This document shows, piece after piece, positions 1-64,000 of a stretch of DNA of 64,000 bases. Every line of letters starts with the position of its first letter. The first letter of the stretch is position 1. The stretch comes from Malachius bipustulatus (taxonomy: Eukaryota; Arthropoda; Insecta; Coleoptera; Melyridae). The stretch is taken from NCBI GenBank assembly GCA_910589415.1, contig OU342630.1, positions 80,348,186 to 80,412,185 of the forward strand. The letters run 5' to 3'. The notes under the pieces were generated by a model. That model made no database searches and was not told the origin of the DNA. It saw only the letters and a list, made by a program, of their open reading frames with translations. Both the position numbers and the translations under genes were made by a program.

Positions 1-139
1 GTCTAATTTTTGTTTAGTATGGATTTTAGGTATGTGGTCATTGTTACAGAAGAAAAGAGTTTTTTTTTAAACTGCTGACCGTATGGATATCTTTGTCGCC
101 AAAGTTACACTATATTCTTGTTCTTCTCCTGTTCTAACA

Positions 140-372
140 CTTCTTACACACTTCTTCTTCAGCCTGTGTCCATCCATTGCTAAATGTAGGCCTCTTCCAG
201 ACTTTTCCATGCTATGCGGTCTCCTGCCGCTGCTCTAACGTCATCTAACCATCTCTTTTTCGGTCGGCCCATACCTCTTGTTGTCCCTCTTTGTCTCAAG
301 ACCACCGCTTCCTCGGTCCATCCTGGTTGGATCCTGTCTCGCTATGTCTCCGATCGATTGCCACTTCAAGCT
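140..372 (-). pseudogene. 3' end of a decayed LINE ORF2 (C-terminal tail of an endonuclease-reverse transcriptase)
   Basis: Read on the minus strand, a frame carries GMGRPKKRWLDDVRAAAGDR followed by a SLEEAY-like stretch and a TAG stop at 182-180. This is the characteristic C-terminal tail of endonuclease-reverse transcriptase ORFs of insect non-LTR retrotransposons (family knowledge). An in-frame stop lies upstream of the RIQPGW stretch at about 350 and no RT domain is present, so only the 3' end survives. It is a dead fragment near the window edge; the remainder was lost or truncated during reverse transcription. Confidence 0.75.
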
Positions 373-400
373 TGTCTTGTCAGCCGTTAAAACAATGGTA

Positions 401-1381
401 AAATACAGTTAAAGAAAATAAGCAAATAAATATATAACAATAGACCAGTTTAACGCAAGCGTCAATCAGTTTAAAGCATATTTGAAAGCTTCTCATTGAG
501 CTTGAAATAATATTTGATGCTTTATTTTTATTGATTGTATCTTTGTATGTACGTTATTAATGTACAATAATAAGGTTTACTTATACTGTAAAAAACATCT
601 AGAATTATAGGCATTGAAATCCAGGTATAAAACATTTCATCCATCATAATATTTTCTATACACACACATCTTACTTATGTGCGGGTTGATGATGTAAATA
701 TTGAGCAGAATTTCAGAGGAGAACGTCCTGACGGAAGCGGGCAAGTTTCTAGTTAGGGAAATCAAGTTAGTTAGAATTGATGGGAAGCGTCGACGTTTCT
801 GCAATTTGGAATATTCATATCGAATATAAATTCCATTACGGCCTCTATTGGTGCCACCTCGCATTTAGAGTGGCAGAAGCAGGTGAGTGAAGAGCTCAAG
901 AGATAAAGTCTATTCAACGAGCACCAGAAAAGAAAAACGTAATAAGAGTTGCTGAAATTTAACATTTTAAATATCCTTTCAGAAAATTATTCAGAAAACG
1001 ATAAGATAATAGCTAGATAATTTTTTTCCATTATTACTTATATCAAAAATTATAAGTGGTAACATGACACTTTTTTTGCATAATCAGAATAAATGTGCAA
1101 ATCAAACATCCCTTTCCTATCCAAAGGTGCATCTTCTTCTCTGTTATTTTGTTGTGTTTTCTGTAACAGTTCTCAGCACCTGCCAAACTGATCTCTAAAT
1201 TTATATCGATAATCTTAAAATTAACCGTGGGGTTAGGTGCAACTTCCTGCAAGCTACAGCGCCAAAGATTCGGCGAGTGTCATTGTTAATGTAATGCAAA
1301 AAAAGCATTGTTATGTAATTTCGATTCGCACAGCTGAAGGAAGACCATAAAACTACTTTATAACTATAATAACAAACTAAC
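401..1381. other. No recognisable gene; probably intron of the RGK gene
   Basis: AT-rich sequence with only short chance ORFs. A GTGAGT donor-like motif on the plus strand near 880 has no matching coding exon. By position this lies just 3' of the RGK exon on the minus strand, so it is most likely the next intron; no downstream RGK exon could be seen here. Confidence 0.4.
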
Positions 1382-1624
1382 CTTTCTGTCCGTCATAGGC
1401 ATTGATGCATTCGCTAGTCATGAATTGACTGATGAGAGCGGTCTTTCCCACTCCCTGAGCTCCCAGCAGAGCCACTGTGTAATTAGCTACTTCTGTTTGA
1501 TGGTCCACAGGATCCAGCACTGGCGAAGGTGTACCACTATTCACCCCCATCCCCAACGCAGGGGGACAGAGGCTGTTGCTGCGCGACCGGCGACGACGGA
1601 ACGAATCTCCGCGGTTCACAATTC
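1382..1624 (-). CDS. Internal exon of an RGK-family (Rad/Gem/Kir-like) small GTPase
   Basis: On the minus strand this is an 81-codon open exon of 243 bp. An acceptor (TTGTTACAG) precedes 1624 and a donor (AAAG|GTTAGT) follows 1382; the exon begins with two bases and ends with one base of split codons. The N-terminal half has the basic, serine-rich segment NRGDSFRRRRSRSNSL, a hallmark of insect RGK N-terminal extensions. It is followed by a hydrophobic strand and the Walker A/G1 P-loop GAQGVGKTAL, then ISQFMTSECINAYD. RGK proteins are Ras-like GTPases that bind the beta subunit of voltage-gated calcium channels and reduce calcium current, and also act on the cytoskeleton (family knowledge). 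The switch regions, the other G motifs and the C-terminal membrane anchor are in exons outside the recognised sequence. No ATG starts this exon, so the gene begins in an upstream exon at a higher coordinate. Which RGK paralog it is cannot be told. Confidence 0.88.
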
Positions 1625-2405
1625 CTGTAACAATGAAGGAGAACTTAGATTAGAACTGAGCAAGAGTTGAACAAAGGAAAGGATACTCGGTATAATACCC
1701 TTTGAAAATTCATTACAATAGAACGTTTATCTTTTATAGTGCTTATACACTTGTTTCTTGTTTGTTATATCAGTATAATAATTAATAATCGAAGCAATTT
1801 TCATACCGGCGTCACGTCTCCAGCAGAGGCTCTTCCTTGGTGATTTCTGAGGGTTGCACCGAAATTTCAATTTCAGGATGGCACGTACGGGTAACATGTC
1901 TACCTATATCAGCAGCTAGCTAAATAGTGATCTGCTTTTGAAATGTGTTACAGTTTATGGTTATCACTTTGTATTCCGGTACTAGAACTAGGAGTAACTA
2001 GGTCACCGGAATCGAAGAGCTTTGGGATATGGGTTTAAATAACCAATAACCAACTTCCAGCTTCGGCAAACTCAATGACAGTAAAATCTTAACAAAACAG
2101 CTAGCAGCCAAATTAAATAAATCACAGTTTTGATCCAAATGTTTGCCTAAATAAGCTCTGTAAGACCAAAATATGCTAAGATTTTTCGTTTCAGACTGCG
2201 GTGCTCAGCACTGCAGTATCAGTTATTTCTGATCTTCATTACGGAAAAGATACCTACGGTAGGAAATCTGGCTGCCAAAATAATAATGTTTCCTGATTTC
2301 ACTTTTTTATGAAAGCTGGCATTTTTACGCAAAGAGATTGGTTCAACGGATGACCAATCTTGCCACAAACTGCACGCATTTGTATGGTGTTGAACATAAA
2401 CCACA
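1625..2405. other. Intron-like sequence, nothing recognised
   Basis: Follows the splice acceptor of the RGK exon in the 5' direction of the gene. I see no coding exon, RNA gene or complete repeat here; a short palindrome around a CAGCACTGCAG motif near 2206 is too small to interpret. Confidence 0.4.
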
Positions 2406-3606
2406 TATACAGGGTGTCCCATAACATGTGGGCAATCTCCCGGATTTGGATATATTTCGTAAAAATAAATGAAAAAATAGCTATAAAATTAATTCCTCAG
2501 AGACACCCCTACAAAGATATTAGCTGTTGAAGTTGAGGGTTGAAAATCAATTTTTTGCAATAACTTTTTTATTTCTTGACCGATTTTGATAATTTTTGGT
2601 GTTATTTTGTATTATTTTGGACTGTTTAGAATAGTGTTTCATAATCTTTGGTAGCACATACATAGACCTCGGGATGGCATAACCCCCTCATTCACTTGAA
2701 AGAAAACAATTAAAATAATAATTTTACAATTTTTTAAGGTTAATTTTCCTTTTCTTTGATATTTTTTACATAAAAAATGTATCCTATTTTATTTCGATAG
2801 AGCGAACCGTTATCGAGATAAACGTCCTTCTAATAGGTGATGCGTCGCAGGAACTTTTCAAATTTCAAGTAAATTTTAACAAGATGGCTGACCTATGACA
2901 GTAAATTGAGCAGGAAACAAAACAATAACTTAATTAAATACACGTCAGTGTCAAAGATTTCATTTCATGCAGATTCTAACTGATTTTAAAATGAGTTACA
3001 AAAACGCTGAATACGCAGAAAATCAGTTAGAATTGAATCTGCATGAAATGAAATCTTTTGACACTGACGTGTATTTAATTAAGTTATTGTTTTGCTTCCT
3101 GCTCAATTTACTGTCAAAGGTCAGCCATCTTGTTAAAATTTACTTGAAATTTGAAAAGTTCCTGCGACGCATCACCTATTCGAAGGACGTTTATCTCGAT
3201 AACGGTTCGCTCTATCGAAATGAAATAGGATACATTTTTTATGTAAAAAATATCAAAGAAAAGGAAAATTAACCTTAAAAAATTGTAAAATTATTATTTT
3301 AATTGTTTTCTTTCAAGTGAATGAGGGGGTCATGCCATCCCGAGGTCTATGTATGTGCTACCAAAGATTATGAAACACTATTCTAAACAGTCCAAAATAA
3401 TACAAAATAACACCAAAAATTATCAAAATCGGTCAAGAAATAAAAAAGTTATTGCAAAAAATTGATTTTCAACCCTCAACTTCAACAGCTAATATCTTTG
3501 TAGGGGTGTCTCTGAGGAATTAATTTTATAGCTATTTTTTCATTTATTTTTACGAAATATACCCAAATCCGGGAGATTGCCCACATGTTATGGGACACCC
3601 TGTATA
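2406..3606. mobile_element. 1.2-kb foldback (near-perfect palindrome) element with TACAGGGTGTCCC ends
   Basis: The left arm (about 2406-2987) is repeated in inverted orientation at about 3019-3606, leaving a loop of some 30 bp near 3000. The outer ends are TATACAGGGTGTCCCATA on the left and its complement on the right. TATA flanks both sides, so the duplication is TA or TATA; this is ambiguous because the ends are themselves palindromic. The arms differ by only a few substitutions and small indels. The 101-codon ORF at 2967-3272 is a by-product of the right arm, not a transposase. It looks like a non-autonomous foldback MITE. Confidence 0.85.
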
Positions 3607-4930
3607 GAAATGAAACTGGTTGAGTTTTTGCTGGCTGTCACCATAGACTACGGTTTGAGAGGACAACCAACGGTACCGTAGAATGGGGTAATAGAACGCC
3701 GTGGTTACTTGGGACATTTTTCTGATCACTATTTCGATAAATTTTCACAAATTACATATGTATATTAATTCTGTTCGTGCAGAATTAACTCTTAACTGTA
3801 ACTAGTGTCAATAAATGATACCCGAATTTTCTAAATAACACCTGCGTCCCAAATTACCCAATTGTACCGGTTCATTGTGTCCAAATTTACGCTCGAACCG
3901 GTTTGAACCGACAATGAAACATGACGGATTGCTATTTATAGAATCAGAAGATATTTCATTCATTGAATCATCTACAATGGTATCCATTTTAGGTAACTAA
4001 AAGACGCAAAACACAAAATATTAATTGTACATAGATCTGGCGCTCTGCTAATAAACTGCGACGTTTTTCTAGTATAGGTGCATGATGTCAACAAGCATTA
4101 GGAGTGGTTGGCGTTTAGTATGTAATTCAGCGTTCAGTCCGAACGACCGAGCCGCTCCGCTCACTACTTCACTAGAACCGTTGATTGAAGCTATTAGAAC
4201 TTGCACTCGGCGAGCGTGCAGTAACCTACTGTCAAATTTAGCGTTAAATAATGAACCGCTACGGCACTTTATTTCACCCGAAATACTTTATTTCACTCTT
4301 CAAGATAATCATACATTTTATGAACTAAGAAACGTCTAAAAAAGTGCATTTTATGAATCACTCGTAGATAAAAATAATTTTGGTTATTTTGCAAATATTT
4401 AAATGCAGGTACCTACTGCCAAAAATTTCGAACACATATCGATCTCATCAGCTTTTTGTTTTGAAACATGTCGGTTATATTCTGACAATGGTAAATGAAC
4501 AAGTTCTGAAGAAACTCTGGCTAAATCAAAAAAGTTTTTGGGCAAGCTCGATAAAGTCTTCTCTTTTGTGCATAACCCATTCCCACCAAACCCATATACC
4601 ATAAGTTTGAGGTACTTGTGATGATTGCCTCTTGACCAAATTATCTCATAACAATTGAATTAAATGGAAAATCAACCAAAAGCAGCTCATGTGTATTTCC
4701 GCGAGTGCAGAATAATAATTGTCTTACAGCTTGATTTGTTGTATTATACGTTATCATATCTACTTACATCAACTACTGGAGTGTAGAAACAAATTAATGA
4801 TTTTATGTGATGATAAAATGATGATAGAACTATCGCGATAGTTACTGTCGCGAGAGTTGCTTATTTTCCAGAAAAAGTTTACACGACGAATTGGATTTTA
4901 TGGCACTATAATGATAGTAAAAACAGTGCT
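3607..4930. other. No recognisable gene
   Basis: Low-GC sequence with unsupported short ORFs, including an 85-codon one at 4082-4339 that resembles nothing I know. No clear repeat structure. Confidence 0.35.
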
Positions 4931-5480
4931 AAGAAAGATACTTTAAAAAGTATCTAGATACAAGATACTAGATACTTTCTAAAAAGTATCTTAAGATACA
5001 TTCAGTTTAGATAAAGATACTAAGAATAAAAAGTATCTTAGATACAAGATACTTCCAAAATTATCTCGGATACTTTCAAAAATCTATCTTAGATACTCAA
5101 AATATCTAAGATACTCCCAAAAACTATCTTAGATGCTAAAAAGTATCATAGATACTAAAAGTATCCTTGATACTAAACGCTTCTTAAAGATACCCACTTG
5201 AAAAATATTAATAGAAGAAATACTAGAAAATTTCCTGATGACAGATGACCTAGACTTTATGCAAGCAACGTAATAATCAAGTGGGCAATGTTGCGCAAGC
5301 CGTAACATGCAACGTAGAAAAGGTATCTATTTCACAAAGTAGGTATCTAAGATATATAAAAATCGATACAAGATACTTTAAAAAGTATCTATTTCGCAAA
5401 GTATCTTAGATACTTAAAAATAGATACAAGATACAAGATACTATCTTGTATTTTAGATACTGAAAAGTATCTTTTTTTTT
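4931..5480. repeat. Degenerate repeat field of AGATAC/GTATCT palindromic units
   Basis: Dozens of copies of AGATAC, AAGTATCT and their complements are spaced 8-15 bp apart in both orientations, as in AAAAAGTATCT, TAGATACAAGATACT and CTTAGATAC. The block is interrupted at about 5190-5330 by unrelated sequence and then resumes. This resembles clusters of subterminal transposase-binding repeats of some DNA transposons, but no ends could be defined. Confidence 0.6.
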
Positions 5481-7683
5481 AATATACTTCCAGCTCTGCG
5501 TAAAAAAGACTTTCGTAATTATAATAACAAAATATGTCAATCATTCCGCTGATTGTGGTTATTACTCTCTTGATAAAGGAATTATTACGTCATTGAAAAA
5601 TAAAAAAATAATAAGAGAATGCTTTGGGTTTGAGAATGGATTCAAAGAAGAAATGGGCTAAGTGCCTCCAACGGGATAATAAGGGAGCTATCTTTTATTG
5701 CTTGCATTCCTGAAATTGTCAGCGGAGCTCTTCTTCAGCTGCATTTTGCTTCAGGCGGTTCTTATAATGCGGAAAACTTTTTTGCCACAGGCATAATCTT
5801 CCAGAAAGTTTATTGTATTAAAACTATATCACCTTTCACTTTGACAATTTTCAAATATTGAACACGTGCTCGTTTTGATCACTTTATTCTTTAAACCAAA
5901 TAATGAACAGTCCATGTGAGAATTACTATTATATAGCGTTTCCACGGTTACGTTCAGTGATGTTTATTTTCTGTGGCAGCTATCTTCAATCTGTGGTACA
6001 TAAAACCGTGCTGTAATAAAAAAATTACAACACGGTTTTGAAACTCATTACACAACAATTATCTATGTGTTTAGGCTCACTTACAGGTTATGCGAGTCGT
6101 TTTTAAAAATAAATTATTAAATTATTTAAAAAAAAATGGGTAAATGCCTCATTTATTTTAAGCTATTTCTCGTTTCAAAATTTCTGTAGAGAACGAAAAA
6201 TTTGTAGTAGCGTCGGGTTGGAATTACTTACATACTACATTATTTGTATGTAGAAGCACACAATATTACGAGATTTGTGTACCAGAGATGTGCTTCATTA
6301 CATTACTTATGTAAGCATACATAAAACTCAAAGAATATATTTTATAGCTACAAACGGAGACATTTCAAATGGAGATTCCTAACGTTTATGAAGTTGCCAT
6401 TTTAATATTAAATTTAATACAAGCGAATTTTTAAAGATATTAAACTTCTTAGTTGCAAGATATCGCATTATAAGACATTATAAAGTAGATAAAATGTAAG
6501 AAAATATCTAACAGTATTGGTTCTCTTTTAAAAATTAATATAGGGATCTTACAAAAATTTACTTACCTAATAGAAGTAGTTGAAAGTTTAAATATTTGTA
6601 ATTTTTTCCATCTAATAAATGATTTTTGAGAAATTGATCCAAAATTTGGTACACACATACATTTTTCGACATCAAATTTTGATAGAGCCACTTACTTGCC
6701 TTATTTATCATAAAAAAATCTCAAGGGTGCTATGTTTTCTGTAGTGATGCAAACTTTTTTTACACCCTACTAAATTTCGTTTAAATGAAGAAATTTGAAA
6801 AATGCAAAAAAGAAAAAATTCTTAAGTACCAGAAGTCCAGTTGCAAAAGATCCCTCTTTTGTAACTCGACGATGTCCCTCATTGATGAGACTCAGATTTC
6901 TTCGGGCAGTTGATGGGTAACAAAATTATTATTGTTGATGATGAAAAATATTTCACTCTGTCTAACTCTTTTAAATGGCTTTTATACGGATGACATTGTA
7001 TGTGTATGCATGGCTTGTTCTGATTATATGGACCTCAAAGGAGATGCCAAATTTGCGAACAAAGTCTTGGAATTATGAAATATTATTAGGCCTGGCCCCT
7101 AATGTAATGCCATTACTCAGGATGCTCGTGAGTTTGGAGAGCCTAACACCAGTCCTATGAATCCAAGGATGGTACCACACCAAATGTAGGTACTTCAAAC
7201 TAAGCCTTTCGAGGAATTTGAGACCATTAGGAACTAGGAAGGTGTATTATACTTCTTACGGTTGGGAAGTCCAAAATGATCAAGATCTAAGACGAAGAAT
7301 TTTTGTAACAGTTTAGATAGATAAATCGATGCTATAGTAATGCAACATAAGGAGAAAACAACGGCTGCCATCGAAGATGAAGCAATGGAAAAAATTCGAT
7401 GCTGTTTTGTAACTGAAATAAGTTGAATAAATAATAAATATGATATGTAATGGTTTTGGATAAATTGTTTTTACGTAGATCGTCACTGACTTTAAAATAA
7501 ATTTCCAAACCTGTTGCTGCAGGCGGTATTTTCAGAACTTTTCAAAAGAAAATTATTGAGAATTATATTTTCTTTGGCGTTTTTGCCGAAAAAATATTAA
7601 ATTAAAGCCTCATAATAACTCATTTCAGCACCATGTCAAACTGGGAGGAGTGATGTGACACCTAATTTTTTTATATGTTGCTC
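5481..7683. other. No recognisable gene; AT-rich
   Basis: Contains the short hairpin at 6002-6039 but no coding exon or full-length element that I can support. A 61-codon ORF at 6975-7160 has no recognisable motif. Confidence 0.35.
6002..6039. repeat. Small inverted repeat (hairpin)
   Basis: AAAACCGTGCTGTAAT at 6002-6017 pairs with ATTACAACACGGTTTT at 6024-6039 with one mismatch and a short A-rich loop. Too short to assign; it could be a relic of a MITE end or a chance hairpin. Confidence 0.5.
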
Positions 7684-7756
7684 TATACAGGATGTCCGGT
7701 AAGTAGGTACCTCCTAATTTCTCGGAAGCATGCAGAGGAGATCAAAATAAACTTAT
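7684..7756. mobile_element. Isolated TACAGGATGTCC-type foldback end
   Basis: TATACAGGATGTCCGG resembles the ends of the other TACAGGGTG foldback elements in this window. No matching inverted end was found downstream, so this is at most a truncated copy, interrupted right afterwards by the MITE piece at 7757. Confidence 0.35.
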
Positions 7757-7863
7757 GCCCGTATTCACAAACGATAATTATGTAATTACGTAATCAGTTA
7801 TGTCCATCTCATTCTAATGCAAATACTCTGTATATCTCCATCTCATTCGTTTAATTATTTTCG
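7757..7863 (-). mobile_element. Truncated copy of the GCCCGTATTCACAAACG MITE
   Basis: Begins with GCCCGTATTCACAAACGATA, the same terminus as the complete element at 27334-27480. It then carries CCATCTCATTCT and TATATCTCCATCTCATTC, which match the interior of that element in inverted orientation. The second terminal repeat is missing. Confidence 0.65.
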
Positions 7864-8896
7864 AGATATTACAGGGCCAGAACGCTTTGTGGAAACGAAC
7901 ATTTAGTCTGTCATAAACAAAATTCCTAAAGTGTCCCGAAACGGAGATACAGAGCCCGAAAAAGATACCCAACGATTTACTTTTCTGGCTTTAACTTTTG
8001 AACTGGTAAATATGCTCACAAATTTTCACCATCATCTATTTCGGACGTATTTTTTCTTGAATATCCTTACATATGTCAAGAAAGTTGAAAATTCTCGAAC
8101 CACTAATTAAGGCAATAATTAAAGATTAACTTCTGTCCTGAAGAGACGAGCTTTTCGGTAAAAATGATAGCACTAGTTCAGACTTCATGGCCTTAAGTTA
8201 TGTTTCCACCCCATTAATAGAGAAATAAAATTTGTATCTACAACGCAATATCAAAGTAAAGAAATAAAGTAAAGTCTAACAATAGAACACCCGAAGCACT
8301 ATTCCGGAATTACAACTCCGACATTCTTGAGACATCCTTTTAATAAAGTTTGGGAGATTGCAAATCTGGTGCTCTCCTTATTTAATCAAGATCAGCTTAG
8401 CTCCCGGGATTTTCTTTTTATACGCTACGAAGATCATCGTATAATACACCTAAAGCAGAATAATAGTAATGAAATACGGTCGATCTAATCCAGTCAGAAA
8501 TAATAATATATAATCCCGTCTTTTAGTTCTTTTGCCTCAGATATAAAATTTTAGAATATCTTTTGTATATTTTAACAATTATTTGTAAACATTATTTACG
8601 TTCCAATTACAAGCAACATTTATGTTAGAGAACTCGCTCAACTTTCCCCGTAACTCATGTAAAATGAGAGCTCTCGATCGAAGGAATGACGTCACGCAGT
8701 TAACGTTGGAAGAAAAAAATTGTTTGTATTATTGTAATTTATATGGTTTTGGTTTGGTTCCGATATAGTGCTATTAGAATTTGATATTGTGCTAAAAATC
8801 ATGAAGTATCAGGAATTTAAGGTAGGAAATGTATAAATAACAAATAGCTTTTTACATGAACGATAATTTTTTTTCATAAAAACGTGATTTACAAAA
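7864..8896. other. No recognisable gene
   Basis: AT-rich. A palindromic TGACGTCA (CRE-type) site lies at 8687-8694. The sequence just upstream of 8897 may be the 5' flank of the transposase pseudogene, but no terminal repeats were found. Confidence 0.35.
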
Positions 8897-9660
8897 ATGG
8901 CTCAGTTTACTATACTAGAATACGGTAAAATAGTATTTGTTATTGGGTTTTGTGAAAGAAATGCTTATCGGGGACTTTGTGAGACTGGTAGTGCCACTCC
9001 TACAAGAATAATGATTGTCCTTAAACGGCTGTAGAAAATGTTATGAATGAGCTTGGCGTAATTGATGCTGTTGAAGATGATCCCGAAACTAGTACTCCCC
9101 GAATTGCCGCTCAGCTTCATATATCGCAAAGCTTTGCTACGCGAACTTTGAAACGGGCGCTGTTCATCCATTTCATTTACGACTCGTACAAACTCTCAAT
9201 CCCCCTGACTTCCTTGCTAGACAGGCGATGGCTGAGTGGTTTCTGGAGAAAGTGAACTAAAATCAGCGTTTTCTAGAAAATGTAATATGGACAGATGAGG
9301 CAATGGAATAAACAATTCGCAAAATAGCTAAGCACGGTCCATCGGTAATACATACGATATAAAGCTGAAAAAATCTTTCAGCGTTAATCAGGGAGGTCGG
9401 TTATTAGATTCGAAAATTTGTCCGATACTCTTACTTCTCCAAGATATTTGGATTTATGAACTACTGAATAAGCGGATGGATATTTGACGGCATACCAATA
9501 CCGTGACGGTGGCTTGACCGCACTATGGCTTGATTGTCGGAGCGTGGCTGGATGAAAATGTTAGACGTTTATTTTTTGTGAATAATTTTTTTAGATGTGC
9601 TGATCCCGTACTTTGGCCTCTCAGCAGTCTTGATTTAAATTAAATTATTTCGATCTTTGA
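8897..9660 (+). pseudogene. Dead DDE-type transposase with DUF4817-like N terminus (Tc1/mariner-related)
   Basis: From an ATG at 8897, frame 1 reads MAQFTILEYGKIVFVIGFCE, typical of the N-terminal DUF4817 helix-turn-helix region of insect mariner-like transposases (family knowledge). After a stop near 9031 the frame resumes with DAVEDDPETSTPRIAAQLHI, the second HTH. Later pieces are found only by switching frames: WTDEA near 9290, FSVN near 9380, a DG..PHYG-like stretch near 9500-9525 (the region of the second catalytic Asp), and PVLWPLSSLDLN near 9610-9640, equivalent to the conserved WPxRSPDL block. At least four frame changes or stops show long decay. No flanking terminal inverted repeats were identified. 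Confidence 0.75.
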
Positions 9661-10439
9661 TTTTTCATGCGAACATATGCATATTATGAAACAATTAGTT
9701 TTCAGTATTTTTATTAGTATTTTATATCAGTTTACACGTCTCCAACTCCTCCCAAGCATCAAAAATGCAGTTGAGGGAATCAAAAATAATATGGACATTG
9801 GTCGTGTCCAGTATACGATTCCCTCATCAAGCAATGGTTTTCATTCAAAATAAAATCTTGCTCCAAAAGAATCCTTAACATAATATAACAATTTGTCTGT
9901 TTGAAATCCTTCTTGACAATAATTATTATTAAAAAAAATAAAAATAGCAAAGTGACAGACGTCATGAAACGAAAAAAATGATCACTCCGGCTACAATTCA
10001 TTACCAACTGTTTCCAATTTCTCAACAGTATATTATTCTGGAACAAAAAATTGGTGATCTTCAAAGTCTTGTAGTTCCGCAATGATGACAGTGGAGACAT
10101 TTCTTCTTCATGGGTACTTTTCGTTTTTAAATAAATAATTCCTTCTATCCGTTGGTAGAATATCGATCATACGTTTATGACTCAGCCTGTAATCACGATC
10201 AACTTTTAGTGAAATAATATTATTAGTACGAGATGCTTCAAAAGTCAATTATCTATTTTCTCTCACTTTCATAAAAAATGTCCATCTTCCTATTACCAGT
10301 TGGTTGTAGAATTGGCTGTGGAGCAATTTTTATTCTGGATAAAAACGTGAGGTCGAAAAGAGTTACAGATGTGGGAGCAGAAAATCAACATTAATTTACA
10401 CAACGAAAGTTGAATCGGTCAGTTCGCAGGTAATAGTCT
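9661..10439. other. No recognisable gene
   Basis: AT-rich; a 106-codon minus-strand ORF at 9780-10100 is hydrophobic by composition and lacks any known motif. Confidence 0.35.
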
Positions 10440-10690
10440 CGAATCGAGGTAGAGTTCACGTGTCAAGTCAACGTTCACGGAAACAGAATAGGTCGGGAAG
10501 CAGAGCACGCCAGGAGCAGGAGCAGGATTCGGGAGACCGTTAAAAGTTAATCGATACGAACGCTCCTGGCCGCTTCATTGTATGCCGACTATCTCTCCGT
10601 GATCGTTCCATTTCACTTCAGTCTGAGGTCTGGTATTTTCAGCGATTCAGCCACCGTTTTACAATCAACAGGTACGACGGGTACATCGTT
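10440..10690 (+). promoter_or_regulatory. Candidate promoter / non-coding first exon
   Basis: This block is clearly richer in GC than its surroundings. It contains an E-box CACGTG near 10457, a TTCAGTC initiator-like motif near 10616 and a good donor context CAACAG|GTACGA near 10670. This layout suits a 5' untranslated exon on the plus strand, but no coding sequence is linked to it, and the composition could instead reflect an old repeat. Confidence 0.25.
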
Positions 10691-12199
10691 TTAGGTTAAA
10701 AATAGCCCCATTGTTATTTTCACTCTCGTTATTATCCCAGCAGGACCTTCTGCTTTCTGATACCGACGCGCGGATCAGAAACGTCACTAATGAGAAAATT
10801 TTCAAGGATACGTATGTTCTAATGATGATGATAATAAGTGATCCCGTAAAATGTAATAAATCTATCACAGAATTTAATATGGAAACAAGCGTAACTGACG
10901 CAATCTAAAGTAAACAACAGCTGCCACTCCTGGGCAATGAAAAAGCAAAAATTGCATGCTCACTGAACTGTATTTTATTGATTTCGTCTTGTGGATTTCT
11001 GAGATATTGTATCAACACAATGTTTAAAAACAACCATATCATATACAAGAGCTCTCTCATATTTTATGATACACGAGAGATTTCATAACTTAGTTGGATA
11101 ATTCAGACGGCTGGTTAGATTTCACCAAAAAGTTGGGACTTTTGGTAACATTGAAAATCATTATTCACGAATAATTATTATTGTACCCCAAACCTTGTCA
11201 AAGTCAGATAATTATAAGTATCCAGGTTAAGCAAGCAGCCTTTTCATAATCACCACAACGTAACTTATTTGAATTGAGATAATTTTTTTAAGAAATTAAC
11301 ACAAATTATCGACCTCTCCGCAGCTTGTACTTGTTACATACCCACCTAGCTTAAAAAAATAACATTGGTAGACTGATAAATGAGATGCTTGATAGTTCAG
11401 TGTTTTTGAAAGTCGATTGAAATGAAGTAACTGTGTGAGGTGAAGGCATCAAAAACCCATGACACTTTACAGACGCCTACCACTAGGATAAGTATTAGGT
11501 ACCGATGCCACTCACTTTTAGCATAAACATACGTGCGAGAAACATCATCAAGAAGCTTTGGGTAAGCTGACGATGTATTCACTCAAAGACGCAGTCCCAT
11601 GGAAGTGCATCTAAGGAATTCTAGCATTGAAAATATATAAATAATACGGAGATCCTTCCATAAGTGGCAACTTAAGTTAAAAGGCAACTTGAAAAATTTA
11701 CTAGACTAGGTATTACCTATATTACAGTAAATAAAATACTCAACACAAAGGGTAAAAATCCACGAAACCCATCATAACTAGACACTCTGGGAAAGGACTG
11801 GGAATCGTCTAGAGCACGAAATAGAATCCAGTGCCGACTAAGGCGCTGCACCACAGGGCTGATTAATGTCGATGACTGAAAAAATCTATTTTTGACCGCG
11901 TTTTTGTAATGTTTAATTTCATTGGAATATTATTTCGAAGAGTTAGTGTGATACATGATACTTGGATGATTGTCAGAAAGCGTGTTGTGATCTTCTTGAG
12001 TGGAAAATCAAAACGAATTACAAAATTGATGATTCACTTGGTACAATTTTCACCTCTGAAGGTCATGCAGAATGGGAAGCAATCTGAAAATTTGGTAGTT
12101 TCCAATACATTAGCCCTATTACAGTAATACTTGAAATAAGTGGTGTTTTTATCGAAATGTACTCCAGTCACTGAAAGTTAAACAAACATCTTCAAGATA
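10691..12199. other. No recognisable gene
   Basis: AT-rich, only chance ORFs. The Gypsy integrase homology starts abruptly at about 12200, so the 5' portion of that element is not here. Confidence 0.4.
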
Positions 12200-12912
12200 T
12201 TGAGAGTACTCGTCGATAATCTCATCTGCCGGTATGGAGTACCTCTAGAGCTTCACTCTGACCAAGGCCGCAACTTCGAGTCTAACATCTTCAAGGAAAT
12301 TTGTTCCTTACTTGGCATCGAGAAAACGAGAACCACGTCGCTTCATCCTCAATCAGATGGCATGGTTGAGAGATTCAACCGGACTATGGAACAACACCTG
12401 GCTAAAGTCGTCGAAGATCACCAAAAGGATTGGGACCTCCACCTACCTCTCTTCTTGTTGGCATATCGTGCAGCTGTTCACGATACCACCGGGGAGTCTC
12501 CTGCTAGAGTCTTGTTCGGTCGAGAACTCCGTATGCCGTGTGACCTGCTCTTTGGTGGGCCTGAAGAGTCGTCCAGGAATGTTAACGACTATGTCGAGGA
12601 CCTCAGGCAGCGAATGGTCAGCATACATGAGGCGGTTCGCGGAAGGATTTCTCTCGCAAGCGATAGAATGAAAACCCGCTACGACAGAAAGTCAAACTCC
12701 AGAGGCTTTAATGATGGCGACCAGAGGTATGGCTCTATAACCCTCAACGGAAGAAGGGACGTTCCCCGAAGCTCCATCCGGCCTGGGAAGGACCATACAC
12801 CGTCGTGAAACGGATTAACGACGTGGTGTACCGCATCCAGAGAAGCCCCAAAGCCAAAATGAAAATCGTGCACCTAGATCGGCTGGCGCGTTACTGTGGC
12901 AGTAACGATTAA
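12200..12912 (+). pseudogene. Gypsy-type Pol remnant: integrase catalytic core and C-terminal domain
   Basis: The open stretch from 12200 carries the HSDQGRNFES motif (second catalytic Asp) and, exactly 35 residues later, the catalytic Glu in VERFNRTM, preceded by LHPQSDGM. This is the D(35)E signature of retroviral-type integrases. Downstream are PLFLLAYRAAVHDTTGESP and FGRELRMPCDLL, typical of Gypsy/412-like Pol. Near 12722 an extra AG shifts the frame; in the new frame VWLYNP, a GPYTVVKRIND segment (GPY/F module) and HLDRLARYCGSND end at a TAA at 12912. The first catalytic Asp, the zinc-binding domain, RT, RNase H and gag are missing. It abuts the 3' LTR, with a purine-rich AAGAGGGGGGCAG tract just before it. 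Confidence 0.9.
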
Positions 12913-12946
12913 CCTGTTCGGGTCGAACAGTCTAAGAGGGGGGCAG

Positions 12947-13643
12947 TGTTACGAATAAATAAAGGGTACATTCTGTATTAGAAAGTGGGCGGGACAGAGC
13001 AACGGTAGCCATGAGTTATCGACAAGCGACGGCCCCCAGCATTCTGTGTTGACCGGGGCGCGTGGTGGGGGGTCAGGCCGGACGCGCCCACCAGTAAGCG
13101 ACAACAACATCTGACGTCATATACACTTCTGGATCCCTAATACCCCGACGGAATGATCTCGCTGAAAACCACGGGAAATGAATGGAAAATTCTGGTCATT
13201 TCCTGTGGAGAAGTTCCAGAAATGGATGTCTAAGTGTCTGGGAGCCGAAGATCTAGGAAGGGAATATTCTCGAGATCTTTCTCTTGGATTTGTTCTGGAA
13301 ATAGAAGCGAGCCGTCCGCAAATCCTCCAGAAGCTACTTCCAGAGGTAGGAATGTCCTATACATAGCCAGCAGGCAAGTGAACTCAGTCAGTTTTAGTCT
13401 AGCAGTGTGCGAGGAACAAGCGAGGAACTAAGCGACTAGTGGCGATATAGACAGTGCGGTATTACTAAGTGAATAGTGAAAAGTAGTACAGTGTATAGAC
13501 CAAGTAAAGTTGTTGTGTAAAAGAAGTAGTGATATTTGTAACATTGTAATCTGAAATTCTCGTGGACATTAAATAAATAAATTAAACAGTAAATTTGTGT
13601 TTCCCAATTATCCGTCGAGACTACGGTTAGGAAATCCGTAACA
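12947..13643 (+). mobile_element. 3' LTR of the Gypsy element
   Basis: A 697-bp segment starts TGTTACG directly after the polypurine tract and ends CGTAACA, giving TG...CA boundaries with 7-bp inverted ends. It contains AATAAATAAA signals near the 3' side. No second LTR is in the window, so the copy is 5' truncated or was cut by recombination. ORFs inside it are incidental. Confidence 0.8.
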
Positions 13644-14033
13644 ATATCAACAGTTGGTCAGCGTAGTTGCAGCGAATGGAATAATCAACCCCGTCCATGC
13701 TCAATAAGAGTTCAACTCATTCGCACTTCATTTCAGACTCATACTGTCCCCGAGCTTATCGTCTATGGTTTTGCGAACTATTTTGGTGGTGTGTATGTGA
13801 AGTCCAGTCCTGTGAGCCTATCCTGGACAATAACCATCACTGGCATGACAATGTTTACGTGGCTGCTATTTCAGATGATGAAATGTTGACGACCATGAAA
13901 TGATCTAAGAATTCCTTTATCATGGGTGTTACTCACGAACTTTACAAACTTCTACTATATCGTCCCGTAAGGGGAATATGATGTGCCCTTAAAAAGTGTC
14001 AACTTCCCTTCTCTGTTAATATATACAGGGCGA
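13644..14033. other. No recognisable gene
   Basis: Flank of the Gypsy LTR. A 68-codon ORF at 13697-13903 has no recognisable motif. Confidence 0.35.
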
Positions 14034-14222
14034 TTTGTGAATTTTGAAAAATATTCATTTGGCTGTAATATCTACACGGATCAATAGAGTTTTCTAATTT
14101 TTTGGTGCAACTGTACACTGTTGTCTAGTATTAGATCGGCGTTCTCTATACTTATAAATACCAGGACCGGCTTAAGAAAAATTGATTGGGAGCGTTCTTA
14201 CTAAGAAGTTCACCCTGTTTGC
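14034..14222. mobile_element. Possible diverged foldback element with TACAGGGCG / CACCCTGTT ends
   Basis: TATATACAGGGCGATTT opens the block and AAGTTCACCCTGTTT closes it. Inside, AGGACCGGCTTAAGAAAAA and the closing AAGTTCACCCTGT echo the wording of the inner foldback at 37765-39167. The arms are too diverged to align fully by eye. Confidence 0.35.
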
Positions 14223-14267
14223 GATTTAGAAAATGTAATTATTGATTTTCAAAGTGCACAAATAGGC

Positions 14268-14313
14268 AATAATAGTATAATTATTGTACGTTCATACAAT
14301 AATTATTATTATA
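14268..14313. repeat. AT-rich hairpin
   Basis: AATAATAGTATAATTATTGTA and TACAATAATTATTATTAT pair around a short CGTTCA loop. Low-complexity composition makes a chance origin possible. Confidence 0.4.
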
Positions 14314-16188
14314 TCAGGGCATTACTAAGGCGATGGATTAGTTCTCCCGACTAAACACTTAGCGTGACTATGTTTTGTCGTTCGATTGATGAGGGCGATT
14401 TTCTTGAATAATTCCCACGGACACTGATTTACTGTAGTAATTAACCTTCAGAATAGCACCAGCACCCGAAATATAACAGTGAAGCATAATATGAGATCGC
14501 CCACCTTTAACAGAAATGTATTTACCACAACTTAGTACCGAACCCTTAATTTTATTTTACAGCATTCGTCCTTTCACCGGATCACTGGCACGCAATTCCC
14601 AGCGCGATCATAATTTACTTGTGTGGACCCTTTCACAGGACTTTGCTCTATATAACGACACTTTCAACAATCATTCTAATTAACTTAAACTACTCTTACG
14701 AGCTCGTTCCCCACTATACTAAGTCGAGATGGGATGGTATTGTTGACGTGACCCCATTACTTGACCCTATAATCATGATGTTCTTTTAGAATAACTATTA
14801 AAATCGCAGCCTAAATGGTGACTGTAATTATTCTTTAAATTTTGCTATATGAAGTAATTTTTTAGTAAGAAACTAATTTCATCTTTAAAAAAAGCAAAAC
14901 ACACACGACGAGTCTTCTAAAATATTGCTTCATATTATAACGCTGAGTTTTGGCACACTTTCATGAAATAAATGTCTCTGCGAGATTCTCTTGTAATGTC
15001 CTCGTCATCATACAGCAATATATCACCGATAAGGATGTTCACTGTTGGATCTAAGCCTCCTTTAGTTGATTCCAAGATTTCCGAGTATACGAATATGATT
15101 TGGAGAAAACCACTTCCATCATCATTCAGTTTTGTTGATGTCTTGTGCCTGATTCTAAAGATATTCTATTCAAGAATTCATCTCGTCCACATCTACCTAT
15201 TATTGTTCTCCGTTATGTAGCACATCACCCAATTCCACTTTAACAGTGTATACCGAAATGGCCTGCAGCGATCATTCACTGCAGACTTCTGTTCGCTGCC
15301 TTATTACTTCATTCGTAATTCTGCAAGACTTAGCCCTAGCCTAGACATTTCCCGAGACATTTCCCATTGCTCTCACATAATTCTACTTCTTTTGTCGAGT
15401 TTGTTTCCTCGTGTATGGTTAAGCTTCATAACGTCAGGAGTGGATGGTGAGACATTCTGCTAATATTCTCTTTTATTAAATAATAATTAATTATAAATTT
15501 CAAACTATTATTTGAGAGAGATTACTTTTCTTCTTTGCACGATCAATCAATTTTTTCTAAAGTTATGGAAAGTTTTACAGGCTTTTGTTTATTTCTTAGT
15601 CGATCCCTGTAATTTTCGGTTTTGAAATCGTCACTGTAGCTTTAAATTTTAAATCATAATCCAAATATAATCTGTCACTGTTATATTCTCAGTCAAATTA
15701 TAGGCTCTGATTAAAATCGGTAGATATCGGTGACTAAATCGCTCTTCTTTATAAATATCGCTCATCACTACTATTGCTTGATCATAAGCGATCGGTTTCC
15801 ATGTTTTGGCTTTTGAAGTATTGTACATTGTACATCACAGCCCCATGTTCCATTTTCCCAGGAAGCTACCTTCAGGTTAAAAATCACAAAAAGATAACCA
15901 ATGCTTCTGGCAGAAAGTATGATGTCGGCTACTGTTCCCTAGACTGTACTCCACACTCCATAGTTCACTGTATAGGTACCTGCTGATGCTACTAACAATC
16001 TAATCTAAGAATAACAGGAACAAAATAACCTTCCTGAATGTAGACACCGTTCCATTATTGCGACGTCGAAGTCGGAGTTAATAACAACATCAAACGATGC
16101 TGGCTGTGAAGCCCCACCTTTGTAAGAAATAAAGAGAATCACTTTTCTATACCTACACTTCTAATAAGGGCCAATTCTGCAATATTTA
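14314..16188. other. No recognisable gene
   Basis: AT-rich. An 82-codon ORF at 14972-15220 and a 70-codon ORF at 15774-15986 show no known motif or convincing splice context. Confidence 0.35.
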
Positions 16189-16425
16189 GGGCCGGTTGTT
16201 CAAACGTTAATTAAAAATTTTCAGATAATTACTGATTTTAAAATGCCCCGTATTATCGAACCATTGGTCTGATATTGCTGAAAATGGATTCTGCTCCCTT
16301 TAAGAAGAGTTAATTATTGATTAAAAATACAAGATCATTAATTATATTTGCCGTATTTTCAAAATTTGCAATTTAAAATCAGTCATTATCTCAAAATTTT
16401 TAATTGACGTTTGAACAACCGGGCC
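16189..16425. mobile_element. PIF/Harbinger-type MITE, 237 bp, TTA target-site duplication
   Basis: The left end GGGCCGGTTGTTCAAACGTT and the right end, read in complement as GGCCCGGTTGTTCAAACGTC, form terminal inverted repeats of roughly 55 bp. Both sides are flanked by TTA (16186-16188 and 16426-16428). A 3-bp TTA duplication with GGGCC-like ends is the signature of PIF/Harbinger elements (family knowledge). No coding capacity. Confidence 0.85.
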
Positions 16426-16829
16426 TTAGATAATTTTAGCCAGATAATTATTTTTATTTATTTACCATTATGTAAGTAGTTATTTATCCATCCATTCCTT
16501 TAAAAAATTTTTTGCTAATAGGCAGCATTTAGGTCAGAAAAAAAGCAAATGAGAACTAAAACAAGTACAATCTTAAAAAAAAGAGAAAGAACAGCTATGA
16601 TTTGTTATTATATTTGATTTAAATTGTTTCAAAACTTAGGAAAGTTTTAAACTTTGCTGGTTTTCAAACGAAACATCTTTTGAAACACTTTTAAAGCAAC
16701 TTGTGTAAAAGCAAAAAACCAACAACTTTTAAAGTACTTGGAAGGAGCTAATATAATATAATTAGTGATCATCAGTGCTGATTCCGCAAGCAGAGATCAA
16801 CAGGTGACCTCCTTACCTACGTTACTGAG
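16426..16829. other. No recognisable gene
   Basis: AT-rich spacer between the MITE and the LINE fragment. Confidence 0.4.
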
Positions 16830-17790
16830 CCATGGAATAGCACCATGGGGAGTCTCGAGGGGTTGCGCTTGATATTTCTAGAGCTTTCGACCGTGACAGG
16901 GATGATAGATTGTTATCACTCCTTGAGGGTGTCCGTCGATGGAGTTTTTTCTGAGATCGGCGTACTTTAGGTGTCCATTTTATCTTCAACTGTTTTTCTC
17001 ATAACGATCTGCTTTAAAAACAACAAAAAACCCTATATACCTTCAGTTTAGCTGATGACAGTAATCTTATATCATCTTATACCCTAGTTGCGCGAACATC
17101 TGCCATCGACTTCACATTCTCGGAGAGAGCAAGAAGTCTCAATGACCTAAAAAAGTTAAATTTAATGCTGAGAAAACCCAAGCAGTCATCTTCTCCACAA
17201 AGGTCAACGTTTTGGAGCCAGATAAGGTGATGGCGGGATACTTTCTTCCTCCATCATCATCTCTTAGTTTACTTGACGTGAGCATCGGAGCGAACATGTC
17301 TTGGCATGACCATATGTTGCAGGTCAGGCGAATAGTGATTCTCAAAAAATTGGAACACTCTTCCGCGCAAAGAAATTATTATATACACCCGTTGACTCCA
17401 TCCAGAGAAGAGCCATCTACTTGATCAAAAATCGACTTTGGCCAAAAATTTAGATAGTATTGAACGCCGAAAAACTGTAGCGGAGCTGAACCTTTTTTTA
17501 CAGATATTTCTATAGGAAGTGTTCAAAAGACGTGGTTCGTTTGATCCCACCTAGAACGACGCCAGGCAGAAGTTCACGTCAAACCACAATAGCTCATCCC
17601 TATTAGGTTCAGCTAGTTACACCTCGCACATCTTTATTTCAGACTTCTTTCATGCATGGAACAGCATCACTTTGGAATATCCTTCCCGAGGAAGAAGAAG
17701 AAGAAACTCTTTCCACTGTTTCCCGAAGAATACAACCTGCAACGATTCAAATTCAGCGTGAATTTCTGGAATTATATTTTCAGGTATATA
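16830..17790 (+). pseudogene. Decayed LINE reverse transcriptase fragment
   Basis: Plus-strand pieces in shifting frames spell LDISRAFDRDRDDRLLSLLE near 16870 (the catalytic-region block usually read as SKAFDxVxH) and FSLADDSNLI near 17045, corresponding to the F/Y-xDD catalytic motif. Downstream are MSWHDHM near 17300, the SIQRRAIYLI block near 17400, RYFYRKCSKDVVRLIP near 17500 and HGTASLWNILPEE near 17660-17690, which is the conserved C-terminal LWNxLP block. Order and spacing match the RT-to-C-terminus half of a Jockey/R1-like ORF2. Many stops and frameshifts; not functional. Confidence 0.8.
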
Positions 17791-20609
17791 GTATTATAAC
17801 GCTTTGTTCCATAACGGTGTAACGAGATCCGAAGATCTCGTTATAAAAATAAGCGGAGATCGGACAGAGAGGACAAACGGTGCTTTTCAAAACATGATTA
17901 GAATTAGTTTTTATTACGACGTCGACGACGAGCCCGCTTCAAAAGGAAGGCTGCCAGTCCGTGGTTGCAGTCGGGCCGTGTGTCTCGAGACTGGCGGAAA
18001 CGACTCGATTTTCTGCTCCGATTGTTGATCGGATCCGCCCCTGATATCTATCAAGGCCAGCTGAACCGATATGAAGCTTCCTTGCCTAGGCGGATGTACT
18101 GAATCCCCGAGACAAACGTGCCAGTCCCTGTCTTCCGCCGGGTGCGATGAAGCGCAGAAGGAGCCCGTAACCCCACTTAGGAGAAAAGTGGATGGGATCA
18201 AAAAACTCCCGGGCTCATAAGATGCTAAGACCCCCAGGATCTACCTGTCAGTGTTTCATAAACTGTAATGCAAAATGCAATACGTGAACCATTCGGCGTC
18301 GGCGGTTCATAGAGCCAAATGTTGAAGCAAGGAATGAATCCCATATGTTAGGCCACGGTGCCCAACCGGCCCATTTAGTAGGGAACCAGCACAGGTTCAC
18401 GTGGCTGTTAACATGTAGGGGCTGTTAACGTGTAGGGAACGCGATGCATTAGCGAAAAATGCACGGACAGCGGTTTATTAAGGCCTCTTTATTACGTCGC
18501 CGCTATCCTAGGAAACCGAAGCCTAAGTCATTGTCACTGATATGGGTTCCAAGCCCAGTATCGCCATGGTGGTTTACGTTTGGTACAGAGTGAAGACTGG
18601 TGTTTCCTCTTTCATGTACGTTCATTCGATGAGACCAGGCGACGGAAATTCAGAAGAATCTATTCGATGAATTAGTTGAAATCTATTCGACTAATCTAAG
18701 ATAGAAGTCCACAGTGCCATCCGTTTCAAGAATACTAATTATTACGGAAATCTCACTGTGTCTAGCAGAGCCCCTACAAGAATACTCATGTGTTTTCCTT
18801 ATCTCTTACGTTGCCTAAGTGGCCCCATTCTGAGGAGTCAAAGATTAAGCTCATCCTTATGGAAATCTCATTATCAAGGCATTGGTCATTTCGACTAGTC
18901 AACTAGTTGCCTAGGCTCTCTCCTGTTCAGTTTTATTATGTCGTACGTCTATGTGCAGTCAGATGTTGCCTCTTAAACTTTTTTGGGTACAATTCATATA
19001 GCCTCGTTATAGAAGATGTTCCGTCAGATGAAATACAAGCTTCAGTTATGAAAAGTCCTACTCCCGAGCTTTTCATTATTTTTATGATTTTAGGTCGAGT
19101 CGACACACCCCTTATATCAACAGTTTAATAATTAAAAAATGTATAATGAGATATGGAAGGAATGATTATGGCATTAAGAAATTCCATCTGAAGAGCAATT
19201 AAGGAAGTAAATGAGGATAAATTATTAAAATTTGTTTTGAATAGCAAGCGGAAAAATTTTTACTGATTAGATCTCTAAATCATCTGAGCAGGCTGGAATT
19301 GTAGCATACGCGAGTATTGCCAACAGGAATATAATCAAAAGCCCTAAGGACCTTAAAATTTGTCCATTAAAACCGTTCATATTTTTGTAAACGATTTATC
19401 CTTAACCATTTACTGATGTTTAATAAGAGTACAATCGGTTAATTCAGAATAAACACTCGACAGATTTATTTTGATATTGGTCGCAAAAACAAACCATCAA
19501 TTCAAAGTAGGGGGGCGACAATAATTATTGAACGTATAAACGAAAAGCAATTAAATGGTGCTGATCCTTAAAAATTATTGCAATAATTGGTTTTGTGTCA
19601 CAAGAGGTTTTTTTGTGTCATAATGAAGACTAGTATAGGATAACGTCGTGAAAATTTGTCACTTCTCCACTAAGAAGCGTGTATAAGATTGTCCGAATCA
19701 GTTTGGAAAATTACTAATGCGTGTTATCATTCAATCCTCAGATCTTTATTGAGATTATCTGTGGTTCTGGTTACTTTATTAATAATTCCCATTAGTTGAG
19801 GCATCACAATTATACTACAATTATGTTTAATTGAAATACTAAATTAAGTTATAATCTCTTTCGATTTAGGTAAAATTCTGACTGCCAGCAACTGAAGCGA
19901 TCCGAGAACATAATCTTGAAGTTGAGAATATATGGTGGTGATCCAAGCCACGGCAGTACAGTCAAAATATCTTGGAACTGTTCGTTACGCTGCCTGGAAG
20001 CGATTCAACTCCTGTCGGTACATCAAAGGCAAAACACGCTAAGTCAGGACGTGTTTATATCGGATTATTATTGGAGAAAGCGTGGAGTAAAAGCTTAATT
20101 TTCCTCGGGTAGAATTTTCGAAAACGTGTATCCGTTTAGTGGTAGCTATTATATCTTTGACGTCGCTTAACAGAAAAATTAGATTCCTTTCAGCAATTCT
20201 TGTTGTAGCATTTAGTGCTTCCTTTATTAACAGCTAAGATATTTTAATAAACAAGTAATATTCAGATTGAATCACTGCTTATTTCAGAAATACCTTGAGT
20301 TGACTTGTTGCCATATTTGAGGCCCTACGACTGATTACAACCTCAACACTGTCTACCAACAACTTAAAAAATTATAGAACAAAATAATTTTCAATAAGAA
20401 ACTGCAAATATGCTCGATTCCGTTTTCCTTGCTAGTTCCTTGATCTATCACTTATTATAGTTCAATCCAATATAGCAGCTTGCGTTTCATTATCCTTTAC
20501 GTTCCATGCCACATTATCCAGTGACATTATTAATTGTAGGGTAGGAGTGATTTTCAGGTTTCGAAGAAAAATAATATTCATTCCTTTATTGTCAAAAACA
20601 TTGCATATC
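17791..20609. other. No recognisable gene; contains a GC-richer block at about 17800-18500
   Basis: A small palindrome AACGAGAT...ATCTCGTT lies at 17820-17841. The following 600 bp are GC-richer than the background and may be an untranslated part of an unidentified element; they did not look like rRNA. The rest is AT-rich with chance ORFs only. Confidence 0.35.
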
Positions 20610-21560
20610 CGAACTAGATCAGCAGCGGCGACGTCAAATACCTCGAAAATTATAGACCAATAACTTCTCCTTTGCCCCATTCAGTTTCCTCGATTTTCTG
20701 ACAAGACTTATTGGATCCTGTTCCGATCCCAGCATGGGCTTTTGAGAAAAATATCTACCAAGACGGCTCTAGTGTAACCGATAAAGTTCATTCCTGACAA
20801 CATGAAGGATGGCTTGCGCATGATGGAATATGGCTTTTGGACCAACCTAAAGATTTCGACAGTGTGTGTCACAAATTCCTGTTTCCAAAATTGGAAAGTA
20901 TGCACGAAAAATGGTACTTTCTCGGTTTATCAGCCATCTCAAGGGAAAATCCGGACGGTGGAGTTGACTGGCTCTGATGGTCGATTGGTGAGATCATTTT
21001 TTTGCACTGGTCACCTCTAGAATACCCCAGGGCAGTGCTTTCGGTCCGCTTATTTTATTTATTTTCCTTAACGACTTAGGGCCCAAAATTACATCCCCGA
21101 CGATACAACTATTTTCATTTAGAAAAAATGAAACGACCTCTTTCGAATGATAATCTATTATATGGGAGGTAAGCCAACATCCATTTAAAATAGGATCTCC
21201 ATTGCTCAAAGACAAAAAATGAAAAATGTAATCTAAAAAATTAGTTGATTAACTTTTATTTTTAGGTATCATGTCTTCCTCCATTATCTTCCATCCTTGC
21301 CAATAGTACTAGTGCTCAGACTGCGCCGGGGATGGTCGTGAAATTCTTGGGAGTTCATATAGAGTAAAATTTGATCTGGATAAATTTCACTGACGTGTCA
21401 CCGACTTGCAGGTTCTTGCTTTCTTCTAAAGCGTCTCCTGTATATGCCTTTCTGCTTATTGTGTACATTTTTATAGGTACGTCTCCTATGGCATGGACTA
21501 GGACAGTTTCGAGATAGCACTCCCTTCTTCAGAAGAGAGTAGGTGATCATAACCACTATC
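20610..21560 (+). pseudogene. Decayed LINE reverse transcriptase fragment
   Basis: In shifting plus-strand frames: ENYRPITS near 20650 (YRPISLL block), LLDQPKDFDSVCHKFLF near 20840 (SKAFDxVxH block), PQGSAFGPLILFIFLNDL near 21025-21075 (GVPQGSxLGPLLFxIFxNDL block), DDTTIF near 21100 and VKFLGVHIE near 21340 (the conserved KxLGVxxD block). These are the ordered RT motifs of a Jockey/R1-like LINE, degraded by stops and indels. It belongs to a different copy, and probably a different family, from the one at 16830. Confidence 0.8.
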
Positions 21561-22161
21561 GTACGGACTCAGTCTACTTAGACTTACAACCCACCACCTC
21601 TGGCCCTACCAAAAGATATTCACGTATGCTTCAATAACCTAAACACAAAAATCTTCCAGAATTTATCCATCAACTCTCAGATTTACTCAGCTCAACGTTC
21701 AAAGAACATCTTACTGAAGCATATACTGTCTTTGTCACCCCTTTTACTGCTTAGTAACCTGACATCCTATTTAGGACGATCTTGCCAGCTCAGTATGCGA
21801 AGCAAAAAGGGTTCAGAAGCTTGGAGAATGCTGTAGAGCCCCGAAGAAGTTTACCTGCGCCAGAGATCAGTACTCCTCTGTCACAGGAAAACAGACTGAG
21901 ATATTCTGTTTAAATTAGCTCAGGCTTCGCCCGTTTATATGGCCAGTTATCTGCATCCAATATCGGTGTTGATTCCGCCTAACTAATCGGCCAAATTAAC
22001 CGACAGTAATACAATACTATAACTTTATTGGTATTACTTTTGTGTATTTTTGTGTGTAATTGTTGTCAATCACTGAGCGGCATCTTGAGAGGTTCTGACT
22101 AAGCCAGACCGGACAGAATACGTCATTTTCTCGTTTAACACAGTTTAACATAGATAGACTT
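21561..22161. other. No recognisable gene
   Basis: May include the eroded 3' part of the preceding LINE, but no motif is convincing. Confidence 0.35.
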
Positions 22162-22383
22162 ACAGCCAATATTATAAAGGCTCATTAGGCTAGCGGGCAG
22201 ATTTCTGTGCTCGTTTTTGAAGCTAATATCGACGTCAAATGAATTTTTTTAACATTTTTGGAATTACTTTCATGTCAAGAATAGATAAACTAAAAAAATT
22301 TCCACTTAGACTCAATACGTTCTTCAGAAATTGCCACAGAAATCTGCCCGTTAACTCAATGAGCCTTTATAATACCTGCTGTT
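22162..22383. mobile_element. MITE copy 1, ~220 bp, ends TATTATAAAGGCTCATT
   Basis: Terminal inverted repeats of about 45 bp (ACAGCC, then TATTATAAAGGCTCATT, then GGGCAGATTTCTGTG) bracket an AT-rich interior. A second copy at 25921-26142 is collinear with it over its full length with scattered substitutions, which defines a dispersed family. The ends are not those of the TACAGGGTG elements. Confidence 0.8.
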
Positions 22384-22559
22384 AGTCGTAAAAAATGCTT
22401 TCTTCTCGTGAAATATTCCAAAGCGTACTTGAATTCACCTTTTTTTAAAGAGGGAACATCGGTCTTACTGTGTAGATAAGACATAGTCGCTACACTCTGG
22501 TAACTTGGCTTCGAAATCGAGCTCAGATAGTCACAGACAGATTTTTATACAAACAGCTT
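22384..22559. other. Short spacer, nothing recognised
   Basis: No ORF or repeat structure that I can support. Confidence 0.4.
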
Positions 22560-22632
22560 TATAAACAAACACAAACAACTATGACGAGCTGGAATTCGAA
22601 CCCAGACGGCGGCAGCGTCCACGGCTAAATAG
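22560..22632 (-). repeat. Possible 3' half of a tRNA-derived SINE
   Basis: On the minus strand TCTGGGTTCGAATTCCAG matches the T-arm/B-box of tRNA-derived promoters (GGTTCGAATCC). It is followed by a TTGTTTGTGTTTGTTTATAA-like tail. The expected A-box lies where the solo LTR now sits and is absent, so the unit may have been interrupted or truncated by it. Confidence 0.3.
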
Positions 22633-23434
22633 TGTAACGGGATTTTTCTGTGGGTAGAGGTGAGTTCCCAGGAGTGGATGATTGCCCCTTTGTACCTGTG
22701 ACAAGTCGATTAAAATTGTTATGGTTTATTTACAAAAGAAGTATATTTACAATAAATCGATCTAGTACTATTATTCATACGACTGATCTTAGGGTTGCTC
22801 CGTCCTCTGAGTGATAGAAAGGGGGCGGCCCTCGTTCTGGGGAGTGACCGGATTGGCTTCAGATAACCGCGTCGAAGGCGGCCTCGTTTACCATTGGCCT
22901 TTCCGGTACTGCTGCTGCTGGTGTCCTCGCTGCTCGCCGCTCACCATCAGTAATGTCGCCGCTGTCGCACGGTCTGTGCTGTCCTCGACCGTATGCAAGA
23001 TACGCGTCTCGGGGCCGTCCGGGCGATGACCTTCGTCGGCAGGCGCTCTCTGAAACAAAAGCCGCTCCCGATGCCTCAATACGACCTCGGGACGGCTGTT
23101 ACTGGATCCGGCCCTCAATACAGGCCAGGTAGGGACTGAAGGGATCAGCCGGTACCTCAATACAGCGCCGGTTGATTACCTATACTGATCGGTCGTCGGC
23201 CAGAGCTCACTTCACTCTGGTCGCGCAGGCTCAGTTCACCCAGGAGAGAGAGTTGTTCGCAAGTCAATTCCTCACGATGCACTCTGTCTAGTCTTCAGCT
23301 GGTGCTCTTTATATAGCCGGTGCTGGTGGAGATAACCTGCTAATCACTGTCGTAAAAACTGTATCACTCCAGATAAACCCCTCTAAGAATGAAATAAATA
23401 ATAACTATCAACGAAAGCCTCGGATTTCGTTACA
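22633..23434 (-). mobile_element. Solo LTR (minus orientation), 802 bp
   Basis: The segment starts TGTAACGG and ends CGTTACA, forming TG...CA ends with a 7-bp inverted repeat. Read on the minus strand it has a TATATAAAGAGC core promoter near 23312 and an AATAAA signal near 22728, which sets the orientation. It is markedly GC-richer than its neighbours. No PBS, polypurine tract, pol sequence or matching second LTR was found, and I see no clean target-site duplication, so it may be a recombined or rearranged LTR. ORFs within are incidental. Confidence 0.55.
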
Positions 23435-24599
23435 GGACCGAAAACGCCGCACTATCACTCGATCGAATTTAACTTTAATTTTGTTTCAATTTTAGCTAAA
23501 TATGCGTGATATAATTATTTTTCGTTAGTGACTCTAAAAAAAATAAATTACAAGAAAAAATTAATCTCTTAGTAAAACACATTTAATTTTACTAAGGGTA
23601 GGTACCTAATAAAACAAATTTCACGAAACTCGTATTTATCCACCCTAAGAAAATAAATTTGAAAGAGAATGTACCACCCTAAAACACGTTTTATTGTTTC
23701 AGAATTATTCAAAGAGAGTTACGCTTGGACGATTCATAGTTTCCTTTGATCCCATACTTTGCAGTCTTAAAATTCAAAGGTAAGCCTTGTTTTTAAAATA
23801 ATTCAGAAGACGTAGATTATATAATTACATTCTGAGAAAACGGCAAGTTTAACACCAGGAATTAATGCGATTTTCCTGAAAAACATCCGCTACAGAGAAA
23901 TCCTTACAGTAGAGGCAGAGTAAAATTACACGCGAAATATCGGTTAATGGCTCGATTTAATAGGATTTTTTCGTTCGTTATTAGAAACTGAGAATAGTTC
24001 GCAAATGATTACACCTGACTGGCGGTAATTAATCTAATAATAACTTAATTTAGCGTCAGACACAGCTGCTCCCATGCGGCTGTACATAATAATACAGCTC
24101 TAATAATTCGCCCCGGCTCTCCCTATATGACGGCATCAGATTCCGAGTTCTTTGAACTGAAACGATGCTTTCTATGTCAAGTTATACGTTCATTATTGAG
24201 TGTCAATAACTCTACATAGAATAGATTGATGTTTACTCAAACAGTGACTTCTTGTTTAACTTCCACTATCTGGCTACGCTGTCGTCTATTGAAAACAGGG
24301 TGCGAACGGATATTCTTTGGAATCAGAGTTTCCATAGCTCTTCGATATTATAATAGACCACAGAAACTCTGTATTCACCCCAAAATCGGATCTTTATAAA
24401 TATCCCTCAACAAGACCCAAAGGAATAGGGAGATTTAGATTTTTTTATGTTTTTATACTGGGTGGCTCATCATAAAGTCACAAGGGAACCTTAAAAGTCA
24501 ATAAGTTTTTTTGCTTACTAAATTTTTTTCTTTCTTTTTTACAGGAATTTAAGACAACTGTACGACGCACTAAAATGATGGAACTGTACTTGAAACACA
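23435..24599. other. No recognisable gene
   Basis: AT-rich sequence with no coding exon or complete repeat that I can support. Confidence 0.4.
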
Positions 24600-24850
24600 G
24601 CATCCAATTGTTGAAATGACGACTTGAGCCCAAAAGCTGTTCCTTTAGTGGTTCCCAAAACAATTATTCGTAATTTGGTTGATCGTTTCGGTCAGTATGA
24701 GCAGGGAATCCTGGTTGACCTTTTTCCTGCAGGAGAGCAAGTGCTCGTCTAAGACAGAGGGACGTGTAGGACAAAATGTTGAAGAAGTATCGAACGATAT
24801 CGAGTGATGCTGGAAAACTTTGTACATCCTGCAGTAGTAACTGAAGTAGG
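24600..24850 (+). pseudogene. Possible N-terminal fragment of a DUF4817-type transposase
   Basis: One plus-strand frame reads PKTIIRNLVDRFGQYEQG, resembling the xTIxRLVxRFxxxGSV helix of DUF4817-type transposases. About 100 bp later another frame reads SKTEGRVGQNVEEVSNDIE, resembling the RTEENVxxVSxxV segment. The frames differ and no catalytic domain follows. It is a different copy from 8897-9660. Confidence 0.35.
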
Positions 24851-25139
24851 CTCAGCAAGTTGGAGCCACTTGCTATGCTGCTGAAGCTACAATTCAAGTT
24901 ATTAATTAAAAAATATAAAGTATATTTGTTCTTGTTTGTTTTTGAATTATTTCATATTAATATTTATTCTTTCACTTGCTTTAGCTATTTTTTTTAGGTT
25001 TCTCTTATGTAGTTCAAATTTTAATTCTAATGGGTCATTTCTAAAATTATAAATTGATTCGATTGTTCTATGTTCGTAAATATGAACGGTAATATATCAT
25101 GGAAATCATTCAAAATTAATTGTCTACTCTCTTTCAATA

Positions 25140-26312
25140 TAAGGAAAGGATACCACACAGAAATATTCAAACATCTGGAAACCAATCACATTTTAAACAT
25201 GCAACCAGATAGAACGATAAGAGCATAAACTTTTGTAAACCTTATCAGGTAATAATACCAGCAAAGGGAACAAAAGTATATGAAATCAAAACTAAAAACA
25301 ACTACTGCACCTGGTACACGGATGGATCCAAGACAGAGATTAGCGCTGGAGCGGGAGTTGCTGGGAGAGGCGAAGGAAATACATTTAGTATAAACCTAGG
25401 TGGACTAGCAACCGTGCTATAGACAGAAATTTCAGCAATCCACGCCTGCGTGGAACATTATGCTCTCTAGTTCCTATGAAAATAGGAACTGTTCTAAGAG
25501 TACTGGACTCAGTGACGATACAATAAAATACACTGAAGAGCTACATTAACTCTCTAGCAAAGCTAGCAGAGAAAAACAACAAAATAAACCTGAGGTGAAC
25601 AAAATGACATCGTCACAACAAAGGCAACAGCAAAGCGGATCTGGTTGCAAGAAAGGGATCCAAACTACCTACCCTTAATCGGGTCAGAACCAACTTGTTG
25701 TATAGTGTACAGCGAAATCAGTAGGGAAATAAAGGACCACCTGAATAAAATACAGCTCCCATTGGAATGAAGTACATGTACTGAGAAATTCTAAAATATT
25801 GATCAGAGAACCATCAGAGAATAAAACTAATGAACTGAACAAGCTGAGTAAACACCAGCTGAGATGGGCAATTGGACCTCTAACAGGACATTTCCCACTA
25901 ATGAGACACCTCACAATAATAGCAGCTAATATTATGAAGGCTCATTAGGCTAACGGGCAAATTTCTGTGATCGTTTTTGAAGCTAATACCGACGTCAAAT
26001 GACTTTTATTAACATTTTTGTAATTACTTTCCTGTCAGGAGTGGACAAATTTAAAAAATTTCCACATAGACTCGATACCTTCTTCAGAAATGGCCACAGA
26101 AATCTGCTCGTTAATTTAATGAGTCTCTATAATACCCGCTGTTTAAGAGTCTAGATTGCAGGAGAGGCGGGCAGGGGGAGGAAACCCCATACCACCTAAT
26201 GTGTGAATGCCCAGCACTAGAGGGAACTAGACTTCTAATATTTGGGACAGAAATGGCAGAACCAAAAGAAATAGAACAAGCACCCATTGGACTCATACTG
26301 AAATACTTTTAG
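25140..26312 (+). pseudogene. Decayed LINE ORF2 3' part with RNase H domain, split by a MITE
   Basis: A plus-strand frame reads CTWYTDGSKTEISAGAGV near 25310-25365, the first catalytic-Asp block of RNase H1, followed by LATVL, a stop, then TEISAIHACVEH with the catalytic Glu. Further on are KADLVARKGS near 25640 and LSKHQLRWAIGPLTGHFPLM near 25845-25905, the typical LTGHxPLxxHL tail of RNase H-bearing LINEs. Coding homology stops at the MITE (25921-26142) and resumes as EETPYHLMCECPALEGTRLL, ending at a TAG at 26310-26312. RNase H on a non-LTR ORF2 points to the I/R1/LOA/Jockey group. Stops and frameshifts show it was dead. Confidence 0.8.
25921..26142. mobile_element. MITE copy 2, inserted in the RNase H LINE fragment
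   Basis: Same family as 22162-22383: TATTATGAAGGCTCATTAGG at the left end, TTAATGAGTCTCTATAATA at the right, and a collinear AT-rich interior. Its position between two collinear halves of the LINE coding homology shows it landed after the LINE. Confidence 0.85.
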
Positions 26313-26340
26313 TCCAGTCATTTTAGACGTAAAATGCAAG

Positions 26341-27310
26341 CAATTATGCAATGAAAGTGGGGAAAAATTGAATTTTATGTGGGTGTTAGGTGGTCTATTA
26401 TGGTGAGTTTAAATTCAAAAATGCCACCTCCTACCCCTTGTGGAAAAGCCAGAATTTTAGTTTTAAGGGATGAATTTGTTTTTTGCATTTTAAGTCGTTG
26501 ATAATTTTTTTTATTGAAAAAAAGTGTAAAAACATACTTTACGGAGAATGGAAAAAAATTCTCTGCAAAATGATTTTTTTTTATATATTGGAACTACAGG
26601 TAATTAGTTGAAGAAACACACCACAAAACCATAATGGGAATTGGCTCCGGTTAAATTTGTTGTAACTTTGGGGCTCGGTAGTATTCAATGAGTAGAACAG
26701 AACTCTCCATGGGAGCAACTAAAACTCGCCTCTGAAGATGGATTCTGTTTCCATTCACGTATAAATTTTAAATATGTATTGGCCACCCTACTTGTTTTTG
26801 AGAGAAATGTTAATTGAACCATTTGCTAAGATTAAAAACTGCTACTGTTGATGTGGTTACATTTGAAGCCTGTTGAACCATTTTCGAGGAAAAAAGGAAA
26901 AAGTTTGTGTTTTTCGTATAGTTTCATTGACTTCAACAATAAAAATTACAACAAACAAAAACGTCAAAAGTTAGAAAAATATCCAATTTTAAATAAGGCT
27001 ATGACAAAAATCCAAACACAAAATGAGGGCATTTTCTCGAAATACTGAAAAAAACAACAGAAATGCAAAATTATAAAGAATTTATCAATTTTCATCAAAT
27101 CAATTTTAGAGTAAGTTATTATACATTTTTCGATAAAAGTTAATTTCCGTTGAAAAAATGCTAAAAACAAAATTATCCTCTGAAACCAAAATGACAGGAG
27201 TCAGGGGTTTTCCACAAGGGGTAGGTGGTCGCATGTGTGGATTTAGACTCACCATAAACAACCCAACATACACGCAAAATTCCGTTTTTCCCGCTTTGAT
27301 TGCATAGTCA
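26341..27310. mobile_element. 970-bp element with long diverged terminal inverted repeats
   Basis: The left 125 bp (TATGCAATGAAAGTGGGG, TATGGTGAGTTTAAAT, CACCTCCTACCCCTTGTGG) reappear in inverted order at about 27170-27310 (CCACAAGGGGTAGGTGGTCG, GATTTAGACTCACCATAAA, CCCGCTTTGATTGCATA). Identity between arms is roughly 75-80% by eye, so the copy is old. The interior is AT-rich with no transposase. No target-site duplication is clear. Confidence 0.7.
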
Positions 27311-27333
27311 AATCCTAACTTTGCTAGACTATT

Positions 27334-27480
27334 GCCCGTATTCACAAACGATAATTTCCTAAATAATTACGTAATTAATTAAATGAGTGAGATGGAGATA
27401 TGCAGTTTTTTTGTAATAGAATGAGATGGGAATAATTGATTACGTAATTATTTGGGAAATTATCGTTTGTGAATACGGGC
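27334..27480. mobile_element. Complete 147-bp MITE with GCCCGTATTCACAAACGATA ends
   Basis: GCCCGTATTCACAAACGATA at the left matches TATCGTTTGTGAATACGGGC at the right perfectly, and pairing continues inward (AATTACGTAAT). A truncated relative is at 7757-7863. The superfamily is not certain because the flanking duplication is unclear. Confidence 0.85.
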
Positions 27481-27541
27481 ACTAGTCTGGAGACTGGACT
27501 AGTGAGCTAATTTATTATCCAAAGGGGCGTCTATTACAATA

Positions 27542-28484
27542 CAGTGGCGTCTATGAGTCGGAAAACACCCGAATTTTTTCAGACGCAACTTCTCCCCCCC
27601 CCCCCCCCCCCCCGTTCGTTTTCGAGGATGCTGAACACGATGGTGTGGGGGCATTTCTTTTTCGGGTTGCGTTCACCTTCTATTGGCCAAAAACCACTCC
27701 CTTTCTTAAAATCTCAGTTCTAATGCCCCCGGGTCGGAAAAAAACGCGTGCAACTCGCTTCTGGGGATGCATTGCATCTAATGACAACTGCCCGTCACCC
27801 TACGCCCACCTCCTTGGCCAAGAACCACCCTCTCCAAGGCGGTTGAAAATGTGTTTTTTTATTAATCGGGAAACCTGCCGCATCCTCCCGTTTTCAAGGG
27901 TGCTGAACACAATGGCCACTACCTTCGACCTCTACCACCCGTTTTTATTCCCCCAAATCGAGGAAACACCCTCCAGGGGGGTTGAAAATCGTGTTCAGCA
28001 CCCTTGAAAACGGGGGTATGCGGCAGGTTGCCCAATTAATAAAAAACACATTTTAAACCCTCTTGGAGGGTGTTTTCCTCGATTTGGGGGGATGAAAACG
28101 GGTGGTAGAGGTCTAAGCTAGTGACCATCGTTTTCAGCACCGTTGAGAACGGGGTATAATGTAGAAATATTCAGGATTATAAGAAAAAACATTTTCAACC
28201 CTCTTGGTGGGTAGTTCTTGACCAAGGGGGTGGTCTTAGCGTGACGGAAGTTGTCACGAGTTGCACGCGTTTTTTCCGACCCGGGGGCATTAGAACGAAG
28301 ATTTAAAAAAGGGGGGTTATTTTTGACAAATAAGGGGGTGAACGCAACCCGAAAAAGAAATTTGCCCTACGCCATCGTGTTCAGCACCCTCGAAAACGCG
28401 GGGGGGGGGGGGGGAGGACGTGGTTTCGTTGCGTCTGAAAAAATTCGGAAATTTCGGGTTTTTTCCGACTCATAGACGCCACTA
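27542..28484. mobile_element. 942-bp palindromic element (hAT-like CAGTGGCG ends) with mirrored poly-C and poly-G runs
   Basis: The ends CAGTGGCGTCTATGAGTCGG and its near-complement CCGACTCATAGACGCCACT bracket long inverted arms. Each arm has a homopolymer run at the mirrored place: about 20 C at 27594-27613 and about 14 G near 28400. Internal blocks such as TTTTCAAGGGTGCTGAACAC and CCTCCAAGG-like segments recur several times in both orientations, so the interior is itself a nested palindrome. CAGTGGCG is a common hAT terminus (family knowledge), but an 8-bp duplication is not evident. The 120-codon ORF at 27645-28007 is an arm by-product. Confidence 0.75.
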
Positions 28485-29688
28485 ATAAGCGCAAGCTTTA
28501 ATACGAGGGCCCTAGAAGTAATAATAATAATAAGGTTATAAGTATTAATAAGTGAGGAAATAAAAAATTTAGAATATCATCAGTACACCTTTTTTGTAAG
28601 AAAACTCCATGGAATTCATAGCTAAATGATTAGCTCTTGTAAGTCCATGAGCGTAGAGATTGTTGAGTGGAAAAGGGGTCATATACACTGTATCGACGCC
28701 ACTGATTAATTTTTTTACTCGTGTTTTTCTTCGTTTTGGGTGATCTAAATTATAATAAATAACCCCTTGGTATAAAATGAAAATATTGAGAAATGCCCAA
28801 GTTATGCGTACTTATAATTAAAATTATTCCGTGGCTGTATGAGCTAGATCTCGAGGCCAAAATTACCAGAATGGAGTTACTGGCGTCTTATATTTTTAAT
28901 TATTTTAATTTTAGTTATGAATCTTTTTTTAAAAACGTTCGCATAGCAGAAATTAATAGCAATTATTTACAAAACACTAACAACATCCTGTCATGGAACA
29001 TAATTATAGAGAAAAACCGTCTTTGTGAAGTTGAAAATGGATTGCTATATTCTTTCTGAAGCATGCGTGTAAATTAAATATTAAATATATGAACAAAAAT
29101 TATTAATAATAAAAAAGGTATTGATTCTGAAATCAATACGTGTGAGCCATTCTGCATACTAATTTTCCTGTGGAAAATAACAGAAGGCAAAATGGCACCG
29201 TTAAACATCGAACTAAAATTTGTCTACCTAACGTTACACGTTTATTAAATTTGGGAGTCATAAGTTTTTGTTTGTTACTGGTTTGGAAGCTCTATTAGCA
29301 GCATTTTAATATTTCACTTGAATATTATATTGTAATAAAATTTGAGTGAAAGGTGATATGGAGGTATACGTATAGCTTAGGTAATCAACGAAGATTAATG
29401 AGAAAGAAGCACTACATCCATCAGCGGAGGGTTATTTATTCATCAATCTTGTATGCGTCTTTATCTTTCGTCTTGATTTCACCGCAATGCTGGTTTTATT
29501 TTATTATTAGGTAATTTCATATTGATAGACGATAAAAAATTTTGCAGCAAAAATTTTTAAAGATTTTTATCTTTAGAGTAGGTAATTTTAATTTGGTCTT
29601 TTTATTTATAGTTAGGTGTAGGTAGAGAAATCCAAGCCTCTTACTATTTTCCTGTTTTAAGAGACATTTCTAGAATCCATCTAACTCT
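28485..29688. other. No recognisable gene
   Basis: AT-rich. GACGCCACTGATTAAT near 28695 resembles the right end of the preceding element and may be a relic terminus. An 88-codon ORF at 28793-29059 has no known motif. Confidence 0.35.
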
Positions 29689-29741
29689 TACGAAGGCGTA
29701 GATACGAAGGCGTAGAAGCGCCACACGAGTTTTATTTTTAA

Positions 29742-29965
29742 AATTCCGAGTTTAAACTCGGAATTCCGACTTTAAACTCGGAATTCCGACTTTAAACTCG
29801 GAATTCCGACTTTAAACTCGGAATTCCGACTTTGAACTCGGAATTCCGAGTTTAAACTCGGAATTCCGAGTTTAAAGTCGGAATTCTTAGTTTGAACTCG
29901 GAATTCCGAGTTTAAAGTCGGAATTCCGAGTTTAAAGTCGGAATTCCGAGATTAAACTCGGAATT
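29742..29965. repeat. Satellite array S1, 20-bp unit
   Basis: About 11 units of consensus GAATTCCGAGTTTAAACTCG. The unit merges two palindromes, CTCGGAATTCCGAG and GAGTTTAAACTC. Variants with GACTTT dominate the left half and variants with AAAGTC the right half, so the array switches polarity in the middle. Confidence 0.95.
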
Positions 29966-30398
29966 AGGGGCGGGCCTAGCAGGTGTGCTATGATTGGCCC
30001 GCACGCAGGCGGCAAGTTCATAGGGGCTGCGGGCGGAAGTAAAAATCCGATCATAAATCATAACAATAACAAAAAGTATCAAAATATCATGATAGACTTA
30101 GTTATTACAGTGTAGCACAAACATTGCCTTCATAGTATTAAGTTCTGAATCCATACTGCACTAAATTTTTAATCCATCGATAGTCACTGGCTTGTTCCCC
30201 GGCATTATAGCCATCCTATGTATTTTCTTATGAAAAAGGGCGGATAATTTTCAGTCGTCCTTGCGGACGCCGAATATCTTAGGATGGCTCTGGCCGGGGA
30301 ACAACCCGATTCAGCTTGTTTTATAATAAAAGTTTATAACGAAGGCTTTGACCATATTGAGACTAGATGTTGGCTCTAACGTAACTCCATTCAACTCT
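29966..30398 (+). repeat. Arm module U, copy 1
   Basis: A ~433-bp segment beginning AGGGGCGGGCCTAGCAGG. It is nearly identical to U3 (37332-37764) and, inverted, to U2 (36355-36787) and U4 (39168-39600). It contains the GC-rich start with a GATTGGCCCGC motif and an internal two-stem hairpin at 30192-30304. Confidence 0.9.
30192..30304. repeat. Structured hairpin inside module U
   Basis: TTGTTCCCCGGC pairs with GCCGGGGAACAA, and inside it AGCCATCCTA pairs with TAGGATGGCT; a mini-hairpin GTCC-TTGC-GGAC sits in the apical part. The same structure recurs in the other three U copies, U2 carrying one base change in the outer stem. Confidence 0.8.
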
Positions 30399-31657
30399 AC
30401 AGGGTGTTTCACCAGCAGACCGACATAGCTTAGGTAGGTATTATAAGTTTTTCAAGTCGATTCGGGATCTGGTATTGAAATTATTCTTAGACCCTTCCAT
30501 CGGATGGAATTTAATGAAATTTCGTAGATATGCTCTGCTAATGACACCTAATACCTCGCATTTTCTTCGATTCGAAAACTGCAGGACCGTACTTAATTTT
30601 TCAGGTCTCTATCGGTTTTCTTAAAAAGTTCACCCTGTATTATGCATTTTCTTCAAAGTTTAGTACCATTTTCTACATGAAAATTGCTACAATTGCGGTA
30701 AAAAATTACTTTGCACTATTAAACTGAATTGAGAAGAAAATGAAAAATTTTTAGTTTTTTCAGAATTTCAATTTATGGTTGTTACTAATTTTCGAAAACC
30801 CAAATGTGATTTTTTTAAACTTATGTATTTTGTTGCTATTTCGAATAAATTTGCTTGATCTACAGATTTAGCCAAGATTAGGAACCACTCTAGATTTTTT
30901 CGAGCTAACAATAAGTTTTAATAAGAAAAACAGGTAAAAGAAGAAATGGTAATTTTGCTGATAACCCATAACAACACATAAGCGTTTAAAAAATACAATT
31001 TTAGCACATAAACAAATAAGCGAAACAGAAAGAAAAATATCAAAAAAGTATGGTGGCCTGTTTGAACATTATCTGCACTGAATTGCAGTTTTTCTTCCCA
31101 AAATTTGTGTTGATATTTTTCGTTCTGTTTCGCTTATGTACTTATTTGTTTATGTGTTAATGTGCTAAATTGTGTTACTTATACGCTTATATGTTTGTTT
31201 GTCATTAAAATTACCATATCTTCGTTCAGTTGGTGTTCTTATTAAAACTTGAGTTTTTTCTTGTTAAAACTTATTTTTAGCTCTAAAAAAATCTATAACT
31301 TTCACTAATCTTGGCTAAATCTGCAGATCAAGCAAGTTTATTTGAAATAACTACAAAATGTTTATGGAAGTTTTAAGAAATAACATTTGGTTTTTCGAAA
31401 ATGCATTAACAAACATGCATTGAAATGCTGAAAAATCTAAAAGTTTTTATTTTGCTCTCGATTCAGTGTAATGGTGCCAGTAATTATTTTTACCGCAATT
31501 GTAGCATTTTTAATGTCGTTTTAGAAAATGGTTTAAAGTAAACTTTGAAAAAATACATGCAGGGTGAACTTTTTGACAAAACCGATAGAGACCTAAAAAA
31601 TTAACTACGGCCCTGCAGTTTTCGAATCGACGAAAAATGCGAGGTATTAAGTATCAT

Positions 31658-33159
31658 GTATCAAAAAAAAAAGTGGGGACTCAACTCTCATAGCCAATTA
31701 TAGACCCATCTCAATCTTGAATAACTTCGCCAAGATATTTGAGATGTCGTTGTACTCTCGCATCTATCCTGTGATCTCTCAGTCAGTTTCTCCCTGCCAA
31801 CATGGTTTTATGGAAGGGCGGTCTACAGTCACTAACCTGGCTTGCTTCACGCAATTTGTGTATGATGCTTTAGATGGTCAGGCGCAGGTGGATGTAGTTT
31901 ACACCGACTTTTCGAAGGCGTTTGATCGGATCGATCATGAAGTTCTGTTGAGGAAACTGGAACGGTTTGGGTTTACTTCGCGGCTGCTGTCGTTCTTCAC
32001 TTCATATTTGTCTAACAGACAGCAACGTGTCCTATACAATGGTCATATCTCGGATACTTTCTCACCCACTTCTGGTGTACCCCAGGGGTCAAACTTGGGG
32101 CCGCTACTTTTCTTGATTTTTATTAATGACATTACCGATGTCATTAGATCTGATAAGCTGCTCTTTGCAGACGATCTCAAAATTTTTTCTGTGATCACTG
32201 ATGTGGATGATGCTCGGATGTTGCAAAATGATGTTGAACGGTTGCATCAGTGGTGTGGGCACAACAATCTTTATATGAATGTGCAGAAATGCAGGGTGGT
32301 CTCCTATACAAGGAAAAAGAAAGGCTTAATCTTTGATTACAGTTTCGGATCCGTTCCCTTCATACGTACAAATTCTATAAAAGATCTTGGTGTTATTTTT
32401 GATATTAGTCTGTCTTTCTCTGAGCATGTTGCATATATTACCAAATCGGCTGTAAGAATGCTTGGTTTCATAAACAGAAGCTGCAGCGACTTTGACAGCA
32501 TACATTCGTTAAAGATACTATATTTTTCATACGTTAGGTCGAAGGTGGAATACTGCAGTGTGGTTTGGTCGCCCTATTACTACTGTCAGATTGCTCAGCT
32601 AGAACGAGTGCAGAGGAGGTTTTTGAGACAGCTCAATTTTAAAGAGTGTGGGAGGTATCTCCCCAGGGGATTTGATTATAACCTGATACTAGATCAATAT
32701 GATCTGCATTTGCTTCAGAAACGTCGTGGACTCGCAGCTGTCAGGTTTTTGTACTGCCTCTTTCATGATCGGATTGACTGCTCCCCATTGTTGTCGCTTT
32801 TTAATTTCCATGTGCCACGTCTTAACTCGCGTAATGAAAAAACCTTTGCCTTACGAGTGGCTAAAACCAATGTACTGTTGAGATCGCCTGTATATTTTAT
32901 GTCGGCCTGTATCAACAAAATATCTAGAAATTGTGATTTTAATGCGGATAGTTTGCCTACTGTTTTGGCTGTGTCCATCCGAAGCCTCTAATCTTGGGTT
33001 GTTGTTCACCGTGTATGCACTGTACTTTTTTTTTGTCTTTATTTTGTTCACACAATTGTTGTACTTATTATTGATTGTTATTGTGTTTATATAAAATTGT
33101 CCTGTAATTGGATCATGTATCTGTTGGGCAATAAATGTTATTATTATTATTATTATTAT
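31658..33159 (+). mobile_element. 5'-truncated Jockey/CR1-like LINE inserted in foldback A
   Basis: The foldback sequence stops at ...GTATCAT (31651-31657) and resumes after a (TTA)n tail with ATCATTAGCAGAGC (33161 onward), giving a duplication of about 5-6 bp (ATCAT/TATCAT). Between them is an RT-bearing ORF, a 3' UTR and an A/T-rich (TTA)n microsatellite tail of the kind used by many non-LTR elements. The 5' end is truncated within the RT region, as is usual in target-primed reverse transcription. Confidence 0.85.
31663..32991 (+). CDS. Reverse transcriptase C-terminal part of a LINE ORF2 (N-terminally truncated, otherwise open)
   Basis: The frame is open from the insertion junction to a TAA at 32989-32991, over 424 codons from the TTG at 31717; there is no authentic start because the element is truncated. 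Motifs in order: ANYRPISILNNFAKIFE, QHGFMEGRSTVTNLACF, VYTDFSKAFDRIDH (RT motif A, catalytic Asp), SGVPQGSNLGPLLFLIFIND (motif B), LLFADDLKIF (motif C, catalytic DD), then DLGVIFDISLSFSEH and the conserved LERVQRRFLRQL thumb/connection region. The endonuclease domain and RT N-terminus are missing. No frameshift or stop within 1.3 kb indicates a recent insertion. It would encode a non-functional fragment because EN is lost. Confidence 0.92.
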   Translation, partial: KKKSGDSTLIANYRPISILNNFAKIFEMSLYSRIYPVISQSVSPCQHGFMEGRSTVTNLACFTQFVYDALDGQAQVDVVYTDFSKAFDRIDHEVLLRKLERFGFTSRLLSFFTSYLSNRQQRVLYNGHISDTFSPTSGVPQGSNLGPLLFLIFINDITDVIRSDKLLFADDLKIFSVITDVDDARMLQNDVERLHQWCGHNNLYMNVQKCRVVSYTRKKKGLIFDYSFGSVPFIRTNSIKDLGVIFDISLSFSEHVAYITKSAVRMLGFINRSCSDFDSIHSLKILYFSYVRSKVEYCSVVWSPYYYCQIAQLERVQRRFLRQLNFKECGRYLPRGFDYNLILDQYDLHLLQKRRGLAAVRFLYCLFHDRIDCSPLLSLFNFHVPRLNSRNEKTFALRVAKTNVLLRSPVYFMSACINKISRNCDFNADSLPTVLAVSIRSL

Positions 33160-33373
33160 TATCATTAGCAGAGCATATCTACCAAATTTCCATAAATTCT
33201 ATCAATTCGTTCAAAAGATACTGCTCATCAAAAATTTCGGCAAAATGCATGAATCACCCTGTAACATCGAAACGAAGGGCGTCAGAAAAATTTCAAAACC
33301 AGATCCCGAATCATTATCTTGAAAACCTACACCAACCCTTAAGCTATGTCGGTCTGCTGGTGAAACACCCTAT

Positions 33374-33687
33374 ACATATATTGTCCGGTAACGCTAAAAT
33401 CTACCAGTATGAATGTTGTTATTGCTTAGTGTGATTAACATTTTCGCACTTGTTTTTTCAAAATAATTTCTCGAACCCCCCTGATTTTCGGGGGATATAT
33501 TTCGCACCAATAAGCGAAATAAGCGGTGCAGCAGAACTTACCTAATCTAAAATAACGTTTCTATTGGTGTTTAATTTTTACCTACAAAAAATTGGTTTTT
33601 GCCCTCCCATTGGTAGACATTTCTTCTTAAGAGGGGGGCGAGGGGCGGCAATTTTTGTATCGCCACGTAGACGGCAAATAGGCTAGG
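33374..33687. other. Unique spacer with clustered CCAAT/ATTGG motifs
   Basis: Not found in the other modules. It carries CCAAT at 33507 and ATTGG at 33563, 33591 and 33609, and a C-run/G-run pair (ACCCCCCTGATTTTCGGGGG). It has no ORF. It could be the original sequence between two separate foldback insertions or a specific promoter-like part of the composite. Confidence 0.4.
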
Positions 33688-33716
33688 CTCCGAGTTTAAA
33701 CTCGGAATTCCGAGTT
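33688..33716. repeat. Satellite scrap (about 1.5 units of the 20-bp repeat)
   Basis: CTCCGAGTTTAAACTCGG then AATTCCGAGTT, fused directly to the interior of foldback B. The fusion implies a deletion that removed most of a satellite array, a U module and the outer ~410 bp of foldback B's left arm. Confidence 0.8.
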
Positions 33717-36354
33717 AATGTTATTTCTTAAAACTTGCATAAATATTTTGTAGTTATTTCAAATAAACTTGCTTGATCTGCAGATTTAGCCAAGATTAGA
33801 GAAAGTTATAGATTTTTTTAGAGCTAAAAATAAGTTTTAACAAGAAAAAACTCAAGTTTTAATAAGAACACCAACTGAACGAAGATATGGTAATTTTAAT
33901 GACAAACAAACATATAAGCGTATAAGTAACACAATTTAGCACATTAACACATAAACAAATAAGTACATAACAGAGACAACATACTATAAAGAGACCGTCA
34001 GATCGACGCACGAAAATGGGTACACTGTTCACGCGCATTCCGGTAGCGCATCGCGCATTGCGGACGATTTCTAAACTAAAATGAAGCTGCCTTTAGATAT
34101 AAATTCTCATTTTGACATAATCTGACGTTTAGTTTTGCAATTGTGTAAAATTTGATTTATTTAATTTGAGTATTTTATCAAACTAATAATAAATTTTAGA
34201 TGAACTTTACCTTGAATATAATTTTTAGAAATATAATTTATAATAATTTACCCAATTAATAACAGTATAACGTAAAACTTTCGCATATTTGTTGACTTTT
34301 GAAAGGTAAGTGCAAGCAATGCCGTTTCATGCTCTTGCAGGTAATAACAATTATTTTAAATAAATCGAAAAAACTCTTCCTGAATGCGAAATAATTGTTT
34401 TAGGAACCACATTCTATCTGCGTCTTGGTTTAAAAGCAGTTCTAATCACAACGATGGATCATTTTATCAAAGTTATGAATACAACACCCAATAAAAACTG
34501 CATTAAAACACTACCTATTACTTAGAAGGTAGATGAAGTAGATGAACGAATACAAATCTTTTGAGATGCTGAGATTCTGAGGTGATGCTGCGGTGTGTGT
34601 TATCTTCTCTGTTTATACTTATTTAGTTTGGTACATTACTATTGGGCATTTTATTATGTAAAGAAGTTCACGTGGCCCTCTTCGGAGCTGGAAACCTCAA
34701 ATAATGGGCCGCTTATTTGTTGCCCGAAAAACTCTGAAAAAATTCAGGCATATTCTTTGATAAAAATAATTATTTTTTGTTTCTTGGAGTTTCTCTACTA
34801 AAAGTCTTCCTTCTCAGTAAAATCATCAAATGAAGGTCTATGCATTATTTGTCTAGTATGAAGAAAAAGTTTGATTATTTTTGTCTAAAGAATATGCGTA
34901 AATTTTTTCGTAATTTTTGAGAATAAGAGGGCTAATCCTCTGTAGAAGGATAAATCGCCTTCTGACTCTTGAAGTTTTTCTTTAAAACGTCTGCTGCTTC
35001 ACTGGAAACTAATTATTAATCAAAAAAATTTAGTTTTTTGTAATTTTTTTCAGATAGATCCTTTTTCGACTTCCCTTTTGAAGAGGACTCAGTTACGTGA
35101 CCTACCACTTCGGTGGATCGTAGCAATAGGTATACACATCTTAACCAAGCGACGGCGTCTGCGGTGCACGATCCAGCAGATGATGGCTGCAATGCCTTTT
35201 ATGTTAAAATTATTAACAACAATATTATTATTATAATTTTATTTTCCTGGAAAAGTCTTTCCACGTTGAGAAAACTGGTTAAATAGAAGCATCTTCTGTA
35301 AAAACTGGACCTGTATTTATGTGAAGAAAATTTTGTGGGAAGCATTTGTTACAATTATTAATATACTCGTATATATTGTGCATCTATTAAGAATAAAGAA
35401 GTTTTATATTGATGCCTCAAAGTTTATTTGTTGAAGTGGCGACACTTCAACCGTAAAAATAATGTTTCAAATAATAATTAGGTATAAATTATAATTTGAA
35501 TGTCCCGCGCTTACCAATAATATCTCCGGTAGCCCAGGTAGTCGCCACCGTCGCAGGTTACCTAGAGTCTAACGTGTAATCGAACACTCTATTATATTAT
35601 CTTTCTCTATGGTACATAAGCGAAACAGAAAGAAAAATATCAACACCAATTTTGGGAAGAAAAACTGCAATTCAGTGCAGATAATGTTCAAACAGGCCAC
35701 CATACTTTTTTGATATTTTTCTTTCTGTTTCGCTTATTTGTTTATGTGCTAAAATTGTATTTTTAAACGCTTATGTGTTGTTATGGGTTATCAGCAAAAT
35801 TACCATTTCTTCTTTTACCTGTTTTTCTTATTAAAACTTATTGTTAGCTCGAAAAAATCTAGAGTGGTTCCTAATCTTGGCTAAATCTGTAGATCAAGCA
35901 AATTTATTCGAAATAGCAACAAAATACATAAGTTTAAAAAAATCACATTTGGGTTTTCGAAAATTAGTAACAACCATAAATTGAAATTCTGAAAAAACTA
36001 AAAATTTTTCATTTTCTTCTCAATTCAGTTTAATAGTGCAAAGTAATTTTTTACCGCAATTGTAGCAATTTTCATGTAGAAAATGGTACTAAACTTTGAA
36101 GAAAATGCATAATACAGGGTGAACTTTTTAAGAAAACCGATAGAGACCTGAAAAATTAAGTACGGTCCTGCAGTTTTCGAATCGAAGAAAAATGCGAGGT
36201 ATTAGGTGTCATTAGCAGAGCATATCTACGAAATTTCATTAAATTCCATCCGATGGAAGGGTCTAAGAATAATTTCAATACCAGATCCCGAATCGACTTG
36301 AAAAACTTATAATACCTACCTAAGCTATGTCGGTCTGCTGGTGAAACACCCTGT
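33717..36354. mobile_element. Inner foldback copy B (left-truncated, interrupted by a hAT-like element)
   Basis: 33717-33970 matches 38182-38436 of copy C, and 35612-36354 matches the remainder of copy C up to the terminal CTGCTGGTGAAACACCCTGT. The intervening 1.64 kb is a separate insertion. Confidence 0.88.
33971..35611. mobile_element. 1,641-bp non-autonomous hAT-like element with perfect 8-bp TSD
   Basis: GTACATAA stands at 33963-33970 and again at 35612-35619, exactly bordering the insertion; copy C has a single GTACATAA at the empty site. The ends are CAGAGACAAC and, in complement, CATAGAGAAA, 7 of 9 matching. An 8-bp duplication with CAGAGA-like ends is the hallmark of hAT transposons such as Hermes (family knowledge). 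The longest ORF is 68 codons, so it cannot encode transposase. Confidence 0.88.
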
Positions 36355-36787
36355 AGAGTTGAATGGAGTTACGTTAGAGCCAACATCTAGTCTCAATATG
36401 GTCAAAGCCTTCGTTATAAACTTTTATTATAAAACAAGCTGAATCGGGTTGTTCCCCGGCCAGAGCCATCCTAAGATATTCGGCGTCCGCAAGGACGACT
36501 GAAAATTATCCGCCCTTTTTCATAAGAAAATACATAGGATGGCTATAATGCCGGAGAACAAGCCAGTGACTATCGATGGATTAAAAATTTAGTGCAGTAT
36601 GGATTCAGAACTTAATACTATGAAGGCAATGTTTGTGCTACACTGTAATAACTAAGTCTATTATGATATTTTGATACTTTTTGTTATTGTTATGATTTAT
36701 GATCGGATTTTTACTTCCGCCCGCAGCCCCTATGAACTTGCCGCCTGCGTGCGGGCCAATCATAGCACACCTGCTAGGCCCGCCCCT
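36355..36787 (-). repeat. Arm module U, copy 2 (inverted)
   Basis: Inverted copy of module U. Against U4 I see single-base differences such as GCCGGAGAAC for GCCGGGGAAC near 36552 and TTATGAT for TCATGAT near 36661; otherwise the two look identical. Confidence 0.9.
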
Positions 36788-37331
36788 AATTCCGAGTTTA
36801 ATCTCGGAATTCCGAGTTTAATTTCGGAATTCCGACTTTAATCTCGGAATTCCGACTTTAATCTCGGAATTCCGAGTTTAATCTCGGAATTCCGACTTTA
36901 AACTCGGAATTCCGACTTTAAACTCGGAATTCCGAGTTCAAACTAAGAATTCCGACTTTAAACTCGGAATTCCGAGTTTAAACTCGGAATTCCGAGTTCA
37001 AAGTCGGAATTCCGAGTTTAAAGTCGGAATTCCGAGTTCAAAGTCGGAATTCCGACTTTGAACTCGGAATTCCGACTTTGAACTCGGAATTCCGACTTTA
37101 AACTCGGAATTCCGACTTTGAACTCGGAATTCCGAGTTTAAACTCGGAATTCCGAGTTTAAAGTCGGAATTCTTAGTTTGAACTCGGAATTCCGAGTTTA
37201 AAGTCGGAATTCCGAGTTTAAAGTCGGAATTCCGAGATTAAACTCGGAATTCCGAGATTAAAGTCGGAATTCCGAGATTAAAGTCGGAATTCCGAGATTA
37301 AACTCGGAATTCCGAGATTAAACTCGGAATT
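36788..37331. repeat. Satellite array S2, ~27 units of 20 bp
   Basis: The longest satellite block, sitting exactly between two divergent U modules. It starts with TTTAATCTCGG-type units, passes through GACTTTAAACTC types, reverses polarity near the centre and ends with GAGATTAAACTC units, the inverse of its start. The whole block is therefore a large imperfect palindrome. Confidence 0.95.
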
Positions 37332-37764
37332 AGGGGCGGGCCTAGCAGGTGTGCTATGATTGGCCCGCACGCAGGCGGCAAGTTCATAGGGGCTGCGGGC
37401 GGAAGTAAAAATCCGATCATAAATCATAACAATAACAAAAAGTATCAAAATATCATGATAGACTTAGTTATTACAGTGTAGCACAAACATTGCCTTCATA
37501 GTATTAAGTTCTGAATCCATACTGCACTAAATTTTTAATCCATCGATAGTCACTGGCTTGTTCCCCGGCATTATAGCCATCCTATGTATTTTCTTATGAA
37601 AAAGGGCGGATAATTTTCAGTCGTCCTTGCGGACGCCGAATATCTTAGGATGGCTCTGGCCGGGGAACAACCCGATTCAGCTTGTTTTATAATAAAAGTT
37701 TATAACGAAGGCTTTGACCATATTGAGACTAGATGTTGGCTCTAACGTAACTCCATTCAACTCT
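37332..37764 (+). repeat. Arm module U, copy 3
   Basis: Direct repeat of U1 with no difference noticed by eye, followed directly by the intact foldback C. Confidence 0.9.
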
Positions 37765-39167
37765 ACAGGGTGTTTCACCAGCAGACCGACATAGCTTAGG
37801 TAGGTATTATAAGTTTTTCAAGTCGATTCGGGATCTGGTATTGAAATTATTCTTAGACCCTTCCATCGGATGGAATTTAATGAAATTTGGTAGATATGCT
37901 CTGCTAATGACACCTAATACCTCGCATTTTTCTTCGATTCGAAAACTGCAGGGCCGTAGTTAATTTTTTAGGTCTCTATCGGTTTTGTCAAAAAGTTCAC
38001 CCTGCATGTATTTTTTCAAAGTTTACTTTAAACCATTTTCTAAAACGACATTAAAAATGCTACAATTGCGGTAAAAATAATTACTGGCACCATTACACTG
38101 AATCGAGAGCAAAATAAAAACTTTTAGATTTTTCAGCATTTCAATGCATGTTTGTTAATGCATTTTCGAAAAATCAAATGTTATTTCTTAAAACTTCCAT
38201 AAACATTTTGTAGTTATTTCAAATAAACTTGCTTGATCTGCAGATTTACCCAAGATTAGAGAAAGTTATAGATTTTTTTAGAGCTAAAAATAACTTTTAA
38301 CAAGAAAAAAACTCAAGTTTTAATAAGAACACCAACTGAACGAAGATATGGTAATTTTAATGACAAACAAACATATAAGCGTATAAGTAACACAATTTAG
38401 CACATTAACACATAAACAAATAAGTACATAAGCGAAACAGAAAGAAAAATATCAACACAAATTTTGGGAAGAAAAACTGCAATTCAGTGCAGATAATGTT
38501 CAAACAGGCCACCATACTTTTTTGATATTTTTCTTTCTGTTTCGCTTATTTGTTTATGTGCTAAAATTGTATTTTTTAAACGCTTATGTGTTGTTATGGG
38601 TTATCAGCAAAATTACCATTTCTTCTTTTACCTGTTTTTCTTATTAAAACTTATTGTTAGCTCGAAAAAATCTAGAGTGGTTCCTAATCTTGGCTAAATC
38701 TGTAGATCAAGCAAATTTATTCGAAATAGCAACAAAATACATAAGTTTAAAAAAATCACATTTGGGTTTTCGAAAATTAGTAACAACCATAAATTGAAAT
38801 TCTGAAAAAACTAAAAATTTTTCATTTTCTTCTCAATTCAGTTTAATAGTGCAAAGTAATTTTTTACCGCAATTGTAGCAATTTTCATGTAGAAAATGGT
38901 ACTAAACTTTGAAGAAAATGCATAATACAGGGTGAACTTTTTAAGAAAACCGATAGAGACCTGAAAAATTAAGTACGGTCCTGCAGTTTTCGAATCGAAG
39001 AAAAATGCGAGGTATTAGGTGTCATTAGCAGAGCATATCTACGAAATTTCATTAAATTCCATCCGATGGAAGGGTCTAAGAATAATTTCAATACCAGATC
39101 CCGAATCGACTTGAAAAACTTATAATACCTACCTAAGCTATGTCGGTCTGCTGGTGAAACACCCTGT
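37765..39167. mobile_element. Inner foldback copy C (intact, 1,403 bp)
   Basis: Begins ACAGGGTGTTTCACCAGCAG and ends with its inverse. The arms meet around 38485 near the sequence ATAATGTTCAAACAGGCC, where the two sides stop pairing. The two arms are distinguishable (for example ATTTTCGAAAAATCAAATG against TTTGGGTTTTCGAAAATTAG), so they have diverged from each other, yet each matches its counterpart in copies A and B closely. The U modules continue the palindrome on either side. Confidence 0.88.
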
Positions 39168-39600
39168 AGAGTTGAATGGAGTTACGTTAGAGCCAACATC
39201 TAGTCTCAATATGGTCAAAGCCTTCGTTATAAACTTTTATTATAAAACAAGCTGAATCGGGTTGTTCCCCGGCCAGAGCCATCCTAAGATATTCGGCGTC
39301 CGCAAGGACGACTGAAAATTATCCGCCCTTTTTCATAAGAAAATACATAGGATGGCTATAATGCCGGGGAACAAGCCAGTGACTATCGATGGATTAAAAA
39401 TTTAGTGCAGTATGGATTCAGAACTTAATACTATGAAGGCAATGTTTGTGCTACACTGTAATAACTAAGTCTATCATGATATTTTGATACTTTTTGTTAT
39501 TGTTATGATTTATGATCGGATTTTTACTTCCGCCCGCAGCCCCTATGAACTTGCCGCCTGCGTGCGGGCCAATCATAGCACACCTGCTAGGCCCGCCCCT
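39168..39600 (-). repeat. Arm module U, copy 4 (inverted)
   Basis: Inverse of U3 on the other side of foldback C; it carries the same two-stem hairpin. Confidence 0.9.
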
Positions 39601-39964
39601 AATTCCGAGTTTAATCTCGGAATTCCGAGTTTAATTTCGGAATTCCGACTTTAATCTCGGAATTCCGACTTTAATCTCGGAATTCCGAGTTTAATCTCGG
39701 AATTCCGACTTTAAACTCGGAATTCCGACTTTAAACTCGGAATTCCGAGTTCAAACTAAGAATTCCGACTTTAAACTCGGAATTCCGAGTTTAAACTCGG
39801 AATTCCGAGTTCAAAGTCGGAATTCCGAGTTTAAAGTCGGAATTCCGAGTTCAAAGTCGGAATTCCGAGTTCAAAGTCGGAATTCCGAGTTTAAAGTCGG
39901 AATTCCGAGTTTAAAGTCGGAATTCCGAGTTTAAAGTCGGAATTCCGAGTTTAAACTCGGAATT
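39601..39964. repeat. Satellite array S3, ~18 units of 20 bp
   Basis: The left part repeats the beginning of S2 nearly base for base, then units of the AAAGTC type follow. It ends at GGAATTTTAAAAATAAAACT, the inverse of the start of S1. Confidence 0.95.
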
Positions 39965-40003
39965 TTAAAAATAAAACTCGTGTGGCGCTTCTACGCCTTC
40001 GTA

Positions 40004-41026
40004 AACTCTAACTTATCTCTTTCTTTTATTTATAATGACAATGAGTATGTTTATAAGAATGCTGGGATTAGTGACGGTGTATAATAAAATAAGTAACTCA
40101 ATGGTCTTTCTCACACTTAAGTCAGTTACTGTCACCAGCAAAACTTATTGCTTCCTTATTCGACTGTCATCATAACTCTCATACGGTGTTTGATATTGCA
40201 AACTGACGAGACTTAATAATGGCGAATCTGCGATGTTTTTGTCTTCAAACGATCGGAGGGATTTATTTATTTTATTCGAAATATTCGGAAGACTCTAGAG
40301 AAAACTTATCATGTGACCCTCTGTATAAATCATATAAAAGTATATCGTTATTATTTATTTTTAAAAATAAAAATGCCCTTATCCACATACTTATAATGTC
40401 GTTTTTTTAAAGCTGGTTCTTAATTTGACGAGAACATCGCAAGTAACGAACCAGTCCTAAAAATAACGTTTGAAAATAAACCATTTTCAAGTTGTTATCT
40501 TACTACAACAATCAATATTATTTTTAAAGCGCGTGAAATGTGAAAAGCTCTACATGTTTTGATTCTCATCTATTTTTAGAGTTTACTTATATCGATTTAG
40601 AAATGTCTAGTATCAGTTTCTATAAATTGTTTTCGAAAACATTCGAATTTTTAATATTAATATTGCATGATTGTTAAACTTGTAAAATTGTCAAATTCGG
40701 GATAATAAAAAATTAAAATTGCAATACAAATTAATATTGCAATGCAATATAAACCTGCAAAAACGTCAATGTCAACAATGATGACATTTCTGCTTTAGAA
40801 TAATGAGCATGTGATTATAATCCAATCAGAACTAAATAATGTTTTTTATTTTAATCGATTTAGATATTATTTAAAATAAACAAAGAAATATTAATAGCAA
40901 TAAGGAAAATTTAGCAATGGAAGTGTGTTTTTTTCATACTTATTACTTTTTTGTGCGATTGAATTTGATCAATCAAAGAAAAAAAGTTCCTATGAACATA
41001 GGTCCGCAAATGTACCGTTTTCGTTA
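40004..41026. other. No recognisable gene
   Basis: AT-rich flank of the composite element. Starts with the right AACTCT duplication. Short ORFs at 40219 and 40917 carry no motif. Confidence 0.4.
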
Positions 41027-41725
41027 TACAGGGTGTCAAAAAAATTATTTTTTCAGTTATACGTTGTGTCTAGGTAGGTACGTAAGTTGGAGTCATGTGG
41101 TAGAATTTTGTTATCCATTTTAGGAAAAAAGTTATTCTTCATAAAAGGTTTTGCTTGGTCGGAAACCTAAAATGAGATAGTCTGACATCAAATTTTTGCA
41201 GTCGTATACGAGGTTTGTCCAAAAACACGAATCTTCCCAAAGAGTAAAGTAACCTTTATTCTCGACAATATCAAAAATTGTTATTCAAAAAAGTTTATCC
41301 GAATTGCAATCAACATTTGGATATGCAATAACATACAGTTGCGCAACCAACAAAAAAATTACCTAAAAAGTAAAACACTACTAGGTACTGATAAAACGTA
41401 TCTTTTTAACAAAACACATAATTTGATGAATTGCATATTTTAATGTTTTCTGCAGTGCTGATCAACTTTTTTCAGTACTATTTTTTCCTATTGTCAAAAA
41501 TAAAAGTACTTTACTCTTTGACAATGACAAGATTCGTGTTTTTTGATAGGACACCTCGTAAACAACTGCAAAAAGTTATTCAATTAATGTCTGACTATAT
41601 TTCATTCTAGGTCTCAGATCAAGTACAACTTTTTATGGAGAACTTTCTTAATAACTTTTTTTTCCTAAAATGGATACCTAGTAAAAAAGTTTCCCATTGA
41701 CTCCAACTTACATAGACACACTGTA
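41027..41725. mobile_element. 700-bp foldback element, TACAGGGTGTC / GACACACTGTA ends, with a second palindrome in its centre
   Basis: Outer arms: TACAGGGTGTC, then GTAAGTTGGAGTCA, then TATCCATTTTAGGAAAAAAG on the left, answered in inverse order on the right, ending GACTCCAACTTAC then ACACTGTA. The centre, about 41217-41560, has its own inverted ends TACGAGGTTTGTCC and GGACACCTCGTA, with AAAACACGAATCTT and GAGTAAAGTA repeated inside. This is either a nested MITE or the natural core. Confidence 0.75.
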
Positions 41726-42269
41726 TATGACGATATTTCAGGAACTGTTTGAGATGCAGAACCCAGCTTTTGTACACATTTTGTCATTAATATTACCTAC
41801 GTTGAGGGTAAAAAAAATGGAACATTTAAAAAATCATTCTCAAAAACAAGTGATGTTTTTGTCCATAACAAAACATTTTGCCACTTTTATGTTTTTCATC
41901 ATAAAATGCTGTTTTTTTCTAAAATAGTTCATATCAAAGCTTTTGACCATGAGCACCTTTCTTACATATAAAACACTGACAGTTTCAGATGTGTTTCCAC
42001 AATACCAATTTTCCCAGTTTCGTATAAATTTGGAGAAAAAATGAAAATTTTTAAGTAACTTTAACGTCTAGGCCACTGCCATATGCCATATGGAATGAAA
42101 TTTAAGTAGTGCTCAAAAAATAAATAACATTAAAGTTAAAATGTGTACAAAAATTTAGTTTTACATCTCGAACGGTTCCTGAGATATCGTCAAAAAACGG
42201 AAAAAAAAATTTTTGACACCAAAAAATGTTTTATTTTTCGATACATGTTTTTAAACACCCTTATATCAA
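41726..42269. other. No recognisable gene
   Basis: AT-rich, chance ORFs only. Confidence 0.4.
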
Positions 42270-42342
42270 GTTATCGATAGCTCAGAGGTTAAAAGAGTGA
42301 TCCCGTGATCTAAATGGTTCTGGGTTCGATTCCAGAACAATA
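42270..42342 (+). ncRNA. tRNA-like sequence (degenerate tRNA or SINE head)
   Basis: TAGCTCAGAGGTTAAAAGAGT fits the A-box/D-arm (GCTC pairs with GAGT) and GGGTTCGATTCC fits the B-box/T-arm, with TTCTGG and CCAGAA forming a 6-bp stem. The spacing between boxes is that of a tRNA. The acceptor ends do not pair and the anticodon arm does not form a clean stem, so it is not a working tRNA by eye; a tRNA-derived SINE head or pseudogene is more likely. Confidence 0.4.
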
Positions 42343-43012
42343 TTTTCTTACCATTAGCTTATTTGCGTATTATATCTTATGACTTTCATTATAGAACTAG
42401 AAAACCGCCGAAAATGTTAAAATTTACACAAGCACGGCAGAATGACATAATTATGTATAATATAATAAGTAATAAATCCGCGTCAAGCTTAAATTCCGTC
42501 TAACAAAGAATTAAAGTTTATTTTCTTTTGTTGTTTCTCATTTTTTATTCTTTTTTTCTTATAGTCACCGTATTATTTTTTTATGTCGTTAGGCACGAAA
42601 AAATCAAATCCACCAATTTGTCAATTTTTTGTTTTTTATCTACATTTTATTCTTATTTTTCTAAAGAAAGAACTTTTTTCATCATGTGCCTTATGGTTGC
42701 AACTTGCTTGCCTTGATTTTTTATGAGAGTCGATGAAAAAATGTTATATTTTTTCGAAACAATTTTTTTAATGTGAGAGATTTTATTTTATAACTATTGA
42801 CATGAAACAACAATATAGTGACAATAAGAAAAAACAAAACCTGACTATGAAAAATGGGATTTATAGTTGGCTTTGGAAATTTTTTAAATGTCAAGTGGAT
42901 AAATCTTGACGACTTTTGTAAATCTACAAAAATTTATTTATTCATTTTCAATAATAAAAAAAGATAAAGCTTAATAAGAGGTATCAATTTTTCAGTTTTT
43001 TTCAGCATATTT
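42343..43012. other. No recognisable gene
   Basis: Very AT-rich, with T- and A-runs. May contain the tail of a SINE following the tRNA-like head. Confidence 0.35.
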
Positions 43013-45990
43013 GTATAGAATAGAATAGAATAGAATAGAATAGAATAGTTTATTTAGTGTCTTGAATGTACAATATTCTTACACGCGTCCATATACATAA
43101 CCACCTAACTACGTTAATTTTTCCATGACAAAAAATTTATAACCGTTCAGAAATCGACATGCCGCTGTTCCAGGTATTCATCTATACTGTAACAAGCTTT
43201 AGAAATTAAATATAATTTTAGTCTGTTGGCAAATATCGAAATCTGAAGATCCTTACAGTCTTCAGATAGTTTGTTGAAGAACTTTATGCCATAAAATCTT
43301 GCACCAGTGACAGATGATGCAAGTCGATGACTTTCTATTCCTAAATCATGCTTAAATCTAGTGGCATATGGATGGGCTGCGTTATCATGGAAACAGTGAG
43401 GATTTTTTCGTACATAACACAAACACTGATATATAAACATTGAAGGCAGGGTCAATATCTTCAGTTCTGTGAAAGAAGGCCTGCAGTCATCCCTGTATCC
43501 CAACCCAGCAACAATCCTGACCGCCCTCCGCTGCAATCTAAAGATGTGATGCCGAATATTGAGGTGTCCCCAAACTATGAGTGCATAGTTCAGATGGGAC
43601 TGAAACAGAGCATGAAAAGCCATCAGAAGTGTGGGTGTAGACACTGTGGCTTTCAAATTGCGAAGAACGAATATGGCCGAGCATAACCTCTTGCACACCA
43701 TCTCTCCATGAGTCCTAAATCTCAGCTTATTATCGATGTGTAAACCTAGATATTTAACCTGATTACAGTAGTCCTCCAGATTCGCAGAGTTTGTAGGACG
43801 CGTTGTAAAGAGCATAGATGCTGACTTATCAACATTGAGCTGGAGTCCATTAGAAATGAACCAACAATTTACAGACTCAACAGCTCTAACTCCATCTCTA
43901 ATAGTGGCGTCCAAATCATGGTCAGAGTTCAAAATCGTTGTATCGTCAGCAAAGAGAACAGAGGCAGAGGACGAAGAAGAAGACGCATTCATGTATTCAG
44001 GAAGGTCGTTTATAAAAATCAGGAATAATAGTGGTCCCAAGACTGAACCTTGAGGCACACCCCTGTTGACAGGTAGAAATGGAGAATTCTGATTATTCAA
44101 CCTTACTGTCTGCTCCCTCTGGGTCAGGAACGATGTAAGAAGTCTTATGCTAACTGGGTGCAGATTATACAGATACAGCTTACGTATCAGAGTAACGTGA
44201 TCAACGCAATCGAACGCTTTGCTCAAATCAAGAAAATTAACGTGTGTAAATTTTCCGTTCTCGAAATTATTCAGAATGTGATCTATCATCTCAATCACAG
44301 CATTAACTGTGCCGCGACCCCTGCGAAAACCGAACTGACTACTCGTGAAATAATTTGATAGTTCGAAATATTTTGTCAATTGATGTTTCAAAATTCGTTC
44401 TAATATCTTGGAAAAAACGGAAAGAATTGCGATAGGTCTAAAATTTCCGGGGTCGTCGGTTGACCCTTTTTTATGAATTGGGATGACCACAGCCCTCTTC
44501 AAGACATTAGGAAAAACGCCCTCTCTGATGCTTTGATTAATTAATTTCGTAAGAGGCAAGATAATTATATCTTTAATATATTTTATGATGTTAACACTGA
44601 GACCATCCACATCCATCACATTACCTGACTTAAGGCTATCAATAGTATCTCTAACTACAATACAAGACACCTCATCAAATTTAAAGTATTCCGCATTTGA
44701 AGGAATACATTTACTGGATTCACACATCATTGTTATAGGATCAACATTCGAATTGGGTAATTCATTCGCAATTTTATCCGCAATGCTGGCAAAATATGAA
44801 TTGAAATTACTAGGAGATAAGACATAGCTTTTGTCACAGTTACTGTTTCTACGTGTTCGACCCTCATTTATAATCTGCCAGGATGATTTTACTGGATTCC
44901 GAGCTGATCTGAGAAAGTTATCATTAGCAGCTAATTTTGCATTTTTTATAGCCTGTCTGTAATGTCCCCTTAGCTTATTTTTGGTAGCCAGATGACATCC
45001 CAAACCGGTTTGCTTAAACAGATCATCGAATAACAAGATCAAATTTCTCAACCTTCTCAGATCGCTATTGAACCATCTGAGTCTATTGTTACGTTTATGA
45101 GTCAGTACGGTCTTACTAGGAAAATACTCTGCACAGCCAGCAGATATGGCTCGAATAAACTCGCTGAACTTATAATTCACGCCTTCATCCGCTGAACATA
45201 TATAATTCCAATCAATGCACTCTAAAAATCTATACAGTTGACATTTCCCAACGGGAGTAATCGGTCGAATAATTTTTCTAACGACAGTAGCAGTATGGTG
45301 TTCATTAGTTGAAAACTGAATTTGAAAGCCCCTGTGGTCTGAGAATCCCGTTTTAACAGGATCTGCAAAAACTGACCCTTCGTTGAAATTACTGAAGGCG
45401 TTGTCTAGACAATTATCTCCACGTGTGGGGAAGTCAACGTGCTTTTTTAGGCCATAGCCAGTCATAAAATCGCAAAGGTATGTAGCCTTTGCATCGTCAT
45501 TACCAAATCTTACATTAAAATCGCCACAGACAATCACATAATGTTTCATAAAATCTAACGAACCAAATATTCCAGACATAATATCAAAAAACACATTAAA
45601 ATCACCTGTAGGTGGACGATAGACTGATATAACATACACATTTATGTGAGATATAAAAATTGAACAAACTTCACAGTCTCCTTCCAGTGATCTCGATGAA
45701 CAGTTCAAAGGATCCGCAACCATAGCCCTTACATCATTATGCACACAGATCATAGAGCCACCACACCTTTGAACACAGCGTGAAAAATGCGATGCAACAG
45801 CATAGTTATTAAAGGACAAACTGACCATTTCGCTGTCAGTTAGCCAGTGTTCCACAATACAGAGAACTAAAAATCTATTCCTATGTTGATCAAGTAGTAT
45901 ATCGACTTCGTCCACTATATTTCGAATCGACTGTACATTTGCACATAACAACGAAAGAGACCTGTTGTATAAAATTGTAGGCTACTTTTT
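43013..45990 (-). mobile_element. Nearly complete Jockey-group LINE
   Basis: Comprises the ORF2 at 43147-45951 (open to a TAG near 45990), a short 3' UTR, and a tail of (TATTC)n on the minus strand, seen as TAGAA repeats at 43016-43046. There is no ORF1. The 5' end sits at about 45990-46010, directly against the long-TIR element at 46011. Target-site duplications were not resolved. Confidence 0.85.
43147..45951 (-). CDS. LINE ORF2: APE-type endonuclease plus reverse transcriptase, 934 codons
   Basis: Uninterrupted. Endonuclease domain (about residues 1-230): LCANVQSIRN at the N-terminus, a catalytic-Glu block around VEHWLTDSE, VYRPPTGDFN, a VIVCGDFNVRFG block and the final SDHRGFQIQF (Ser-Asp-His). 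RT domain (about 470-760): FRPIAILSVFSKILERIL, FGFRRGRGTVNAVIEM, LDLSKAFDCVDH (motif A), RGVPQGSVLGPLLFLIFIND (motif B), SVLFADDTTIL (motif C catalytic DD), then YLGLHIDNKLRF. A C-terminal LQRRAVRIVAGLGYRDDCRP block and FNKLSED complete it. No RNase H and no C-terminal zinc knuckle is seen. The annotated start is a TTG; the frame stays open about 13 codons upstream without an ATG, so the true start is lost or the first residues were truncated. The lack of stops suggests a recent, possibly active-lineage copy. Confidence 0.93.
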   Translation of the reverse strand: MLCANVQSIRNIVDEVDILLDQHRNRFLVLCIVEHWLTDSEMVSLSFNNYAVASHFSRCVQRCGGSMICVHNDVRAMVADPLNCSSRSLEGDCEVCSIFISHINVYVISVYRPPTGDFNVFFDIMSGIFGSLDFMKHYVIVCGDFNVRFGNDDAKATYLCDFMTGYGLKKHVDFPTRGDNCLDNAFSNFNEGSVFADPVKTGFSDHRGFQIQFSTNEHHTATVVRKIIRPITPVGKCQLYRFLECIDWNYICSADEGVNYKFSEFIRAISAGCAEYFPSKTVLTHKRNNRLRWFNSDLRRLRNLILLFDDLFKQTGLGCHLATKNKLRGHYRQAIKNAKLAANDNFLRSARNPVKSSWQIINEGRTRRNSNCDKSYVLSPSNFNSYFASIADKIANELPNSNVDPITMMCESSKCIPSNAEYFKFDEVSCIVVRDTIDSLKSGNVMDVDGLSVNIIKYIKDIIILPLTKLINQSIREGVFPNVLKRAVVIPIHKKGSTDDPGNFRPIAILSVFSKILERILKHQLTKYFELSNYFTSSQFGFRRGRGTVNAVIEMIDHILNNFENGKFTHVNFLDLSKAFDCVDHVTLIRKLYLYNLHPVSIRLLTSFLTQREQTVRLNNQNSPFLPVNRGVPQGSVLGPLLFLIFINDLPEYMNASSSSSSASVLFADDTTILNSDHDLDATIRDGVRAVESVNCWFISNGLQLNVDKSASMLFTTRPTNSANLEDYCNQVKYLGLHIDNKLRFRTHGEMVCKRLCSAIFVLRNLKATVSTPTLLMAFHALFQSHLNYALIVWGHLNIRHHIFRLQRRAVRIVAGLGYRDDCRPSFTELKILTLPSMFIYQCLCYVRKNPHCFHDNAAHPYATRFKHDLGIESHRLASSVTGARFYGIKFFNKLSEDCKDLQISIFANRLKLYLISKACYSIDEYLEQRHVDF

Positions 45991-46010
45991 TCTTTCTAAT
46001 TGAGCCAACC

Positions 46011-47370
46011 CTTTAGGGGAGGGTGGGGTAAATTCGGGCACTAAAATTAAAACCTTCTTTTAATCGTTTGTTTCCATATTTTAACGTTAATTTTTGCGTA
46101 CAGTGAAATTTCAAAGGTTTTAATTTTTATCTGAAGTTTATCTGAGTACACCTAAGTAGTTAAACACGTGTAACGTTATTATCCATCAATATACAGTAGA
46201 ATTTTTTAAAACATTACTGTTTTATTTATCATCAATCAATACACATTTTTATTATTTTTTCTCAAAAATGTGCTTACAAAAAAAATACACTTTGGCCGAA
46301 CGTACCCCATGTTGGGGCAGCTTCAGGCAAGATAGGGGTAGTTTCGGACATGGATGATTTTCTGTAGATTTACAACTGATTAACTTTACTATTCTGAATC
46401 TGAAGCAAGCATTAAAAAATTGTTTTAATTCTTGTACCTATTTTCAAACTGAACTTTTTGAAGATTAATTTTGGAATTATGTGCATCAGCAGTCAATACT
46501 GACAGATGTTCAGAATTTATTTTTGAATCAAGAAATGTATACAGGGTGATTCAGGTTTTACCTACTTAACTCTAGGGAACGATAGAGAATCGAAAAATGA
46601 GTTTGCTTCATTAACTATATTCGTAAAAAGGTAAGAACAAGCCCAGATCTCCGCCACTGGATTGAAGAATTTTTCATCGGAAGTATCACATCATGTACTT
46701 CAATTAGCACAACTACTGTTCAAAATTTCGAATTATTTCAATCAGCCAATTTTTTTATATTTCAAAAATACGAATTTTTTCTTAAGACTTTAACACCCTG
46801 TATTTTCTTAACGAAGCATTTCACGAATATAGTTCATGAAGCAAACTCATATTATTTTTCGATTCTCTATTTTTCCCTAGAGTTAATAAGGTAAAACCTG
46901 AATCACCCTGTATGTATAGAATATTATAAAATTTTAATGTCATATACCACAATCATTAATTATTTAGTCCGAACGTCCGAACCTGCCCCAAGTTCCGACT
47001 TTGTTTGAATCTGCCATAACATAGTAAAAAACGTGTAAAAAAATCAGGGTTAGGTTTCTAAACTCCGCAAGGGCTAGAAATTGTAAGTTTATGTTTGTGT
47101 AATTTAACAGAAATTTAGCAAAAAATAATTATTTATAAAAATATTTATTAGTGTATGAGCTTTAGAAATCAGAAAAGTTTATCTGATTCTCCTAAAAGTT
47201 TATGAAAACATTTTTTCTACAAAAAGAAGAATCAGCACAGAACTTTTGTCACTAAAATAGATTATGCGCATCGAATATTTATATTACCAACCAAAAACAA
47301 TTTATCTTACTTCTAAGGTGAAACGTCCGAATGTCCCCCATGTTCGAATCTACCCCACTCTCCTCTATTT
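46011..47370. mobile_element. 1.36-kb element with long imperfect inverted repeats (GGGGTAAATTCGGGC ends)
   Basis: TTTAGGGGAGGGTGGGGTAA at the left mirrors CTACCCCACTCTCCTCTATT at the right. A second internal pair, GTACCCCATGTTGGGGCAG near 46305 and ACCTGCCCCAAGTTCCGAC near 46980, continues the fold. The interior is AT-rich, non-coding, and hosts the foldback element at 46540-46912. Confidence 0.65.
46540..46912. mobile_element. 373-bp foldback MITE with TACAGGGTGATTCAGG ends, TSD TGTA
   Basis: TACAGGGTGATTCAGGTTTT and its inverse AAAACCTGAATCACCCTGTA bound arms of about 100 bp that include TAGGGAACGATAGAGAATCG and its near-inverse. TGTA flanks both sides (46536-46539, 46913-46916). It sits between the two arms of the 46011-47370 element and is therefore the later insertion. 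Confidence 0.85.
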
Positions 47371-48285
47371 ACCTTTTTCCTGTACATGATGCCCGTGAAA
47401 AAGTGGACACCTATATCACCACCAATTAACCTTTCATTTCAAATTTTTTTTAACTGGTAGACCAATAATAATAACTGTTAATTGCTGCGATCTTTATTGA
47501 TCTTTATTCAAAACTATGCCCGACTTGAAGACTATATTCACTCCGATTACCGATTTGTTCGTCGCAAAATATATCTTATTTTCACTGCATAATTCTGCCG
47601 ACGGAACTCTAGTTCCACAACGAAAAATGTCAAAATAATTTTATATTAAAAATATGAAATTCTAGTTAAATAGACCATTAAATAAACAAAGGATGTAATT
47701 TTAATGGAATTTCAATGCATTGTTGAAAGTTTTCAGACTAGTACATATTCCATATTTTATCTCTTCGTGTTATTCATGTAGGGTAGATATATAGGTATGT
47801 ATGTAATTCCATTTTCACCACAAGGGCGTATTATATGTTGGACTCGCGTTGGGTGGATCTGTATAATTATACTACCTACGTGAAAGGATGTGGACAGTAT
47901 CAGTTTACAGGGGCAAAAACGGAACAAAATAATGCAATCTCATTTCATTAAAACCCGTACTGCTTTACTGGAGAAAAAACTCAAGAATTAAATCATAAAG
48001 AATTTAATAATAAACCTCGGTTCCACGTCAAACCATTTAGTAGGAAGGACATTTCAATATGTAGTCGTTCCCCAGTGATGCTAGCTAAAGCTATCACGAA
48101 CGAACGCCGACACAGCGTTTAATCTTGTCAGTACGCGAGTCCAACAACAAACATTCATTATTGAGTCCCGGTATATCTAGAGAGACTTCGTTTTATTGGA
48201 ACGTGATGTTTTCCATGTCATTTCCAACCTCCACAAGTCGATCTCGGCAGCGGAAAATCAATCCCACCAATACTGTCACCTTTAC
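47371..48285. other. No recognisable gene; target region of the LTR element
   Basis: AT-rich with a GC-richer end (48120-48285). The final TTAC (48282-48285) is the left half of the LTR element's target duplication. Confidence 0.45.
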
Positions 48286-49111
48286 TGCAGCGTGCCTTGC
48301 ACGCTACGTTTTCTTTTTCAAAATTTTAATTCTCGATTTGGAATATTTTTATAAAGTTCAGAAAAGTTATGATTGACTGTACATTTTCGCTGATGTAAGA
48401 GGCTGTATTAGGCAAAGATCACGAACGAACACCTGACAGCTATTAAGAAATCCTTGCTTTTGTTATTTGAGTAAGACGTAGAAAACATGTCTAGTCGATT
48501 TTCTGTCCCGGTTCTGGGTTTTCAGAGTTTGAAAAGTATATCATCTTATGCGAATTAATTTTCCGCGTCTAATGAGACCACTCTCATCTTGCTACTCAAG
48601 ATTTCCGATTAGTTATCCAGATAAAACCTAAAAGATTATTTCTTTGGGTGTGGGTTAAAAAAACATGAAACGATAGTTGAGGAAACATATAAAAAAAACT
48701 TGCGTTTTGTTCTGGGACACGACAAGCCTCGAGTATAAGCGGATTCACGATTGTGAAATTTAAGTTTGGATATAGGGAGAACGGGAGAGGTTGATCGTAC
48801 TGCCGATGGTGTACTAGAGTATATGAGAATCGATCCGTCAATGTCGCGTGCGAGTTTTAAGTGTTGCATACTGTCGATGATGATATTTGGAGTGAAAGTG
48901 GGTCACCAAGTTCGGTTGGACAGTGGTTAAGGCGCATGCGATAGCGTCATCCCCAAAAAATTATAAAGGGAGGTAAAGGACGCTTCAGGTTCATTTTCCG
49001 GTCTAAATTCGACAGGTCATGTAGCTTGTCTACAAGTTCGTAAATTAGTATTAGTCCCTTGTGTGAGACGTTATTATGGTGAAGTTGTTTCCGTGAAAGA
49101 TGCAGTCTTAC

Positions 49112-49175
49112 GTGAGTAATCTTTTGAATTTAATTTTGGTCATCATAACTAATGTTCGCTTTCTTGTCTTTACAG
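49112..49175 (+). other. Putative 64-nt leader intron within the LTR
   Basis: GTGAGTAAT donor, CTAAT branch-like motif at about 49149 and a TTTCTTGTCTTTACAG acceptor: all three signals sit within a span typical of short insect introns. The same sequence occurs in the 3' LTR at 56663-56726. It lies downstream of the candidate TATA box. Confidence 0.45.
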
Positions 49176-49221
49176 ACAAGGGACGTGGTTTTGGACTTAC
49201 GTACTACTAGATTAGGTTTTG

Positions 49222-49300
49222 GAACGTAGTCTTGGACGTAGTCTTGGACGTAGTCTTGGACGTAGTCTTGGACGTAGTTTTGGGACGTGGGTTTGGACGT
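49222..49300. repeat. 12-bp minisatellite GTAGTCTTGGAC
   Basis: Four or five tandem copies of GTAGTCTTGGAC grading into GTAGTTTTG variants; present identically in the 3' LTR at about 56773-56851. The minus-strand ORF over it (repeated QDYV) is a by-product. Confidence 0.9.
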
Positions 49301-51063
49301 AGTTTTGAATGTAGTTTTGAACTTTAGTTTTGATTTACTTTTGAGTTTCAAGTTCTAGAATGTTAGGTCCCGACTTCCAGTTTTGATTTTTAACTACTAA
49401 TTTCCGATTTCCAGTTTTTAATTTCGATCTTTGAATTTCTAAGTTTTAACTTTTGATTCCTGAATTTTAATTTCGAACTTCTAGTTTCTGAGTTTTGAGT
49501 TCCAACTTTCAATTTTCTAATTTACACGAAAGTTTACATAAAGATTCGATCATGTGGAGGCTTATGTAGGTACCTACCTAGGTAGGTATACTAACCTGTG
49601 TGAAGGGTGATGTTTGAAGAAGCTTGGAGAAATAAAGAAGAGTGGTGGAGTTTAGTTTGTAGACATGGAAGGTTTCATCAGGCAGAGGTCCTAGTACGTT
49701 GATATTTGGTCATCACAAGGTAGCAGGGAGAGCAGTCCAGCTCATCCGGCACCTAGAGCATCCACCAAGGGGTGCTAACACCAGTGCAAAGGCAGTTCCA
49801 GCAACCATGCCGGTCTAGTCTTTGATCATCGCGCTTAGGTTAGAGGAACCTTAGTTCGTCAGTTTTGAGATGGAGTTTTGAAGAATAAGGTATGTCTTTA
49901 TGAGTGAATAAACTTTTGCTATTTTCCGATAATCAAGAAAATTAAATAAATTCAAGTACAGTGTTTAATTGATTTCATCACCTATGACTTTCTAAGTGAA
50001 TTTGATTTTTGATAATATGTTATGAACTTTTATTGTGGTCAACAAGTGACTAATGTAATGGTTATGTGTAAAAATAATTTATTAAATTTATCGTATGTGT
50101 TTAGGATTTCGAGTTGGAGATGATCATTTTCTAAATTAAATTTTGAATTTCAGATTTTGTAGGTAGATACCTGTTTTTATATTGAAACTTTTGCTTAAGA
50201 TAAATTTAAATTTTTGAGAAATAATCTCTGATCTAACTCCGAGTTCTATTCAGAATCATACCTATGTGTTATAGTTTAGAAATTGTTTAATAGAATTTGA
50301 GCTTTGGAAATTTTTATCTGAACTATTGAAATGATATAGGTACCTATCTTGAATTTTAATCATGTAAGTTTGATATCATTGGTAATAAGGTAATATTTAT
50401 GTTTGAATATTTGAGTCAGGATTACTGATTTTAATTATTAAATTGATTGTTGATATGTAAGATCTATTGGTGATTGCCAGTCTATTGTACTGATGATGAA
50501 ATTGATTTTAATAAATCTTTGTATTAAAATTCAACAATTTTAGAGTTTTGAGAATCAACCCTCCTCATGTTCTTTTAAATTATTTATTCAATCAGTAGAG
50601 TAACATCAAGAATAAGGCGATATATCCTGGTATATTTTGGTGAGGTTTATTAATTTTTGGTTATTGTTTTTAAAATTGTTAGGAGTTACTACGGGTCCAG
50701 TCTGGTTCGGTGAATGCTGGATTTTCCAGAGGAAGGCCACATTTATCTGTCCCGGGCTGGATAATCACAACGAATCTTTTGTTTAAGTTTGGTTTTGGTT
50801 TGATACTTTGGAAAATTTAGACGATCACTTTTCAAAATTTAAAGTTTATTTTTGTTTCGACATTTAGAATATTTGGGTGGGGCATTCCAAATTTGATATG
50901 TTCCACTCGACAGGCCAATGTGGCTAATGTTACAAATTTGCCCAGTCACATTGAGATCTGTCAATAGCCACCTCCTTCCTTTCGGGGTTAAGGTAAGTGA
51001 ATTATTATCTTTTTTATTGTTCAACTTTTTGAGTGGGAGTAAGCGAGGGGGAGGAAGGCTCCA

Positions 51064-51085
51064 AGTGGTGCCGTGACCAGGATAA
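51064..51085 (+). other. Primer-binding-site-like sequence
   Basis: AG then TGGTGCCGTGACCAGGAT directly after the LTR's terminal CA. The leading TGG complements a tRNA CCA tail, as expected for minus-strand priming; the priming tRNA was not identified. Confidence 0.7.
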
Positions 51086-51622
51086 ATCAATCTCCTTATT
51101 CTTTTTTCGAAAACTTTCTCAAACTTTGAGAAGAATTAATGAACATGAGGTGTTGGTGTTTTCATAATTTTTGAGAGAAAAACTTTTTCAAAATTTAGAC
51201 AAGTAAAGACAAATACCTTTCTTAGTTGCGTAAAGTTTACAGATGGACTAAAACCAAAAGGTAAGGTTTGAAATTTTCAACGAAGGACTTCGAGGGAATT
51301 CAGACCTGTGGTATTTGAGTCCGTGTTGTTTTCTTTTTGACGTTTCAGCTTTTTAGGTTCCAGCCCAGACGGTGTGGTAAACCTGAAGATGTGGTTTTCG
51401 AGTTCGATAATTTTTTAATTTTTCAGCTTAGGTGGAGTTACAGATAGAATCAGCAACAATCTGATTTTTGAAATTTTGGTTTTGGATAATTCTGTTAGGT
51501 CAGGTCAAGTCAACTAAGAAAAGGAACGACAATTTTCGTTTTCTTTGTTTCAGGTAAAGTTGGTTGAAAAGTCTTGTTTGAGAATTTTGAGGCAAAAATT
51601 TTTTTTGAGATAAATAGTGAAA

Positions 51623-51697
51623 ATGGATTTCATTGAGGAAGATACTGCAGTCGGTTTTGAGGTCGTTGATCTCAAGGTAGATGAGATGAAGTTATAA
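51623..51697 (+). pseudogene. Remnant of the gag start (24 codons)
   Basis: An ATG in a good context (GTGAAAATGG) opens a 24-residue acidic peptide, MDFIEEDTAVGFEVVDLKVD and four more residues, then stops. A TTTTCTTTGTTTCAG acceptor-like site lies 70 bp upstream, at about 51553. Its place after the leader suits the start of gag, but no gag domain follows; the deletion point appears to be just downstream. Confidence 0.4.
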
Positions 51698-51785
51698 AAT
51701 TTTGAGTTAGGGTTCTTTTTCGTCCTTTTCCGCCCTGCACCGTCTAAAGCGAAAACTGACAGTCCTTTTTTTTTATAGCAACATC

Positions 51786-52250
51786 ATGAGCTTATTCTTT
51801 TTTGGTTTTTGGACCTCGGACAGGTGTATATCGTGTGTACCAGTGAATGGTAGTTTTTATAAGGATGTTGATTATAGTTCTTTTGACCCAGTCGATTTCT
51901 CCAATCGACTTAAATGGCAGTCCGAAGTGAGCAAAGTTCCTAAACTTTATCCCAAAATCCAAGAGAAAATTAGAAAATCTTTTGAGAAAAATGTTAAGAG
52001 ATATAACCTTCGTAGGCGAGAAGTTAATTATCAGGAAGGTGATAAAGTGTGGAAGAAAAACTTCGTTCTTTCCAAAGCGGTCGATAAGTTTTCTAAGAAA
52101 TTAGCTCCGAAATATGTCCCGGCTATGATAAAGAAAATTAAAGGTACTGGTAAGGTTGTTGTTCTTTCAGATCTGTCAGGAAAAATCCTGGGAGATTTTC
52201 ACGTAAGTGATATTAAACCATTTGTTGAGATCCAGAATAGCCAGTGTTAG
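51786..52250 (+). pseudogene. Integrase C-terminal segment of a Gypsy-type Pol
   Basis: A 154-codon frame. From about residue 40 on it carries FSNRLKWQSEVSKVPKLYPK, a NVKRYNLRRREVNYQEGDKV stretch (the YxxRRRxVxYxxGDxVW block that follows the integrase core), FSKKLAPKYVPAMIKKIKG (chromo/GPY-F-like region, LAPKYxGPxxI) and GDFHVSDIKPF, the typical end of Gypsy Pol. Zinc-binding and DDE domains, RT, RNase H and protease are absent; the first ~35 residues look unrelated and mark the deletion junction. It cannot integrate anything on its own, so the copy needed enzymes in trans. Confidence 0.8.
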
Positions 52251-53218
52251 TGTAGAGCGCGCTTTAGGGGTGACCTAGTTGTGTTGTATTCAAGTTGGCG
52301 CCCCTAGTGTAAAGCTCCGTTCACACGCAAAGGCGAAATAAATCCTATTTGTTTTTAGTTTGAGAATTTAGAAAGAATTCGTTTAGTGTGTCAATAGTAA
52401 GTTTTTCAGTAAATTTAGTTACGGTTTTGGAGAAAAAGTAAAGGTTGTTTAGAGTCAGGAGTCTTTGTAGAGGTTGAGTCGAGTTTAGAGAAAATCCTTT
52501 TATAGGTACTTAGGTTAAAATAATTTGAGACTGATAACGTTAGCGTACAAATTAAATAAATTTAGCTAACCTACCAGTAATTGTTGTTGAGGTAGAGGTT
52601 GAGTTACATTTTAGTCATGGCCAGACTAATTTGTAAAATATTTTTAAACGGTCGCGTTAGAGCCCCATGCAAATAAGTGAGCTACGTGACTAGGCGTTAG
52701 GTTGAGTTGATTTAGGTGAGTTCTTAATTGAAAATTTCGAGTTCTGTTAGAGTTGATAATTGGCATAATCTAAATATAAATCTGAGCTGTTATCATCCTA
52801 ACAGTAACTTTCAGGAACGATCCGTTGAGTAGAGTTGAGAATTGAGGTAGTTATAATATTTTTAGGTTGAGATCTTGAAAAAAAAAAAAAAGCTCCTGAT
52901 GATAAAAATCTTTTCCATTCCTTTGATTAAGGTTAAGTCGAGTCAATATTTTTAGCTAGAGTTTGAGATTCAATAAGTACAGTTAGTTGAGATTTAAGAA
53001 TTCTTTCAGTTGACACATTATCTTGAATATCTTTAATGGTGTTTAATTTTGGCGGAACAACATTAACCGGGTGGTTAATGAGTTATGATTGGAAATTAAC
53101 TATACAGATTTTGACAAGAAATTTTGAGTTTTAAAAGTCTCTTCATTTGTAAGAACTTTTCAAGTTTGCTCTGTTGAGAACATTTGAGTGGTATGACAGT
53201 CAAGGATAAGGTCTTTTT

Positions 53219-53505
53219 CGAAAATTTTCTTTTTGAAAATTTTCATTCTTTTAATTGAGATAGAGTTCGTTGGTAAGTAAAACCACATATAGGTCCAACG
53301 TTTGAGATTTGATTTTCTTTTTGAAAATTTTATTCTGTAATAATTGAGATAGAGTTCGTTGGTAAGTAAAACCACATATAGGTCCAACGGTTGAGATTTG
53401 ATTTTCTTTTTGAAAATTTTATTCTTTGAGATAGAGTTCATTGGTAAGTAAAACCACTTCATAGGTCCAATGATTGAGATTTGGTTTCTCGTTTGAAAAA
53501 TTTTC
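53219..53505. repeat. Three tandem copies of a ~85-bp unit
   Basis: Each copy has TGAGATAGAGTTCGTTGGTA, AGTAAAACCAC, AGGTCCAACG, GAGATTTGATTTTC and TTTTTGAAAATTTTATTC. The third copy is the most diverged (ATTGG for GTTGG, CCAATG for CCAACG). Confidence 0.9.
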
Positions 53506-54469
53506 TTTAGACAATGACAACATCTTTGGGGTTATTTTTGGTACTTTCCACCCTGGTGCTACCTAAAGAGAAAGTATCCAGCCATTTTGAAAATAGGTCC
53601 AGTGGCTGATTTCTTGTATATATTTCTATACGCTTCTTTCCTTTCCTTTTCCGCTGTTTACGGCACACATATAAGTTCGTCTTTAATCTTTTTTCTATCT
53701 CTTTCAATCTAAATTTATAATAATTCATATCTTCATAGCGGGTGAACGAACCACTTTGCAACATATACCATTTCAACATTTAATATCTTTAGCCCTTTTT
53801 AAAGTAAAATATGCATCATCCTCTTGAGGAGAACCTTAAATATATGTAAGGCATGTTCCTATATGCCATCCCTTTTTGGGCCATAATTTATAACATCCAT
53901 TCTAATTATGAATGGCGGTTATCCTGGCCATTAGACCCGTCCCGGTAAATGAGGATTCTCTTGGACTTCTCCATCCATTTAAGGTTGGATCCAATTTCTT
54001 TTGGTCCTTCAAATATTAATTCAGTTTGGAGAATTGTTTCCAAGTTCTTTTAAGTAAAGTAGGGACTTTACTCCCTATATTTTGACGTCAAGTTCCACCT
54101 TAGTCAACATATCAGTATAATTCTGAAGGTCTAACACATTTGTGTAAGTTTTAGAGTAATGAATTGAAGTTGAGATAGTTTTGAGTCTTTGAGTTTAGGT
54201 GTCTGGGTAAGTCTCGACGGGTTCTTGAGTAAGAATGGCCGCACAGTTCCAGTACCACTTTGAGTCGTTCAGTAGAGAAATTTAGTGACGTAGGTCTCAG
54301 TAGAGGGAAATCTTGGAAAATTAAATCTGTCTTACTACTGATACTTAGCGTTCGCGTTAATTAATTTTGAGAAATAAAATCCGAGTTGGAGTTTCAGAAT
54401 TTCATCTATTCTTGTGTTTTTGATAACCACTTGACTGAATCTTGTTGAATAATTTGGACGTTTTTGGAA

Positions 54470-54675
54470 AACAATTTTGACATTTTTGAGTATAGATAAT
54501 TTAGATATCCCGATTTTGACATTTTTGAGTATAGATAATTTAGATATCCCGATTTTGACATTTTTTGAGTATGAATATCTTCGATATTTCGGTTTTGATA
54601 TTTTGAGGTATGAATAATTTTGATTTGGAGGTATCCAGATCAAAATACTTTGAGTATGAACAATTTTGACATTTA
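54470..54675. repeat. Tandem ~43-bp repeats
   Basis: Units built on GATTTTGACATTTTTGAGTA and TAGATAATTTAGATATCCC: two nearly perfect copies followed by two or three decayed ones. Confidence 0.85.
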
Positions 54676-54894
54676 ACCCGATTTAGACGTCTTGGAGTTT
54701 GAGGTGTAAGTAGAACTCTTAGATTTGAAATTTCTTTAGGCTTTTCTAGGTAGAAATTTAGTTTTGGTTTTTTTTAGATTTCTCTATGATTTCCTTTGTT
54801 AGGAATCATATTTCACTCCAAAGTCGTTAGGACGTTATTCTTAACTAACTAACGATCAAGGAAACCTTTTAGCTTTTGACGTTAAATCTCTAGT

Positions 54895-55520
54895 CGCAGG
54901 GAAACGCACTAGAGGGGTGTATTTTGGCATTTCCGGCCTCATAAGCGGAGAATTGCCCTGTCGTCTAGTCAGCTGCTTAGCCCCCAGCTGATGAAGTAGG
55001 TGGTATTGTCTGGCGACATACCGACCATAGGGGCCGAATCTTTATGTCTTCGTCATCCTGGCAGTATTGCCAACTCACGAGTTTCGGTCACTGAATTTCC
55101 TTGAGGTGTTCAGGCAGATCCAACTCCTTGATTTTTTGTGTGTAGGACGAAGTCGGTAATCGATTGACGACAGCCGGAGTTTCTCCAATGGAGAACTCTG
55201 TTTCACATAGTTTTAGTTTTATTTTAGGATGAGTATGGTGGTGGAGGTTATTGGTTCTGGTATAGTCTGTTCAACCAGAGGTTAGGGAAAATATTTAGCT
55301 TTCTTTTGAAAAATCTTTAGTTACAAGGTAGTGTACTAGAGGGGTGCATTATGTCATTTCCAGCCTTATAAATGGAAAGGGCCTGCCGTTTAGTCAGTTG
55401 TGGAGCCCCCGACTGATGAAGTAGGAGGTATAGTCACGTGACATGCCAACCACAGGGGCCAATTATTTGAGCTTCGCTACATAGGCAAATATTGCCACTA
55501 TAAGAGTTTTGTCCTTTTGA
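54895..55520. repeat. Diverged direct duplication of a ~200-bp block (54895-55100 and 55320-55520)
   Basis: Shared landmarks in the same order: CACTAGAGGGGTG and TACTAGAGGGGTGC, GGCATTTCCGGCCTCATAA and GTCATTTCCAGCCTTATAA, TAGTCAGCTG and TAGTCAGTTG, GAGCCCCCGACTGATGAAGT and GCCCCCAGCTGATGAAGTAG, and AGGGGCCGAAT and AGGGGCCAATT. The block is GC-richer than its surroundings. Confidence 0.8.
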
Positions 55521-55823
55521 GTCCCTTTGTGTTCTCATAAGACTCAACTTATTTTGATAAGTTATGTGTAGAGCGGAGTTAGTTTCCGAATAACGGCAGT
55601 CAGGTTTTCCTTTTGGGAGCCTGTTTAACCTAGTTTTAGTAACCAGAGTCCTACTGGCGGTTTCCGAGGTCAGGGCTCGCCCATATTGCTTTGTGTTTGA
55701 AACATGGAGTGTTTAAAACTTGTTCTTTCTGTCTTTTCTTTCGGTTTGTTGGGATTTGTTGATTGTTGATTCGAGAGGAGTTCTCTCGGAAAAGTTTCTT
55801 GTGGAGACTTTTCCTTCCTTTTT

Positions 55824-55836
55824 ACAAGGGGGGGTG
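55824..55836 (+). other. Polypurine tract
   Basis: ACAAGGGGGGG plus TG immediately before the 3' LTR; the usual plus-strand primer position. Confidence 0.75.
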
Positions 55837-58614
55837 TGCAGCGTGCCTTGCACGCTACGTTTTCTTTTTCAAAATTTTAATTCTCGATTTGGAATATTTT
55901 TATAAAGTTCAGAAAAGTTATGATTGACTGTACATTTTCGCTGATGTAAGAGGCTGTATTAGGCAAAGATCACGAACGAACACCTGACAGCTATTAAGAA
56001 ATCCTTGCTTTTGTTATTTGAGTAAGACGTAGAAAACATGTCTAGTCGATTTTCTGTCCCGGTTCTGGGTTTTCAGAGTTTGAAAAGTATATCATCTTAT
56101 GCGAATTAATTTTCCGCGTCTAATGAGACCACTCTCATCTTGCTACTCAAGATTTCCGATTAGTTATCCAGATAAAACCTAAAAGATTATTTCTTTGGGT
56201 GTGGGTTAAAAAAACATGAAACGATAGTTGAGGAAACATATAAAAAAAACTTGCGTTTTGTTCTGGGACACGACAAGCCTCGAGTATAAGCGGATTCACG
56301 ATTGTGAAATTTAAGTTTGGATATAGGGAGAACGGGAGAGGTTGATCGTACTGCCGATGGTGTACTAGAGTATATGAGAATCGATCCGTCAATGTCGCGT
56401 GCGAGTTTTAAGTGTTGCATACTGTCGATGATGATATTTGGAGTGAAAGTGGGTCACCAAGTTCGGTTGGACAGTGGTTAAGGCGCATGCGATAGCGTCA
56501 TCCCCAAAAAATTATAAAGGGAGGTAAAGGACGCTTCAGGTTCATTTTCCGGTCTAAATTCGACAGGTCATGTAGCTTGTCTACAAGTTCGTAAATTAGT
56601 ATTAGTCCCTTGTGTGAGACGTTATTATGGTGAAGTTGTTTCCGTGAAAGATGCAGTCTTACGTGAGTAATCTTTTGAATTTAATTTTGGTCATCATAAC
56701 TAATGTTCGCTTTCTTGTCTTTACAGACAAGGGACGTGGTTTTGGACTTACGTACTACTAGATTAGGTTTTGGAACGTAGTCTTGGACGTAGTCTTGGAC
56801 GTAGTCTTGGACGTAGTCTTGGACGTAGTTTTGGGACGTGGGTTTGGACGTAGTTTTGAATGTAGTTTTGAACTTTAGTTTTGATTTACTTTTGAGTTTC
56901 AAGTTCTAGAATGTTAGGTCCCGACTTCCAGTTTTGATTTTTAACTACTAATTTCCGATTTCCAGTTTTTAATTTCGATCTTTGAATTTCTAAGTTTTAA
57001 CTTTTGATTCCTGAATTTTAATTTCGAACTTCTAGTTTCTGAGTTTTGAGTTCCAACTTTCAATTTTCTAATTTACACGAAAGTTTACATAAAGATTCGA
57101 TCATGTGGAGGCTTATGTAGGTACCTACCTAGGTAGGTATACTAACCTGTGTGAAGGGTGATGTTTGAAGAAGCTTGGAGAAATAAAGAAGAGTGGTGGA
57201 GTTTAGTTTGTAGACATGGAAGGTTTCATCAGGCAGAGGTCCTAGTACGTTGATATTTGGTCATCACAAGGTAGCAGGGAGAGCAGTCCAGCTCATCCGG
57301 CACCTAGAGCATCCACCAAGGGGTGCTAACACCAGTGCAAAGGCAGTTCCAGCAACCATGCCGGTCTAGTCTTTGATCATCGCGCTTAGGTTAGAGGAAC
57401 CTTAGTTCGTCAGTTTTGAGATGGAGTTTTGAAGAATAAGGTATGTCTTTATGAGTGAATAAACTTTTGCTATTTTCCGATAATCAAGAAAATTAAATAA
57501 ATTCAAGTACAGTGTTTAATTGATTTCATCACCTATGACTTTCTAAGTGAATTTGATTTTTGATAATATGTTATGAACTTTTATTGTGGTCAACAAGTGA
57601 CTAATGTAATGGTTATGTGTAAAAATAATTTATTAAATTTATCGTATGTGTTTAGGATTTCGAGTTGGAGATGATCATTTTCTAAATTAAATTTTGAATT
57701 TCAGATTTTGTAGGTAGATACCTGTTTTTATATTGAAACTTTTGCTTAAGATAAATTTAAATTTTTGAGAAATAATCTCTGATCTAACTCCGAGTTCTAT
57801 TCAGAATCATACCTATGTGTTATAGTTTAGAAATTGTTTAATAGAATTTGAGCTTTGGAAATTTTTATCTGAACTATTGAAATGATATAGGTACCTATCT
57901 TGAATTTTAATCATGTAAGTTTGATATCATTGGTAATAAGGTAATATTTATGTTTGAATATTTGAGTCAGGATTACTGATTTTAATTATTAAATTGATTG
58001 TTGATATGTAAGATCTATTGGTGATTGCCAGTCTATTGTACTGATGATGAAATTGATTTTAATAAATCTTTGTATTAAAATTCAACAATTTTAGAGTTTT
58101 GAGAATCAACCCTCCTCATGTTCTTTTAAATTATTTATTCAATCAGTAGAGTAACATCAAGAATAAGGCGATATATCCTGGTATATTTTGGTGAGGTTTA
58201 TTAATTTTTGGTTATTGTTTTTAAAATTGTTAGGAGTTACTACGGGTCCAGTCTGGTTCGGTGAATGCTGGATTTTCCAGAGGAAGGCCACATTTATCTG
58301 TCCCGGGCTGGATAATCACAACGAATCTTTTGTTTAAGTTTGGTTTTGGTTTGATACTTTGGAAAATTTAGACGATCACTTTTCAAAATTTAAAGTTTAT
58401 TTTTGTTTCGACATTTAGAATATTTGGGTGGGGCATTCCAAATTTGATATGTTCCACTCGACAGGCCAATGTGGCTAATGTTACAAATTTGCCCAGTCAC
58501 ATTGAGATCTGTCAATAGCCACCTCCTTCCTTTCGGGGTTAAGGTAAGTGAATTATTATCTTTTTTATTGTTCAACTTTTTGAGTGGGAGTAAGCGAGGG
58601 GGAGGAAGGCTCCA
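55837..58614 (+). repeat. 3' LTR, 2,778 bp
   Basis: Same length and, in all blocks compared, same sequence as the 5' LTR, including the intron-like segment (56663-56726) and minisatellite. Followed by TTACCTCAC, whose TTAC repeats the 5' flank. Confidence 0.93.
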
Positions 58615-59273
58615 TTACCTCACGGAAATTTTGGCCCCACCGCAAATAGGTACTGCCTGACAAATGAACTGGAAACAGGAAGACTGATACTACCGTTTAA
58701 TCGATTTTTTGCATGTTTGTGATACAGGATTTGCAATTTTTCGACTTACTTTATGACCGAATTGTGCTTTTACTTACTTTTACACTTCTTTTACTATAAT
58801 TTTTTTGTTTTATTCCAATCATATCTGGAAAATCCGTCTTCTTATCTGCTTCGCGCTTAACTTTATGAACTTTTTTGCTCGAAATCGAACTTTTAATTAA
58901 ATTAACATTGGCAGCAAAAAATGAGAAGTGTGATTGACAGGCTTGTGCCTTTAGCTTTGAAAATTTCATAACATGTTAATAATGGCCTTCTTGCTTGCTT
59001 CTTTTCATGTTCCAAGTTAGTGGTGATGCGGTAGTATTACATAATTAGTGAATAGTTATGGATATGGATATACTTCTATATACGCATAGACTTAATAGTT
59101 TTAACCAATATGTACCTTATCCTGAAAATATCAAAACCTTTTTCTCGCTTTTGATTAAAATGGGTCACCAGCGAAAAAACTTCTAGCATGATATAAGAAG
59201 AGCGTGTAATGGTGAGTAATGTGAATAAGGGTCTTAAGGATAGAAACATGGATATGTTAATGAAATAGGTAAA
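58615..59273. other. No recognisable gene
   Basis: Right flank of the LTR element. A 72-codon lysine-rich ORF on the minus strand (58751-58969) has no known motif or clear splice context. Confidence 0.4.
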
Positions 59274-59312
59274 TAAAAAAAGTAAATAAATAAATAAATA
59301 AAATAAATAAAT
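59274..59312. repeat. (AAAT)n microsatellite
   Basis: About nine imperfect AAAT repeats, immediately left of the foldback element; it may have replaced that element's terminal bases. Confidence 0.9.
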
Positions 59313-59886
59313 GTCCCATTTGAGAGTGGCATATCATGGAATGTTGGATTTTTAGATTTACTGAGAAGAAAAACTAACTTTTTAGAGTTGGTGTCCAAAC
59401 TCATAAGTTTGTGAGTTATAAACAAGTGAAAAACAATTTTTGAAGTTCAAGGCCCCGCCCTGTACAACGAAAACGGAAAAAAACGGCTTACATGTGAATT
59501 TTAACTTTATTGTATACTATTCTATGGTATAAAAACATTTGTACTTTCTTTGTTTTTTTTTTGTATTTAGCGACACGTTGAGAAATCTCAAATTTTTTAT
59601 CACCCTGTATAAACATTACATCTACATCAGAGGATGGTACATAAAAAGTTAAAACAGGGACATGTAGGTAAGCCCTTTTTTCTGTAGGTATTTCGAGCCG
59701 TTTTCGTTGTATGTACAGGGCCATGAAGCTTTGAAAATTGCGATTTTCACTTGCTTATAACTCAAAAACTTCTCAATTTAAACACCAACTGTAAAAACCA
59801 ATCTAATGCAATAACATAGGAGCATTCCATTAAAAAAAAAAACGTACTAAGATATGCCACTGTCATATGGGACACTCTGTATACTC
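59313..59886. mobile_element. ~570-bp foldback element, TGTCCCAT...GGGACACTCTGTA
   Basis: The left arm (TGTCCCATTTGAGAGTGGCA, TTAGAGTTGGTGTCC, GTGAGTTATAAACAAGTG, CCCTGTACAACGAAAACGG) is mirrored at the right (CCGTTTTCGTTGTATGTACA, CACTTGCTTATAACTC, CACCAACTGTAAA, TGCCACTGTCATATGGGACA). The right end continues to ACTCTGTATAC, so this belongs with the TACAGGGTG-type elements; the left tip is eroded. Confidence 0.75.
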
Positions 59887-61569
59887 CAAAATAATTTTAA
59901 CTTATGGCCATTGAGATTCTGTACTTGAATAGGCAAAAATAATTATTTTTAAATCAATCGTTTGACCTGCAGAGACAGACTCGAATAAGCTGAGGCAGTG
60001 CTCGAAGAAGGCGTTCGCAAAGAACCCTCTAATCTATTTTATGTTTCTTCGAGGAAAATTAAATTTAGATGGATAGAAGAATTAAAGACTGCGAAAAGCG
60101 CATCTTTTGACGGTTCGGCAGGACAAAATTTGGCCAACGCACTACCGGATATGGAAAGCCAAATTTTTGGAGTCTGTTACAAAAGCCATACTGGAAAAAT
60201 GAAATAGAGATGAAAGCTGGTCCAGTCCAAAGAGCTATCGGATTTAAGAAGTCATTTCATTGAAACTATTCTTCAATAATTAGAAGAAAAACTTTTAAGT
60301 TTTAAATAGCAGCAATATTGATATCGCTAACCTACCCCCAGGGAACATCTATAGGTGTCCCATAATTTATAAATTATAGAAACAAACTAAACCAAACTAT
60401 GAAGCAGCGGATTTTGTGAGATAAGCTACCTGAGTATAAATTCAACATTTAAATTAAAGCTTGATTATTATTTCGTGTAACTCGTTCAGAAATCTCGCGA
60501 GTTGCGTTCTGTGACGTCACGCAAACTTGTGAGTAAAATTGCATATTTTTTACATCCAGTGTAAAAATTTAAAGGAAAAACGATATACTGGACTGAATAA
60601 TAATACTTACGTAAGGACTGAACTGAACAACTTTAATAAGTAAGGGATTCACAGGATGTCGCCGCGTCAGCTCCCGTCGAGCCCTAGTAGCGAATTCATT
60701 ATTCATACATTACAGAGTTCATGATCTGCCTATACGCAGATATACGTCATCAATCCAAATATAGCCGTGAAACGTGACTACTGCGATACCTGGGAAGTAC
60801 AGACAGTTATGCTGCTGAATGGAGTGCCATAAAATGTTCCTATTATACTAGTGACTATTTATAGTGAGAAGAAATTTGTCGAAACAATTCCCATACTTCC
60901 AGAAAATTCACCAAAAATGTGAAATCCACCAATTGTTGGAACAGTTATGTACTCGTATTAACTTTAAAAGACATCAGCGCATTTGATTTGAAATTTCATC
61001 CCGTACGATTTAAAGTGCTCAGAAGGATTTTAAAAATACAACGTTACTCATGATGAAGACTTCATATTACATAAATTCGATTCCCAATCGAAAAAGCGAG
61101 GGGCAAGTAGGCAGGTATTAGAATTTTCACAAATCAGAGTTTTCAAGTATTCAGAGTTATTGGAAAACTTCCGAACAACTCGACGAATTCTCGGCCTGAG
61201 TTTCTCTGTCAGATAGCTTTCACTCCCACGCTCAAATATATTCTTAATTTCCAGATCAAAGATACATAATTTAGGGAAGTAGGTATAAGTAGATTCTTTC
61301 TGTTTTGAGACTTTAATTCACGACCTTGATCGAACTGAAGTTGTTAAGTACCTATCTGCCTAGAGTTATATGAAACTCTTCGCATCGAAACTTTCTAAGT
61401 TGCGTAAGTAGCAACAAACTTCAGTATAGATACCAAACTATAGGTAATTGAACTATCTACCTTATTTATTACATAATTTTGACGCGTACCATTTACCTAG
61501 ATCCTAGAAGCAGCAAGACAAACGTAACTTTTAGTAAACTTAAATCAAACAAAGTTTAGCGAAACCTTC
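59887..61569. other. No recognisable gene
   Basis: Includes a CRE-type TGACGTCA at 60512-60519 and a locally GC-rich stretch near 60655-60700. A 69-codon ORF at 59998-60207 looked briefly like an exon but has no recognisable domain. Confidence 0.35.
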
Positions 61570-62640
61570 ATAAAAGACAGGCTGTCAGAATTTCTATGCA
61601 AGTACAATGTGTTCAATAAGGTGCAATTTGGCTATAAGAAACGATGGCAAAAGCAAAATCTATGTTTTGTAACCTAAGTAAGTCTTTCGATGGCATGCCT
61701 CATAGAGTGCTCGAAAAAAACTATTCTACTATAGTTAGAGGGAACTTCTTCATCAGCTACTCAGCTCTTATCTAACAAGAAGAATGCAGCGATGTGCATA
61801 AGAAACTAAAGATTTCAATGGAAGGGAATAAACTATGGAGTTCCTCAGGGGTTGATCCTTTGAGCTGTCTGTTTATCATTTATATAAATGACCTTCCGAG
61901 AAATGTACAGTCTGACGCCATATGCCTGTTTGTTGATGATACCACCTTCATTAACAGAGCCGCTGCCTTACAGGAACAGCACTCAGAAGACATTGTCGAT
62001 GGCATCGACAGTGCATCCAACTATATTAAGCATCATTTCGATAAGACAAAAACAATAACATTTAACACGACAGCTTCCACTGAGGTACTTCAGTTCAGAT
62101 GTGAAGTTTCTGGAAGTCATCTTCCAGGAAAACCTTTCTTATGCCAGCCTCATATGGGGACAATCACCAGACATCGAACAAGTGTTCGTATGTCAAAAAA
62201 AGCACTACGGACTACGCATACTCATTTCAGCTGGTAGCAGAAATTAGTGCAGGGAACTGTTTAAAAAGATAATAAGAAAAGATATTTAGCATACCATCAG
62301 CGTACATATTGTCATGCCTCACGTATGTGCAAAGGAACAAAAATACTTTCTTGAAAAACCCTTTATAAAATAAATAAATCCTACGCTACAAGAAATGGAG
62401 AAACTCTACTAATCCCATGTCAGATCAGAATCAAGAAATCACAGCAGACGGTTAACTACGTGTGCATTACCCTAGGTATACAATGAAGTCTCGATGGGAA
62501 TTCGAAATCTAAGGAATGCTGATTTTAGAAGACAGATCAATAAACTGCTGCTACAGCGAACAATGCATTCCTCAGAGGAATACATGGAGTACATGTCAAG
62601 TCTTGGAGAATAGTCTCTGGAGCTCCACACATGTGCTTGG
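61570..62640 (+). pseudogene. Decayed LINE reverse transcriptase fragment
   Basis: In plus-strand frames: LSKSFDGMPHRVLEKN near 61675-61720 (motif A region), YGVPQG in one frame near 61835, then SCLFIIYINDLPRNVQSDAI and CLFVDDTTF near 61860-61950 (motifs B and C, with FVDD at the catalytic site). Further on are KTKTITFNTTAS near 62045, a VFVxQKKALR-like block near 62185 and a downstream C-terminal tail. Frame changes near 61770, 61840 and 62110 and stops kill it. A different lineage from the two intact LINE frames. Confidence 0.75.
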
Positions 62641-62766
62641 CTTAGCTCGTTATTGTTGTTTTTATAGCTACAATGGCTATTATTGCAATTATCACTGTAT
62701 TTTTTTATGTTTTTGTATTGTATTTTTTCTACTCCCAACCTTTAATATGCATATTAAATATGAATC
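62641..62766. other. Short spacer
   Basis: Nothing recognised. Confidence 0.4.
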
Positions 62767-62819
62767 ACCAGTGCTTTAATGGGTCTCATTAAGATACAAA
62801 TCTTCATTAAAGCACTGGT
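62767..62819. repeat. Perfect 15-bp hairpin
   Basis: ACCAGTGCTTTAATG at 62767-62781 and CATTAAAGCACTGGT at 62805-62819 are exact inverses around a 23-bp loop. No flanking duplication is evident. Confidence 0.75.
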
Positions 62820-63466
62820 CAAGCTATCCAATGGCAGAGGAGCATTTGCAATCGAATCGGTTCCTTTTCGCTCACAATCGGGTCGGTCCAAAGCAACCGA
62901 AGTCACAGAGTTGTCATACTCACGACAAAAATTGCCTTGTGATGTAAGTTCTGTATTTCTGAAAAAAAATTCTGAACGTTTATTTAATTTAGAACATAAG
63001 TAACATTCAAAGAAAATTTATCAAGATTTTATGTTACCTTAATTAATTTGATAGGTAGGTATATCGTGTAAAAGATACGAAGATAAAGTATTATATCATT
63101 CGTAGCGCTCCGTGATAGTATTCAAAGCGGCAACGCTGCGACCGTCGCGTTGCGCAGGTAAACAATATCGTAATTAATGGCTGTCAATGTTATTAATATT
63201 ATTATTAATCTCAAAATCAAAGCGTAAAATTCGGAATTCGAACTTCGCATATAAAAATTACGCAGTAGTGAGTAGCGCCCTTTAAACTTGATACTAAGAC
63301 ATGTCTTAGCAGAATAATCTTAGCGACGAAGAGAAAATTTGGTAATATGCGTAAACAAATAGCAACCTATCTTAACCTCAATGATTCGCAATTGTACACG
63401 GGTCATTGTATAAAATATATAATTTTTTAATCTTTTCTATGAAATAAAAAAGGGCCGTAGAAAAAA
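62820..63466. other. No recognisable gene
   Basis: A 74-codon plus-strand ORF (62779-63003) contains a GTAAGT donor-like site near 62944, but I found no acceptor or recognisable domain. The GC-rich patch near 63105-63165 is unassigned. Confidence 0.3.
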
Positions 63467-63606
63467 TAGTGTATGGAACTCGCAGATAATGGCTATTAAT
63501 ACGCTCTTATGATGGTTAAGACACTCGCCTACGGCTCGTATCTTAACCATCATACTCACGTATTAATAGCCTTCATTATAAGCTCGTTGCATAATATACT
63601 ATTATA
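63467..63606. mobile_element. ~140-bp MITE / palindrome
   Basis: ATAATGGCTATTAATACG and TATGATGGTTAAGA are mirrored as TCTTAACCATCATA and CGTATTAATAGCCTTCATTA around a CTCGCCTACGGCTCG core; weaker pairing extends to ATAGTGTATGG / ATAATATACTAT at the outside. Flanking duplications are unclear because the neighbourhood is TA-rich. Confidence 0.65.
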
Positions 63607-64000
63607 TATATAACATATATACAAATCGAATTTCAATAAAGTTACACCAAGTCTCAATTTTTAGTATACTTTTTACCAATAGTTTCCGATTGTTTTGTGA
63701 GAATATCTCTTTGTAGTCTGGTTAACCTTGGGGCAATTTTTACTAAAATCGGGTAAAAAAAAATCCCGAACGGTTTAATCGGAAATTTTCACCAAAAACC
63801 GAGTCTCAAAATAGACTTACACTTGAATTTATCAATTTATAATGAATCACTGAATAAGAGTTTTTCTGATAGTAGAAATCAGCATCAGAGCTTAATATGA
63901 ACAAACTAAAATGAGCAAATTTGGTGCAATTGTAGCGTTCGCTTTCCCATTCAAATGAATTTGGTCCATATTAGAGTATTTCTAAACGATTTATTTTATA
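63607..64000. other. No recognisable gene
   Basis: AT-rich to the window edge. Confidence 0.4.

Follow-up and report, generated by a model that had tools for sequence, protein, structure and literature searches.

The window, the whole 64,000-nucleotide stretch of DNA analysed here, holds a stretch of 10,315 bp (29,689–40,003) with inverted ends and AACTCT on either side. It raises the question of how an element of this size and symmetry was built, and whether it moved as one unit. The earlier note took it for a single insertion of a composite foldback element. Our analysis showed that the element is real, young, non-autonomous and multimeric. Its reading as one unit with foldback architecture, bounded by 6-bp duplications, was upheld. 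However, it is not a one-off composite, being among the largest members of a family whose copies read here range from 162 bp (L043, satellite-only) to 10.36 kb (L013). We consider it likely that it is a trimeric non-autonomous TIR transposon, which grew stepwise and moves as one unit with an IS3EU/GingerRoot-type enzyme acting in trans.

Structure of the Element

The inverted ends and their AACTCT flanks (29,683–29,688 and 40,004–40,009) are present where they had been claimed, and the same holds for the arms, which are filled with satellite, and for the palindromes at several scales. The basic unit of the family is about 2.6 kb long, in the order TIR, palindromic 20-bp satellite, V, inner foldback (IF), U, satellite, TIR. 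Three modules occur in the window element, which is therefore a trimer. On its left side, an extra 14-bp copy of the terminus (TACGAAGGCGTAGA; 29,689–29,702, + strand), absent from most other copies compared at their ends, precedes the left terminal inverted repeat (TACGAAGGCGTAGAAGCGCCACACGAGTTTTATTTTTAA; 29,703–29,741, +) and a satellite array of 11.2 units (29,742–29,965). Module 1 continues with a U segment that holds the GTTCCCCGGC...GCCGGGGAAC hairpin (29,966–30,540, +) and with an IF whose arms are about 74% alike (30,541–31,657, −). The inner foldback is probably a separate, older MITE nested in the basic unit.

The earlier note described a module that is once complete and once broken. 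We found three modules instead, and the supposedly broken part consists of two head-to-head modules split by a LINE fragment (31,661–33,161, +), with a 446-aa reverse-transcriptase frame, and by a hAT-like non-autonomous insert (33,971–35,611, +). Between them lie u′, a diverged remnant of U matched in two pieces (33,166–33,374, −); V, the other subterminal flank of the basic unit (33,371–33,692, +); a satellite remnant (33,690–33,716) at the head-to-head dimer junction of V, satellite and IF; and the first part of the IF of module 2, which starts at IF position 271 (33,717–33,978, +). The second part of this IF (35,612–36,212, +) and the U of module 2 (36,213–36,787, −) follow the insert. A central satellite array (36,788–37,331) leads into module 3, which is composed of U (37,332–37,906, +), with 100% identity to the U of L022 and L030, an IF (37,907–39,025, +) and a right U arm (39,026–39,600, −). 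The right satellite array of 18.2 units (39,601–39,964) and the right terminal inverted repeat (39,965–40,003, −) complete the element. The arms at 29,742–31,657 and 37,907–39,824 are 98.2% identical in inverted order, and the U arms of the window are 99.5–100% identical to one another.

The hAT-like insert has the 8-bp duplication GTACATAA on both sides (33,963–33,970 and 35,612–35,619). It contains no frame of at least 120 aa and hence no hAT transposase, so that it is at most a non-autonomous hAT derivative; its label follows features that we take to be those of hAT elements. Neither this insert nor the LINE fragment figured in the earlier note. In the open-frame list of the whole window element there is no transposase frame, as had been claimed, and the sole frame of at least 120 aa is the LINE reverse transcriptase. 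Rfam gave no match at gathering thresholds.

Ends and Target-Site Duplications across the Genome

We searched the host assembly (544 Mb) with the first 18 bp of the terminal inverted repeat and found 244 exact copies, against none for the reversed control. The end with GGAATT 25–50 bases downstream had 190 matches, at least one end being counted twice. About the first 100 places were listed for each of these searches and for one further genome search; 40 of 515 matches were listed in another and all 90 in yet another. A contig found by the pattern GGCGTAGAAGCGCCACACG (L001) was rejected as a chance match, an isolated 19-mer among letters that are phage-like by eye.

Duplications were counted in 23 paired elements, namely that of the window and those of 21 of the 29 loci L010–L038 (two elements in L023). 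The count omits L011, L012, L024, L028, L029, L032 and L038, with no second end in the fetched stretch, and L037, a nested palindrome whose two flanks are identical. Few flanking bases were fetched for L046 and L047, neither of which was counted, and L047 has an altered right end. The 6-bp duplications of other terminus copies had been set beforehand as the test of the single-insertion reading, which withstood it: the duplication is exact in 19 of the 23 elements, and no match arose in 2000 shuffles that mispaired the flanks. Four elements (L022, which holds the LINE fragment, L025, L033 and L036) have no duplication of at least 5 bp, and none has one of another length of at least 5 bp. Among the small elements, a 6-bp duplication was found in five of six. 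The paired elements start with TACGAAGG and end with CCTTCGTA, that is, they have TA..TA termini, in a sample chosen for its likeness to the left end of the window element. This selection over-represents young copies and intact TA ends, and exceptions would escape it.

Family Forms and Probable Stepwise Growth

Monomers, dimers, dimers with the LINE fragment, dimers that also carry the hAT-like insert, and trimers were recognised at separate loci. The basic 2.6-kb form is present in L010, L017, L021, L023a, L023b and L036. With forms running from the 162-bp satellite-only element up to the 10.4-kb trimer in a single assembly, the stages by which a foldback element grew can be put in order. The 100-bp dimer junction aligned over its full length in 10 of the 55 stretches searched. 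The left junction of the LINE fragment is identical in 8 places and the right junction of the hAT-like insert occurs in 4, and in both cases the host flanks differ at the listed ends. Both hAT-like junctions are shared by the window, L014 and L024, and the right one also by L019; an additional right-junction match in L023 with 5 errors was treated as chance. The non-autonomous element appears to have carried the LINE fragment to new sites. An older interior class was seen in L050, L054, L055, L056, L059 and L060; it had 43 genome matches, several of them close inverted pairs 0.4–2.5 kb apart (40 of 135 matches listed).

A second trimer (L013 with L039) is 10,363 bp long and is flanked by the duplication AAAGTG. 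Its third module has 95–96% identity to that of the window and groups with older monomers. Trimers were seen at these two places only, and since their third modules differ, the joining probably happened twice.

These forms suggest a stepwise history. It would begin with a 2.6-kb monomer that had satellite arms and contained a nested MITE, and two monomers would then fuse head to head with loss of the intervening ends. The LINE would have inserted into this dimer and the hAT-like element afterwards, and a third module would have been added via the satellite arrays. Each shared junction would have a single origin. A transposase supplied in trans would recognise the outermost ends (TACGAAGGCGTAGAAGCG...) and make 6-bp staggered cuts, presumably in a cut-and-paste mode.

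The Palindromic Satellite and Head-to-Head Joining

The array of the 20-mer AATTCCGAGTTTAAACTCGG is its own reverse complement, which holds for 55 of 200,000 shuffled 20-mers. A satellite array lies near both ends in 22 of the 23 elements and near the right end only in L020. The arm-pairing test covered the 8 elements in which exactly two U arms are complete, and excluded the window element and the third module of L013. Comparing the satellites unit by unit, we found that the central array of each trimer is a right-end array plus a left-end array, joined head to head, in which the TIR-proximal units are missing. The central array retains no TIR letters, which disfavours an origin by simple nested self-insertion.

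The trimer may instead have been built in place. A dimer would have inserted with AACTCT and then gained a second element, either through an insertion in its satellite or through recombination with an excised copy. Array recombination would have removed the inner TIRs, and the outer duplication would be that of the dimer only. The central array without TIR letters, which yet keeps two array halves, is what array recombination would leave, and the trimer form is known from two places with unlike third modules. However, a single loss event per locus would not suffice for this course, the outer duplications match at both loci, and the dimer stage does seem, from its shared junctions, to have moved as a unit. 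We regard assembly in place as the less probable course, though one of some weight, and prefer transposition of the trimer as one unit.

Because the satellite unit is its own reverse complement, inverted arms are homologous both ways and head-to-head fusion would be possible; the unit could enable both inverted-arm recombination and joining. We suggest, tentatively, that the palindromic satellite may be a built-in joining zone, by which elements fuse head to head, shed their inner ends and move by their outer ends. If this is true, the transposon enlarges itself and gathers modules and cargo. The family connects transposition and head-to-head fusion with a short palindromic satellite, a link that can be tested.

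Mobilising Enzyme and Remaining Alternatives

A full-length copy with an ORF, which the earlier note had proposed to seek, did not emerge, and no transposase-bearing copy was found among the copies read. The IS3-family profile NF033516 scored 78 of 2714 candidates, none above the cut-off, and 66 of the 78 matches lie in open frames of at least 600 aa, like LTR-retrotransposon polyproteins. No profile match was seen by eye within 12 kb of the listed 18-bp ends on parts of contigs C1–C3. The 4.1–4.3 kb candidates L046 and L047 contain the usual U, IF and V and no frame longer than 112 aa, and the open frames listed for the single-ended copies L011 and L029 revealed no autonomous copy.

Drosophila FB elements have tandem repeats in inverted arms and 9-bp duplications, and Polintons have AG..CT ends and 6-bp duplications. 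The window family shares the tandem repeats within inverted arms with the FB/Tetris/Mutator type, but the 8–10 bp duplications of that type occur in 0 of 23 pairs; the earlier remark that the duplication length is unlike that of FB holds. The 7–8 bp duplications of the Galileo/P type are absent from the 23 paired elements, and the TA..TA termini differ from the ends of Polintons, whose duplications are also 6 bp. It is unlikely that an enzyme of the Mutator/FB, P/Galileo or Polinton type mobilises the family: Tetris and Galileo also have tandem repeats in long inverted arms, but their duplications are 8–10 bp and 7 (rarely 8) bp, against exactly 6 bp in the 19 duplicated pairs (PMC4079207, PMC4168063; these and the other papers are cited from excerpts).

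The earlier note had called the mobilising enzyme unknown. No copy encoding it was found, but the TA..TA ends and 6-bp duplications point to an IS3EU/GingerRoot-type enzyme (PMC10045372). As no transposase was found, membership is unproven. A mis-joining of satellite arrays and near-identical modules during assembly, which the close likeness of the U arms might favour, is very improbable, given a second trimer elsewhere, whose third module has diverged and which has a 6-bp duplication of its own, and contigs of up to 94 Mb that suggest a long-read assembly.

Comparison with Known Systems

IS3EU/GingerRoot families, of which Styx is an example (PMC10853768), have TA..TA termini and target-site duplications of usually 6 bp (PMC10045372), as the window family does. 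They differ from it in that the excerpts of these two papers describe neither palindromic satellite arms nor multimers for them, and in that the window family has yielded no transposase. The superfamily occurs in beetles, since IS3EU elements are annotated in flour beetles, where the T. freemani assembly has more than 6000 more of them than T. castaneum (PMC9180572).

IS3EU sequence has also been tied to tandem repeats. In Tribolium, half of TCAST10 resembles IS3EU-1_TC, and inverted dimers occur among the TCAST repeats (PMC5844308); the oyster satellites CgiSat35 and CgiSat47 are IS3EU-related, with units of 690 and 129 bp (PMC8268682). Their units are longer, without a 20-bp palindrome, and the excerpts of both papers do not describe stepwise head-to-head multimers.

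Galileo, of the P superfamily, resembles the window family in TIRs whose length changes via tandem-repeat expansion and recruitment of internal sequence, and in TE insertions in its arms (PMC4168063). It differs in its 7-bp duplications (8-bp in three copies) and in having a known putative transposase. Tetris of Drosophila virilis, for which its authors suggested Mutator, is likewise a non-autonomous foldback element with long TIRs, a variable count of internal tandem repeats and no autonomous partner found (PMC4079207). However, its repeat unit is about 220 bp and its duplications are 8–10 bp, compared with 20 bp and 6 bp in the window family.

Terminal Ends and Target-Site Duplications

The earlier note had proposed that positions 29,689–40,003 form one insertion with inverted ends, and these ends were recovered: TACGAAGGCGTAGA... 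and its complement are present, flanked on both sides by AACTCT. We searched the host assembly (544 Mb, 52 contigs) and found the exact 18-bp end 244 times (117 + 127), against 0 for the reversed control. The end followed by GGAATT after 25–50 bases gave 190 matches genome-wide, at least one end being matched twice. The 29 loci examined surround the places most similar to the window's left end, and this sample is therefore biased toward close copies. An exact 6-bp target duplication was detected in 19 of the 23 elements with both ends available; the other four, in host stretches L022, L025, L033, and L036, showed no flanking duplication of at least 5 bp. Mispaired flanks, the control, gave 0 matches in 2000 shuffles. 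Five of six small elements (L040, L041, L043, L044, and L045) had the 6-bp duplication and one (L042) lacked it. Since such duplications accompany most copies in both sets, the objection raised beforehand, that other copies might lack them, fails.

At some ends, the outermost 14 bp (window 29689–29702, L010, L011, L012, and L025) or 8 bp (L013, L037, and L062) are repeated one or more additional times; these additional copies are situated within the 6-bp duplication in the window, L010, and L013.

Basic Unit and Inner Foldback

The basic element of about 2.6 kb has the order TIR–satellite–V–u′–IF–U–satellite–TIR, where TIR is the terminal inverted repeat, U and V are subterminal segments, u′ is a diverged U remnant, and IF is the inner foldback. 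It was found at L010, L017, L021, L036, and twice in L023 (L023a and L023b). The smallest forms, of 162–218 bp, are TIR–satellite–TIR alone (L040, L041, and L043). Separately, L037 (C4:18105850-18109050) is a nested palindrome with flanks identical in inverted order and further termini within V.

IF has ends of its own, CAGGGTGTTTCACCAGC, and the genome contains 140 occurrences of an 18-mer taken from these ends. By hand count, no exact element terminus lay within 12 kb of 20 of the 32 IF-end places on contig C1; some of these 20 may be inside copies with altered ends, as the IF-end place L049 adjoins U-like sequence. L048 is a 412-bp IF copy with TA flanks, whose flanking sequence, as far as obtained, matches neither U nor V. 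The two IF arms are only ~74% alike. IF is probably a separate palindromic MITE of older date that lies nested within the element.

Dimers, Cargo, and Trimers

The same 100-bp junction of V, satellite remnant, and IF position 271 was detected at 93–100% identity in 10 of 55 stretches: the window, L013, L014, L015, L018, L022, L024, L027, L028, and L030. The search covered the window and L010–L063, many of the last of which are too short to hold it. On our reading, the junction would mark a head-to-head dimer that lost the ends separating its halves, formed a single time, and later spread.

A LINE fragment of 1.5 kb (window 31661–33161), in which a reverse-transcriptase domain was recognized, occupies one site in eight places (the window, L013, L014, L018, L022, L024, L030, and, by its left junction only, L032), and the dimer occurs without it in L015, L027, and L028. 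Among the 120 listed of 7834 relatives of this reverse transcriptase, the few that bear an organism name come from Tribolium, Callosobruchus, and Photinus, which points to a beetle as the probable host. A hAT-like insert (window 33971–35611), with GTACATAA on each side, shares one site in the window, L014, and L024; its right junction is also in L019. The LINE-bearing elements of the window, L013, L014, L018, and L030 each have their own 6-bp duplication, and it is therefore most likely that the dimer took this cargo along to new sites; L022 carries the LINE without a 6-bp duplication. Within the hAT-like segment of L014 (2991–4206, minus strand) lies an insert whose open frames resemble, by eye, Tc1/mariner transposase.

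In the window, the dimer with LINE and hAT-like insert is followed by a third module, U–IF–U. L013 together with L039 forms a second trimer (10,363 bp, duplication AAAGTG), in which dimer and LINE precede U–IF–u′–V. The window's third-module U arms have 99.7–100% identity to their eight nearest copies, and the third-module U arm of L013 clusters with older monomers. When satellite units were coded as letters, the window's central array proved to be a fusion of a right-end with a left-end array that lacks the TIR-proximal units of each; no TIR letters are left in it. The central array of L013 is nearly the same in its left half and different in its right half. Because both the third modules and these right halves differ, modules were probably joined at least twice.

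Satellite Arrays and Inverted Arms

Tandem Repeats Finder reported three arrays of a 20-bp unit in the window element (11.2, 27.2, and 18.2 copies). The array is its own reverse complement, a property of 55 of 200,000 shuffled units. Arms 29742–31657 and 37907–39824 have 98.2% identity in inverted order. We compared the eight elements with two full U arms, no more and no fewer: an arm's closest relative was its partner, alone or in a tie, in 13 of 16 cases and another arm in three, and 0 of 10,000 random pairings were as close as the actual partners. This likeness agrees with one arm serving as template to repair the other, a process of which the symmetric U–IF–U modules (L016, L034, and the window's third module) would be the extreme case.

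Other Repeats in the Window

A 2778-bp direct repeat (48286–51063 and 55837–58614) is 100% identical; just right of its first copy, a retroelement-like frame seen by eye (51711–52247) had no Pfam match. The pair may represent the long LTRs of a young LTR retroelement, or else a duplication of recent origin. Another foldback (2406–3606) has 550-bp arms at 99% and ACAGGGTGTCCC near its left edge, and a 0.9-kb inverted repeat (27543–28483) is ~75% alike. An open frame of 944 aa (43150–45981, minus strand) matches reverse transcriptase and, slightly under the Pfam cut-off, an endonuclease, which identifies it as a LINE.

Proposed Mechanism of Mobilization and Joining

Elements with common outer ends are placed between 6-bp duplications, and we suggest cut-and-paste by an enzyme supplied from elsewhere. 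In an IS3 profile search of the genome for an encoding copy, all 78 scored matches (of 2714 candidates) fell under the cut-off; 66 of them lie within open frames of at least 600 aa, as expected of LTR retrotransposons. IS3EU families are described as invariably ending in TA..TA, with duplications that usually measure 6 bp (PMC10045372), and their relative Styx as having 6-bp duplications too (PMC10853768). By analogy, our family would work like an IS3EU element; because no transposase-encoding copy was found, we do not claim that it is one.

We propose that the palindromic unit serves as a joining zone between elements, because inverted arms built of an ordinary repeat share homology in just one orientation and those built of a palindromic unit in both. 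Alternatively, the joins may have arisen when elements fused end to end and the centre of the palindrome was then lost, and our data do not discriminate between this and the joining zone.

Six stretches (L050, L054, L055, L056, L059, and L060) hold a relative that is older: it shares the outer end, its satellite has decayed, and its interior differs and includes CTTCATGACGTCATAAAGT-like sequence. For this interior, no fewer than 43 matches were counted, several of them forming inverted pairs at close distance.

Comparison with Known Systems

We found no description of this element in the literature on foldbacks, IS3EU, GingerRoot, MITE dimers, and beetle satellites, covered partially, mainly through titles and abstracts and outside subscription journals and Repbase; this is no proof of novelty. 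According to PMC5844308, one half of the TCAST10 repeat of Tribolium is similar to IS3EU-1_TC, and inverted dimers occur among the TCAST repeats; PMC8268682 labels two oyster satellites IS3EU. An association of IS3EU with satellites has therefore been published before. In the portions of their descriptions consulted, Tetris and Galileo share with our element the tandem repeats in long arms, but both differ from it in duplication length.
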